Source: Rhodobacterales bacterium (GTDB taxonomy: Bacteria > Pseudomonadota > Alphaproteobacteria > Rhodobacterales > Rhodobacteraceae). From it: a stretch of DNA of 41,760 nucleotides. Of this stretch, positions 1 through 41,760 are shown one piece after another; positions within the stretch are counted from its first letter, which is position 1; each line of letters starts with the position of its first letter. The notes beneath the pieces are model-generated. The model made no database searches, had not been told where the DNA came from, and saw only the letters and a program-made list of their open reading frames with translations. Where the stretch lies: contig JANYFE010000046.1 of the NCBI GenBank assembly GCA_025362795.1, positions 1 to 41,760 on the forward strand, in the 5' to 3' direction. Both the position numbers and the translations under genes were made by a program.

Positions 1-219
1 AACCGAAGTCATCCGCCGCCGAGCATCATGGCGCACCATCGACGAGGTCGAGTTGGAAACCCTCAAATGGGTCGACTGGTTCAATAACCGCCGCCTGCTT
101 GAGCCTATCGGAAACATACCACCGGCTGAGGCAGAGGAGGCGTTCTATGCAAACCTGAACACACTCGATTTGGTCGCGTAACACGGACTATTTGGCTCCG
201 GTAAACCCGGCGCGGTTCA
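1..219 (+). mobile_element. IS3-family insertion sequence, right end only
   Basis: The window opens inside an insertion sequence whose transposase gene ends at 181. The minus-strand sequence starting at 219 reads TGAACCGCGCCGGGTTTACC, which has the TGA start and the G/C-rich character of IS3-family terminal inverted repeats, so I place the element's end at about 219. The other end and any 3-4 bp target duplication lie outside the window. The next gene (217-1188, minus) takes its stop codon from this terminal TGA, so the element probably inserted into the 3' end of that gene. The family call rests on the transposase tail and the IR shape; the exact border is inferred. Confidence 0.65.
2..181 (+). 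CDS. IS3-family transposase OrfB, C-terminal fragment
   Basis: The frame is open from the window edge to TAA at 179-181 and gives the last 59 residues. The tail contains WVDWFNNRRLLEPIGNIPPA, which is characteristic of the end of the DDE integrase-core (rve) transposases of the IS3 family. In that family OrfB is made by programmed frameshifting with OrfA. The catalytic DDE residues are upstream of the window and cannot be checked. Whether the full gene is intact is unknown. Confidence 0.85.
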   Translation, partial: TEVIRRRASWRTIDEVELETLKWVDWFNNRRLLEPIGNIPPAEAEEAFYANLNTLDLVA

Positions 220-1188
220 GATGGCCTTGCCTAAAAATCGGCGAAGGGATTTTTGCAAGTGTTCTGGCCGGAAACCGCGGCCTAGAAAGACAATGGTATT
301 GTCCTCGCCCGGGCCGGAGCGATTGGGTAGGATTTCGGGGGATTGCACCACTTTTCGCACGGTTTGCAGCAACAGGCGCCCGGCTGGTGTGCGTAGAACG
401 CCTTTGATCCGAACAAGATCATTGCCGCGCGCATGCAGCAAGGCCGACAGCCACAGGACGAAAGCAGACCAGTCAATGTCGGGGTCAATGATCAGTCGGG
501 TGGGGAAAATCGCGCCGCGCGTATCCTCGTCGGTAAGGGGAGCCAAGGCGGGTGCCTCGGCCTCTGCGGGCAAATCAGGCAGGGCGATGGCTTCACCCAG
601 AACTGCGGCGGATTGCGGGGCGGTCGGGTTCAGATTGCGCAGAGTGGCGCGCAGCAGGGTCAGCGTGGCGGGGGCCACCGCATCGCATTTGGACAGGATC
701 AGCCGGTCCGCGGCACCGATCTGGCGGCGGCCCAGGGGTTCGGTCTGCAACTGGGCCAGACCGTGCAGAGCGTCGACGACGACGACGGTTTCATCAATGA
801 CGATGTGGTTGACCAGAACCGGATCCCCCTGGATCGCCGCCACAATAGCGCCGGGGTCGGCCAAACCGCTGGTTTCCAGCACTATTCGTTGCAGGCGGGG
901 TGCATCAGAGGAAATCCGGCTGCGTTGGTCGCACAGGTCACGCAAGGCGCGGATCAGGTCGGCCTTGCCAGTGCAGCAGCAGCATCCACCGGCCAGCAGG
1001 GTCAGGCCGGACGCCGCGCCCAGAAGCGCATCATCCACCGCCGTTTCAGCCGCTTCGTTTATCACGACATGCACGGGGCCAAAGCTGCCGACATGCAACT
1101 GGTGGCGCAGCCAGGTGGTCTTGCCTGACCCGAGATAGCCGCCCAGCACGGTCAGCCGCATCCGGCCATCTGCAAAGTCAGTCGTCAT
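217..1188 (-). CDS. CobW/COG0523-family GTPase, probable metal chaperone
   Basis: This is a G3E-family P-loop GTPase of 323 residues. Walker A GGYLGSGKTT is at residues 16-25, the metal-binding cysteine run GGCCCCTGK at 67-75 (family CxCC motif), and an SKxD base-recognition motif (SKCD) replaces NKxD. The CobW C-terminal domain follows, ending in FLGRGFRPEHLQ. COG0523 proteins deliver Zn, Co or Fe to client enzymes, so a metal-dependent hydrolase of this cluster, such as the NodB-type protein at 1524-2426, is a plausible client (inference). The start at 1188 overlaps the upstream gene by 11 bp; Met10 is an alternative start. The stop codon TGA (217-219) is the first three bases of the IS end, so the native C-terminus may be a few residues longer. 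It is the last gene of the operon. Confidence 0.85.
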   Translation of the reverse strand: MTTDFADGRMRLTVLGGYLGSGKTTWLRHQLHVGSFGPVHVVINEAAETAVDDALLGAASGLTLLAGGCCCCTGKADLIRALRDLCDQRSRISSDAPRLQRIVLETSGLADPGAIVAAIQGDPVLVNHIVIDETVVVVDALHGLAQLQTEPLGRRQIGAADRLILSKCDAVAPATLTLLRATLRNLNPTAPQSAAVLGEAIALPDLPAEAEAPALAPLTDEDTRGAIFPTRLIIDPDIDWSAFVLWLSALLHARGNDLVRIKGVLRTPAGRLLLQTVRKVVQSPEILPNRSGPGEDNTIVFLGRGFRPEHLQKSLRRFLGKAI

Positions 1189-1471
1189 TCAGGAAGGCCG
1201 GGTCCAAAGGGTCAATCGGGTGGCCCAGCATACGTTCGGCTTCGGCCCAAAGCGAAGCGAGGTCAGGCACGATGGTCTGATTGCCCGACAATGTGCCCAT
1301 CTGGATGCCTGGCACCATGCCGCCATCATGTGCGGTCAGGCCGTAAGGCCGCAGCACCTTGTCCAGCAAGTCAGCCCGGTGAAAACGCGCACGCAGGCGG
1401 TCGCCGGGCGTGTCAGCTCCAGCCTCGGTCCAGTGACCGGGCGCCGAAGGATTACCGCAGGCATTGCACAT
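1178..1471 (-). CDS. small conserved-looking protein of unknown function
   Basis: I do not recognise this 97-residue protein. It begins MCNACGNP, a single CxxC pair at residues 2-5 that could bind metal or form a disulfide, and has no membrane segment or signal peptide. It is acidic at the C-terminus (DPLDPAFLNDD). It lies between the NodB-type hydrolase (52 nt upstream) and the CobW GTPase (11-bp overlap), so it is very probably co-translated with both. A CxxC protein beside a COG0523 metallochaperone could take part in metal handling, but this is only a guess from position. Confidence 0.7.
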   Translation of the reverse strand: MCNACGNPSAPGHWTEAGADTPGDRLRARFHRADLLDKVLRPYGLTAHDGGMVPGIQMGTLSGNQTIVPDLASLWAEAERMLGHPIDPLDPAFLNDD

Positions 1472-1523
1472 CTTGGGCCCTTTCGGAATGCAGGTGCCGG
1501 TTGCCCGACACCCACCGTTTTTA

Positions 1524-2426
1524 TCAGATTACTTCGGGGCGCGCAGCACCGGCGAAGGGGAATCGCTTGCGGAAGTCATCGGCAATCGTCTCGAACGGGG
1601 CCCATTCGACGCCGGAATGCTTGGAGATATACTCAATCAGGCGTTCCAGCATCAGCAGAACCTGAGGGCGGCCGGCCACGTCGGGGTGAATGGTGAAGGC
1701 GAAAACACCATATTCCATCTCACGGTAAACCCAGTCGAACTGGTCGCGCCACATTTCCTCAATGTCGCGCGGATTGACGAAGCCGTGGCTGTTCGGGGCC
1801 TTCTTCATGAACATCATCGGCGGCAGGTCGTCGACATACCAGTTGGCCGCGATATCGACGAGGTCGATCTCATGGCCATGCTTCAGAGGGTGCATCCAGT
1901 CCTTGGCCGACTTGGAATAGTCGATCACGTTCCAGCTGTCGCCGACCTTGGCATAGAAGGGCTGGAAGTCGCGGTAGCCTTGGCTGTGGTCATAGGTGAA
2001 GCCGTGCTTCAGCAGCAGCGCCGCGGTCGAGTTCGACATTTCCCACCACGGCGCCACATAGCCGCGCGGGGCTTTGCCGGTCAGGCCCTTGATCAGCTCG
2101 ATCGACTTGACCAAAACGTCTTCTTCTTGTGTCGGTGTCATGGCGATGGGGTTTTCGTGCAGATAGCCGTGCGCGCCCACTTCGTGACCGTCCTTGACGA
2201 TCATCTCCATCTCTTTCGGGAAAGTCTCCAGGCTGTGACCGGGGATGAAGAACGAGGTCTTCAGGCCGTATTTCTTGAACAGGCGCAGAAGGCGCGGAAC
2301 GCCCACTTCGGTGGCGAAGATACCACGCTGGATGTCAGACGGCGAGTCTCCGCCGCCATAGGAGCCGATCCAGCCTGCGACCGAGTCGATGTCGGTGCCA
2401 AAGGCGCAGTAAATCTTTTTAGCCAT
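1524..2426 (-). CDS. NodB-homology (polysaccharide deacetylase family) hydrolase, PuuE / HP0310-like
   Basis: This 300-residue protein has the NodB fold of carbohydrate esterase family 4. It starts [18 protein letters not shown] and carries [14 protein letters not shown] and [11 protein letters not shown]. The pattern matches the branch that includes allantoinase PuuE and Helicobacter HP0310 rather than classical chitin or peptidoglycan deacetylases. Members of this branch lacking a signal peptide act in the cytoplasm, and several cleave cyclic amides or imides. Given the amidases, HyuAB pairs and Pxp genes nearby, a ring-opening amidohydrolase is more likely here than a cell-wall deacetylase (inference). 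The start is supported by AAGGAGG at 2435-2441, 8 nt upstream of the ATG. It lies 21 nt after the OYE gene. Confidence 0.8.
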
Positions 2427-2434
2427 GAGGGTTT

Positions 2435-2441
2435 CCTCCTT
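2435..2441 (-). promoter_or_regulatory. strong ribosome binding site of the NodB-type hydrolase gene
   Basis: The minus strand reads AAGGAGG here with an 8-nt spacer to the ATG at 2426. It is the best Shine-Dalgarno site seen in this operon and fixes the start of the hydrolase gene. It suggests independent, efficient translation within the polycistronic message. Confidence 0.8.
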
Positions 2442-2447
2442 AGATGT

Positions 2448-3626
2448 TCAGATAATGGGCCACTGCGGGTCGGTCAGCGCCAAGGGGTAGGCGATACCGT
2501 AGTCAAGCGGCGGGCGGACGACGTATTTGCGGTCAAACGGCGCCCAGTCATAGGGCACGCCAGAGCGGACGATATAGGGCCAGTCAGGCTGGGCGAAAAT
2601 CGGGCGACCAATGGCCACAATGTCGGCCGCGCCACTGCTAAGGGCAGCCTCAGCCTGCGGGCCGTCGGCAATGCCGCCATTGGTGATCATCGGCAGACCA
2701 GACGCTTTGCGCAACACGGTGGGCATGGGGGTGGCATCGTCGGCCTGACGGTTATCCAGGTAATCAAAGCTGGCCCAATGCAGCGCGTCATAGGCAGACC
2801 CTTTCAGGGCCGCCCCAATCGCCTCGGCATAGGCCGTGCCCGGCCAGGCGCCCACGAAATCATCCACGCCGTCTTGCGACAGGCGCAGGACGAGCAGCTT
2901 GTCGGGGCCGATGGCGGCACGCACCTTCTCGCCCACCAGCTTGGCGAAACGGATGTTGTTTTCGGGTGATCCGCCAAACTCATCCGTGCGCAGGTTGGTC
3001 TTGGGGTTGATGAACTGCCACAGCAGATAGCCGTTGGCGCCATGCACCTCGACCCCGTCTGCCCCAGCATCCACGGCGCGCTTGGCCCCTGCGGCAAAGC
3101 CATCGGCGATTTGATGGATCTCCTCGACCGTCAAGGCGCGGGCGGGGCCGAAGGTGACCTTGTCCCACGTGCCACCAATGGCGCGGATCTGCTTTTCGTA
3201 ATCATTGTCAGTGTAAAGCGACCAGCCGCCGCTTTGCGTGGCCGAGGCGCTGACGGGGGGCTGGCCGTTCAACACGCGCGGGTCCGACACCCGGCCGCCA
3301 TGCATCAGCTGGACGATGATCTTGCAGTCGTGCTGGTGCACCGCATCACAGACCTTGGCCCAGCCGGCCTGATGGCGGGCATTGGCAATGCCGGGTTGCG
3401 ACAGATAGGCACAGGATTGGAAAGCGTCCTGTTCATAGGTGCCTTCCGTGATGATCAGGCTCAGTCCACCGCGCGCACGGCGGGCGTAGTATGCGGCCAT
3501 TTCGTCATTTGGGGTGCCGTCCGCCTCGGCCATCTGGCGGGTCAACGGGGCCATGGCGATGCGGTTGCGAAGGGTTAGCGGACCCAGTTTGATCGCGGAA
3601 AACAAGGTCGAGAAGGCTTCAGTCAT
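2448..3626 (-). CDS. old yellow enzyme family NADH:flavin oxidoreductase
   Basis: This is an FMN-dependent TIM-barrel ene-reductase of 392 residues. LGPLTLRNRIAMAPLTR near residue 14 is the family N-terminal motif. HGANGYLLWQF supplies the His/Asn pair that binds the substrate carbonyl and the Tyr proton donor, followed by NLRTDEFGGS. ITNGGI and AIGRPIFAQPDWP form the FMN phosphate site. The family reduces activated C=C bonds of enones, maleimides and nitro compounds with NAD(P)H. In this cluster it could reduce an unsaturated cyclic imide or enoate (inference). I chose ATG at 3626; a TTG at 3629 is in frame but the amidase stop is immediately before it (3630-3632). Slightly longer than the usual 360-370 residues. 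Confidence 0.88.
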   Translation of the reverse strand: MTEAFSTLFSAIKLGPLTLRNRIAMAPLTRQMAEADGTPNDEMAAYYARRARGGLSLIITEGTYEQDAFQSCAYLSQPGIANARHQAGWAKVCDAVHQHDCKIIVQLMHGGRVSDPRVLNGQPPVSASATQSGGWSLYTDNDYEKQIRAIGGTWDKVTFGPARALTVEEIHQIADGFAAGAKRAVDAGADGVEVHGANGYLLWQFINPKTNLRTDEFGGSPENNIRFAKLVGEKVRAAIGPDKLLVLRLSQDGVDDFVGAWPGTAYAEAIGAALKGSAYDALHWASFDYLDNRQADDATPMPTVLRKASGLPMITNGGIADGPQAEAALSSGAADIVAIGRPIFAQPDWPYIVRSGVPYDWAPFDRKYVVRPPLDYGIAYPLALTDPQWPII

Positions 3627-3629
3627 CAA

Positions 3630-4979
3630 TTATCCTCTGACAATCTGTTCAATGGCAAGACCTGCGGCCAGAACCGCCCGGTCGCGACCATGCGGGGCCG
3701 AAATCATGAAACCCGTGGGCATCTGGTGGGCATCAAACCCGTTCGGGATGGACAACCCGCACCAATCAAGGAAATTTCCCAAGGATGTGTTGCGCAGGAT
3801 CAATCCGTTGTGGCGGAAGAATACCTCTTGGTCTGCCTCCAGCGGGGCAATCGGCATAGCAACCGTGGGGGTGGTCGGACAAATCAGCAGCGCATCGCCG
3901 ATTTGGGCGGCGACGGCGGCGATCAGCCGTTTGCGTTCGCGGAGCAGGATTGTCAGTTCAACGGCGCTGGAATTGGCCGCGCTCATGATCCGACGCACAA
4001 CACGGGCATCGATCCGGGCGGCGTCGGGGCCATGCAAGCGGTCCCAATGAACATCCAACGCCTCGATTGCGGCCAGAGCGGCGCGGCGGGTTATCACGTC
4101 CAGCGTCTCAGCCAATTCCGGCAGGGCAACGCGGCGCACCCGGGCGCCTGCCAGTTCCAGCCGGACTACAGCAGCCTCAAAGTTTGCGGCGACGGCGGGG
4201 GACAGAGTATCCAGCATTACGGAGTCAGGAATGACAAAATCCAAAGCGTCCACCAAAGCGGCCTGCACATCAGGCACTTGCAGACCCCGCAAGACGGTAT
4301 CGGCAAGCACACAATCCTCGACACTATGGGCCAATGGGCCAAGCGTATCCATGGAGCGTGACAACGGGAACACCCCGGTCATCGGGTAATGCCCGGTAGA
4401 GGTTTTATAGCCCACAACCCCGTTGAACGCCGCCGGAATGCGGATCGACCCACCAGTATCGGTGCCAAAGGCGATCGGCACGATGCCGGCTGCCACGACA
4501 ACGCCGCTCGCCGACGAAGACCCACCCGGCGACCGCGCAGGCCCTGTCCCGTTCGGGTTGCGCGGGGTGCCGAAATGCGGGTTCAACCCGATGCCGGAAA
4601 AGGCAAATTCGGTCATGTTCAGCGCGCCGACCGTCACCAGCCCGGCCCGCGCCCCAGCCCCGACCAATGCCGCGTCCTGCGCCGCTGGCGGGTTTGAGGC
4701 CAGCACGACAGAGCCAGCCGTGGTAACGCGCCCTTTCAGGTCAAACAAATCCTTCCACGCCACTGGAACGCCGTCCAGCAAACTCGCCGGGTTGCCAGAA
4801 CGCAACCGGGCGCGGGCAGCATGGGCCTCGGCCTCAGCCCGGGGGCGCAGGGTTTCGGTGAAGATGGCGTTGTCGCCCACCGCGTCGATGCGGGCGAAAA
4901 CCTGATCCACCAGATCAAGCGGATCGCATCGCCCGTCGCGCAGATCGCGGGCAAGGGCGCTGGCTGTGGTCACGCGCAT
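3630..4979 (-). CDS. amidase-signature family amidase
   Basis: A 449-residue serine amidase. The Ser-cisSer-Lys triad is visible: Lys76 in GVPVAWKDLFD, the cis-Ser in SPGGSSSASG (150-159) and nucleophile Ser178 in GTDTGGSIR. Family members hydrolyse amides, half-amides, allophanate or carbamates in the cytoplasm. Its place between the transporter ATPase (10 nt upstream) and the OYE gene (3 nt downstream) ties it to the imported compound. Possible roles include hydrolysis of the linear amide left after ring opening, or an allophanate-hydrolase-like step downstream of the biotin enzyme of the neighbouring operon (inference). No C-terminal allophanate hydrolase domain is present. Confidence 0.9.
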   Translation of the reverse strand: MRVTTASALARDLRDGRCDPLDLVDQVFARIDAVGDNAIFTETLRPRAEAEAHAARARLRSGNPASLLDGVPVAWKDLFDLKGRVTTAGSVVLASNPPAAQDAALVGAGARAGLVTVGALNMTEFAFSGIGLNPHFGTPRNPNGTGPARSPGGSSSASGVVVAAGIVPIAFGTDTGGSIRIPAAFNGVVGYKTSTGHYPMTGVFPLSRSMDTLGPLAHSVEDCVLADTVLRGLQVPDVQAALVDALDFVIPDSVMLDTLSPAVAANFEAAVVRLELAGARVRRVALPELAETLDVITRRAALAAIEALDVHWDRLHGPDAARIDARVVRRIMSAANSSAVELTILLRERKRLIAAVAAQIGDALLICPTTPTVAMPIAPLEADQEVFFRHNGLILRNTSLGNFLDWCGLSIPNGFDAHQMPTGFMISAPHGRDRAVLAAGLAIEQIVRG

Positions 4980-4989
4980 CGTGGGCCTC

Positions 4990-6108
4990 TTATTGCTTGA
5001 TCACGGTCGAGCGTCCCGCTTGCCACGCCACAAAGGCCGAAGCTCCGGCTGCGAACTGACCACGATATTTGTCAGTATGGCCCTCAACCGCGATCACATC
5101 GCCGTTGGGAAGCTCGACCGCCATTTGCAGGATATGGCCGATCAGCTGCGCCCGCGTGATCTTGCAGGGGATCAGATTGGTGCCATAGGTCCGGCGCGCT
5201 TCATCGGGCGAAATCGTGCCGGGCAGAATATCAACCGCTTCCGCAGGCAGCACCAGCGAGGCCGCACCGCCCAGGGTCAGACCGGCGGGCTGTTCACCGC
5301 TGAGCGTGCCAAACGCGGTGTCGAGTGTCACGACCTCGCCCCCCAACACTTTGACCGTGCCGGGGATCAGGGTGTTCGCCCCGATGAAACGGGCAACGAA
5401 GATGCTTTGCGGGCGGGTGTATAATTCGCGCGGGGGGCTGATCTGTTCGACACGGCCCGCGTTCATCACGACGATGCGGTCCGACAGGGCCAGCGCCTCG
5501 GATTGGGCGTGGGTGACGAAAACGAACGTAATGCCAAGCTCGCGTTGCAGCAGTTTCAATTCGTTCTGGATGCTTTTGCGTAGGTTGGCGTCCAAGGCGC
5601 CAAGCGGTTCATCCAACAACAAAATATCGGGTTCCACCACCAAAGACCGGGCCAGCGCGATGCGCTGCCGCTGGCCGCCAGACAGGCGGTTCGGGCGCAT
5701 GAGGGCCACGTCCGTCAGGCCAAGCTTTTCAATGATACGGTCAACCTTGCGGTCAGCCTCAGCCGCGGCCATGCCTTTGACATCAAGCCCGAAGCGGATG
5801 TTCTGCCGCACGTTCATATGCGGGAACAGCGCGTAATTCTGAAAGATCATCGAGGTCGGGCGCTTTTCCGGCAACATGTCGTTCACCCGTTTGCCCCGGA
5901 TCAACAGATCGCCCGAGGTAATCGTTTCAAACCCAGCAATCATGCGCAACGTCGTGGTCTTGCCGCAGCCCGACGGCCCCAGAAAGGCGATGAACTCGCC
6001 CTTGTCCACATCGAGGTTGAAGTCGATGACCGCAGGCGTGCCGTTGTCATAGACCTTGCCGATATGGGAAAGTTGCAGGTCGTAGGCCACAGAGAGGTAT
6101 CCTTGCAT
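4990..6108 (-). CDS. ABC transporter ATPase, PotA-like, canonical
   Basis: A nucleotide-binding subunit of 372 residues for a spermidine/putrescine/iron-type importer. Walker A GPSGCGKT is at 44-51, the Q-loop at FQNYALFPH, signature LSGGQRQR at 141-148, Walker B ILLLDEP near 161-167 and H-loop His199 in FVTHAQSEA. A C-terminal TOBE-like regulatory domain follows. All catalytic motifs are intact, in contrast to the partner ATPase at 10624-11703. It lies 46 nt after the binding-protein gene. Two ATPase genes for one pair of permeases suggest a heterodimeric motor. Confidence 0.92.
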   Translation of the reverse strand: MQGYLSVAYDLQLSHIGKVYDNGTPAVIDFNLDVDKGEFIAFLGPSGCGKTTTLRMIAGFETITSGDLLIRGKRVNDMLPEKRPTSMIFQNYALFPHMNVRQNIRFGLDVKGMAAAEADRKVDRIIEKLGLTDVALMRPNRLSGGQRQRIALARSLVVEPDILLLDEPLGALDANLRKSIQNELKLLQRELGITFVFVTHAQSEALALSDRIVVMNAGRVEQISPPRELYTRPQSIFVARFIGANTLIPGTVKVLGGEVVTLDTAFGTLSGEQPAGLTLGGAASLVLPAEAVDILPGTISPDEARRTYGTNLIPCKITRAQLIGHILQMAVELPNGDVIAVEGHTDKYRGQFAAGASAFVAWQAGRSTVIKQ

Positions 6109-6154
6109 CTTTGGTCCGGCCGGGGCTAAAACCCCGACCGTCCAGGTTTTCAGA

Positions 6155-7375
6155 TCAGGCCGACAGGAATTCGTCCCATTTGGTCATCAGCAGGTCGTAC
6201 TTGTCCGGCCACTGGTGCCAGTAGGCGACGTTCGCCGCACGGGTCGCCAGGGAACCGCCGTCGCGCAGGTCGCCTTCCTTGATGCCGCGGTCTTCCGCGC
6301 CAACCCACGGTGCACCTTCGTACCAGAAGGCATACTTTTCCGGGGCCATCACAGCTTTGACCTTGTCATTGGGCGAGTAGTAGCCCTGTTCGGACACAGC
6401 CACAGCCGGGCCACCCGACAGCCAGAAATCGGCGTAAGCCGTCACTGCGTCGAGGTTCGGTGAGGATTTCAGCGCCGAAACACCGATCGACCAACCGCGA
6501 TAGCCGCTTTTCATGGTGGCGTAAGAGCATTGGACTCCCTGAGCCTTGACGGCCATGACAGCCGGCTGCCATGCGTCTGCAAGGATCATTTCGCCCGAAG
6601 CCATCAGGTTGACCAATTCGCCGAAATCACCCCAGAGAGCGCGGAATTGGCCCTCTTTTTTCTTCGAGATCAGGAACTTGGCTGCTTCTTCAATCGCCGC
6701 CGCATCCGGGTTGCCCGGGTTCTTGACTTCCAGAAGACCCAGTTCGTTCATGGCCAGCACGGCCTGACCGAAGGCGATCAGCGGGTCGACGTTCAGGCCG
6801 GTCTTGCCCTTGAACTTGGGGTCGAACAGCGACGACCACAGCGACGCTTCTTCCGCCGACACAAGGTCGGGGCGGTAGCCGATGGAGTCGAAGTTGTACA
6901 CCGTCGGAACCATGTTCAGCGCGGTCTGGCTCTCGTCGGTCCAGATCTGGCCCACGATCTGCGCGCGGGCTTCCCACTTGTCCGACGCTTTTATGAAGCT
7001 CTCGCCGATGCCGGTCCAGTTGGTCAGATTGGCAGTCGGGATCGGCGACACAAGGCCGGTCTGGGTGATCGACGGCAGACGCTCACCGATGGTTTCCCAG
7101 CAGTCGTAAGCGGTTGAACCCGACAGCAGTTCGGTCTGGGTGTTCGGGAAGATGTCAGCTTTGCCCGAGACCGACTTAACGCCCGAAGCCGCCTTGAAGT
7201 CCGCCAGAATGCGGTCCTGCACGGTCACCGACAGACCAACGGTGCGCAGTTCCTGCGCCGCAAGGTCAGCGGCAAAGGCTTGTTGCGCGCCGAGGAACGG
7301 CAAGCCGCCCGCAGCCAACGCAGCGCCGGTGGTCCCTTTCAGGAACCCGCGGCGGGATAGTGAACTGTGATTCAT
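6155..7375 (-). CDS. periplasmic substrate-binding protein of the ABC transporter, PotD/PotF-like
   Basis: A 406-residue extracellular solute-binding protein of the polyamine/Fe type. The N-terminus has a twin-arginine pattern SRRGFLKGTTGAALAAGG with probable cleavage after AFA near residue 35, so export is by Tat and folding happens in the cytoplasm. The mature domain includes MVPTVYNFDSIGYRPD and a conserved C-terminal APEKYAFWYEGAPW. The last segment is shared with the signal-less paralogue at 12955-14196. It captures the substrate and delivers it to the permeases at 8894-10624. The ligand cannot be read from sequence; a nitrogenous compound is suggested by context. It lies 44 nt after the SDR gene. 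Confidence 0.9.
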   Translation of the reverse strand: MNHSSLSRRGFLKGTTGAALAAGGLPFLGAQQAFAADLAAQELRTVGLSVTVQDRILADFKAASGVKSVSGKADIFPNTQTELLSGSTAYDCWETIGERLPSITQTGLVSPIPTANLTNWTGIGESFIKASDKWEARAQIVGQIWTDESQTALNMVPTVYNFDSIGYRPDLVSAEEASLWSSLFDPKFKGKTGLNVDPLIAFGQAVLAMNELGLLEVKNPGNPDAAAIEEAAKFLISKKKEGQFRALWGDFGELVNLMASGEMILADAWQPAVMAVKAQGVQCSYATMKSGYRGWSIGVSALKSSPNLDAVTAYADFWLSGGPAVAVSEQGYYSPNDKVKAVMAPEKYAFWYEGAPWVGAEDRGIKEGDLRDGGSLATRAANVAYWHQWPDKYDLLMTKWDEFLSA

Positions 7376-7419
7376 TTCAGTACCTCCGAGTTGATTTGTT
7401 ATTCTGCGCGGCCATTGGA

Positions 7420-8175
7420 TCAGTAGCGCCCCACCAACAGCCCGCCATCGACCACCACCACTTGGCCCGTCATGTAACGGGCCGCGCTGGAGGCGAGAAA
7501 CAGGGCGACATCAGCAATCTCTTCAGGTTGACCGATGCGGCCCATGGGGATGAATTCCCCCGCCTTGTCCGCAGCTTCGGGGCCGAGGGAATGTTCCTTC
7601 GACAAAAGCTGCGCCGTCCGGATGTAGCCTGGCGCGATGCCATTCACCCGGATGCCGTCGCGGGCCAATTCCACCGCAAGGCCGCGCACAAGGCCGACCA
7701 CGCCAGATTTCGCCGCTGAATAATGCACATGTTCATCCCAGCCATAGGCCACGCCCATGATCGAGGACAGGGCCACGACAGCCCCTTTCTTGCGCGCCTT
7801 CATGCCTGCAAGAGCCGGGCGCACGACGCGGAAGATGCCTTTGAGGTCGATCTCAAACGTATGATCCCACTTTTCGTCCGACATCTCGGCCAGTGGTACC
7901 CGGTGCGCGATGCCCGCATTGGCCACAATGACGTCAATGCCGCCATGCCTGGCCTCGACCGCGGCCACAACAGCATTCGCAGCTTCGGTCAAGCGGACGT
8001 CGAGCAGGTGGAATTCCGCCGTGCCGCCATCTGCCGTGATTTCCGCCACGACTGACGTGCATTCGGCGTCCAGAATGTCGGTGGCCACCACATGATAGCC
8101 CGCCTTGGCAAAGGCCTTGGCGGTGGCACGGCCAATGCCGATGCCTGCGCCGGTGATCAGAACGATTTCGGTCAT
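7420..8175 (-). CDS. short-chain dehydrogenase/reductase (first of tandem pair in coordinates)
   Basis: A classical SDR of 251 residues. TGAGIGIG near residue 8 is the nucleotide-binding motif, NAG at the end of beta-4 is in VIVANAGIAH, and YSAAK provides the catalytic Tyr and Lys, preceded by a Ser in VALSSIMG. An acidic residue after beta-2 (ATDILD) favours NAD(H). I chose ATG at 8175, which overlaps the stop of the second SDR as ATGA. The open frame extends far upstream to 8559, but that extension runs antisense to conserved SDR coding and has no homology-like content. The pair looks like an old tandem duplication. Substrate unknown, probably a hydroxy intermediate of the pathway. Confidence 0.9.
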   Translation of the reverse strand: MTEIVLITGAGIGIGRATAKAFAKAGYHVVATDILDAECTSVVAEITADGGTAEFHLLDVRLTEAANAVVAAVEARHGGIDVIVANAGIAHRVPLAEMSDEKWDHTFEIDLKGIFRVVRPALAGMKARKKGAVVALSSIMGVAYGWDEHVHYSAAKSGVVGLVRGLAVELARDGIRVNGIAPGYIRTAQLLSKEHSLGPEAADKAGEFIPMGRIGQPEEIADVALFLASSAARYMTGQVVVVDGGLLVGRY

Positions 8176-8897
8176 AGCATCACATCTCCGGAATTGGGGC
8201 CAAGCGTCTGGCCAACGAACAGTGAGGATTGGGGCGAACACAGAAACGCCACGGTGTTGGCGACTTCTTCGGGCTCGCCAAAGCGGCCCAGCGGCAGTTC
8301 GGCGGCCTTGGCGCGCTGCCAATCTTCTGACAGGCTCCGCACGAGGGGCGTGTTGATCGGCCCCGGCGCCACCGCATTGACCCGCACGCCCTGCGCCGAA
8401 ACTTCGCGCGCCAACGCCTTGGTCAGGCCGATGATCCCGGCCTTGGCGGCGGAATAGTGCACCAGTTCGTTCCCGCCGATCTGGCCCAGTTGCGAGGCGA
8501 TGTTGACAATCACCCCCGATCCGCGCGCCAACATGCCCTGCAGCACGGCATGGGTGCACAGAAACGTGCCGCGCAGATGCACCGCAATCATGCGGTCAAA
8601 ATCCGCAACGGTCAGGTCGGTGAACCGTCCCTGATGCACATGGCCCGCGCAGTTGACCAGATGCGTCACCGGGCCAAACGCCGCCTCTGCCGCAGCGACC
8701 ATGGCCGCCACATCGCCCTCAACCGAAACATCGCCGCCGATGGCCACGGCCTTGGCACCGATCAGGGCTGCCGTGGCCTGCGCCGCCTCGGCCCGAAAAT
8801 CATTGGCCAGCACGTTATAGCCATCCGCCGCCAGCCGCAAAGCAATGGCTTGCCCGATGCCCGACCCTGCGCCTGTGACGATTGCGGTCATGGTCAT
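8172..8897 (-). CDS. short-chain dehydrogenase/reductase (second of tandem pair)
   Basis: A 241-residue SDR with TGAGSGIG at residues 8-15, NCAGHVHQG, a catalytic Ser in VNIASQLG and YSAAKAG. The C-terminus ends in FVGQTLGPNSGD, the usual cofactor/substrate loop (normally GQ.L.vdGG) slightly altered. It is about 10 residues shorter than its neighbour and clearly diverged from it, so the two are unlikely to be redundant. The start overlaps the permease stop by 4 bp (ATGA) and its stop overlaps the next SDR start by 4 bp, so translation is coupled on both sides. SDRs between permease and binding-protein genes are an unusual place within a transporter operon. Confidence 0.9.
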   Translation of the reverse strand: MTMTAIVTGAGSGIGQAIALRLAADGYNVLANDFRAEAAQATAALIGAKAVAIGGDVSVEGDVAAMVAAAEAAFGPVTHLVNCAGHVHQGRFTDLTVADFDRMIAVHLRGTFLCTHAVLQGMLARGSGVIVNIASQLGQIGGNELVHYSAAKAGIIGLTKALAREVSAQGVRVNAVAPGPINTPLVRSLSEDWQRAKAAELPLGRFGEPEEVANTVAFLCSPQSSLFVGQTLGPNSGDVML

Positions 8898-9751
8898 GCG
8901 ATATCCTCCTGCATCGCCAGTTTGCGGGCGCGGCGGACCGACAGGCCCATCAGGATGCCGTAAACCGACAAAAGCGCGAAGGAGAACAGCGTGGTCAACA
9001 CCCCGAAAGCGAAGATATTGGGGTGAATTTCCACGGCAAAGGTGCCGTAGATCGCCAAGGGCAAGGTCTGATCCCCGGACCCGCCGGCGGCGAACAGGGA
9101 CCGCGGGAACTCATCAAGGCTTAGCGTGAAGGCGAACAGCATCGCGGACAACACACCCGGAAAGATCAGCGGGAATGTCACCTTGCGGAACGTGGTCCAC
9201 GGGGTGACGCCCAGCGACCACGACGCTTCTTCGACCGATCCGTCAAAGCGGTTCAGGATCGCCAGCATCACGAGAAAGGCGAAGGGGTAGGTGTAGGCCA
9301 CATGGGTTGCAAACGCAGTGGTGTACCAGTGCCGTTCGATGCCCAAGACGTTGTTGGCCAGCAGTGAGGTGCCAAGCCCGGTCAGCACGCCCGGCACCAT
9401 CATGCCCAAGACGATCAGGTAGAACACAACGCTCGACCCGGTGAACTTGCGCCGGAAGGCCTGCGCAGACATCACCCCCAGCACGGTCGACGTGACCATG
9501 GTCATAAAGGCCAGCACCAGCGACCGGATCAGCGCCTCGCCCACCGGCAACGGGGCTATGCGCGACGGCGGCGTCAGGCCGAAGATCTGCTTGTACCAGT
9601 ACAGCGACCATTCTGTGATCGGGAACTGCGGCCCGCCATCCGGCCCCTGCTGGAACGACAGGATCGTCAGCACGAAAAACGGACCATAGAGGAACAGCAG
9701 GAACGCCACCACATAGACGGCGAGAATCGGTTTGAGGACACGCGATTCCAT
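8894..9751 (-). CDS. ABC transporter permease, PotC-like
   Basis: A 285-residue inner-membrane subunit with about six hydrophobic helices, starting with PILAVYVVAFLLFLYGPFFV. The EAA-type coupling loop that contacts the ATPase is EEASWSLGVTPWTTFRKVTF followed by PLIFPG. The sequence fits the PotC/YdcV side of polyamine-type importers. It is 3 nt downstream of its partner permease and overlaps the following SDR by 4 bp. Together they form the membrane channel used by the binding protein at 6155-7375. Confidence 0.92.
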   Translation of the reverse strand: MESRVLKPILAVYVVAFLLFLYGPFFVLTILSFQQGPDGGPQFPITEWSLYWYKQIFGLTPPSRIAPLPVGEALIRSLVLAFMTMVTSTVLGVMSAQAFRRKFTGSSVVFYLIVLGMMVPGVLTGLGTSLLANNVLGIERHWYTTAFATHVAYTYPFAFLVMLAILNRFDGSVEEASWSLGVTPWTTFRKVTFPLIFPGVLSAMLFAFTLSLDEFPRSLFAAGGSGDQTLPLAIYGTFAVEIHPNIFAFGVLTTLFSFALLSVYGILMGLSVRRARKLAMQEDIA

Positions 9752-9754
9752 CGC

Positions 9755-10624
9755 TTACAACTCCTGCTTCAGGTCAACGATCCGCAGGAAGGCAGCAATC
9801 ACCATGCCCATGACCACCGTCAGAATCACGCCCGAGACCGACGCCATCGCCCATTTGAGCGAGCCGACCTGCGTGACGATGATGTTGCCCAACAGGTTCA
9901 CCTTGCGGCCCGACAGCGCGCCGGAAGTGGCGAATTCGCCCAGAACCATGACGCTGACGAAGATCGCGCCAACGACGACACCCGGCAGGCTGAGCGGAAA
10001 GATGATTTTCCAGAAGATCCGGCCAAAGCCTGCGCCCAGATCCCGTGCCGCCTCGATGATGTTGCGGTCGATGCGTCCCAGCATGAAGGCAATCGGGCCG
10101 ACCATGAACACGCAGTAAATCTGGGTCATCCCGATGATCACCGACAATTCGGTGAACAGCAAAACCTCGATCGGATGGCTGATGACGTTCAGTTTCAGCA
10201 GGATGATGTTGATCACCCCCTCTTTGCCCAGCATCGGACGCCAGGCCAGAACGCGGATCAGGAACGATGTCCAGAACGGGATCACGCAGATCACCAGCAG
10301 CACGGTCGACAGGGTTTTCGATTTCACGAACAGCCCGACGAACAGCGCAGTCGGATAGCCAATGGCAAAGGTTGCAGCCAGCACGATCAGCCAGATGCGG
10401 ATCGTGGTCCACAAGGCCCCGATATAGGTGTCTGACGCGAAGAACTGCTTCCAGCTGGCCAAGGTCGGCGTCGGTGAGATGTTGAAGGTGGTCTGCGTCC
10501 AGAACGAGACATAGACGATCATGGCAATCGGCACGATCATGAACAAGGCCATCCAGACAATGCCCGGAAGGATCAGCCAGGTCGGGCCAAGGCGGCGCTT
10601 GCGGGCCACGGTTGCGTCGGTCAT
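9755..10624 (-). CDS. ABC transporter permease, PotB-like
   Basis: A 289-residue membrane subunit. It begins with a basic cytoplasmic stretch (VARKRRLGPTW) and then hydrophobic helices such as LILPGIVWMALFMIVPIAMI. The coupling loop is EAARDLGAGFGRIFWKIIFP. The pattern is that of PotB/YdcU. The start codon overlaps the stop of the upstream ATPase gene as TGATG at 10622-10626, which indicates translational coupling. It pairs with the permease at 8894-9751. Confidence 0.92.
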   Translation of the reverse strand: MTDATVARKRRLGPTWLILPGIVWMALFMIVPIAMIVYVSFWTQTTFNISPTPTLASWKQFFASDTYIGALWTTIRIWLIVLAATFAIGYPTALFVGLFVKSKTLSTVLLVICVIPFWTSFLIRVLAWRPMLGKEGVINIILLKLNVISHPIEVLLFTELSVIIGMTQIYCVFMVGPIAFMLGRIDRNIIEAARDLGAGFGRIFWKIIFPLSLPGVVVGAIFVSVMVLGEFATSGALSGRKVNLLGNIIVTQVGSLKWAMASVSGVILTVVMGMVIAAFLRIVDLKQEL

Positions 10625-11703
10625 CAGGTTGCCTCCCGACCAAAAACGATGGCCTGCTCCGGGTTCCAGGTCAGCAGATAGTCCTGTCGCGCCACATAGA
10701 TTTCAGGCGCGCCCAAGCTGAGGTGGTGCTCTACCTCGACGACCTTGCCGTCTGACGTTTCAAAGAAGTTCATGACCGAGGACCCAAGATATTCGCTGGC
10801 GATGTAAGTGGCCTTCAACGCGGGGCCGCTGACGGTGGCGGTCAGCGGAAGCACGTTCACGCGATCATAGCGGATGGCGTAGACATCCTGCGGCGCGCGG
10901 ACGGCATGTGGGCTTGCCACGGTGCCAAAGGGGCCAGTGAACTTGCCGGCGGTCAAAGTGCCGTCAAACAGGTTGAAGCGGTTCAGGAAATGCGCAACCG
11001 CCGGGCTGGACGGGGCCGAATAGACATCATCCGGCGTGCCAGCCTGAATGATCCGACCGCGGTCCAGCACAACGATGCGGTCACCCATCGCGAGGGCTTC
11101 GGTTTCACTGCCGGTGACGTGCAGGAAGGTTACGCCCATGCGTTCGCGGATGGCGCGCAATTCATTCCGCATCCGTCCGCGCAGGTTGGCGTCAAGCGCG
11201 CCCAGCGGTTCATCCAGCAGCACCAGTTTGGGCTGCATCACCAGCGTGCGCGCCAAGGCAACCCGTTGACGCTGGCCGCCAGAAATCTGCTCAACGCCGC
11301 GGTCTTCCAGGCCCGACAGGCCGACCATGTCGATCATTGCCTGACAGCGCTGATCAATCTCAGCCGCGGGAACGGCAACACCGCCGTTCATCATCCCGAA
11401 GGCCACGTTCTTTTTGACCGTCAGATGCGGAAACAGGGCGAAGTTTTGAAAGACAAAGCCGATGCCCCGTTCATGCGCGGGCAATCCGGTGATGTCGCGC
11501 CCCTGAAAGACGACCCGACCCACGTCCGGCACTTCGAACCCGGCGATCACGCGCAGCAACGTCGTCTTGCCCGAACCCGAGGGCCCCAGCAGCGACACAT
11601 ATTCGTTCACGCCCGCCTCAAGCGTGACGCTATCGAGGGCTTTCACGCCCCCGTAGCTTTTCGACACGCCGTCGATCCGAAAGATTGCCGCTCCAGTTGT
11701 CAT
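10624..11703 (-). CDS. ABC transporter ATPase, PotA-like, with altered H-loop
   Basis: A 359-residue ATPase of the polyamine-type importer. Walker A GPSGSGKT is at 40-47, signature ISGGQRQR at 140-147 and Walker B KLVLLDEP near 159-166. The H-loop, normally VTHDQxEA, reads VTGSETEA, so the switch histidine is Gly198 (codon 11110-11112, GGC). A TOBE-type C-terminus is present. Together with the intact ATPase at 4990-6108 this suggests a heterodimer with one degenerate ATP site. I chose ATG at 11703 because homology starts there; an in-frame ATG at 11748 lacks a ribosome site and adds a basic, cysteine-containing stretch. First gene of operon A. Confidence 0.9.
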   Translation of the reverse strand: MTTGAAIFRIDGVSKSYGGVKALDSVTLEAGVNEYVSLLGPSGSGKTTLLRVIAGFEVPDVGRVVFQGRDITGLPAHERGIGFVFQNFALFPHLTVKKNVAFGMMNGGVAVPAAEIDQRCQAMIDMVGLSGLEDRGVEQISGGQRQRVALARTLVMQPKLVLLDEPLGALDANLRGRMRNELRAIRERMGVTFLHVTGSETEALAMGDRIVVLDRGRIIQAGTPDDVYSAPSSPAVAHFLNRFNLFDGTLTAGKFTGPFGTVASPHAVRAPQDVYAIRYDRVNVLPLTATVSGPALKATYIASEYLGSSVMNFFETSDGKVVEVEHHLSLGAPEIYVARQDYLLTWNPEQAIVFGREAT

Positions 11704-11769
11704 CCGCCCCGTCACGGTGCTGCGCAAATTTTTGCAGCCCGCCCCCATTCTATTCAGCCATTCGTGGAC

Positions 11770-11792
11770 GCCTCAGACATAGCATCTGAGGC
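11770..11792 (-). repeat. perfect 8-bp inverted repeat in the 5' leader
   Basis: GCCTCAGA at 11770-11777 pairs perfectly with TCTGAGGC at 11785-11792 across a 7-nt loop. It lies about 20-45 nt after the predicted transcription start, so it would form an RNA stem-loop near the 5' end of the transporter mRNA, or act as a regulator binding site. No T-run follows, so it is not a simple terminator. Confidence 0.6.
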
Positions 11793-11819
11793 ACGGTCCT
11801 TTTCACAAACTGCACTTCG

Positions 11820-11849
11820 TATAAAACAGCGGTTTTATGCTTCTGTCAA
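11820..11849 (-). promoter_or_regulatory. predicted sigma-70-type promoter of operon A
   Basis: The -35 hexamer is TTGACA (11844-11849) and the -10 is TTTTAT or TTTATA (11820-11826), with a 17 or 18 nt spacer, read on the minus strand. A transcript would start near 11813 and have a leader of about 110 nt before the ATG at 11703. It is the clearest promoter in the window and separates operon A from the Hyu/Pxp operon upstream. The call is based on consensus match only. Confidence 0.6.
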
Positions 11850-11971
11850 TCGAACATTTGTTCCTCAAACGATGTATTTTTGCGCAAGAATTCACAACTT
11901 TTGGTGGAATTCTCGTCAAGAAGGAACCCCCTATGCAATTTCACTAATGATCATAGCGCTCATTGTTCATT

Positions 11972-12958
11972 TTACTGCGCGCTAAGATACGGCGCGATTC
12001 TGACAGTTTCGCTGATCACAGCGACGATTTTCATGCGGGCCAAATTCTTGCGGGCCATGATGTGCAAGTGGTCGCGCAGGTATTCAGCCGCTGAATCAAT
12101 CGGATGCCGCGCGATCAAGTCGAAAAGTGTCCGATATTGGTCCAGCGCGATCTCATCCTCGGGCAGGCCAAGGCCGGTCAGTGCGCGGTTGACCGACGTC
12201 AGAAGCATCTGGTTGTTCTGGATCATCGCAACCAACGCGGTGTTCGGTGCCTGCGCAATGCAATGCTCCATCAAGGCATCTTCAAGGTCTTCCGGCGTCA
12301 GGCCTGGATCGGCGCCGATTCTGTCGCGGAAATCTTCGATCTGGCTGTAGTCGATGTGCGGGGCGGCCAACCGCAGGGCCACGGGCTCGACAATGGCGCG
12401 AAGCTCGAACTTTTCGCGCAGGGTGCGCGCGGTCAGGGGGCCGGCGATCCAGTGGGAACTGGCATTCTTGCGGATCAGGCCGCGTTCCTGAAGGCGCGAC
12501 AGCACATCGCGGACCACCGTGCGGCTGACGGCCAGATAGTCGGCAAGCTCGGTTTCAACGATGCGAAATTCGCCAAAGACCTGACAGGAAGCGACCTGTT
12601 CTTCGACCTCGTCATAAAAGTGCTTCCAGGTGCCGCGCATCTGCAGGGCGGCGTCCACCTGCTGCGGGATGTCGAGATCGAATTCGCCGATGTCGCGCCG
12701 CAGGGGAGCAACGCCCTGACCTGCAGCGCCAACCAGATAGCCCCGTCCGTCAAACCGATGCACCAGACCTTCGGCTGACAGCATACGCAAGGCGGCTTGC
12801 ACGGGCATCCGGCTGGTTTGCATCAGGGCCGCAATCGGGCCTTCCAGCAACACCAGACCTTCGGGCAGGACGCCGCTGATGATATTGCTGCGCAAGACCT
12901 GCGTGATCAGCCTATACCGGGGTTCCTGCGAAAGCGGCTTGTTGGGCCGCGCCATCAT
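11972..12958 (-). CDS. GntR/FadR-type regulator with two winged-helix domains
   Basis: A 328-residue regulator. A first GntR winged helix spans about residues 14-77 (LRSNIISGVLPEG ... MPVQAALRMLSAEGLV). A second GntR-like winged helix spans about 115-177 (FRIVETELADYLAVSRTVVR, DVLSRLQERGLIRK). An FCD-type all-helical effector domain follows to the end (ELRAIVEPVALRLAAPH, MEHCIAQAPN). Usual FadR/FCD proteins have one winged helix and about 230-250 residues. The start is in ATGATG, where the TGA stop of the preceding binding-protein-like gene overlaps (12955-12957), so the two are translationally coupled. It probably controls this operon and the transporter operon whose promoter begins just downstream. 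Confidence 0.85.
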   Translation of the reverse strand: MMARPNKPLSQEPRYRLITQVLRSNIISGVLPEGLVLLEGPIAALMQTSRMPVQAALRMLSAEGLVHRFDGRGYLVGAAGQGVAPLRRDIGEFDLDIPQQVDAALQMRGTWKHFYDEVEEQVASCQVFGEFRIVETELADYLAVSRTVVRDVLSRLQERGLIRKNASSHWIAGPLTARTLREKFELRAIVEPVALRLAAPHIDYSQIEDFRDRIGADPGLTPEDLEDALMEHCIAQAPNTALVAMIQNNQMLLTSVNRALTGLGLPEDEIALDQYRTLFDLIARHPIDSAAEYLRDHLHIMARKNLARMKIVAVISETVRIAPYLSAQ

Positions 12959-14196
12959 TTCTGCACCTCGTTCACACGGCCAATAAAGCGATGCCAAGCG
13001 CGTGTGGCGTAATTGTACTCTTCCATGACGGTATTCCACACCGCAATGCGGTTTGCACGGTCGTGATAAGTCCCGCCTGCCCGCCGGGCACCTTGCTTGA
13101 CGACGACCATGCCCGATGGCCCCAGCAGATCCCGCGCCGCCGCCGCGCCTTCATACCAATAAGCCCATTCCTCTGGGGCAAGCGTTGATTTAGTGCTCTC
13201 AGGGGCGGACATGTAGTAGCCCTGCCGGGCCATTACAGCCCCCGCATAGCCATCAAGCCACCAGTTGAGGTATTCATATCCCATGTCCAGCCGGGCGCCC
13301 TCTAGCTGGCGCGACAGACTCGCACCGCCATGCCATGCTCGATAGCCTTCGATGGGGGCGGATTCGACGAAGGTTTCTGCCATCTTGCCTATGTTCCCAT
13401 AGACCGGCGACCACATGCTTTGCACCGAAACCCGGTCGTCATGCAGCTGGCGAGCCGCTTGTTCGCCGGTGCGCCAACTGCCGCAGAAATAACCTTGACG
13501 GCACCGGTCTTCCAAAAGGGCCATCAACGCGTCGATTTCCGCGGTGGTCATGTTGCCGATATCGGCAAACCGTAATTCTCCGGCAGCTTCTGCTGCAAGG
13601 GCCGCGTCAAAGATGCCGATGGCAGGCTCATCCACCAGCGCGATGCGGCCCTTGGCGCGGCGGTCCAACAGCCAAGCCCAACTGGGGCGCTCCAGGTCGC
13701 CGTCGCCAAAGATGCGGGTGTCGAAGCCGAAACTGTCCATGTTGTGAACGGTCGGCAGCATGGAAATGTGACGCCCTTGCTTTGGCCCCAAAAACCCGCC
13801 GGGCTGGACGTAGAGCTTGCGTACCGGCGCATCGCCATGGCCGCGCCACGCGTATTTACTGATGCCGCCTTCCTTGGACAGATCGGTGATCTTGCCCCAA
13901 TCCGCGATGCGGTGGGTGTCTATCGGTTGCAAGGCGCCCCAGAACCACACTATATCCAGGTTGTGGAAGCACTGCTCGTAGATGTCGTAGCCTTCCGGCT
14001 CCATCGCGGACTTGCGCTGACAAGCGATGAAATCCAGCAGTTCATATGCCACATCAAAGCCAAGATCCGCCTGCGCCCGTTCCTGCACCTCTTTCAGAAG
14101 GGTGATCGACGTGCCACGCACGCGCAACCGCCGCCGTTCGGTATGCGGCGGGGCGGCAAGGTCTGGCGTCGTGTTGGGTTGGTCTTGCAGCGCCAA
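12955..14196 (-). CDS. cytoplasmic paralogue of the PotD-like solute-binding protein, no signal peptide
   Basis: A 413-residue protein with the fold-typical segments of polyamine-type binding proteins. MLPTVHNMDSFGFDTRI and LAPEEWAYWYEGAAA match MVPTVYNFDSIGY and MAPEKYAFWYEGAPW of the periplasmic protein at 6155-7375. It lacks a Sec, Tat or lipoprotein leader; homology begins near RRRLRVRGTSIT. I favour TTG at 14196, which has AGAGAGGA just upstream (about 5 nt spacer). A GTG at 14265 overlaps the pxpC stop as GTGA but has no ribosome site, and would not add a signal peptide either. Its stop overlaps the start of the GntR gene. I infer an intracellular ligand sensor or co-regulator for that GntR protein. 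A decayed exported protein is the alternative, but the intact frame argues against it. Confidence 0.8.
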   Translation of the reverse strand: MALQDQPNTTPDLAAPPHTERRRLRVRGTSITLLKEVQERAQADLGFDVAYELLDFIACQRKSAMEPEGYDIYEQCFHNLDIVWFWGALQPIDTHRIADWGKITDLSKEGGISKYAWRGHGDAPVRKLYVQPGGFLGPKQGRHISMLPTVHNMDSFGFDTRIFGDGDLERPSWAWLLDRRAKGRIALVDEPAIGIFDAALAAEAAGELRFADIGNMTTAEIDALMALLEDRCRQGYFCGSWRTGEQAARQLHDDRVSVQSMWSPVYGNIGKMAETFVESAPIEGYRAWHGGASLSRQLEGARLDMGYEYLNWWLDGYAGAVMARQGYYMSAPESTKSTLAPEEWAYWYEGAAAARDLLGPSGMVVVKQGARRAGGTYHDRANRIAVWNTVMEEYNYATRAWHRFIGRVNEVQK

Positions 14197-14261
14197 GTTG
14201 ATCCTCTCTGCCCTGCCGGGTCGGGTTGAATGAGGCAAGGGAAACCCCCACCCCAGTCTTA

Positions 14262-15233
14262 TCACGCCAAATACGCGGCAATAGCATGCATGGTCTTACG
14301 GCGGTCTGCCCGGGCTTGCAGCGCCTGTTCCATCGTCACCTTGACAAACCGCGTCGGCACGTTCGGCTGCAATTGACCAATCAGGTCCATATCCGCTGAG
14401 ACGACTGTGCCGATCATCATATAGCCCCCACCCGACACCGCGTCACGGTGCAAGACAATTGGTTCGGTGCCGGACGGCACCTGAACCGAGCCATACGGAT
14501 AGCAGGCGTCCACGATGTTCGACGGGTCAGACCCCGCACCAAAGGGCGGCCTGCGCGGCATAAAGTCCAGCGGGCGCCCGGCCTTGAAGCGATACCCGAT
14601 GCGGTCCGCCTCGGGTGCAACTTTCCAGGTATCTTCAAAGAAGGTCTTGCCTGCTTGTTCGGTGATCCTATGCCAATACAGCCCCGGCAGCATCCGCAGT
14701 TCCGCAGGCGCCCCTGGCGCACGGCGCAGCGCCTCGGGCACCGCACGACCCTCCGCCGCGAAAGCACCCTGCCCCACCGGCAGCACATCGCCCGCCGCCA
14801 GCTTGCGGCCTTCAAACCCGCCCAAAGCGCCAAGCGCATAGGTCGAGCGCGAGCCCAGCACCATCGGCACATCAATGCCGCCCGACACCGCGATATAGCC
14901 GCGCGCACCCTTTTTCAGGAAGCCAAAGCTGAGGACTTGCCCTTTCTTAACGGTAAAAGCGGTCCAACCTGCTTGCTCGACGCCATCAACCTTCGGCGGC
15001 AGATCGGCCCCGGTCACGGCGACGGTGGTGTCTGCGCTAAACTCCAGCTCGGGCCCCATGAACACCGCTTCCAGAACCGCCGCGCTCGCGTCATTGCCGA
15101 CCAGCAGGTTTGCCGTCGCCAAAGACAGCATGTCCATCCCGCCCGAAGTCGGGATGCCGATGTGGTAATAGCCGGAGCGACCAAGGTCTTGCACCGTGGT
15201 CGATAGGCCCGGTTTGATGACTTTAATGGCCAT
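14262..15233 (-). CDS. pxpC: 5-oxoprolinase subunit PxpC / KipA-type carboxyltransferase domain
   Basis: A 323-residue protein of the KipA/AHS2 family. KPGLSTTVQDLGRSGYYHIG at residues 6-25, then IPTSGGMDMLSLATANLLVG and LEAVFMGPELEF, are the family hallmarks. In E. coli PxpC (YbgK) is part of ATP-dependent 5-oxoprolinase PxpABC; in urea carboxylase the same domain is half of the carboxyltransferase. It overlaps pxpB by 11 bp. Because biotin carboxylase and carrier genes are in the same operon, a biotin-dependent carboxyltransferase role is as plausible here as the oxoprolinase role. Confidence 0.88.
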   Translation of the reverse strand: MAIKVIKPGLSTTVQDLGRSGYYHIGIPTSGGMDMLSLATANLLVGNDASAAVLEAVFMGPELEFSADTTVAVTGADLPPKVDGVEQAGWTAFTVKKGQVLSFGFLKKGARGYIAVSGGIDVPMVLGSRSTYALGALGGFEGRKLAAGDVLPVGQGAFAAEGRAVPEALRRAPGAPAELRMLPGLYWHRITEQAGKTFFEDTWKVAPEADRIGYRFKAGRPLDFMPRRPPFGAGSDPSNIVDACYPYGSVQVPSGTEPIVLHRDAVSGGGYMMIGTVVSADMDLIGQLQPNVPTRFVKVTMEQALQARADRRKTMHAIAAYLA

Positions 15234-16098
15234 TGAGAGCCGCCATCACGCGGGCGTTGGTGCCGTCGATGTCCTTTTGGAATTCCTCCAGCGAGAAGGT
15301 CACCGGGGCGATGCGGGGCTGCCAGCGGCCTGCGTCCACCTCAGCCACGGTATGATCATATTCCTCGCGGCCGATGGGCTTCCACTTCACGATGTCGCCA
15401 GGTTTGAACAGGCACATGAAGTCGCGCAGGTAGGTGGTGGTCTGATTCGGGTCATAGATCGGCATCGGGGTGATGCCGAACATCTGATAGCCGCCCGCAC
15501 CGCGCACGGAATAGATGCAGGCAAAGCAACCACCGTGACCCACGGTCAGGCGCGGCGTATCGGTGCGCGGGCGCAAGTATTTCGGCGACTGGATTTGGCG
15601 ATCCCGGTCAACCATCTGGTAAAGGAACGGCAGCCCCGCCACGAAGCCCACCATCGACACGAACCACGGCGCGCCGGAATGCGCCTTGATAAAGCCGTCG
15701 ATGCCGTCAAGGTGGTTGATCCGCGCCGTGTATTCGATATCGGTCGAAGTTGGGTCCTGATGCCGTTCGCGGAACCGCTGCCCAGTCTCATGCGTCCACG
15801 GGTCGTTGTAATAGACCGGCACTTCGATGATCCGGGTGTTGAGGCTGGAGGGTGCCGATTGCGCCACTGCTTCCAACGCCTGCAACTGGCGCATCATCTC
15901 ATCGGGGGCGATCACGTCAGGATCAAAGCGCACCTGAAACGAGGCGTTGGCCGGGCAGATCTCGGTCACGCCCGTGATCTTGGCATCGCGCAGGGCGTTG
16001 GTGATCGACATGCCCTTGAAGAAGGCGTCCAGCGACATCTCCTCGCTGCATTCCACGAAGATATGTTCGTCACCGCCAAAGGAATATCTAGTTGTCAT
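15223..16098 (-). CDS. pxpB: 5-oxoprolinase subunit PxpB / KipI-type carboxyltransferase domain
   Basis: A 291-residue KipI/AHS1-family protein. It contains RIIEVPVYYNDPW, VGFVAGLPFLYQM (family G-F-x-x-G-x-P-F/Y-L) and SVRGAGGYQMFGITPMPIYD, the typical C-terminal glycine-rich motif. It is longer than E. coli PxpB (about 220), with an extended C-terminus. The middle motif departs from the usual GFxPGFPYL, resembling the carboxyltransferase-domain branch. It overlaps the biotin carboxylase gene by 4 bp (ATGA) and pxpC by 11 bp, consistent with a stoichiometric complex of the three products. Confidence 0.88.
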   Translation of the reverse strand: MTTRYSFGGDEHIFVECSEEMSLDAFFKGMSITNALRDAKITGVTEICPANASFQVRFDPDVIAPDEMMRQLQALEAVAQSAPSSLNTRIIEVPVYYNDPWTHETGQRFRERHQDPTSTDIEYTARINHLDGIDGFIKAHSGAPWFVSMVGFVAGLPFLYQMVDRDRQIQSPKYLRPRTDTPRLTVGHGGCFACIYSVRGAGGYQMFGITPMPIYDPNQTTTYLRDFMCLFKPGDIVKWKPIGREEYDHTVAEVDAGRWQPRIAPVTFSLEEFQKDIDGTNARVMAALNGH

Positions 16099-17477
16099 AG
16101 GGCTTCACTCTCCTCACCCAACTTGTCCGCATTCTGTTCCAGCCACGGTTCCAGCCAGCGCGTGTGGAACTGCCCGGCTTGCACGCCCGCATCGCGCGCC
16201 AGCGCCTGATGCAGCGGTTTGGTGGTGGGCAACCCGCCGACCTCAAGTTCATCCAGCGCACGGGCCATCCGGGTTATGGCCGCAGCACGGGTTTCATCCC
16301 AGACGATCAGCTTGCCCAGCAGTGAATCATAGAACGGCGGCACGGTGTAACCCTGATACAGCATTGTATCAAACCGCACCCCCGGCCCGCCCGGCACTTT
16401 CAGACTGGTGATCGTGCCCGGTCCGGGTTTGAAGCCCTGCGCCGGGTCTTCCGCACAAATCCGCACCTCGATAGCGTGGCCATTCAGGCGGACTTGGCCT
16501 TGAGTAAACCGCAACGGCTCCCCGCCCGCGATACGCAGCATTTCGCGCACAAGGTCGATGCCGGTGATCATCTCTGTCACCGGATGTTCCACCTGAATCC
16601 GCGTGTTCATCTCGATAAAGTAGAAGTGGCCCGAGGCGTCGTCGTACAGATACTCCAGCGTCCCCGCGCCGCGGTAGTTGACCGCCTTGGCCAGCGCAAC
16701 AGCTGAAGCGCACAGCTTTTCCCGCATCGCTTGCGGCAGGGCGGCGGAAGGCGCCTCTTCCCACACCTTCTGGCGGCGGCGCTGCAAGGAACATTCGCGC
16801 TCAAAGCAGTGGATGACATTGGTGCCATCGCCAAGAATCTGAACTTCGATATGGCGGGCGCGCTCAATGACCTTTTCCATATACAGGCCACCGTCGCCAA
16901 AGGCCGCCTTCGCCTCGGCACTGGCCTGCGGCATCAACCGTTCGAATTCTTCCATATCTTGGGCAATGCGAATGCCCCGGCCACCGCCCCCGGCTGCGGC
17001 CTTGATCATCACCGGGAAGCCGATGGCAAGGGCGATGTTGCGGGCGCTACCCAAGTCATCAATGCGCCCGTCAGACCCCGGCACCACCGGCACACCGGCG
17101 GATTCAGCAGCCACACGGGCCGCCACCTTGTCGCCCATCACCCGGATCGAATCACCTTTGGGACCGACCCAGATCAGGCCAGCCGCCTCTACCGCATCGG
17201 CAAAATCGGCGTTTTCGGCCAAAAACCCATAGCCCGGATGCACCGCATCGGCCCCGGTATCCACCGCAGCCTTCAGGATATTGGCGATGTTGAGGTAGGA
17301 TTTCGCGGCCATCGGCGGCCCGATATTGACCGCCTCATCCGCCATCCGCACGGCCAGACTGTCCGCATCCGCCGCCGAATGAACCTGCACTGTCGCAATA
17401 CCCAGTTCCTGCGCCGCGCGGATGATCCGCACGGCGATCTCTCCGCGGTTGGCGATCAGAAGCTTCCGGATCGCCAT
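16095..17477 (-). CDS. biotin carboxylase subunit (AccC-like)
   Basis: A 460-residue ATP-grasp enzyme that carboxylates biotin on a carrier protein with ATP and bicarbonate. Domains follow AccC order: N-terminal LLIANRGEIAVRIIRAAQEL (6-25), PGYGFLAENADFA (81-93), glycine-rich loop MIKAAAGGGGRGIR (157-170), CSLQRRRQKVWEEAPS (229-244) and EMNTRIQVEHPVTE. The catalytic Arg in NTRIQVEHPVTE is present. It is 2 nt after the carrier gene and overlaps pxpB. This is a dedicated second copy type and not the fatty-acid AccC by context, since no AccB or AccA/D is nearby; its acceptor is most likely the PxpB/PxpC pair. Confidence 0.93.
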   Translation of the reverse strand: MAIRKLLIANRGEIAVRIIRAAQELGIATVQVHSAADADSLAVRMADEAVNIGPPMAAKSYLNIANILKAAVDTGADAVHPGYGFLAENADFADAVEAAGLIWVGPKGDSIRVMGDKVAARVAAESAGVPVVPGSDGRIDDLGSARNIALAIGFPVMIKAAAGGGGRGIRIAQDMEEFERLMPQASAEAKAAFGDGGLYMEKVIERARHIEVQILGDGTNVIHCFERECSLQRRRQKVWEEAPSAALPQAMREKLCASAVALAKAVNYRGAGTLEYLYDDASGHFYFIEMNTRIQVEHPVTEMITGIDLVREMLRIAGGEPLRFTQGQVRLNGHAIEVRICAEDPAQGFKPGPGTITSLKVPGGPGVRFDTMLYQGYTVPPFYDSLLGKLIVWDETRAAAITRMARALDELEVGGLPTTKPLHQALARDAGVQAGQFHTRWLEPWLEQNADKLGEESEAL

Positions 17478-17479
17478 GC

Positions 17480-17716
17480 TCAGGCCAGTTCGATCAGCGG
17501 TTGGCCCGCCATCACAGGCTCCTCATCCTCGGCAATAAACGCAACCAGAGTGCCCGCCTGATCTGCCGTCACCTCGTGAAAGGACTTCATCACTTCGATC
17601 AGCCCGATCACATCGCCTACCGCGATGACATCACCCACCACCTTGAAGGCAGGCTGATCCGGCGACGGCCTGCTGTAGAACGTGCCGGGCAGGGGCGAGA
17701 GGATTTGTTTGCTCAT
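17480..17716 (-). CDS. biotin carrier protein (AccB-like lipoyl/biotinyl domain)
   Basis: A 78-residue single-domain carrier. SPLPGTFYSRPSPDQPAF matches the AccB pattern PMVGTFYRSPSPDAKPF. The biotin acceptor is Lys44 in EVMKS (usual EAMKM), in the expected hairpin, with V in place of A and S in place of M. It lacks the N-terminal proline-rich arm of full AccB. The ATG at 17716 starts the homology; the frame is open upstream to 17854 but that part is antisense-like to pxpA. It lies 13 nt after pxpA and 2 nt before the biotin carboxylase. Confidence 0.9.
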   Translation of the reverse strand: MSKQILSPLPGTFYSRPSPDQPAFKVVGDVIAVGDVIGLIEVMKSFHEVTADQAGTLVAFIAEDEEPVMAGQPLIELA

Positions 17717-17729
17717 GGTGCGGACCTTT

Positions 17730-18458
17730 TCAGCGCGTTGCATTAAGATGAGTGATAGCGTCACGCACCGCCTGGGCGAGTGATACGGCATTCGGCGTAT
17801 CCGAATGCACGCAGATCGTATCGGCGCGCACAGCGACGTCAACGCCCCCCACACTGGTGACCTTGCCTTCTTTCATCGCGCGAATGCAGGCGGCAGCGGC
17901 TTTGGCCGCATCCGTCGGCGCATGTTCGCGGGTGATGATCAGGCCGCCGGCATCGTTGTAATCCAGATCCGCGTAGAATTCCGACAGGAAAACATGGCCG
18001 CGCGCCGGATAGATCGTTTCATGCAGGGTGCCAACCATGCCGAACAGCGGCACGTTGAAGATGTCGGCGGCATCGCAGATGGCATGGGCGATATCCTCCA
18101 TCCGGGCGGCCATGCCGTAAAGCGAGCCGTGCGGCTTGATGTGGTTCAACGCCATCCCCTCGGCCTGAAGGAAGCCTTTCAGCGCCCCGATCTGGTAGAT
18201 GATGCAGTTGGTCATCTCTTCCCGCCCGATTTTCATTTCGCGGCGGCCAAAGCCTTGCAGGTCGGGCAAGGACGGATGCGCGCCCACCCTCACGCCATGC
18301 TTTTTGGCCAGTTGCACGGTAGTCCGCATGTGGTTGTAGTCAGAGGCGTGAAAGCCGCAGGCGACGTTGGCCACGTCGATCAGCGGCATCAGGCCCGAAT
18401 CATCCCCGATGCGGTACAGGCCAAAGCTTTCGCCCATGTCGCAGTTTAGCAAAGTCAT
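17730..18458 (-). CDS. pxpA: 5-oxoprolinase subunit PxpA (LamB/YcsF family)
   Basis: A 242-residue TIM-barrel-like protein of the LamB/YcsF family. The start MTLLNCDMGESFGLYRIGDD matches the family LNCDxGEsFG opening, and CGFHASD, GAHPSLPDLQGFGRR and HIKPHGSLYG are the conserved metal/substrate-site motifs. In E. coli PxpA with PxpB/PxpC opens 5-oxoproline using ATP. ATG at 18458 is where homology begins. It sits between hyuA (11 nt) and the biotin carrier (13 nt). Substrate in this system may be another lactam or amide. Confidence 0.93.
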   Translation of the reverse strand: MTLLNCDMGESFGLYRIGDDSGLMPLIDVANVACGFHASDYNHMRTTVQLAKKHGVRVGAHPSLPDLQGFGRREMKIGREEMTNCIIYQIGALKGFLQAEGMALNHIKPHGSLYGMAARMEDIAHAICDAADIFNVPLFGMVGTLHETIYPARGHVFLSEFYADLDYNDAGGLIITREHAPTDAAKAAAACIRAMKEGKVTSVGGVDVAVRADTICVHSDTPNAVSLAQAVRDAITHLNATR

Positions 18459-18469
18459 GACTGTTCCCT

Positions 18470-20551
18470 TCACGCGTCCATCATATTGACAAGGTAGACA
18501 CCGCTCTCGTGCAACTCTGCCTCCCAACCGGGTTCGATGACAAGGGTCGTGGTCACTTCCTCGATCACAGCGGGCCCGGTGATGCGGTCACCCGCCCCCA
18601 GTCGGGCCCCGGCATATACCGGCGCATCCTGCGGGTTGGCAGAGGCGTCGAAGATCATCGGGCGGGTGCCTTCAAGGGCTGAGGCGGCGCCCTTGCCGGG
18701 GGCGACGGTCATGCGGTTCGGGCGATCCACCCGGCCCCAGATGGCGCTTTCGACGTTGACGATCTCGACCACGCTTCGACGTTCGGAATAGGTGTAAAGC
18801 TCTTCATGTCGGGCGTGGAACGCCTCGATCAGTTTGCCAAGGGCGGGTTCGTCGATGGCGAAGGGTTCGATATCCACTGTACATTCATGCACTTGGCCGA
18901 CATACCGCATGTCAAGGCTGCGCCGGATTGAGATGCGGTCCTTGTCAAAGCCATCCCGCGTAAGATCGGCGACGCCACGCGTCTCCAAACCGTTGAACAG
19001 CCCGTCCAGCTTTTGCGCGGCACCTTCCGCATCCAAGCGGACCGGCGCAGGTGCCATGTAGTTGTATTTGACGTCGGAAATGATCTGCCCATAGGCGCAC
19101 AGCCCCGACGCGAGTTTCGAGATCAGCACCCGCCGGATGCCCATTTCCCGCGCCAGCGCCGTGATATGCGCGCCGGTGGCCCCGCCCGCACAGTTCAGCA
19201 CGAAATCGCGCGGGTCATAGCCCCGTTCCACCGAAACGCGGCGGATGGCGTTGACCATGTTGTTGTTGACGATTTTGAACATGCCGTAAGCGGCGTTTTC
19301 CACCGACAGGCCCAACGGATCCGCAATGCGCGCTTTGATGGCAGCCCGCGCCTTTTCGGTGTTCAGCGGCAGACGCCCGCCGATCAGACCATCGGGGTTG
19401 ATATAGCCCAGAACAAGGTTGGCATCCGTCGTCGTCGGTTGGGTGCCGCCCTGATCATAGGACGCGGGTCCCGGTTCAGACCCTGCCGATTGCGGCCCCA
19501 TCTGCATCAGTCCCATAGTGTCGATCCAGCCAATCGAGCCGCCGCCCGCGCCCAAAGTTTCGACTTGAATCATCGGAATGCCGATGCGGTAGCGCAGGAA
19601 GTCGATGTTTTTCGACACATTGGCCCGGCCATCCCGCGTCAGCGTGATGTCAAACGACGTGCCGCCCATATCGACCGTGATGATGTTTTTCATCCCCCAG
19701 GGTTCGGCGATATACAAAGCCGCCTGCGGGGCCGAGGCGGGGCCGGAGTTGATTGCATAGACCGACTGATCGGACACAACCGAACCCAGCGCCAGACCGC
19801 CGTTCGACTGGAAATAACGCACCGGGTTTCTGGACCCAAGGCTGCGGAAATAACCGTCCACCGCCTCGACATAGCGGGTCAGGATCGGGGCGAGGTAGGC
19901 GTTCACGATGGCGGTTGAGGTGCGGGTGTATTCGCGTACCTGTGGGTAAAGCTGGCTGCCCACGGTCAGGCGGACATCCGGCATCATCTCGCGCACAATC
20001 TCGGCGGCGCGCCGTTCGTGTTGGGGGTGCAGCACCGACCAGACGAAGGAAATCGCCACGGACTCAACGCATTCGCGCAGGAAATGGCGGCAGGCCTCGC
20101 GCACGTCGTCTTCGTTCATCGGAGTGTGGACGACCCCGGTGGAGATCACCCGTTCTGACACGCCCCGGCGCAGATAGCGCGGCACCAGCATGGTGGCGGG
20201 CGGATATTCCGGGTCATAGCGATAACCGTCTTCCTTGTGACCCAGGCGGATTTCGATGCTGTCCTCGTGGCCTTTGGTGGCGATCAGGCCTGCTTTCGCG
20301 CCCTTGTGCTGGATCAGCGCGTTCAGGCCAACCGTGGTACCGTTGATGCAAAGGTCGGCGTTTGACACGATCTCTGTCGCCGCAATTCCGGTTTCATCTT
20401 CAATCAGCTTCAGACCGTTGCGGATGGCGAGGGTGGGGTCCTGCGGGGTGGACAGCGCCTTGAAGATGCGCACATCGCCCGTGCGGTCGGCGAGGATGAA
20501 GTCGGTGAAGGTGCCGCCGGCGTCGATGCCCAGACGATATTGGTTTTGCAT
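18470..20551 (-). CDS. hyuA: hydantoinase/oxoprolinase family subunit A (HyuA-like), copy 1
   Basis: A 693-residue ATPase-fold subunit of the HyuA/oxoprolinase/acetone-carboxylase superfamily. GIDAGGTFTDFIL (8-20) and VDMGGTSFDIT are the two phosphate motifs of the ASKHA fold, with GAGGGSIG and the conserved NCAGGATGAHI. The segment DMRYVGQVHECTV resembles the carboxylase-like branch (acetophenone/acetone carboxylase beta-type), whereas copy 2 has the commoner RYVGQGFEL. Such proteins phosphorylate a substrate carbonyl with ATP to drive ring opening or carboxylation. It acts with HyuB encoded 14 nt upstream. Function on lactam, hydantoin or ketone cannot be decided by sequence alone. Confidence 0.88.
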   Translation of the reverse strand: MQNQYRLGIDAGGTFTDFILADRTGDVRIFKALSTPQDPTLAIRNGLKLIEDETGIAATEIVSNADLCINGTTVGLNALIQHKGAKAGLIATKGHEDSIEIRLGHKEDGYRYDPEYPPATMLVPRYLRRGVSERVISTGVVHTPMNEDDVREACRHFLRECVESVAISFVWSVLHPQHERRAAEIVREMMPDVRLTVGSQLYPQVREYTRTSTAIVNAYLAPILTRYVEAVDGYFRSLGSRNPVRYFQSNGGLALGSVVSDQSVYAINSGPASAPQAALYIAEPWGMKNIITVDMGGTSFDITLTRDGRANVSKNIDFLRYRIGIPMIQVETLGAGGGSIGWIDTMGLMQMGPQSAGSEPGPASYDQGGTQPTTTDANLVLGYINPDGLIGGRLPLNTEKARAAIKARIADPLGLSVENAAYGMFKIVNNNMVNAIRRVSVERGYDPRDFVLNCAGGATGAHITALAREMGIRRVLISKLASGLCAYGQIISDVKYNYMAPAPVRLDAEGAAQKLDGLFNGLETRGVADLTRDGFDKDRISIRRSLDMRYVGQVHECTVDIEPFAIDEPALGKLIEAFHARHEELYTYSERRSVVEIVNVESAIWGRVDRPNRMTVAPGKGAASALEGTRPMIFDASANPQDAPVYAGARLGAGDRITGPAVIEEVTTTLVIEPGWEAELHESGVYLVNMMDA

Positions 20552-20565
20552 GGGTTTGGTCCTTT

Positions 20566-22323
20566 TCAGGCAGCGGAGGTTGCGCGCAGGGCGGCGGTGG
20601 CAGGATGATCGATCTCAAGGGCCGCGAAGTTGGCAAAGACCACGCCGTAGTCCAGCCGCGCCCCCGCCTCGCTGACCAGTCCGTTGCGGACGTCGTCAAC
20701 CACTCGGGCTAGGTCGCGCTGAAAGGCAATGCCAAAGCCGCCGCCGCCGGGGTTGCGGTTGGCTGCCCGTTCGCCGGGGTGAATGATTTCGATGACGTTG
20801 TTGGTGATCACCTCGGTAGCACCATTGCGGGTCAGCTCCAGAGAACCAACCTTGGGCGCGATCATGGCAGATTTGGCACCCGCTGCCCCCATGGCAGGAA
20901 TGCGGCGGCCTTCGCCAAAGGTGATCAACGTCATCGGGCTGTCCAGCGGCTCCACCTCCCAGCAGGTGCCGGAACCGCCACGATTGCGGCCCGCACCGCC
21001 CGAATCGACCATCAGCGAATAGCGGTGGATGATGATGGGATAGGAATGTTCCAGCATCTCGATATCGCCAGAGGTCAGCGCACCAAAGCAGCATTCCGGC
21101 CCGCAGGCGTGCCATCCGTCCTGGTTGGCCGTAGCCCCGGCACCTGAGATGATCGAGGCGAGGACCATCGTCACATACTCCTCGTCATGGCGCTTGTCCC
21201 AGCCTGCAATGTTGCAGCCGTTGGCATGGCCCCAGCTTGCGCAAACCTTGTCAGGTGCGGCCTGTTCAAAAGCCAGCCGCACGGCGTCGGTCAGCGTCTC
21301 CATCGGCGTGGTGGTGCAGTTCATATGCGGCGCGGGGGACTTGGCGTTGCACAAGGTGCCCTTCGGACCCATGTCGGTGGAAACGCAGCGGTACAGCCCC
21401 TCGTTATACGGCGGCGGCAGTTGCGCGAACATCATCAGGCCAAGATAGACGCCCGAGTGGCTGTTGCCCTCATAGCTATTGATGAAATACGGTATCTGCG
21501 GCGGCGACTGGATGGCGATGTGGCAGCTGTCGCCCGTGATGGTCACTGTGGCGGTGATGTCGAAATCGCCAAAGCCGTGGCCGGCATCCTCCAGAATGGC
21601 GGTGCCAACATAGGTGCCGTCGGGCACCTTGGCGATCAAGCTGCGCATATGCGCCTCGGCCATATCCAGAAGTTCGGCAATGCAGGTCTGCACAGTGTCC
21701 TTGCCGTATTTGTCCATCAGGCCGATCAGCGCGCGCGCGCCCACCTTGCAGGCCCCGATCAGCGCGTTGAAGTCGCCCTGCTGGTCACGCCGGGCACGCA
21801 TGTTGGACAACAAGAGGTTCATAACGTCATTGCGTGGCTTGCCCTTGTCCCACAGCTTCAAGGGCGGAATGCGCAGACCCTCGGCATAGATTTCCGTAGC
21901 GGCAGGGTTGTAGCCTGCGGGAACCGGACCACCAATGTCGGTCAGATGGCCCTTGCAGACGGTCCAGAACACCAGTTCGCCCTGATAGAACACCGGGTAA
22001 TACATGCAGGTGTCGATGATGTGCGAGCCGCCGTATTCCGGATCATTGTGCAAGATCAGGTCGCCATCGTGGATGTCGCCCTCAAAATACTTGGCCACCG
22101 ATTTCATCGCCGGGATGAGCGAGCCGAGGTGGATCGGAATATCCTGGCCTTGCAAGATCATCTCTGGCGTCGCGTTGAAAAGCGCCGTCGAATAGTCATG
22201 CGCCAGATTGAACACCGACGACCGCGCCGTCTGTTCCAGCGTCAGCGTCATCTCCCGCTGAGTGGTTTCCAGCACGCCGCGCACGACGGACAGGGTTATC
22301 GGGTCAACCTTGGCTTGGGACAT
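20566..22323 (-). CDS. hyuB: hydantoinase/oxoprolinase family subunit B (HyuB-like), copy 1
   Basis: A 585-residue HyuB subunit. It starts VDPITLSVVRGVLETTQREM and contains QGQDIPIHLGSLIP, DLILHNDPEYGGSHI and the C-terminal glycine-rich NPGGGGFG, all conserved in HyuB and in acetone/acetophenone carboxylase alpha subunits. His and Asp residues in LILHNDPEYGGSHIID are candidate metal ligands. An unusual number of cysteines (HACGPECCFG, GTCWEVE) sits in the central part. ATG at 22323 has a GAAAGAG-like ribosome site; upstream extension runs into the control region. First gene of operon B, divergent from the AraC gene. Confidence 0.88.
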   Translation of the reverse strand: MSQAKVDPITLSVVRGVLETTQREMTLTLEQTARSSVFNLAHDYSTALFNATPEMILQGQDIPIHLGSLIPAMKSVAKYFEGDIHDGDLILHNDPEYGGSHIIDTCMYYPVFYQGELVFWTVCKGHLTDIGGPVPAGYNPAATEIYAEGLRIPPLKLWDKGKPRNDVMNLLLSNMRARRDQQGDFNALIGACKVGARALIGLMDKYGKDTVQTCIAELLDMAEAHMRSLIAKVPDGTYVGTAILEDAGHGFGDFDITATVTITGDSCHIAIQSPPQIPYFINSYEGNSHSGVYLGLMMFAQLPPPYNEGLYRCVSTDMGPKGTLCNAKSPAPHMNCTTTPMETLTDAVRLAFEQAAPDKVCASWGHANGCNIAGWDKRHDEEYVTMVLASIISGAGATANQDGWHACGPECCFGALTSGDIEMLEHSYPIIIHRYSLMVDSGGAGRNRGGSGTCWEVEPLDSPMTLITFGEGRRIPAMGAAGAKSAMIAPKVGSLELTRNGATEVITNNVIEIIHPGERAANRNPGGGGFGIAFQRDLARVVDDVRNGLVSEAGARLDYGVVFANFAALEIDHPATAALRATSAA

Positions 22324-22539
22324 CGGGCGTTCTCTTTCCAAATGGGGCAGGACACGCCCGTGCAAGCCGCAGGATGCACCTTTTGGCGGCCCCGGTCTTG
22401 CGCCAAAGCGAGCAAGCTTTTGTCAGCCCGCGCACTGAATGGGCCGGGTTTGCGCAAACGCACCTGCCAAACTTCTCCTTGCAATGGGCTTTGGCTTTAC
22501 CCAAAGTTTGCGCAATCAGCTTTGCCCGGGGGCAATCAG
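22324..22539. promoter_or_regulatory. divergent control region between hyuB and the AraC-family gene
   Basis: This 216-bp gap should hold promoters in both directions. GTTTGCGCAAAC (22448-22459) is a perfect 12-bp palindrome and GTTTGCGCAA recurs at 22506-22515; a weaker version, CTTGCGCCAAAG, is at 22397-22408. CTTTGG-ctttac-CCAAAG (22489-22506) is an inverted repeat touching the second copy. Repeated sites of this type are expected for an AraC regulator controlling its neighbours. I see no convincing -35/-10 pair, which fits an activator-dependent promoter. Confidence 0.6.
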
Positions 22540-23490
22540 ATGAGTGTCACGGCCCACAGCACCAGCCTTCTGCCGCGCGCCGCGCGGGCCGGGCACTGGA
22601 ACGCTGTGATCGCCAAGACCTATTTTCCCCTGCACCTGACCTACCGCAATGCCGCAACCTTTGATGGCCGGCTCGAACATCAGGCGCTGGGCGATTTGTC
22701 CTTGTCGCGCTTGCAGACCGAACCCGTGCAATACGAACGCCACCCCCGCCACATCGCGGGTGCGTCTGAAGAACAATACCTGATCACCATCCCGCGCCGC
22801 TCTCCGGTGGAATTCCGCCAGTTGGGGCGTGAGGTGCGCTGTGACCCCGGCGGCTTCATCATCGAACGCGGCGATGAACCTTACCGGTTTTCGTATGAGG
22901 CCGCGAACGACCTGTGCGTGCTGAAGGTGGCCAAGCCCATACTGGCCAACCGTCTGCGCAACCCGGATCGCTTTTGCGCACAGGTGTTCAACGGGCGCGA
23001 TGGGCTGGGCGGCCTTTTCACCACGATGGCGCAGCAGGTTCAGGCGCAGGCCACGTCAGACCTTGCGGCGGGTGCCGTGCTGGGGCGCCAATTGATCGAG
23101 CTGTTGACGCTGGCCCTCGACCGCACCAGCGGTTCCGCCGACGTGGCGCTCAGCTCGGTGCGGGCGGCCCATCTGAAGCGGGCCGAGGACGTGATCCGCC
23201 GGAACCTGTCCAACCCTGACCTGTCGCCCGATCTGGTGGCCGAGGCCTGCGGCATTTCCAAACGCTACCTGCATGAGATTTTTGCCGATGGGAACGGCAC
23301 CGTGTCGCAACACATCCGCGAACAGCGCCTGATCGCGGCCCGCAACATGTTGCAAATGCCCAACGCCGGCCCGATGTCAGATATTGCCTATCGCTTCGGC
23401 TTTTCCGATCAGGCGCAGTTCTCGCGGCTGTTCAAGGCGATGTTTGGCCAGACTCCCAGCGGCTACCGGGCCAGCCAGACCAGTCGCTAG
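22540..23490 (+). CDS. AraC-family transcriptional regulator
   Basis: A 316-residue activator-type regulator. The N-terminal two-thirds is an AraC-binding-like cupin domain (RRSPVEFRQLGREV, CDPGGFIIERGDEPYRF). The C-terminal AraC/XylS domain, about residues 205-312, contains the two helix-turn-helix units LVAEACGISKRYLHEIF and MSDIAYRFGFSDQAQFSRLF followed by GQTPSGYR. ATG at 22540 is where homology begins; the frame is open far upstream but there it lies opposite hyuB. It is divergent from operon B, so it very likely regulates it. Its stop TAG shares the tetranucleotide CTAG with the stop of the convergent LysR gene. Confidence 0.92.
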   Translation: MSVTAHSTSLLPRAARAGHWNAVIAKTYFPLHLTYRNAATFDGRLEHQALGDLSLSRLQTEPVQYERHPRHIAGASEEQYLITIPRRSPVEFRQLGREVRCDPGGFIIERGDEPYRFSYEAANDLCVLKVAKPILANRLRNPDRFCAQVFNGRDGLGGLFTTMAQQVQAQATSDLAAGAVLGRQLIELLTLALDRTSGSADVALSSVRAAHLKRAEDVIRRNLSNPDLSPDLVAEACGISKRYLHEIFADGNGTVSQHIREQRLIAARNMLQMPNAGPMSDIAYRFGFSDQAQFSRLFKAMFGQTPSGYRASQTSR

Positions 23491-24410
23491 ACCCGGCCAA
23501 GCCAAGCGCCCGATTGCAGCAACCGTTCGATATGTTCGCGGATCAGACGCACCACGGCGCGTGTCGCAGGCGCATTGGCGCGCTGCGGGGCATGAGCTAA
23601 GACCAGTTCCCGGCTGATCACCGGATCAACGATCTTCTGCACCACCAACTCGCCGGAATCGAGCTCCGCCTGCACCGCCGTCACCGGCAGGATGGTGCGG
23701 ATCGTGCCAGAGGTCACAAGGCCCCGGATGGTGGGCAAAGTCTCCAACTCCATCGCGACGGTCAGGTTGACCTGGGCCCGCGCGCAAGCCTCGTCGACCA
23801 GAATGCGCAGGCCATGCGGCGCGCCGGGCAAAGCAAGGTCTTCGCCCTCCAGATCGCGCAGTCTGACGGTGGCCCCTTGACCCAAAGGCGGCGCTTGTCG
23901 GGCCGAGACGAGGTACATATCCTCAAACAGCAGATGTTCGGCATCGGGGAAGGTTCCGGCGCGCACCTTGTAAACCACGGCCAGATCGACACGGCCGCTG
24001 GCCAGCCATTCGGCCACAAAGCCGCTGAACCCTTCGCGCACCCGCATCTGAATGCCCGGATAATCGGCCCGGATTTGCGACAGAAGCGGCGACAGCAACA
24101 CCAGCCCGACCGAGGGCGGAACGCCTAAAGTCACCACGCCCTGCACTGTGGAGCAGGTCGCACCGATATCCACGCGGATCTGCGCCACATCGGCCAGCAC
24201 GCGGCGGGCGCGGGTCAGCAAAGTCTCTCCAACCTCGGTCACCACAACACCACGTCCGTTGCGGTAAAACAGCGTCACGCCAAGGTCGAGCTCCAGTTCG
24301 CGGATGCGGCGGCTTAAAGCGGATTGCGCGATGTTGTGCGCCATGGCCGCTTTGGAAAAACTGCCCGTCTCTGCGATCGAGATGAAATACTGAAAGTCGC
24401 GCAGATCCAT
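23487..24410 (-). CDS. LysR-family transcriptional regulator (operon C)
   Basis: A 307-residue LysR regulator. The N-terminal winged helix is MDLRDFQYFISIAETGSFSK ... AQSALSRRIRELELDLGVTL, followed by a periplasmic-binding-like effector domain (VTLGVPPSVGLVLLSPLL, FSGFVAEWLASGRVDLAVVY). The style resembles Nac/Cbl-like regulators of nitrogen or aromatic metabolism. ATG at 24410 begins the homology. It is 88 nt after hyuB copy 2, so it is likely the last gene of operon C, or has its own promoter in that gap. The T-N11-A palindrome at 31645-31669 upstream of operon C is a candidate operator. Confidence 0.92.
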   Translation of the reverse strand: MDLRDFQYFISIAETGSFSKAAMAHNIAQSALSRRIRELELDLGVTLFYRNGRGVVVTEVGETLLTRARRVLADVAQIRVDIGATCSTVQGVVTLGVPPSVGLVLLSPLLSQIRADYPGIQMRVREGFSGFVAEWLASGRVDLAVVYKVRAGTFPDAEHLLFEDMYLVSARQAPPLGQGATVRLRDLEGEDLALPGAPHGLRILVDEACARAQVNLTVAMELETLPTIRGLVTSGTIRTILPVTAVQAELDSGELVVQKIVDPVISRELVLAHAPQRANAPATRAVVRLIREHIERLLQSGAWLGRV

Positions 24411-24498
24411 GGCCCCGGCCCCGATGCGAAAAAGACTGCGGCGGCAGAACAAGCCCGCCGCCGCGTTGCACAAAGGGGAGGACCGGACGCGCCGACTG

Positions 24499-26271
24499 TC
24501 AAGCGGCCATGGTGGCGCGCAGCTTGGCGGTGGCGGGCAAATCAAGGCCCCACTGATAACCGTTGGTCACGGGTTTGACGACCACGCCGTACACATTGCG
24601 CGCATGATCGGGGGTGATGTAACCGTCCAGCAGGTCATCCAGCACCTTTTGCGGATCGCGTTTCAGGCTTGGCCCATAGCCGCCGCCACCCGGTGACAGG
24701 TAGGTGATCACATCGCCCGCCTCAGCCCGCAGGCCCGAGAATTTGGCCGGAACATCCACCGGAGGCGTGCCCTTGTCATGGTTGTGCATCCGGACCGCCG
24801 CCGTGACACCCTCGCCGCCACCAAAGATGCCCCACGGAATATCCTCGTTCCGGTCGCTTTCATGGGTCATGAATCCCGGCACAAGGAAGCGTTGCGATTT
24901 GACCACGCCCATGCCGCCGCGAAATTCGCCCGCCCCCGGAAACACGTCATCACGAATTTCATAGCGGTCGCAGATCACCGGTAGGTGCATGCCAAGGTCT
25001 TCCAAGGGGTTGTTGCGGGTGTTGCGCATCAATTCCTCGATCGTATCGGGGCCGTCAGACTTCGGACGCCCGCCCATCGAGGCTTCGTTCACCTCGATCA
25101 GCACCCAGTAATCGCCGCTGTCGCGCACGCCGGAATAGCTGGCGAAGGACAGGCAGGCCGCGTTTCCGGCGGTGCATTTATCGGGCAGAACCGGGGCCAG
25201 CGCCTTGATGATCAGGTCAACAACGCGCTGGATCTGGTTGAAGCGCGCTTCACAGGCGGCAGGGGCGATGGGGTTGAAGATGCAGCCCAAAGGCGCCGTC
25301 ACCTTGACCGGGCGGAATGACCCTTCGTTCTGCGGAATATATTCGGTGTTGGTGTAGGTATCCAGCAAGAGGGCCCGGAAAGCAAAGTAGCAGGCCACCT
25401 TGGTTGATCCTTCAAACGGCACGTTGAACGCCGTCGGCACCTGCGGCGACGACCCGGTCAGGTCAACCTCGACATCGTCGCCGGTCACCCGCACCGTCAC
25501 CTTGATCGGCAGACGCACGCCGCGTGTGCGGCCGTCGTCATCCATGAACCCTTCGGCAAAGTATTCGCCATCAGGTATCTTGGCTATTTCGCGCCGCAAC
25601 ATGCGTTCGGAATAGTCCATCAGTTGCTTGCTGGCCTGTTCCACCACGCCACGGCCATAGGTGTCCATCAACTCGCAGAACCGCTTGACCCCCAGTTCGG
25701 CCGAGGCGATCTGCGCCTCCAGATCGCGCATCACCAAGCCCGGCACGCGGGTGTTGCCGCTGATATAGCGCCACAGGGTGTCGTTGCGCTTGCCGGCCTC
25801 GACCAGTTTCAGGCCGTTCAGCAGCATGCCTTCCGCGAACACATCCGGCACGTCGATGATCAGGCCCGGCGTCGCCGCGCCAATGTCCAGATGGTGCGCG
25901 GTGTTGGCCGAAAAGCCCACCAGTTCGCCGCAGTAGAAGATCGGCATGACGATGCCGATATCGGGCGAGTGGCTAGCGCCAAAATAGGGGTGGTTGTGGA
26001 TCACCACATCTCCCTCGTGCCAGTCTGACAAGGGGATGCTCTTTTCAATGCCGCGCAGATAACCCGGGATCGACCCGATGTGCATCGGCGTGCTGTCGCT
26101 TTCGCACAGCGTGTTGTAATCTAGGTCGAACAGCCCCGCCCCCAGATCCTGACTTTCCCGGATGATCGAGGAATAGGACATGCGGTACAGCACGTTGCCC
26201 ATCTGTTCAGCAATCGCATGCAGCGCGCCGCCGATGACCTGCAGCGTGATCGGATCAATGGTTTTGTTCAT
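24499..26271 (-). CDS. hyuB: hydantoinase/oxoprolinase family subunit B (HyuB-like), copy 2
   Basis: A 590-residue HyuB. It begins IDPITLQVIGGALHAIAEQM, contains STPMHIGSIPGYLRGI, DVVIHNHPYFGASHSPD and GFSANTAHHLDIG (His-rich candidate metal site), and ends with LSPGGGGYGPSLKRDP. It differs strongly from copy 1 (20566-22323), so the two pairs are not a recent duplication and probably act on different substrates or steps. It starts 3 nt after hyuA copy 2. N-methylhydantoinase and caprolactamase-type enzymes are among characterised relatives of this pair. Confidence 0.9.
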   Translation of the reverse strand: MNKTIDPITLQVIGGALHAIAEQMGNVLYRMSYSSIIRESQDLGAGLFDLDYNTLCESDSTPMHIGSIPGYLRGIEKSIPLSDWHEGDVVIHNHPYFGASHSPDIGIVMPIFYCGELVGFSANTAHHLDIGAATPGLIIDVPDVFAEGMLLNGLKLVEAGKRNDTLWRYISGNTRVPGLVMRDLEAQIASAELGVKRFCELMDTYGRGVVEQASKQLMDYSERMLRREIAKIPDGEYFAEGFMDDDGRTRGVRLPIKVTVRVTGDDVEVDLTGSSPQVPTAFNVPFEGSTKVACYFAFRALLLDTYTNTEYIPQNEGSFRPVKVTAPLGCIFNPIAPAACEARFNQIQRVVDLIIKALAPVLPDKCTAGNAACLSFASYSGVRDSGDYWVLIEVNEASMGGRPKSDGPDTIEELMRNTRNNPLEDLGMHLPVICDRYEIRDDVFPGAGEFRGGMGVVKSQRFLVPGFMTHESDRNEDIPWGIFGGGEGVTAAVRMHNHDKGTPPVDVPAKFSGLRAEAGDVITYLSPGGGGYGPSLKRDPQKVLDDLLDGYITPDHARNVYGVVVKPVTNGYQWGLDLPATAKLRATMAA

Positions 26272-26274
26272 GGC

Positions 26275-28374
26275 TCAGTTCCCTTCCACGTTGCGGCTGA
26301 TCACAATATCCCCCAGACGCATCACCAAAGCGGTGTAGCCCTTGGGGATCACGGTGGTTGAGTTTTGCTGGGTGACGATGGCAGGCCCGGTCACCACATC
26401 ATCGGCCTTCAGTTTGACTCGGTCAAAGCGCGGGGTTTCCAACGTCTGACCATCGTCAAAGGTGGTCAGGCGGGAATAGAGCGCCGCCTCTGACGGATTG
26501 CGTCGCCCGCCTTTTTCCAGTTCCGGCAAGCGCAAAGTGTCGGCTGACGCAGTGCCGATCACGCGCAGGGTGACGATCTCTACCGCCTGATCCTCGAACG
26601 CATGTCCGTATTCGGTGCGGTGCACGGCATAGAACGCCCGTGCCACACCATCGGCCGTGGCTGTGGTAAACGGCCCCTCTGGCACATCAACGCGCAACTC
26701 AAAGCCTTGCCCAACATAGCGGCATTCCGCGATGCGCGAAAAACGTTGCGCCTCAGTCGGGATACCGTCGCTGTCAAGTTGCGCCTTGGCTTCCGCCTGA
26801 AGCTTGTCAAAGATGGAACCAAGTTTGCCGAAAGTGCTGGTATCACCCGCCTGCAAGATCGCCAGCGCCGACCGCGTGAATTCATAACGCGGTTCGGTAA
26901 CCAGCAGCCCCATCGCCGCCGTAATACCGGGATGGAGCGGAGAGATCACGTTCTTCGCCCAGATCGCCTCGCCCAAAGCCACACCGTGCAACGGCCCTGC
27001 ACCGCCAAAGGCCATCAAGCTGAAGCCGCGCGGATCAATCCCCCGCGCGACCGAGTTCGAGGCTATCGCCAGCGCCATATGGTTGTTGATGATCCGCAGC
27101 ACGCCCAAGGCGGCGTCCTTGACCGACAGGCCCAAAGGTTCCGCCAGTTTTGAACGGATCGCCGCATCCGACAAGGCCGGGTCAATCTTCAAACCGCCGC
27201 CCAGAAACTGCTCTGGGTCCAGACGGCCCAGCACGACCTGCGCATCTGTGACAGTCGGTTCCACCCCGCCTTTGCCATAGCAAGCCGGCCCCGGCTCTGC
27301 CCCGGCTGATCGCGGGCCGACGCGGAAGGCCCCGCCGCTGTCGACATAGGCGATAGAACCGCCGCCCGCCCCGATGGCGTCAATGTCGATCATCGGCACC
27401 AGCACCGGCATTTCGGCCACTTCGGTGTCACGCGGATTCTTGATGGTAAGCTGACCGTCGCGGATCACCGAGATATCGGCAGAAGTCCCGCCGATGTCGA
27501 TGGTAATCACCTGCCCCTGACCGCAAGCCTCTCCGGTCCAGCGCCCGCCAATCACGCCACCCGCCGGGCCAGATAGCAGCAACCCGACCGGGTTCTTGCT
27601 GGCCTGCTCAACGGTGGAAACCCCGCCGTTCGACTGCATCATGCGGACATAGGCATTCACCCCCGCCTCGCGCAGACGCCGTTGCAAATTGTCCAGATAC
27701 CCCGCCGTGCGTGGCCCGATATACGCGTTCATCGCGGCGGTTGAGAATCGCTCATACTCCCGCATCGTGTTCACCACTTCGCAAGACGCGCAGATAAAGG
27801 CGTCGGGCATGACGCGCTTGACGATGTCTTTCGCCATCAACTCGTGGTCGTTGTTGAGGAAGGAAAACAGGAAACCGATGACCACCGCCTCCAACCCGCG
27901 CTGCGCGAAAAGTTCGGCGGCCTGTTCAACCTCGTCCAAATTCAGCGGGGTTTCCACCAAACCTGTCGGCGGCATGATCCGTTCGGTCACCGCAATCCGG
28001 TTGCGGCGCTTGATCAGCGGGGCGCTTTGCCACGGCACGTCGAATTGCAGCGAGAAGTTGTGGGGCCTTTTGTGCCGCGCCATGTGCAGGATATCGCGGA
28101 AGCCCTTGGTGGTGATCATCCCCACCTCTGCCCCGTCACGTTCAATGACGATGTTGGTGGCGACCGTGGTGCCGTGAAACAGCGCGTCGATCTGGCCGGG
28201 CTGGATTCCCGCGATGCCGCAAAGCTCGACCACGCCCTGCATTACGCCGATGGATTGGTCCTTGGGTGTGCTAGACACCTTGTGCACAAAAACCAGCTGG
28301 CGGCCATCAGTCCCCACCGCCTCTAGCACGAGGTCGGTGAAGGTGCCCCCCACATCAACGCCTACCCTGATCAT
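26275..28374 (-). CDS. hyuA: hydantoinase/oxoprolinase family subunit A (HyuA-like), copy 2
   Basis: A 699-residue HyuA. It starts MIRVGVDVGGTFTDLVLEAV and has the second phosphate motif TIDIGGTSADISVI, GAGGGSIAYVD, and the conserved GRSAGAEPGPACYG-type segment (here GPRSAGAEPGPACYGKGG). RYVGQGFELRVDVPEG is near the C-terminus. The ATG at 28374 is at the start of homology; the frame is open upstream to 28476 without supporting content. With HyuB it would form an ATP-dependent amidohydrolase. It sits 61 nt downstream of the MaoC-like gene, tying ring opening to CoA-ester metabolism in one operon. Confidence 0.92.
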   Translation of the reverse strand: MIRVGVDVGGTFTDLVLEAVGTDGRQLVFVHKVSSTPKDQSIGVMQGVVELCGIAGIQPGQIDALFHGTTVATNIVIERDGAEVGMITTKGFRDILHMARHKRPHNFSLQFDVPWQSAPLIKRRNRIAVTERIMPPTGLVETPLNLDEVEQAAELFAQRGLEAVVIGFLFSFLNNDHELMAKDIVKRVMPDAFICASCEVVNTMREYERFSTAAMNAYIGPRTAGYLDNLQRRLREAGVNAYVRMMQSNGGVSTVEQASKNPVGLLLSGPAGGVIGGRWTGEACGQGQVITIDIGGTSADISVIRDGQLTIKNPRDTEVAEMPVLVPMIDIDAIGAGGGSIAYVDSGGAFRVGPRSAGAEPGPACYGKGGVEPTVTDAQVVLGRLDPEQFLGGGLKIDPALSDAAIRSKLAEPLGLSVKDAALGVLRIINNHMALAIASNSVARGIDPRGFSLMAFGGAGPLHGVALGEAIWAKNVISPLHPGITAAMGLLVTEPRYEFTRSALAILQAGDTSTFGKLGSIFDKLQAEAKAQLDSDGIPTEAQRFSRIAECRYVGQGFELRVDVPEGPFTTATADGVARAFYAVHRTEYGHAFEDQAVEIVTLRVIGTASADTLRLPELEKGGRRNPSEAALYSRLTTFDDGQTLETPRFDRVKLKADDVVTGPAIVTQQNSTTVIPKGYTALVMRLGDIVISRNVEGN

Positions 28375-28435
28375 CCTTGCATCCCCTGTCGTTGAAGGCC
28401 CAGCTTGTCGCAGGCCAATTCTTTGTTGATATGCG

Positions 28436-29287
28436 TTATTTCCAAGAGGCTTGCGCCTCCATGCACAGACGGCCATCGGCGGCGGCGGTCCACAGGTGCA
28501 GTCCGTCGTCGCGCTCTGTCGCGTTCACCGTGAAGGCCGCGCCGTCGGTCAACGGGCTGATGCCGCGATAATCAAACGTCTGCGGCGGCGCGCCGCGCAG
28601 CCTTGCGGCATATTCCAGCATCATCGTGGCCTGCAGAGGGCCGTGGACGACAAGGCCAGCATATCCCTCGGCCTTGATGGCGTGGTCGCGGTCGTAATGG
28701 ATGCGGTGGCCATTGAAGGTGATGGCGGAATAGCGGAACAGCAGCACCGGATCGGCCATGACGCTATAGGACCAGCGCGCCTTGGGCGCTTGCGGGATCA
28801 CTGGGGCCGGGGCGTCCGGGTTGCGCGGGCCGCGGTAGACGATGTCGTGCCGTTCGCTCACCACCAGCCCCTGTGGCCCTGTGAAGGCATGGTCCACCGT
28901 CACAAAGCACAGGGCCCCGCTGCGCCCGTTTTTCAGCACCACATCGCGGACGGTCGATTGCCGCGTGACCACATCACCCACATGGAAGCGCCCGCTCAGG
29001 TCAATCCGCCCGCCCGCCCACATCCGATGCGGCACCGGCACCGGCGGCAGCAGCTCGCCGCGTTTGGGATGCCCGTCCAGCCCCAGTTGCGACATTGGGC
29101 GCGTGGCTGGGGCAAGGCACCAGTGGATTGCAAGGGGTGCCGCTTCCCCAGCCTCATGGTCAGGTTTGAGAACGTCCAGAACCGCCAGATAACCCGCAAC
29201 CAGTCGCACCGAAACAGTGTCCTCCGCCGTCTCAGTCCGGCCAATCCATTGGCGCAGGTGTTCGATGTCGATGGAGGTTTCGGTCAT
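28436..29287 (-). CDS. MaoC/FAS1-like dehydratase domain protein (mesaconyl-C4-CoA hydratase type)
   Basis: A 283-residue double hot-dog protein. The N-terminal FAS1-like dehydratase half includes PPVPVPHRMWAGGRIDLSG; the C-terminal half has RYSAITFNGHRIHYDRDHA and GLVVHGPLQATMM, the hydratase-2 type motif in which Asp and His act in catalysis. The size and pattern match mesaconyl-C4-CoA or itaconyl-CoA hydratases and related 3-methylfumaryl-CoA hydratases. It overlaps the CaiB gene by 4 bp (ATGA). With the CaiB transferase, the acyl-CoA dehydrogenase and a CitE-like lyase (32450-33301) it suggests dehydrogenation, hydration and cleavage of a branched dicarboxylic acyl-CoA (inference). Confidence 0.85.
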   Translation of the reverse strand: MTETSIDIEHLRQWIGRTETAEDTVSVRLVAGYLAVLDVLKPDHEAGEAAPLAIHWCLAPATRPMSQLGLDGHPKRGELLPPVPVPHRMWAGGRIDLSGRFHVGDVVTRQSTVRDVVLKNGRSGALCFVTVDHAFTGPQGLVVSERHDIVYRGPRNPDAPAPVIPQAPKARWSYSVMADPVLLFRYSAITFNGHRIHYDRDHAIKAEGYAGLVVHGPLQATMMLEYAARLRGAPPQTFDYRGISPLTDGAAFTVNATERDDGLHLWTAAADGRLCMEAQASWK

Positions 29288-30396
29288 CTGGAAAACTCCG
29301 CCCTGATCAGGTCCGTGTGTTGACCCAGTTCCGGCACAGGCCCAGCCACCAAGTCGCGCCGCAATGGTGATACGGCCCCGCTGAAACTGCCCCCCGTCAC
29401 GGTTCCCTGCATCCGGCGCAAGGCGGGGTGTGCGGACAGGTCGGCTACGGTGCTGACCCGCGACCATGGCAGGTCTGCGGCTTCCAACACGGCGATCATT
29501 CCGGCCTGGGTTTGGGCCGCAAATATCGGGCCGATGATGGCATCCAACGCCACCCTATTGACGACACGAGCCGGGTTGTTGGCAAAACGCGGGTCAATGG
29601 TCAGGTCAGGGCGCTGCAAGACCATGGCGCAGAACCGCACCCATTCGTGCGGCGTTTGCACGACGGCCACCACCTCGCCATCGGCGCAAGCATACGCCCC
29701 GTAGGGATAAATCGCAGCATGGCTCAGGCCGACACGCGGCGTCTCGCGGTGGGCATAGTCATGGTGCAGCAAGGGAACCGCCATCAGGTCAGCCATGGTG
29801 TCGAACATGGCAATCTCAATCGCCTTGCCCTGCCCGGTTAGCCCGCGTTCCAGCAACGCCTCCAGCACGGCGGCGTGGGCGGTCATGCCCGTGGTGACAT
29901 CGGCGACGGAAACGCCCACCTTGACCGGGGTTTCCGCCGTGCCTGTCACCGAACATAGGCCGCTTTCGGCCTGAATCAGCATGTCATAGGCGCGCATGTC
30001 ACGGGCAGGGGTATCTTGTCCGTAGCCCACGATATCCACTGCGATCAGACGGGGATAACGCGCCACCAGATTAGCCGCGCCCAGCCCCAACCGCGCGGCG
30101 GCACCGGGGGCGAGATTCTGCACAAAGACATCCGCCTGTGCCACCATCGCCTCAACCACGGCGCGGTCGGTGTCGCGCTTTATGTCCAGAACCGCACTTT
30201 GCTTGCCCCGGTTCAGCCAGGCGAAATAGGCGCTGGTGCCGTAGACGGCGCGGTCATAGTGGCGCGCCGTATCGCCGGTGTCCCGTTCAATCTTGATCAC
30301 CCGCGCGCCCGCATCGGCCAGCCGCACGGTGCAGGCGGGTGCTGCCACTGCCTGTTCGATGGCCACAACCAGTAGCCCAGTCAACGGTCCCGCCAT
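29284..30396 (-). CDS. CaiB/BaiF (type III) CoA-transferase
   Basis: A 370-residue family III CoA-transferase. Catalytic Asp138 is in AYDMLIQAESGL, and VIKIERDTGDTAR and YFAWLNRGKQSAVLDIK are the CoA-binding motifs of the family. The enzyme moves CoA between carboxylic acids without ATP. It starts 1 nt after the stop of the acyl-CoA dehydrogenase gene and overlaps the hydratase by 4 bp. It probably activates the acid produced by ring opening; the donor could be succinyl-CoA or acetyl-CoA, which sequence cannot tell. Confidence 0.92.
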   Translation of the reverse strand: MAGPLTGLLVVAIEQAVAAPACTVRLADAGARVIKIERDTGDTARHYDRAVYGTSAYFAWLNRGKQSAVLDIKRDTDRAVVEAMVAQADVFVQNLAPGAAARLGLGAANLVARYPRLIAVDIVGYGQDTPARDMRAYDMLIQAESGLCSVTGTAETPVKVGVSVADVTTGMTAHAAVLEALLERGLTGQGKAIEIAMFDTMADLMAVPLLHHDYAHRETPRVGLSHAAIYPYGAYACADGEVVAVVQTPHEWVRFCAMVLQRPDLTIDPRFANNPARVVNRVALDAIIGPIFAAQTQAGMIAVLEAADLPWSRVSTVADLSAHPALRRMQGTVTGGSFSGAVSPLRRDLVAGPVPELGQHTDLIRAEFSR

Positions 30397-30397
30397 C

Positions 30398-31573
30398 TCA
30401 ATAGGACCTCGGCAGGCCAAGCACATGCTCGGCCAGATGGGACAGGATCAGGTTGGTCGAAATCGGCGCCACCTGATACAGACGCGCCTCGCGAAACTTG
30501 CGTTCAATGTCGTATTCCTCGGCAAAGCCGTACCCTCCGTGCGTCTGTACGCAAGCCTCTGCGGCGGCCCAAGAAGCTTCAGCCGCAAGCATCTTGGCCA
30601 TGTTCGCCTCTGCGCCGCAGTCGCGGCCAGACTCGAACAATTGGCCCGCATGTTTGACCATCAACTCAGCCGCCCGCATTTGGGCATACGCCTTGGCAAT
30701 CGGAAACTGCACCCCTTGGTTCTGGCCAATCGGGCGGCCAAACACCTTGCGTTCGTTGGCGTAAGCGGTGGCTTTGGCGATGAACCACTTGGCGTCACCA
30801 ATACATTCCGCCGCGATCAGAATCCGTTCGGCGTTCATGCCGGACAGGATGTAGCGAAAGCCTTTGCCCTCTTCGCCTATCAGGTTTTCCGCCGGCACCA
30901 CGACATTGTCAAAGAACACCTCGGTGGTGGAATGGTTCATCATGGTGCGGATCGGGCGGATCGTCATGCCCGCCGCCAACGCCTGCTTCATGTCCACGAT
31001 AAAAACCGACAGCCCTTCAGTCCGCTTCGCGACCTTGTCCTTAGGTGTGGTGCGGGCCAGCAAAAGCATCAGATCCGAGTGTTCGGCCCGGCTGGTCCAG
31101 ACCTTTTGGCCGTTGACGACGTAGTGATCGCCGCGATTTTCGGCAAAGGTGGTGATCGAGGTGGTATCGGTCCCGCTGCCCGGTTCCGTCACGCCAAATG
31201 CCTGCAACCGCAGCGCACCGCTGGCGATCTGCGGCAGATAGCGGGTCTTTTGCGCGTCTGACCCATGCCGCAGCAGGCTGCCCATCATGTACATCTGCGC
31301 GTGACAAGCGGCCCCATTGGCCCCGGCCCTCTGGATCTCTTCCAAGACCGCAGCCGCGGCGGTCAGGGTCAGGCCTGCACCGCCATAGGCTTCGGGGATC
31401 AGCACCGAAAGATAACCCGCTTCGGTCAGCGCCGTGACAAATTCAGTGGGATAGGCGGCCTCACGGTCAAGTTTGCGCCAGTAGGTGCCCGGGAACTGCG
31501 CACACAGACGCGCCACCGCCAGGCGGATTTCGCGGATTTCGTAGCTTTCGTCAGAGGTTTCGTGGCGCATCAT
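30398..31573 (-). CDS. acyl-CoA dehydrogenase family protein
   Basis: A 391-residue FAD-dependent acyl-CoA dehydrogenase. FGVTEPGSGTDTTSI is near 126-140, NGQKVWTSRAEHSD at 154-167, and the C-terminal QTHGGYGFAEEYDIERKFRE is present. The Glu of the MCAD-type motif YEGT is absent: the segment reads LYQVAPISTNLIL. A Glu at the isovaleryl-CoA dehydrogenase position exists as Glu249 in SGMNAERILIA, so the enzyme is probably active with a branched or substituted acyl-CoA. Start is ATGATG at 31568-31573 with AAAGG upstream. First gene of operon C, divergent from 31747-32418. Confidence 0.9.
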   Translation of the reverse strand: MMRHETSDESYEIREIRLAVARLCAQFPGTYWRKLDREAAYPTEFVTALTEAGYLSVLIPEAYGGAGLTLTAAAAVLEEIQRAGANGAACHAQMYMMGSLLRHGSDAQKTRYLPQIASGALRLQAFGVTEPGSGTDTTSITTFAENRGDHYVVNGQKVWTSRAEHSDLMLLLARTTPKDKVAKRTEGLSVFIVDMKQALAAGMTIRPIRTMMNHSTTEVFFDNVVVPAENLIGEEGKGFRYILSGMNAERILIAAECIGDAKWFIAKATAYANERKVFGRPIGQNQGVQFPIAKAYAQMRAAELMVKHAGQLFESGRDCGAEANMAKMLAAEASWAAAEACVQTHGGYGFAEEYDIERKFREARLYQVAPISTNLILSHLAEHVLGLPRSY

Positions 31574-31644
31574 CGAGCCTTTGTTGCTTGTCCTTTAGAA
31601 GTCGCAGAAGGCGAAGCGGGGCAGAAGCCACCATCTGCGGATTT

Positions 31645-31669
31645 CAGTTATGCCGGTTCGGCATAACTG
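31645..31669. promoter_or_regulatory. perfect 11-bp inverted repeat with LysR box in divergent promoter region
   Basis: CAGTTATGCCG (31645-31655) and CGGCATAACTG (31659-31669) are perfect inverted arms separated by GTT. Inside it, T31651-N11-A63 (31651-31663) is an exact T-N11-A LysR box with dyad symmetry. It sits in the 173-nt gap between divergent genes, 72 nt from the acyl-CoA dehydrogenase start and 78 nt from the isomerase start. The LysR protein encoded at the end of operon C is the obvious candidate to bind it. The rest of the gap shows no clear promoter hexamers. Confidence 0.75.
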
Positions 31670-31746
31670 CTTGCAGGCGCGCGCGGGTGCATTTGGTCTC
31701 GGGCGGATGTTAGGATTGAATGGCAGGCCATGGAAAGGGGACAACG

Positions 31747-32418
31747 ATGACACTTTCGATTGATCTTTACTGGTCGTTTCGCAGCCCCTATTCCTATATC
31801 CTGTTGCCAAGGATCATCGGCATGCAGCGCGACTTCGACCTAGTGGTCGATCTGCGCGTCGTGCATCCCGCCGCAATCCGCAATCCAGCCTATTTCGCCC
31901 GGATGGACCCGCTGGCGCGTCCCTACTTCATGGCCGACAGCGCGCGGGCGGCTGCGTTTCAGGGCGTGGCCTTTCACAGACCGATCCCCGACCCGATCAG
32001 CCAGAATCCCATCAACTTGACCATTGCGCACGACCAACCCCTTGCCACACGCCTCGGCCGCTTGGGCATCGCCGCGACCGAACGGGGTCACGGGTTGACC
32101 TTTGCAGACGAGGTGTCACGGCTGTTGTGGGATGGCACTGTGACAGGTTGGGACAGCGGCGATCATCTGGCGCAGGCTGCGGCGCGGGCCGGGCTTGATC
32201 TGGCGAGCCTTGAGGCTTCGGTTGCCGCCGATCCGGCGCATTACGATGCCCGGCTGGCAAAAAATGACGCCCTGTTGCGCGCGGCAGGCCACTGGGGCGT
32301 GCCCACGATGGTCTTTGCCGGCGAAGTGTTCTTTGGGCAAGATCGGTTTGATGTCTTGATGTGGCGCCTTCACAAAGCGGGGCTTTCGCGATGGCCAGAC
32401 TGCCCGGTGCGACCGTAA
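31747..32418 (+). CDS. DsbA-fold 2-hydroxychromene-2-carboxylate isomerase / kappa-GST-like protein
   Basis: A 223-residue thioredoxin-fold protein. YWSFRSPYSYILLPRI (8-23) carries the serine motif (DxxSPxSY type) that replaces the redox CxxC, so it is a glutathione-dependent isomerase or transferase and not an oxidase. GHWGVPTMVFAGEVFFGQDR provides the cis-Pro loop and C-terminal motif. ATG at 31747 has a GAAAGGGGA ribosome site. Its divergent location shares the LysR-box region with operon C. Role in this pathway is unclear: cis/trans isomerisation of an unsaturated acid or conjugation of a reactive intermediate are possible. Confidence 0.88.
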   Translation: MTLSIDLYWSFRSPYSYILLPRIIGMQRDFDLVVDLRVVHPAAIRNPAYFARMDPLARPYFMADSARAAAFQGVAFHRPIPDPISQNPINLTIAHDQPLATRLGRLGIAATERGHGLTFADEVSRLLWDGTVTGWDSGDHLAQAAARAGLDLASLEASVAADPAHYDARLAKNDALLRAAGHWGVPTMVFAGEVFFGQDRFDVLMWRLHKAGLSRWPDCPVRP

Positions 32419-32449
32419 TCAACGGCTTGCACGCCCGGACAGGCAGCCC

Positions 32450-33301
32450 TCAGGCACTGCCCGCCGTGCTTTTGGCATGTCGCCGCAGAGCAGCCTGGAT
32501 CTGACGCGCGCGCGCGACGACCGGAGCATCCACCATTTGCCCCTCCAGCGCGAAAACGGCACCGCCGCCTGCTTGCAATCCTGCCAGCACGTCATCGGCC
32601 CATTTCACGTCCGCCTCTGTCGGGGCCAACGTGGCGCGAATGACAGGAATTTGCTTCGGATGAATAGCGGCAACGGCCCGCATCCCCAAATCACAGCCTC
32701 GGCCGATCTGGCGGGCGTAAAGATCTAGGTCGCGGAAGTTGGCAATGGAGCCGGGAAAGCCGATTGGGATCAAACCGCGCGCAGCAGCGGCAACTGCCAA
32801 CTGCGCGGCAACCCAGTCCAGCGCGCCCCGGTCTGGGTCAACCCCCAGCGCGGCCGAATAATCCTCTGACCCCAGCATCAGCGCAATCACCTGAGGAATC
32901 GCCGCGATTTCGGTAAGCCGGTGCAGTCCCGCCGGGCTTTCAACCAAGGCGATCAGGCCGATTGCCCCATCCGTCAAATCCGCCGCGTTCCGCAAGGGAT
33001 GCGCATCTTCGCACTTCGGAACCATGACGGCCTGCAGCAAACTGTGATCCGCCGCGTTCAAGTCTTCGACCATCGCCCGTATCGCGCCGTTGACGCGCAA
33101 CACGCAATCAATGCCGGCTTCAGCCAACTGAGCTTGGTTCGCGCGCAACACAGTGCGGGCGGCGGCCTTGGCCGCCGGCGCAACCGCGTCCTCAAGATCA
33201 AGGACGACGGCATCCGGCCGATGCCGTATTGCGCTGGCCAAATGCCTTTCGGCTCCGACCGGAACGAACAGCAGGGCTTGCCAATCAGGTCTATGGATCA
33301 T
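32450..33301 (-). CDS. HpcH/HpaI aldolase family, CitE-like acyl-CoA lyase
   Basis: A 283-residue CitE-type TIM barrel. VVLDLEDAV (32-40), the Arg of VLRVN (67-71), MVPKCED (93-99), the Glu of ALVESPAGL (118-126) and LGSEDYSAALGVD (143-155) are the conserved Mg/CoA-substrate residues. Relatives cleave citryl-CoA, malyl-CoA or citramalyl-CoA. With the CoA-transferase, dehydrogenase and hydratase of operon C it would complete a citramalyl-CoA-type split to acetyl-CoA or a 2-oxoacid (inference). It is last in block D, 190 nt after the MmgE gene, and convergent with the isomerase gene (31 nt apart). Confidence 0.9.
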   Translation of the reverse strand: MIHRPDWQALLFVPVGAERHLASAIRHRPDAVVLDLEDAVAPAAKAAARTVLRANQAQLAEAGIDCVLRVNGAIRAMVEDLNAADHSLLQAVMVPKCEDAHPLRNAADLTDGAIGLIALVESPAGLHRLTEIAAIPQVIALMLGSEDYSAALGVDPDRGALDWVAAQLAVAAAARGLIPIGFPGSIANFRDLDLYARQIGRGCDLGMRAVAAIHPKQIPVIRATLAPTEADVKWADDVLAGLQAGGGAVFALEGQMVDAPVVARARQIQAALRRHAKSTAGSA

Positions 33302-33491
33302 GCCGATTGCCTAACGCTGTCACTAAAGCCTCCTGACGCAAAACCTCACTGCGCGGACGACTCGCCGCGAATGTTCAATGACGCCGTTTCATCGGGAGGC
33401 CCCGATGAAGCATAGTAACCAGCCCGACCAGACTGTCCACAGTGATGTGGCGGGCATCGGGTACAACAACCCATCCGGCTGGCATACGCGC
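33302..33491 (-). other. 190-nt spacer with a perfect 9-bp hairpin and possible short peptides
   Basis: Between the MmgE stop and the CitE start, TTCATCGGG (33388-33396) pairs perfectly with CCCGATGAA (33401-33409) across AGGC. No T-run follows on either strand, so a simple terminator is unlikely. A minus-strand frame of 36 codons starts at 33485 (MPAGWVVVPD...) and ends at TGA 33375-33377; another starts as ATGA at 33495 on the MmgE stop. Neither is recognisable. On the plus strand an ATG at 33405 follows GGGAGG, also without recognisable product. I treat the segment as probably non-coding regulatory sequence. Confidence 0.45.
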
Positions 33492-34808
33492 TCATCCCGC
33501 CATCAGCCATTTGCCCAGATCGGACGCAGACAACGCATCTTGGTGGGCGACCACTTGCCACAGTTGGTCAGCTTCAGCGCCCAAAAGCCCCGTCGCCTTG
33601 GCGCGCAGACTGCGCTCTAGCACATCAGTGGTCAGAGGAACGGCAAGATCGTGGACGAACGGCAGCACCGTACCATCTGACAGCACAACCTCGCCCATTG
33701 CCTGCATGTCGCTGACCGTGGCGTCGCCCGTCACTGTGATCTTGCTCGCAAAGGTCGCCAAAGCCGGGTCGGCGGCCAAAGCGTCGGTATAGGTGCGGTC
33801 GGCAGAGGTCGCGATACCCGACAGCACCATGCCTGCCAGCCAATTGTAGCTGAACTTGACCTCCAGCCCGGTGCGCGGCGCTTTGATGTCACAAACCGAC
33901 AGCCAGCGCGGGCTGGTCCGCAGGTGGATCGCCGCAACCCGTTCCACGGTGACGTTATGGCCGCGCTTGGACGCCGCCAGCGCCTCGATCATCGCATGGG
34001 TGCCGTGACAGCAGGCGTGCAGTTTGTATTTGATAGCCTCGAACACAAAGGTGCCGGGCGGCGGGGCATCCCACACCCCGGCCACGGACGGCGCATCGGA
34101 ATGGGTCGCAACAAAGCCCTGCGGCCCCATCACCCCGTCATCGGCCGAGGTAAACCCCGCCCGCGCCAACCCCGCACATTCCACCCCGTTGGCAGCAGAG
34201 ATCCCGGCGTTGTAGGGCTTGCCCATCGTGCCAAACTGCGATTTCAGGCCCGAAGCGCGGGTGGCGCAAAGACCCAAAGCCGCCCGCATTTGATCACGGG
34301 TCAGGCCATACAGCCGCCCCGCCGCAATCGTGGCTCCAAAGGCACCCGCCGTGGCGGTCTGGTGAAAGCCTCGGTTGTAATGCACCGACCCCAGCACCAT
34401 GCCCAGCCGGACCGACGCCTCCGCCCCGATCAAAAACGCATCCGCTACCGCAGCCGCACTCGCCCCAACCTCCTCCGCCACCGCCAAAGCAGCAGGATAA
34501 ATCCCGACCGAGAGGTGGCCGACATGGCCGAAATGGGTGTCGTCGTAGTCCAATGCATGGCTCGTGGCCCCATTGACCAAAGCCGCCGCCCGTGCCGGAG
34601 CCTGACCACCGCCAAAGATCGAGGCCACGGGCCGTCCGCCCTCTGCCGCCACATAGTCGCGCAAAATGCCGGCTAAGGGCTCGCCCACCCCGGCGCGGCC
34701 ACAGACCATCCAGTCAAACAGCGAAAACCGCGCCATTGTTCTTGCGCTGGCGGGAATTTCCGCCGTGGGCAAAGCAGCAAGGTCAAGCAGCCGCGCAAGG
34801 GTCGTCAT
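33492..34808 (-). CDS. MmgE/PrpD family protein
   Basis: A 438-residue member of the MmgE/PrpD family, which includes 2-methylcitrate dehydratase, cis-aconitate decarboxylase and iminodisuccinate epimerase. SLFDWMVCGRAG, SHALDYDDTHFGHVGHLSVG (conserved Asp/His active-site region), GLCATRASGLKSQFGTM and ACCHGTHAMIEAL are present. ATG at 34808 begins the homology. It follows the amidase after 86 nt and precedes the CitE-like gene. An acid dehydration, hydration or epimerisation step in the same pathway is likely; the exact reaction cannot be chosen. Confidence 0.88.
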   Translation of the reverse strand: MTTLARLLDLAALPTAEIPASARTMARFSLFDWMVCGRAGVGEPLAGILRDYVAAEGGRPVASIFGGGQAPARAAALVNGATSHALDYDDTHFGHVGHLSVGIYPAALAVAEEVGASAAAVADAFLIGAEASVRLGMVLGSVHYNRGFHQTATAGAFGATIAAGRLYGLTRDQMRAALGLCATRASGLKSQFGTMGKPYNAGISAANGVECAGLARAGFTSADDGVMGPQGFVATHSDAPSVAGVWDAPPPGTFVFEAIKYKLHACCHGTHAMIEALAASKRGHNVTVERVAAIHLRTSPRWLSVCDIKAPRTGLEVKFSYNWLAGMVLSGIATSADRTYTDALAADPALATFASKITVTGDATVSDMQAMGEVVLSDGTVLPFVHDLAVPLTTDVLERSLRAKATGLLGAEADQLWQVVAHQDALSASDLGKWLMAG

Positions 34809-34838
34809 GTTTGCATCTCTCCACAGAAGTTTGGCACG

Positions 34839-34868
34839 CCCGTCCCCTGTTGTGAACAGGAGCACGGG
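34839..34868 (-). repeat. hairpin in the amidase-MmgE intercistronic gap
   Basis: CCTGTT (34846-34851) and AACAGG (34855-34860) form a perfect 6-bp stem with a GTG loop, extended by an outer CCCGT/ACGGG stem at 34839-34843 and 34864-34868. It lies in the 86-nt gap of block D and could modulate relative expression of the two genes. No T-run is present. Confidence 0.4.
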
Positions 34869-34894
34869 ATTGGTCCACCCGATACCGCCGCACC

Positions 34895-36298
34895 TTACAG
34901 ATATGCGGCCTGCATAGTGTGCAATGCAATCCCGCCCAAGTGGCGGTCATTCTCGGCCGCAACGCCAAGGATCGTCGCCTCGTCCATGGCTTTGGCGACG
35001 ACCTGCAATCCCACCGGGTGGCCCGCCGTAGTCATCCCAATCGGCAAGGACGCCGCAGGTTGGCCGGTGAGGTTGAACGGATAGGTGAATGTGGCCCAAG
35101 ACACAATCGTCCGCTCCGCCAGGCTCGGCGGCACATCTACACCAACGTCAACCGAGGCGACCGGCAGCGCAGGGGTGACAAGCAGGTCGTAGGGCTCCAT
35201 CATCTGCCTGACTTTTTCGCGGAACTCATAGCGACGGAAGACGGATTCGTAGTAGGTCCGCAAATCCTGCGCCACCGCAGCCTGCAAGACCTGCAGCACG
35301 GCAGGGTCCAGCATTTCCGGCGCATCCTCAAGTGCGGCGCGCAGACGGATGGCGACCCCAGCGTAAAACTCTGCCGTCCACATCTCGATGGGGTCATCAA
35401 AGCAGGGATCGATCTGATCGACGTGGTGGCCGACGTCTTGCATCGCCTGAACCGCCCGCGCGGTGATCGCCGCCACTTCAGGATCAACCCGCCCATAGCC
35501 CAGCGTCGGGCTGAACGCGATGCGAAGCCGCGAACCTTGCATCAGGGCTGCCTGAAAATCCGGCATTGGCCCAGCTACCGAAAACGGGTCACGCGGTTCA
35601 AATCCCGCGATCACCGACAAGACCGCAGCCGCATCCGCAGCCGTCCGGGTCAGCGGCCCGACATGCGCCAAGGTCGGTGTGGCCGAGGTCGGAAACACCG
35701 GAACCCGGCCAAACTGCGCTTTGATACCGTAAAGCCCGCTCAGCGCTGCCGGAATCCGCAAAGACCCGCCACCATCAGTGCCCAAGGCATAGGGCACCAA
35801 CCCGCAGGCCACCATCGCGGCAGCCCCCGCACTGGACCCGCCGGGGGTCTTGGACAAATCCCACGGGTTGCGCGTGATGCCGGTCAACGGACTGTCGCCG
35901 ACGCCTTTGCAGCCAAACTCACTGGTGGTGGACTTGCCTAGGATGACCGCCCCTGCCGCGCGCAGACGCTCGACTGAGGGCGCATCCCGGGCCACGGGCG
36001 TGGCACTGGTGGTGCGCGACCCAAAGCGTTGCGGCATCCCCGCCACCGCGATCAGGTCTTTTATCGAGGTTGGGATTCCGTCCAGCGGGCCAAGCAACCC
36101 GCCCTGCATCATCCGCGCCTCCGCCGCTGTAGCCTGCACCTGCGCGCCCCCAAGATCAAGGTGGGCGAACATGTTCAACATCGGCTCGAACATCTCCAAC
36201 CGGCGGATGACATCGGCCAAAACCTCGGTCGGAGAAAACGCGCGGCGGCGAAAGCCTTCGGACAGATCCGCGATTGTAGCGAAGGCAAAGCCTGACAT
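34895..36298 (-). CDS. amidase-signature family amidase, second copy
   Basis: A 467-residue amidase. Lys80 is in GIPTSIKDLIAVAG, the cis-Ser is in TPGGSSAGAAA (Ser155/156) and the nucleophile is Ser179 in GTDGGGSLR, completing the Ser-cisSer-Lys triad. It is clearly different from the amidase at 3630-4979. It starts 13 nt after the cyclase gene and is probably co-transcribed. The start ATG at 36298 begins the homology. Substrate unknown; a monoamide product of the cyclase or HyuAB reaction is plausible. Confidence 0.9.
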   Translation of the reverse strand: MSGFAFATIADLSEGFRRRAFSPTEVLADVIRRLEMFEPMLNMFAHLDLGGAQVQATAAEARMMQGGLLGPLDGIPTSIKDLIAVAGMPQRFGSRTTSATPVARDAPSVERLRAAGAVILGKSTTSEFGCKGVGDSPLTGITRNPWDLSKTPGGSSAGAAAMVACGLVPYALGTDGGGSLRIPAALSGLYGIKAQFGRVPVFPTSATPTLAHVGPLTRTAADAAAVLSVIAGFEPRDPFSVAGPMPDFQAALMQGSRLRIAFSPTLGYGRVDPEVAAITARAVQAMQDVGHHVDQIDPCFDDPIEMWTAEFYAGVAIRLRAALEDAPEMLDPAVLQVLQAAVAQDLRTYYESVFRRYEFREKVRQMMEPYDLLVTPALPVASVDVGVDVPPSLAERTIVSWATFTYPFNLTGQPAASLPIGMTTAGHPVGLQVVAKAMDEATILGVAAENDRHLGGIALHTMQAAYL

Positions 36299-36311
36299 CC
36301 CGAACCCGCCC

Positions 36312-37016
36312 CTATGCGTCGATGACCGCGACCGCCCGAACCGGCGAGCCCGAGCCACCCTTGAACTTGATCGGCAGGCCGATGAATTCAAACTCTCCCA
36401 GACCCACCAAGCTTTCCAGATTGACCAGCCATTCGAAGTGCGAAATCCCAAGGTCGCGGCACAGGCGGTGTTGGGCGAACAGGTTGTCGCTGGGCTTGTC
36501 GGTGGACGGCCCCTCTACCCCGTGCATCCGCGAGCCGTGGTCGTACAGCCATTGCGTCGCCCCCACCGTCAGACCCGGATTGCCCCAGACAATCTGCTTG
36601 CGGTCGCCCCAATTGCGGGCATGAAACCCGGTGCACAACAGGACGATATGACCATCGACCGTCACCCCGCTGGCCGCTTCGGCAGATGTCATGTGGTCGG
36701 CGGTGATATCTTCAAGATCGGCGATGTGGCGCAGGTCAAGGCAGACGGCTTTGCCCATGAACAAATCCAGCGGCATCTGATCGACCGACAGACCTTTGGG
36801 GTTCACATGCAGGAAGGCATCCACATGGGTGCCAACATGATCCAGCATACCGATGTAGTTGGTCTGAAAGGTCATCGGGTCTTCCGGCACACCAAGACCG
36901 AATGACAACGTAGATTCGTGGCTCAGCGCCTTCAGATACACCGGGCTTTGAAACATCTTGTGGGCGGGCATGTTGTCTTCAATGGTCAGGCTCAGGTCGA
37001 TGATGCGGCGGGCCAT
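36312..37016 (-). CDS. metal-dependent cyclase-family hydrolase (kynurenine formamidase-like)
   Basis: A 234-residue protein of the cyclase family (PF04199). The metal motif HxxxHxDxxxH is HVGTHVDAFLH at residues 60-70, and IDLSLTIEDNMPAHKMF is the N-terminal motif. Characterised relatives include bacterial kynurenine formamidase KynB and isatin hydrolase, both Mn/Zn enzymes cleaving N-formyl or cyclic amides. No kyn genes are nearby, so a lactam or cyclic-imide opening role is as likely (inference). First gene of block D, divergent from the LysR gene at 37217. A longer start at 37130 would reach into the control region; ATG at 37016 begins the homology. Confidence 0.87.
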   Translation of the reverse strand: MARRIIDLSLTIEDNMPAHKMFQSPVYLKALSHESTLSFGLGVPEDPMTFQTNYIGMLDHVGTHVDAFLHVNPKGLSVDQMPLDLFMGKAVCLDLRHIADLEDITADHMTSAEAASGVTVDGHIVLLCTGFHARNWGDRKQIVWGNPGLTVGATQWLYDHGSRMHGVEGPSTDKPSDNLFAQHRLCRDLGISHFEWLVNLESLVGLGEFEFIGLPIKFKGGSGSPVRAVAVIDA

Positions 37017-37216
37017 GGGAATACCTTTCTGGGCTAGGCGAAACCTCGGCAGCGGCTTGGCTGTGGGTGCCTGGCGGTTGGAACTGGTGTCTTTCAAATC
37101 AATGCTGATGAAAGAGGTGCCACTTGACAATCCGTTAAAAACGGAAGGGAGCTATAGATTGAATTGATGGATGGCGCGCGCATCTGACCGTATGCCCGCA
37201 GAATGGCCCCGAAAAC
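37017..37216. promoter_or_regulatory. divergent control region between the cyclase operon and LysR gene
   Basis: The 200-bp gap contains an AT-rich core. TCCGTT-aaa-AACGGA (37131-37145) is a perfect 6-bp inverted repeat and a good LysR operator candidate. TTGACA at 37124-37129 (plus strand) abuts it, with TATAGA at 37153-37158, but the 23-nt spacing is too long for an unaided sigma-70 promoter. That would fit a promoter needing LysR activation or a different start. The adjacent LysR protein is the likely binder. Confidence 0.55.
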
Positions 37217-38155
37217 ATGGAACTGCGCGACCTTCATGCCCTGATTGCCATCGCTGAAACCGGCAGCCTGTCAGCCGCCGCGCGCACGCTGCGGCTGACT
37301 CAACCGGCGCTGACGGCGTCCTTGCAGCGGCTGGAGGTGGCTGTCGGTGTGGGGTTGGTCACGCGTCATTCACGGGGCGCGGTCCTGACGGAAGAAGGGC
37401 AGTATGTCCTGCAAAAGGCGCGCGACGTAGTGCACGATGTCGGCCAGATCGCGCGGCTTCACGACTCGCTGGCGCAGGAACCTGCGGGTGAGGTCCGTCT
37501 TGGACTTCCGACGACCGTTGCGGGCGGACTGATCCCGGAACTGATCCCTTTGATGCAGGCGCGACACCCTCAAATACGGCTGCACGTCGTCGAAGCAATG
37601 AGCGGTGTGCTGCACGAGCAGTTACAGCTTGGAAGGTTGGACCTTGCCGTCCTGTTTGACAGCGCCCCCTCGGCGGACATGCGATGCACGCCACTGCTGA
37701 CCGAGACCCTTTATCTGCTGGTGCCAAGAAAACACCCTATGGCTAGGCTTCCCGCTGTTGATCTGGTTCGGGTCGCGGCTCTGTCGCTGGTGCTGCCAGG
37801 AGTGGCAAACTCGATCCGCAAACACATTGAAGTGGCCTGCCTTGCAAAAGGTCTGGCGCTGACTGTACTGGCCGATGTGGATAGTTTGCCAGGCATTCTT
37901 GGTTTGGTACGCGCAGGCTATTGCACGGTGCTGCCGAAATATCTTGCCAAGGGTGAAATTGCCGCCGGACATATGGTGGCGGTGGCCATAGAAAACCCGA
38001 CGCTGCACTGGATGCTGCACCTTGCAACGCGACGCGACGCCCCGCGTCCGCGGGCCAGCAAGGCGACGGGCAAGCTGATCCACGCAGCCTGCGCCAATCT
38101 GGTCATGCGTGGCGATTGGGCCGCCGAAATCAGCACAGGTCAGGGCCTGGCGTGA
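37217..38155 (+). CDS. LysR-family transcriptional regulator (block D)
   Basis: A 312-residue LysR regulator. The N-terminal helix-turn-helix is MELRDLHALIAIAETGSLSA ... LTQPALTASLQRLEVAVGVGL, followed by the effector domain VRLGLPTTVAGGLIPELI and LGRLDLAVLFDS. It is divergent from the cyclase-amidase-MmgE-CitE block, the classical arrangement for a LysR protein regulating its neighbour. ATG at 37217 begins the homology. It is the last catabolic-region gene before the non-coding border and prophage. Confidence 0.93.
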   Translation: MELRDLHALIAIAETGSLSAAARTLRLTQPALTASLQRLEVAVGVGLVTRHSRGAVLTEEGQYVLQKARDVVHDVGQIARLHDSLAQEPAGEVRLGLPTTVAGGLIPELIPLMQARHPQIRLHVVEAMSGVLHEQLQLGRLDLAVLFDSAPSADMRCTPLLTETLYLLVPRKHPMARLPAVDLVRVAALSLVLPGVANSIRKHIEVACLAKGLALTVLADVDSLPGILGLVRAGYCTVLPKYLAKGEIAAGHMVAVAIENPTLHWMLHLATRRDAPRPRASKATGKLIHAACANLVMRGDWAAEISTGQGLA

Positions 38156-38380
38156 CCTCATTCAGCACCGGGCCCCAAGCCTTTGCGTCAGAACCCAGGG
38201 CCACTTCGCCCCAGACGCTCAACACGTTTAAAGCCCGACCCTGCGCTTTTCGGTGGCAATCAAGTTCACAGTTTAGGCTTTCAATTCCAGCACAACGCCG
38301 TAGACAGAGGTGGTTCGGCAAATCTGAACAGGTGCGGGTCATGCGGGTTTTCCTGTTGCAGGATGGGCGTAGCTTACGGG

Positions 38381-38507
38381 CTGGACTCCGGATGTGGAAT
38401 CCACGTTGGATTTCACTGGCCTCCGGAGTCCAGGGTATCCACCCAGGAGTCCAGCAGACAATCTATTGTTATTGCATTGTTATTTGTGGTTCAGGGGTGG
38501 ATTCCAC
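38381..38507. repeat. cluster of TGGAnTCCA palindromic sites
   Basis: Within 127 bp there are two perfect GTGGAwTCCAC palindromes (38394-38404, 38497-38507), a 12-bp perfect inverted pair (38381-38392 with 38422-38433) and AGGAGTCCAG at 38445-38454, all built on TGGAnTCCA. Such a cluster suggests a dimeric DNA-binding protein, for example a phage repressor, excisionase or recombinase arm site. The binder is unknown. Confidence 0.6.
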
Positions 38508-38751
38508 GCGGGGTGGCTTCCCAAAAAAATCGCTCTGACGCTGGCGATATGCCGCGCCTCGCCCCCCAGCATACGTTTTCGGCCCGAAAGGAACCGGAAA
38601 ACAATGGGTTAGGGTTTCTGCTCAGTCCCGTCTGCTCACCGGATGATCCGGAAAAACTGTCGCTGCCCTCGCACCCCGTCAACCGCCTGCCGCTCGCCTT
38701 TCGAACCGTCTGGACCCCGATCTGGATTCCGGTTCGGACTCTGGGGTCCAC

Positions 38752-38782
38752 CACGGCATCCATTCGAGGAATGAATGCCGTG
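38752..38782. repeat. 14-bp stem-loop in the prophage border region
   Basis: The arms CACGGCATCCATTC (38752-38765) and GAATGAATGCCGTG (38769-38782) pair with a single mismatch around a 3-base loop (GAG). It lies about 90 nt downstream of the last prophage gene (stop at 38874, minus strand). It could serve as a transcript end, but no T-run follows, so the role is open. Confidence 0.5.
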
Positions 38783-38873
38783 TGACCGTTTCGCACACCA
38801 TTCCGAGCATATGAAATTCATACGCTTCTGGACGGAGATTGTCTTGCCTTCCGATGTACACCAGAAAATTTCC

Positions 38874-39320
38874 TCACAGGACGATTGTTCTTGACAGCCG
38901 ATTGGCGTTTTCAATGACGAACTGTTGCGAGCGTCGGGCCGACGGCACGCGACCGTTCAGCCGCCAGGTGATCACCGCGAGGCCGTATTGCCAGCGCTTG
39001 CTCGCCGCGGTGCGCGACAAGCCGAACTGCCAGCAGATCGGCTTCCACGCCATCCCGTCGGCACGCGCCCATACGAGGCGTGCATCCGCAGGCTCCAGCC
39101 AGCGCAGCCACAACATCGCTTCCTCGGCTTGCGTGATCGCCCGTGGGCTGGGCCTTGGCCGCCGCATCTGCGGTTGCTGACCAACCTTGTCGGCGAAGCT
39201 GTAGAGATACTCGGGCCAGGCGTTGAAGTAGCCCTGCGGCATCACGCCCGGCATCTGGCGCATTACGCCCGCCGCAAGCTCCAGTCGGTCCTGCACCTGC
39301 GTTGTCGTCCAGTCAGCCAT
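38874..39320 (-). CDS. DUF6362-family prophage protein
   Basis: A 148-residue protein recognised by its pattern: WTTTQVQDRLELAAGVMRQM, GYFNAWPEYLYSFADKVGQQ, PSPRAITQAEEAMLWLRWL, then ARLVWARADGMAWKPICWQF and KRWQYGLAVITWRLNGR. This matches proteins of the DUF6362 family common in alphaproteobacterial prophages. The C-terminal half looks like a helix-turn-helix (WKPICWQFGLSRTAASKRW), so a DNA-binding or terminase-small-subunit-like role is possible. It overlaps the small upstream gene by 8 bp. Confidence 0.8.
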   Translation of the reverse strand: MADWTTTQVQDRLELAAGVMRQMPGVMPQGYFNAWPEYLYSFADKVGQQPQMRRPRPSPRAITQAEEAMLWLRWLEPADARLVWARADGMAWKPICWQFGLSRTAASKRWQYGLAVITWRLNGRVPSARRSQQFVIENANRLSRTIVL

Positions 39321-39513
39321 GGCGCACCGCCTGCCCAGCCGGGCGTTTGCCGTAGAGTTTCTCGCCAAGCTGGCGGATGAGCTCCCGCTCCGGCCAGGTC
39401 AGGCGGCGATCATCGATGGCAACGGCCAGCACGCCCTGTTCCGTCCAGCCGTCCCGCTTGACCTGATCGGGATCCCGGCGCTGACCGCCATAACCTCGGG
39501 GATGCCACATCAT
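39313..39513 (-). CDS. small prophage protein of unknown function
   Basis: A 66-residue basic protein (MMWHPRGYGGQRRDPDQVKR...) that I do not recognise. It starts at ATGATG, where the TGA stop of the RuvC-like gene overlaps the start, and its end overlaps the DUF6362 gene by 8 bp, so it is clearly part of a co-translated phage operon. The segment LTWPERELIRQLGEKLYGKR looks helical. No further function can be given. Confidence 0.65.
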   Translation of the reverse strand: MMWHPRGYGGQRRDPDQVKRDGWTEQGVLAVAIDDRRLTWPERELIRQLGEKLYGKRPAGQAVRHG

Positions 39514-40046
39514 GCGACACCTCCGTTCGTTTCCAGCGCCCAGAGCAGGATGGCGATGGCATCGGCTTCGTTGTCATCGGCAGGGCTGAAGCCCCGCCCA
39601 CGCGCCGCCGTGATCATCGCTTCCTTCGGCGCGTTGCCCTTGCCGGTGGCGTGGCGCTTGATGGTGCCGACCGGCACGCCCTGATAGGGCACGCCCCGCA
39701 ACTCGGCCCATGCGGTCAGCGTGGCCATCAGGCCGCCATAGACATGGGCAGCATCGGTGCCCGCGTGGCGCCGGACCTCCTCGAACCAGATCGCGTTGAT
39801 GGGACCAGCCAACCGGTCGATCTCGCTAAGCCAGTTGGTAAAGCGCAGATAGCGCATGCCGCCACCGTCGAAGCGGCCGGGACGAAAACTGGCGGTGCCA
39901 CTGGTGATCAGCCCATCGAAACCTCGGATGGCCCAGCCGGTGGTGGTGCCGAGGTCCAGCGCGAGAATGGTGCGGCCGGTTTCGCACGCCGCAGGCAAGA
40001 CGGCTCTTGCGCCGATGCCTGTGGTGATCAGAGTCGGGTCAGCCAT
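39510..40046 (-). CDS. phage RuvC-like Holliday junction resolvase
   Basis: A 178-residue RNase H-fold nuclease of the RuvC/YqgF-like type found in phages. LALDLGTTTGWAIRG gives the first catalytic Asp31, IWFEEVRRH the acidic second position, and ADDNEADAIAILLW the C-terminal acidic pair. KRHATGKGNAPK is the conserved basic motif. It would resolve branched DNA during phage replication or recombination. ATG at 40046 begins the homology, with GGAGACCACCC upstream; the frame is open to 40100 without homology. Confidence 0.88.
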   Translation of the reverse strand: MADPTLITTGIGARAVLPAACETGRTILALDLGTTTGWAIRGFDGLITSGTASFRPGRFDGGGMRYLRFTNWLSEIDRLAGPINAIWFEEVRRHAGTDAAHVYGGLMATLTAWAELRGVPYQGVPVGTIKRHATGKGNAPKEAMITAARGRGFSPADDNEADAIAILLWALETNGGVA

Positions 40047-40096
40047 GGGTGGTCTCCTTTTCGGGTGGGATGGCTCAGGGTGGAAGGCGACGGCGA

Positions 40097-40465
40097 TCAT
40101 GTTCTTGGCGGAGCGGGTCGCCGTCGTTGGATTGAGGTCAGACCCAAACTTTGGTCCGGGAAGATTGCCCAGGGGTAGGTGGTGACCCTCCCGCGCTTAG
40201 CGGGGAGGTCACCTACCCCTTTAGGGGTACTCAGTGACAAATCTGAAATCTGGCACAACTCACTGAAACTGTTGGCGAAATCCAGATTTGTGTTCAGATT
40301 TGGCATGACCCCCAGACAAATCTGGATTTGACCCGTCAACTCTATGAAATCATGCGAAAAATTCCAGATTTCAGATTTCTGGCAGATTTCAGATTTGGCA
40401 AAATCTGGCCAGATTTGGCTCCGGATGGTCCAGATTTGGCTCGCCATTTTCGGCTGTCCGGTCAT
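40097..40465 (-). CDS. possible repeat-containing prophage protein, unknown function
   Basis: A 122-codon frame whose ATG overlaps the stop of the upstream ATPase gene as ATGA (40462-40465), with GGGAGA a few bases upstream, which supports real translation. The product would contain recurring SQIW/SEIW/QIQIC units encoded by the CAGATTT repeat array (40239-40437), then a basic proline-rich tail. I do not recognise the protein. Against coding: the composition is AT-rich and low complexity, and the repeats occur in both orientations, as expected for a DNA element. A mix of both is possible. Confidence 0.4.
   Translation of the reverse strand: MTGQPKMASQIWTIRSQIWPDFAKSEICQKSEIWNFSHDFIELTGQIQICLGVMPNLNTNLDFANSFSELCQISDLSLSTPKGVGDLPAKRGRVTTYPWAIFPDQSLGLTSIQRRRPAPPRT
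40172..40219. repeat. imperfect 48-bp inverted repeat
   Basis: GGGGTAGGTG (40172-40181) is perfectly complementary to CACCTACCCC (40210-40219), and the inner CCCGC/GCGGG arms (40190-40194, 40200-40204) close around GCTTA. The whole forms a long cruciform or RNA hairpin immediately beside the CAGATTT array. It could be part of a phage origin or a transcript-processing site. Confidence 0.55.
40239..40437. repeat. array of twelve CAGATTT/AAATCTG heptamers
   Basis: CAGATTT or its complement occurs at 40239, 40246, 40283, 40295, 40318, 40365, 40372, 40383, 40390, 40401, 40410 and 40431, that is twelve times in 199 bp on both strands, some in adjacent pairs. Chance expectation for one heptamer in this length is far below one. 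The array lies between a replicative-type ATPase gene and a RuvC-like gene. Iteron-like origin or a regulator-binding array are the main readings; a repeat-coding gene is the alternative. Confidence 0.7.
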
Positions 40466-41760
40466 GGATTCTCCCCCTCTGCGTAGACCCAGACGGCTGG
40501 ATTTTCGACCGGCAGGACGGCCCCGGTCTGGGGGCATTTGTAGTGGCTGGGCAGGGTCCTGATGGTCTGTGGAAAGATCTCGCCGGTATCAGCATCGACG
40601 GTCTCGGCACCTGTCCCGAGGGCCATGCCCTCAACGCAAAGGTAGCCGTATTTGCTGCGGTCGGAGGCCAGCCCAAGATCGCCAGCCGCATCGCCTTTGA
40701 CGAATTTCACGATGCCCTTGGTGGTCAGCACATTCAGCCGGTCGCGGATGCCAGCCGCACCACTGAGCCCCGCCTTGTTCTCGAAGGCCTCCGCGAACTG
40801 GGTCATCGTATACATCCGCCCCTTCTCGGCCTCATCCAGCAGGATGGTGACAATGACCTCGCCCTTGCGTTCACGCTCGGCATCGTGCTTTGCGCCCGCT
40901 TCCGCGCGCACCAGCCGTTCATTCATCGGGTTGATCTCGACCCATTGGCCGCGCACCTTGTCGATCAGCTTTGACGGCAGCGCCGGGCCGTTGCGCAGTT
41001 CGATCTCCAGCTTGCGCTCGGACGCGTCCTCGTCGGGACGATGCAGGATCAGGCCGGAGGTGTAGAAGCCACGCAGTGCGCTGGCCCCGGACAGCGCCAG
41101 AAACGGATCATCCTTCACCTGCAGCTTGCTGAGCTTCTTGGTGTGGTGTGCGAGGATCACGCCGCAGTCGGGATTGACGTAGTCGCGCAGAACCTCGACC
41201 CGGTCTTTCAGGAAGAACATCATGGCGGTGTTGTCGTTTTCGCCGCCGCCGCCACCATTCGAATTTGGCGGTCCTCCGTCGAAGAGGTTGCGGATCGGGT
41301 CGATGCAGATGATGTCGACCGGCGTGTCCGGGAAGGCGGCCTGGATGGCGCGCGCCACCCGCACGCTGCCGTCGTTGTCGAGCAGCATCTTCAACTTAGG
41401 CGTGGCCACAAAGGTGTCGCGCGCAGACGCAATGACGGAGGGTGGCAGCGCGATCTGCTTCATCCGCTCGCGCAGATAGTGATATTGGATTTCCGCCTGT
41501 AGGTAGAACACGCGCAGCGGCCGTGGTGGGGTGAAGCCGAGAAACGGCACTCCGGCAGCCATGTGAACAAGCCAGCTGATCAGCAGATCGCTCTTGCCAA
41601 CCTTGGGCGCTCCACCCAGCACCAGCAGGCCGCCCGGCGTCAACACGCGGGGCGCGATGATGTCCTCGGGCATGGGGCTCTGGTCATCAAGCAGCGCGCC
41701 CAGCGTGAAGGCCGGCATCTCATTCGGTGCAGGGGCTGCGCTGTCGAGCCGGATGAGCGG
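40462..41760 (-). CDS. AAA/RecA-like phage ATPase (RepA-type helicase), 5' end may be outside window
   Basis: A RecA-fold ATPase. Walker A GGAPKVGKSD is at 35-44 counted from an ATG at 41718, Walker B is near DIICIDPIRNLFDGG, and GVILAHHTKKL is a sensor-like motif. It resembles the RepA hexameric helicase-type ATPases found in phages and plasmids, which act in replication. The C-terminal part (IRDRLNVLTTKGIVKFVKGD) looks like a winged helix. The frame stays open to the window edge, so the true start may lie beyond 41760. Gene order ATPase, repeat array, RuvC-like, small gene, DUF6362 suggests a replication/packaging module of a prophage. Confidence 0.82.
   Translation of the reverse strand, partial: PLIRLDSAAPAPNEMPAFTLGALLDDQSPMPEDIIAPRVLTPGGLLVLGGAPKVGKSDLLISWLVHMAAGVPFLGFTPPRPLRVFYLQAEIQYHYLRERMKQIALPPSVIASARDTFVATPKLKMLLDNDGSVRVARAIQAAFPDTPVDIICIDPIRNLFDGGPPNSNGGGGGENDNTAMMFFLKDRVEVLRDYVNPDCGVILAHHTKKLSKLQVKDDPFLALSGASALRGFYTSGLILHRPDEDASERKLEIELRNGPALPSKLIDKVRGQWVEINPMNERLVRAEAGAKHDAERERKGEVIVTILLDEAEKGRMYTMTQFAEAFENKAGLSGAAGIRDRLNVLTTKGIVKFVKGDAAGDLGLASDRSKYGYLCVEGMALGTGAETVDADTGEIFPQTIRTLPSHYKCPQTGAVLPVENPAVWVYAEGENP

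What the first reader, a model, noticed from the sequence alone, without database searches (positions are those of the whole stretch)
11972..14196. Signal-less binding-protein paralogue coupled to a double-winged-helix GntR regulator
The gene at 12955-14196 encodes a PotD-type solute-binding protein related to the periplasmic one at 6155-7375, but no start choice gives a signal peptide. Its TGA stop lies inside the ATGATG start of the GntR gene, so the two products are made together. The GntR protein itself has two successive GntR-like winged helices before an FCD-like domain. I infer that the intracellular binding protein reports the imported ligand to the regulator, a sensing layout I do not know as a described one.
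Basis: partly seen in the sequence, partly recalled or inferred. Interest (0 to 1): 0.85.

Follow-up and report, generated by a model that had tools for sequence, protein, structure and literature searches.

The report
Intracellular binding protein partnered with GntR
A protein of the kind that normally catches nutrients outside the cell has lost its export signal, stays inside, and keeps company in many bacteria with one kind of gene-control protein, so it probably tells that regulator whether the nutrient has arrived.

Summary
The gene at 12955-14196 encodes a PotD-fold binding protein without export signal (SBPc); its TGA lies in the ATGATG of a GntR gene with two winged helices before an FCD domain.

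It is no local oddity. Signal-less relatives group on one branch (98/94) among Tat-exported proteins; 0 of 108 rows look Tat-like, against 65 of 66 exported relatives. In the order sample 15 of 16 genomes with signal-less SBPc carry this GntR, none of 276 others does. The pair persists beside different importers: Pot-type ABC, another SBP-ABC operon, MFS without ABC (Klebsiella, Acidiphilium), Dpp-type ABC. In three lineages the genes are adjacent on one strand, in both orders.

Against: in Rhizobium-type clusters SBPc abuts a CobW-type GTPase and GntR lies about 10 kb away; hydrolase and CobW genes often travel along. The first histidine of the FCD ligand site is lost in 85 of 94 SBPc-linked GntR rows and in 0 of 26 unlinked ones, but 9 linked rows keep the whole site. 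No interaction is shown.

Best reading: an intracellular ligand receptor for the GntR regulator (about 0.6). Main rival: a helper of the breakdown pathway.

The parts
12955..14196 (-). SBPc: signal-less PotD/PotF-fold binding protein, 413 aa, TTG start
11972..12958 (-). GntR regulator with two wHTHs and a degenerate FCD domain, 328 aa
12953..12958 (-). overlap: SBPc TGA stop inside GntR ATGATG start
12731..12919 (-). first winged helix (residues 14-76)
12443..12625 (-). second winged helix (residues 112-172)
12017..12430 (-). FCD-type domain (residues 177-314); ligand positions E226, M230, Y275, H297, i.e. two of three His replaced
11807..11822 (.). conserved near-palindrome (AAACTGCACTTCGTAT on +), operator candidate for GntR, 101-116 bases before ATPase 1
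   Evidence: best-scoring site of the whole window
10624..11706 (-). ABC ATPase 1 (first gene of the transport operon)
9755..10624 (-). permease 1
   Evidence: conserved position
8894..9751 (-). permease 2
7420..8897 (-). two SDR-type oxidoreductases
   Evidence: relatives annotated SDR
6155..7375 (-). exported (Tat) SBP of the same operon
4990..6108 (-). ABC ATPase 2
3630..4979 (-). amidase
   Evidence: PRK06102 above cut-off
2448..3626 (-). Old-yellow-enzyme-type oxidoreductase
1557..2426 (-). polysaccharide-deacetylase-family hydrolase (67% to the R. johnstonii relative; extent of the match)
1187..1471 (-). small conserved protein that travels with CobW (34%; extent of the match)
220..1155 (-). 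CobW-type GTPase (32%; extent of the match)
14262..18464 (-). PxpC, PxpB, biotin carboxylase, BCCP, PxpA (oxoprolinase-type, lactam-opening)
18470..22365 (-). hydantoinase/oxoprolinase A and B type proteins (named by eye from the translation)

Best explanation
SBPc is an intracellular ligand receptor that serves the GntR protein. Substrate, probably a cyclic amide, imide or hydantoin-like compound judging by the enzymes around it (inferred), is imported by the ABC system or, in other bacteria, by an MFS carrier. In the cytoplasm SBPc closes on the imported compound, and its closed or open form binds the GntR dimer and changes its grip on the site at 11807-11822, switching the transport and breakdown genes. 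Shown: no export signal; one ancient signal-less group; a conserved partnership with this GntR across changes of transporter and gene order; a conserved operator-like site; loss of the canonical FCD effector site in most of the partner GntRs and in none of the unlinked ones tested; retention of the two positions that hold ligand-stacking tryptophans in PotD. Inferred: the protein-protein contact, the direction of the switch, the ligand.
For: Signal-less: 0 of 108 rows Tat-like versus 65 of 66 exported relatives. Signal-less rows lie on one side of one branch, 98/94 and 100% of bootstrap trees, next to other-class Tat SBPs (100/100, before those were added). Partnership: GntR at E<=1e-40 in 15 of 16 signal-less genomes and 0 of 276 others of the order sample (Fisher 3e-24, not corrected for kinship). 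In 80 named loci: 47 adjacent, 3 divergent in the locus, 25 placed divergent by coordinates, 1 partial at the edge (L145), 3 with GntR elsewhere in the genome or unplaced, 1 without. No GntR relative near any of 66 loci of exported relatives, most with 1.5 kb on each side. Same-strand adjacency in both orders: SBPc>GntR in the window; GntR>SBPc in G099 (10-base gap), a Paracoccus plasmid (8-base overlap) and an A. tumefaciens plasmid beside a Dpp-type ABC and hydantoinases (1-base gap). MFS and no ABC genes in the Klebsiella and Acidiphilium loci. FCD ligand set kept in 26 of 26 unlinked double-wHTH GntRs, first His lost in 85 of 94 linked rows. Pocket: PotD's two stacking Trp align with W262 and W288, invariant in 16 proteins, and its amine-binding Asp with G290 (residue roles in PotD recalled). 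Precedent: spermidine-PotD inhibits potABCD transcription (passage in PMC4951125).
Against: No interaction, ligand or DNA-binding experiment exists, and a complex could not be predicted here. Nine of 94 linked GntR rows keep a complete E-H-H-H site: Klebsiella, Pantoea, Halomonas, three of genus g447, A. tumefaciens, L138 and L139, so loss of the site does not follow from the partnership. In Rhizobium-type, Thioclava, Klebsiella and Pantoea clusters SBPc follows a CobW-type gene, not GntR; a CobW relative was found in 11 and a deacetylase relative in 12 of 19 loci searched, which fits a catabolic role too. G212 keeps SBPc without GntR and without the cluster's Tat SBP. One signal-less group, and linked GntRs compatible with one origin (74/91), mean that the partnership may be one event. 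The places of L280 and L181 in the SBP tree are flagged as unsure. In Pantoea an ABC ATPase and permease pair lies next to GntR on the far side.
Confidence: 0.6

Rival explanations
1. SBPc is a cytoplasmic substrate carrier or enzyme-like helper of the breakdown pathway: it captures the imported compound and hands it to the deacetylase, amidase or oxoprolinase-type enzymes, perhaps with CobW as metal supplier. GntR merely regulates the cluster.
For: SBPc overlaps or follows CobW by a few bases in R. johnstonii, Klebsiella, Pantoea, Thioclava; deacetylase and CobW relatives are in 12 and 11 of 19 loci searched, also in the window; PBP folds have become enzymes elsewhere (recalled).
Against: In the A. 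tumefaciens plasmid locus GntR>SBPc stands with hydantoinases and a Dpp-type transporter, with no deacetylase or CobW relative in 21 kb; same-strand adjacency with GntR occurs in both orders.
Confidence: 0.23
2. SBPc is exported after all, as a folded passenger of the Tat SBP (hitch-hiker), forming a two-protein receptor for the ABC transporter.
For: In 14 of 14 genomes of the order sample with the cluster's Tat SBP, SBPc is present too.
Against: SBPc persists in loci with an MFS importer and no ABC genes and beside a Dpp-type system; Tat use is general in the family and needs no passenger.
Confidence: 0.06
3. SBPc controls transport directly, for example by binding the ATPases or permeases from inside and damping uptake when ligand is plentiful, independent of GntR.
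For: Co-occurrence with two ABC ATPase genes in 13 of 15 SBPc loci of the order sample.
Against: The transporter varies in kind between clusters while GntR does not.
Confidence: 0.06
4. A relic: a duplicated SBP that lost its signal and is on its way out.
For: G212 holds SBPc in what looks like a decayed cluster.
Against: An old group with members in Alpha- and Gammaproteobacteria, intact reading frames, and 87 invariant positions in 16 aligned proteins.
Confidence: 0.02

Closest known systems
PotD of E. coli acting on potABCD transcription (Antognoni et al. 1999, known here only through a passage of PMC4951125)
   Same: A PotD-fold binding protein with bound ligand affects transcription of its own uptake operon.
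   Different: There one exported protein does both jobs; here a separate signal-less paralogue goes with a GntR protein and the exported SBP is another protein.
FadR/VanR-type GntR regulators with FCD domain (PDB 6z74, 7xp1, 3sxy)
   Same: GntR wHTH and FCD fold.
   Different: A second wHTH stands before FCD, and the FCD metal/effector positions are largely replaced in the window protein.
One-component regulators with a PBP-type effector domain, e.g. LacI, AraR (GntR wHTH plus PBP), LysR type (recalled)
   Same: A binding-protein fold senses ligand in the cytoplasm for a DNA-binding domain.
   Different: There the two parts are one chain; here they are two proteins, and the sensor comes from a PotD-type SBP group.
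Periplasmic SBPs that serve as accessory sensors of histidine kinases, e.g. ChvE-VirA, TctC-TctE (recalled)
   Same: A solute-binding protein is a separate ligand receptor for a regulator.
   Different: Those act in the periplasm through a membrane kinase.

Membership tests
PotD/PotF-type solute-binding protein | type II PBP fold of the PotD group | tested here: met
   Foldseek best hits VcPotD1, PotD, YdcS, PotF, E down to 8.7e-15, TMt mostly 0.6-0.8 among the top rows; model mean pLDDT 75.7, residues 107-139 poor
PotD/PotF-type solute-binding protein | export signal (Sec, Tat or lipoprotein) | tested here: not met
PotD/PotF-type solute-binding protein | polyamine-type pocket: stacking Trp plus amine-binding Asp | tested here: inconclusive
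   W262 and W288 invariant, Asp position is G290; PotD residue roles recalled
GntR superfamily, FCD subfamily | N-terminal GntR wHTH | tested here: met
   Pfam GntR E 3.1e-21, two stretches
GntR superfamily, FCD subfamily | FCD all-helical effector domain | tested here: met
   Pfam FCD 28.4 bits, cut-off 24.3; six helices in the model
GntR superfamily, FCD subfamily | metal/effector ligands D/E-H-H-H in FCD | tested here: not met
   E226, M230, Y275, H297
GntR superfamily, FCD subfamily | binds a palindromic operator near its target promoter | tested here: inconclusive
   conserved near-palindrome 11807-11822; binding not testable here
PBP-type one-component regulators (LacI, AraR, LysR) | sensor and DNA-binding domain in one chain | tested here: not met
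   two separate overlapping ORFs
Tat hitch-hiker pairs | signal-less partner encoded with a Tat-bearing partner | tested here: inconclusive
   no SBP or ABC gene annotated beside SBPc in the Klebsiella and Acidiphilium loci, but their whole genomes were not searched

The most novel reading that the evidence does not exclude
A widespread proteobacterial signalling layout: a former exported binding protein, which lost its signal once and stayed inside, is the detachable ligand-sensing subunit of a double-winged-helix GntR regulator. The pair moves between catabolic clusters with quite different transporters, and in most alphaproteobacterial members the regulator's own effector site has decayed because the partner took over.
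Probability: 0.45. Interest if true: 0.85.

Novelty: new variant of a known kind. Interest (0 to 1): 0.72.

Why it matters
Bacterial repressors are usually taken to sense their own ligand. A separate intracellular binding protein that does the sensing would be a new way to build a ligand switch, and it would explain why proteins annotated 'extracellular solute-binding protein' or 'signal peptide prediction' have no export signal. It is directly testable: dozens of such pairs are listed here, among them those of Rhizobium johnstonii 3841 and Sulfitobacter dubius.

Tried and rejected
Papers: five searches on a signal-less SBP or its partner gave no report of a signal-less SBP working with a GntR protein; one on R. 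leguminosarum locus tags (tags guessed) and one on tandem wHTH with FCD returned nothing. They cover open-licence PMC only. PMC13390454, listed, was checked by passages: the signal-less protein there is an alginate lyase. PotD acting on potABCD turned up; passages were seen, no paper was read whole.

Palindromes near 11771-11863 (e.g. ATAAAACAGCGGTTTTAT) were not recovered in most relatives. The motif at 11807-11822 was: 47 of 48 adjacent-type upstream regions score above 8 (training set), and 7 of 28 divergent-type regions, not used for training, against 51 of 2000 random 700-base stretches. Its score against shuffles is inflated by kinship.

The idea that FCD-site loss marks every SBPc-linked GntR was drawn and contradicted; only the one-sided statement is kept. 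The 94 linked rows are 15 of A2, 49 named, 10 further and 20 of the 28 found. The 7 'ctl' rows are the same genes as 7 of the 26 unlinked. Of 12 FCD proteins of the own genome 11 were used and all keep the first two His; L225, short and weak, was dropped before the count and by eye lacks the first His. Two unlinked loci (L236, L237) hold a weak SBP relative, which has a KRREF signal.

Open frames over 700 aa were considered as possible fusions; L181/L210 is a stop-to-stop frame, not a fusion; the others were not examined. A fused-chain fold of SBPc and GntR by a made-up code was considered and not done.

Limits: N-termini were read for 30 of 67 places, 30 of 44 and 30 of 74; the '16 signal-less genomes' of the order sample are all hits of 43% identity or more, and the 32-37% tier was read in 14 places, of which 13 showed a Tat signal (L027 showed none upstream). 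The 66 exported and the 28 signal-less rows outside the 80 named loci were sorted by clade or by eye before the test. The 80 named loci are the best 80 of 490 relatives.

Full report
What is in the window. On the minus strand, oxoprolinase-type genes (HyuA/B, PxpA, BCCP, biotin carboxylase, PxpB, PxpC) are followed by SBPc (12955-14196), GntR (11972-12958), a short gap, then an ABC operon: ATPase1, two permeases, two SDRs, a Tat-signal SBP (6155-7375), ATPase2, amidase, an OYE-type enzyme, a deacetylase-family hydrolase, a small protein and a CobW-type GTPase. SBPc stops inside the GntR start. A search of the own genome with SBPc found only itself and the Tat SBP. SBPc has no Pfam or NCBIfam hit at E<=0.1.

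SBPc has no export signal. From the first in-frame start to the conserved domain the window protein has a maximum 12-residue hydropathy of 0.54. Of 108 signal-less rows (own, 15 from the order sample, 80 named loci, 12 others; several are the same gene seen twice) none has a twin-basic motif followed by a hydrophobic stretch; of 66 loci of exported relatives 65 do, L027 being the miss. Ten of the 108 have a mildly hydrophobic stretch in the maximally extended frame, without the Tat motif. The 80 named loci entered without regard to their N-termini; the other rows were sorted by clade or by eye.

The signal was probably lost once. The rows L280 and L181 are long and their places unsure. The cluster's own Tat SBP is a different group. 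Named members are Rhodobacterales, Hyphomicrobiales, Inquilinus, Acidiphilium, Klebsiella, Pantoea and Halomonas.

The partnership with GntR. In 292 genomes of the order, signal-less SBPc (16 genomes) and GntR at E<=1e-40 (15 genomes) coincide in 15; the exception G212 also lacks the cluster's Tat SBP. None of the other 276 genomes has such a GntR. In 80 named loci, 47 have GntR directly downstream of SBPc, 0-84 bases between the aligned parts; 3 have it divergent in the locus; of the other 30, 29 genomes were searched and 28 have it, and for 25 the coordinates put it divergent from ATPase1, 366-660 bases away and about 10 kb from SBPc. L145 shows a partial GntR at its edge; L163 shows none; L143, L153 and L158 have it elsewhere or unplaced. 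So membership of one cluster is nearly universal in this sample, immediate adjacency is not. Near 66 loci of exported relatives no GntR relative was found, with about 1.5 kb searched on each side of most.

The transporter changes, the pair stays. G099 and Paracoccus sp. AK26 have GntR then SBPc on one strand, divergent from an ABC operon with another SBP (annotated PotD/PotF family in Paracoccus; in G099 its match to the window's Tat SBP begins at residue 4). A. tumefaciens MWF001 has GntR then SBPc one base apart, beside hydantoinases and a Dpp-type ABC system (transporter type judged from gene sizes and order). Klebsiella and Acidiphilium plasmids have GntR, SDRs, deacetylase, CobW and SBPc with an MFS carrier and no ABC genes in the 19-21 kb shown. 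Pantoea is like Klebsiella, but an ABC ATPase and permease pair lies beside GntR on the far side. Genus g447, outside the class, has GntR, amidase, SDRs and SBPc and no relative of the window's ABC genes in its loci; GntR is seen in 3 of 4, the fourth contig ends before it. G416 has SBPc and GntR tail to tail. In R. johnstonii, Thioclava, Klebsiella and Pantoea SBPc follows CobW with a 4-base overlap or a gap of 4-6 bases.

The regulator. GntR has two related winged helices (hhalign 96.4%) and a six-helix FCD. Double-wHTH GntRs are a wider family: 26 such genes lay in loci without a signal-less SBP (the weak SBP hits in L236 and L237 carry a signal). All 26 keep the four FCD ligand positions (EHHH 24, NHHH 2). 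In the window they read E226, M230, Y275, H297. Of 64 linked rows first tested the first His is kept in 0 and the second in 3. Ten further linked GntRs gave 7 with a complete site, and 20 Rhizobium-type ones gave 2, L138 and L139. In all, the first His is lost in 85 of 94 linked rows and in 0 of 26 unlinked. The nine that keep the site include the Gammaproteobacteria, A. tumefaciens and L138, which lies at the base of the main alphaproteobacterial group. If the GntRs followed the SBPc tree, the partnership came first and the site was lost later, at least twice (main group; G099 with Paracoccus). That fits a hand-over of sensing, but does not show it. The linked GntRs are compatible with one origin (74/91, 70% of bootstraps).

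The operator. In 48 GntR-ATPase1 gaps a near-palindrome, ATACGAWRTRCAGTTT or similar on the coding strand, recurs mostly 85-150 bases before ATPase1; in the window it is 11807-11822, the best site of all 41.7 kb. Divergent clusters carry variants: 7 of 28 score above 8, against 51 of 2000 random stretches.

The pocket. The profile of SBPc aligned to PotD places its ligand-stacking tryptophans on W262 and W288, both invariant in 16 proteins, and its amine-binding aspartate on G290 (roles in PotD recalled). The cluster's Tat SBP reads Trp at both places as well (by eye). SBPc probably still binds a flat or ring-shaped ligand, not a polyamine (inference).

How it most likely works. SBPc binds the imported compound inside the cell and alters GntR at the ATPase1 promoter. 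Shown are absence of a signal, ancestry, partnership, operator conservation and decay of the regulator's own site in most linked members. The contact itself, the ligand and the sign of regulation are inferred. The main rival is a catabolic helper, because deacetylase and CobW relatives were found in 12 and 11 of 19 loci (several of the others may end before the place where they could be); the A. tumefaciens case, where of these genes only GntR is shared, and the adjacency with GntR in both orders weigh for the sensor.

What is known. Spermidine-PotD inhibiting potABCD transcription is on record (PMC4951125, passage, citing Antognoni 1999). No paper on a signal-less SBP with a GntR partner was found in five searches of open-licence PMC.

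Noticed in passing
L275, L279, L280 (NZ_CP147639, NZ_OY970452, CP129670); L276: Public annotation names SBPc 'signal peptide prediction', in Paracoccus 'hypothetical protein': a misleading product name for a protein without a signal.
   Followed up: partly
L245-L274, loci from outside the class: A Tat-exported SBP family (LRVLGTHVTLREAIR start) is the closest exported relative of the signal-less group; its substrate is unknown.
   Followed up: partly
window 220-2426: Deacetylase-family hydrolase, a small conserved protein of about 100 aa and a CobW-type GTPase often travel with SBPc; the small protein has no name.
   Followed up: partly
window 24499-28476: A second hydantoinase/oxoprolinase A and B pair besides the one at 18470-22365 (by eye).
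   Followed up: no
window 4990-6108 and 10624-11706: Two different ABC ATPase genes in one Pot-type operon, both present in 13 of 15 SBPc loci of the order sample: possibly a heterodimeric ATPase.
   Followed up: no
L144 (Methylocapsa sp. S129): GntR, amidase, deacetylase, CobW and SBPc without a transporter beside them, at a contig end; the genome has a Tat SBP relative at another place.
   Followed up: partly
L044 (G212): SBPc beside asparaginase with fragments of CobW and deacetylase and a transposase-like gene (by eye): a decayed cluster.
   Followed up: partly
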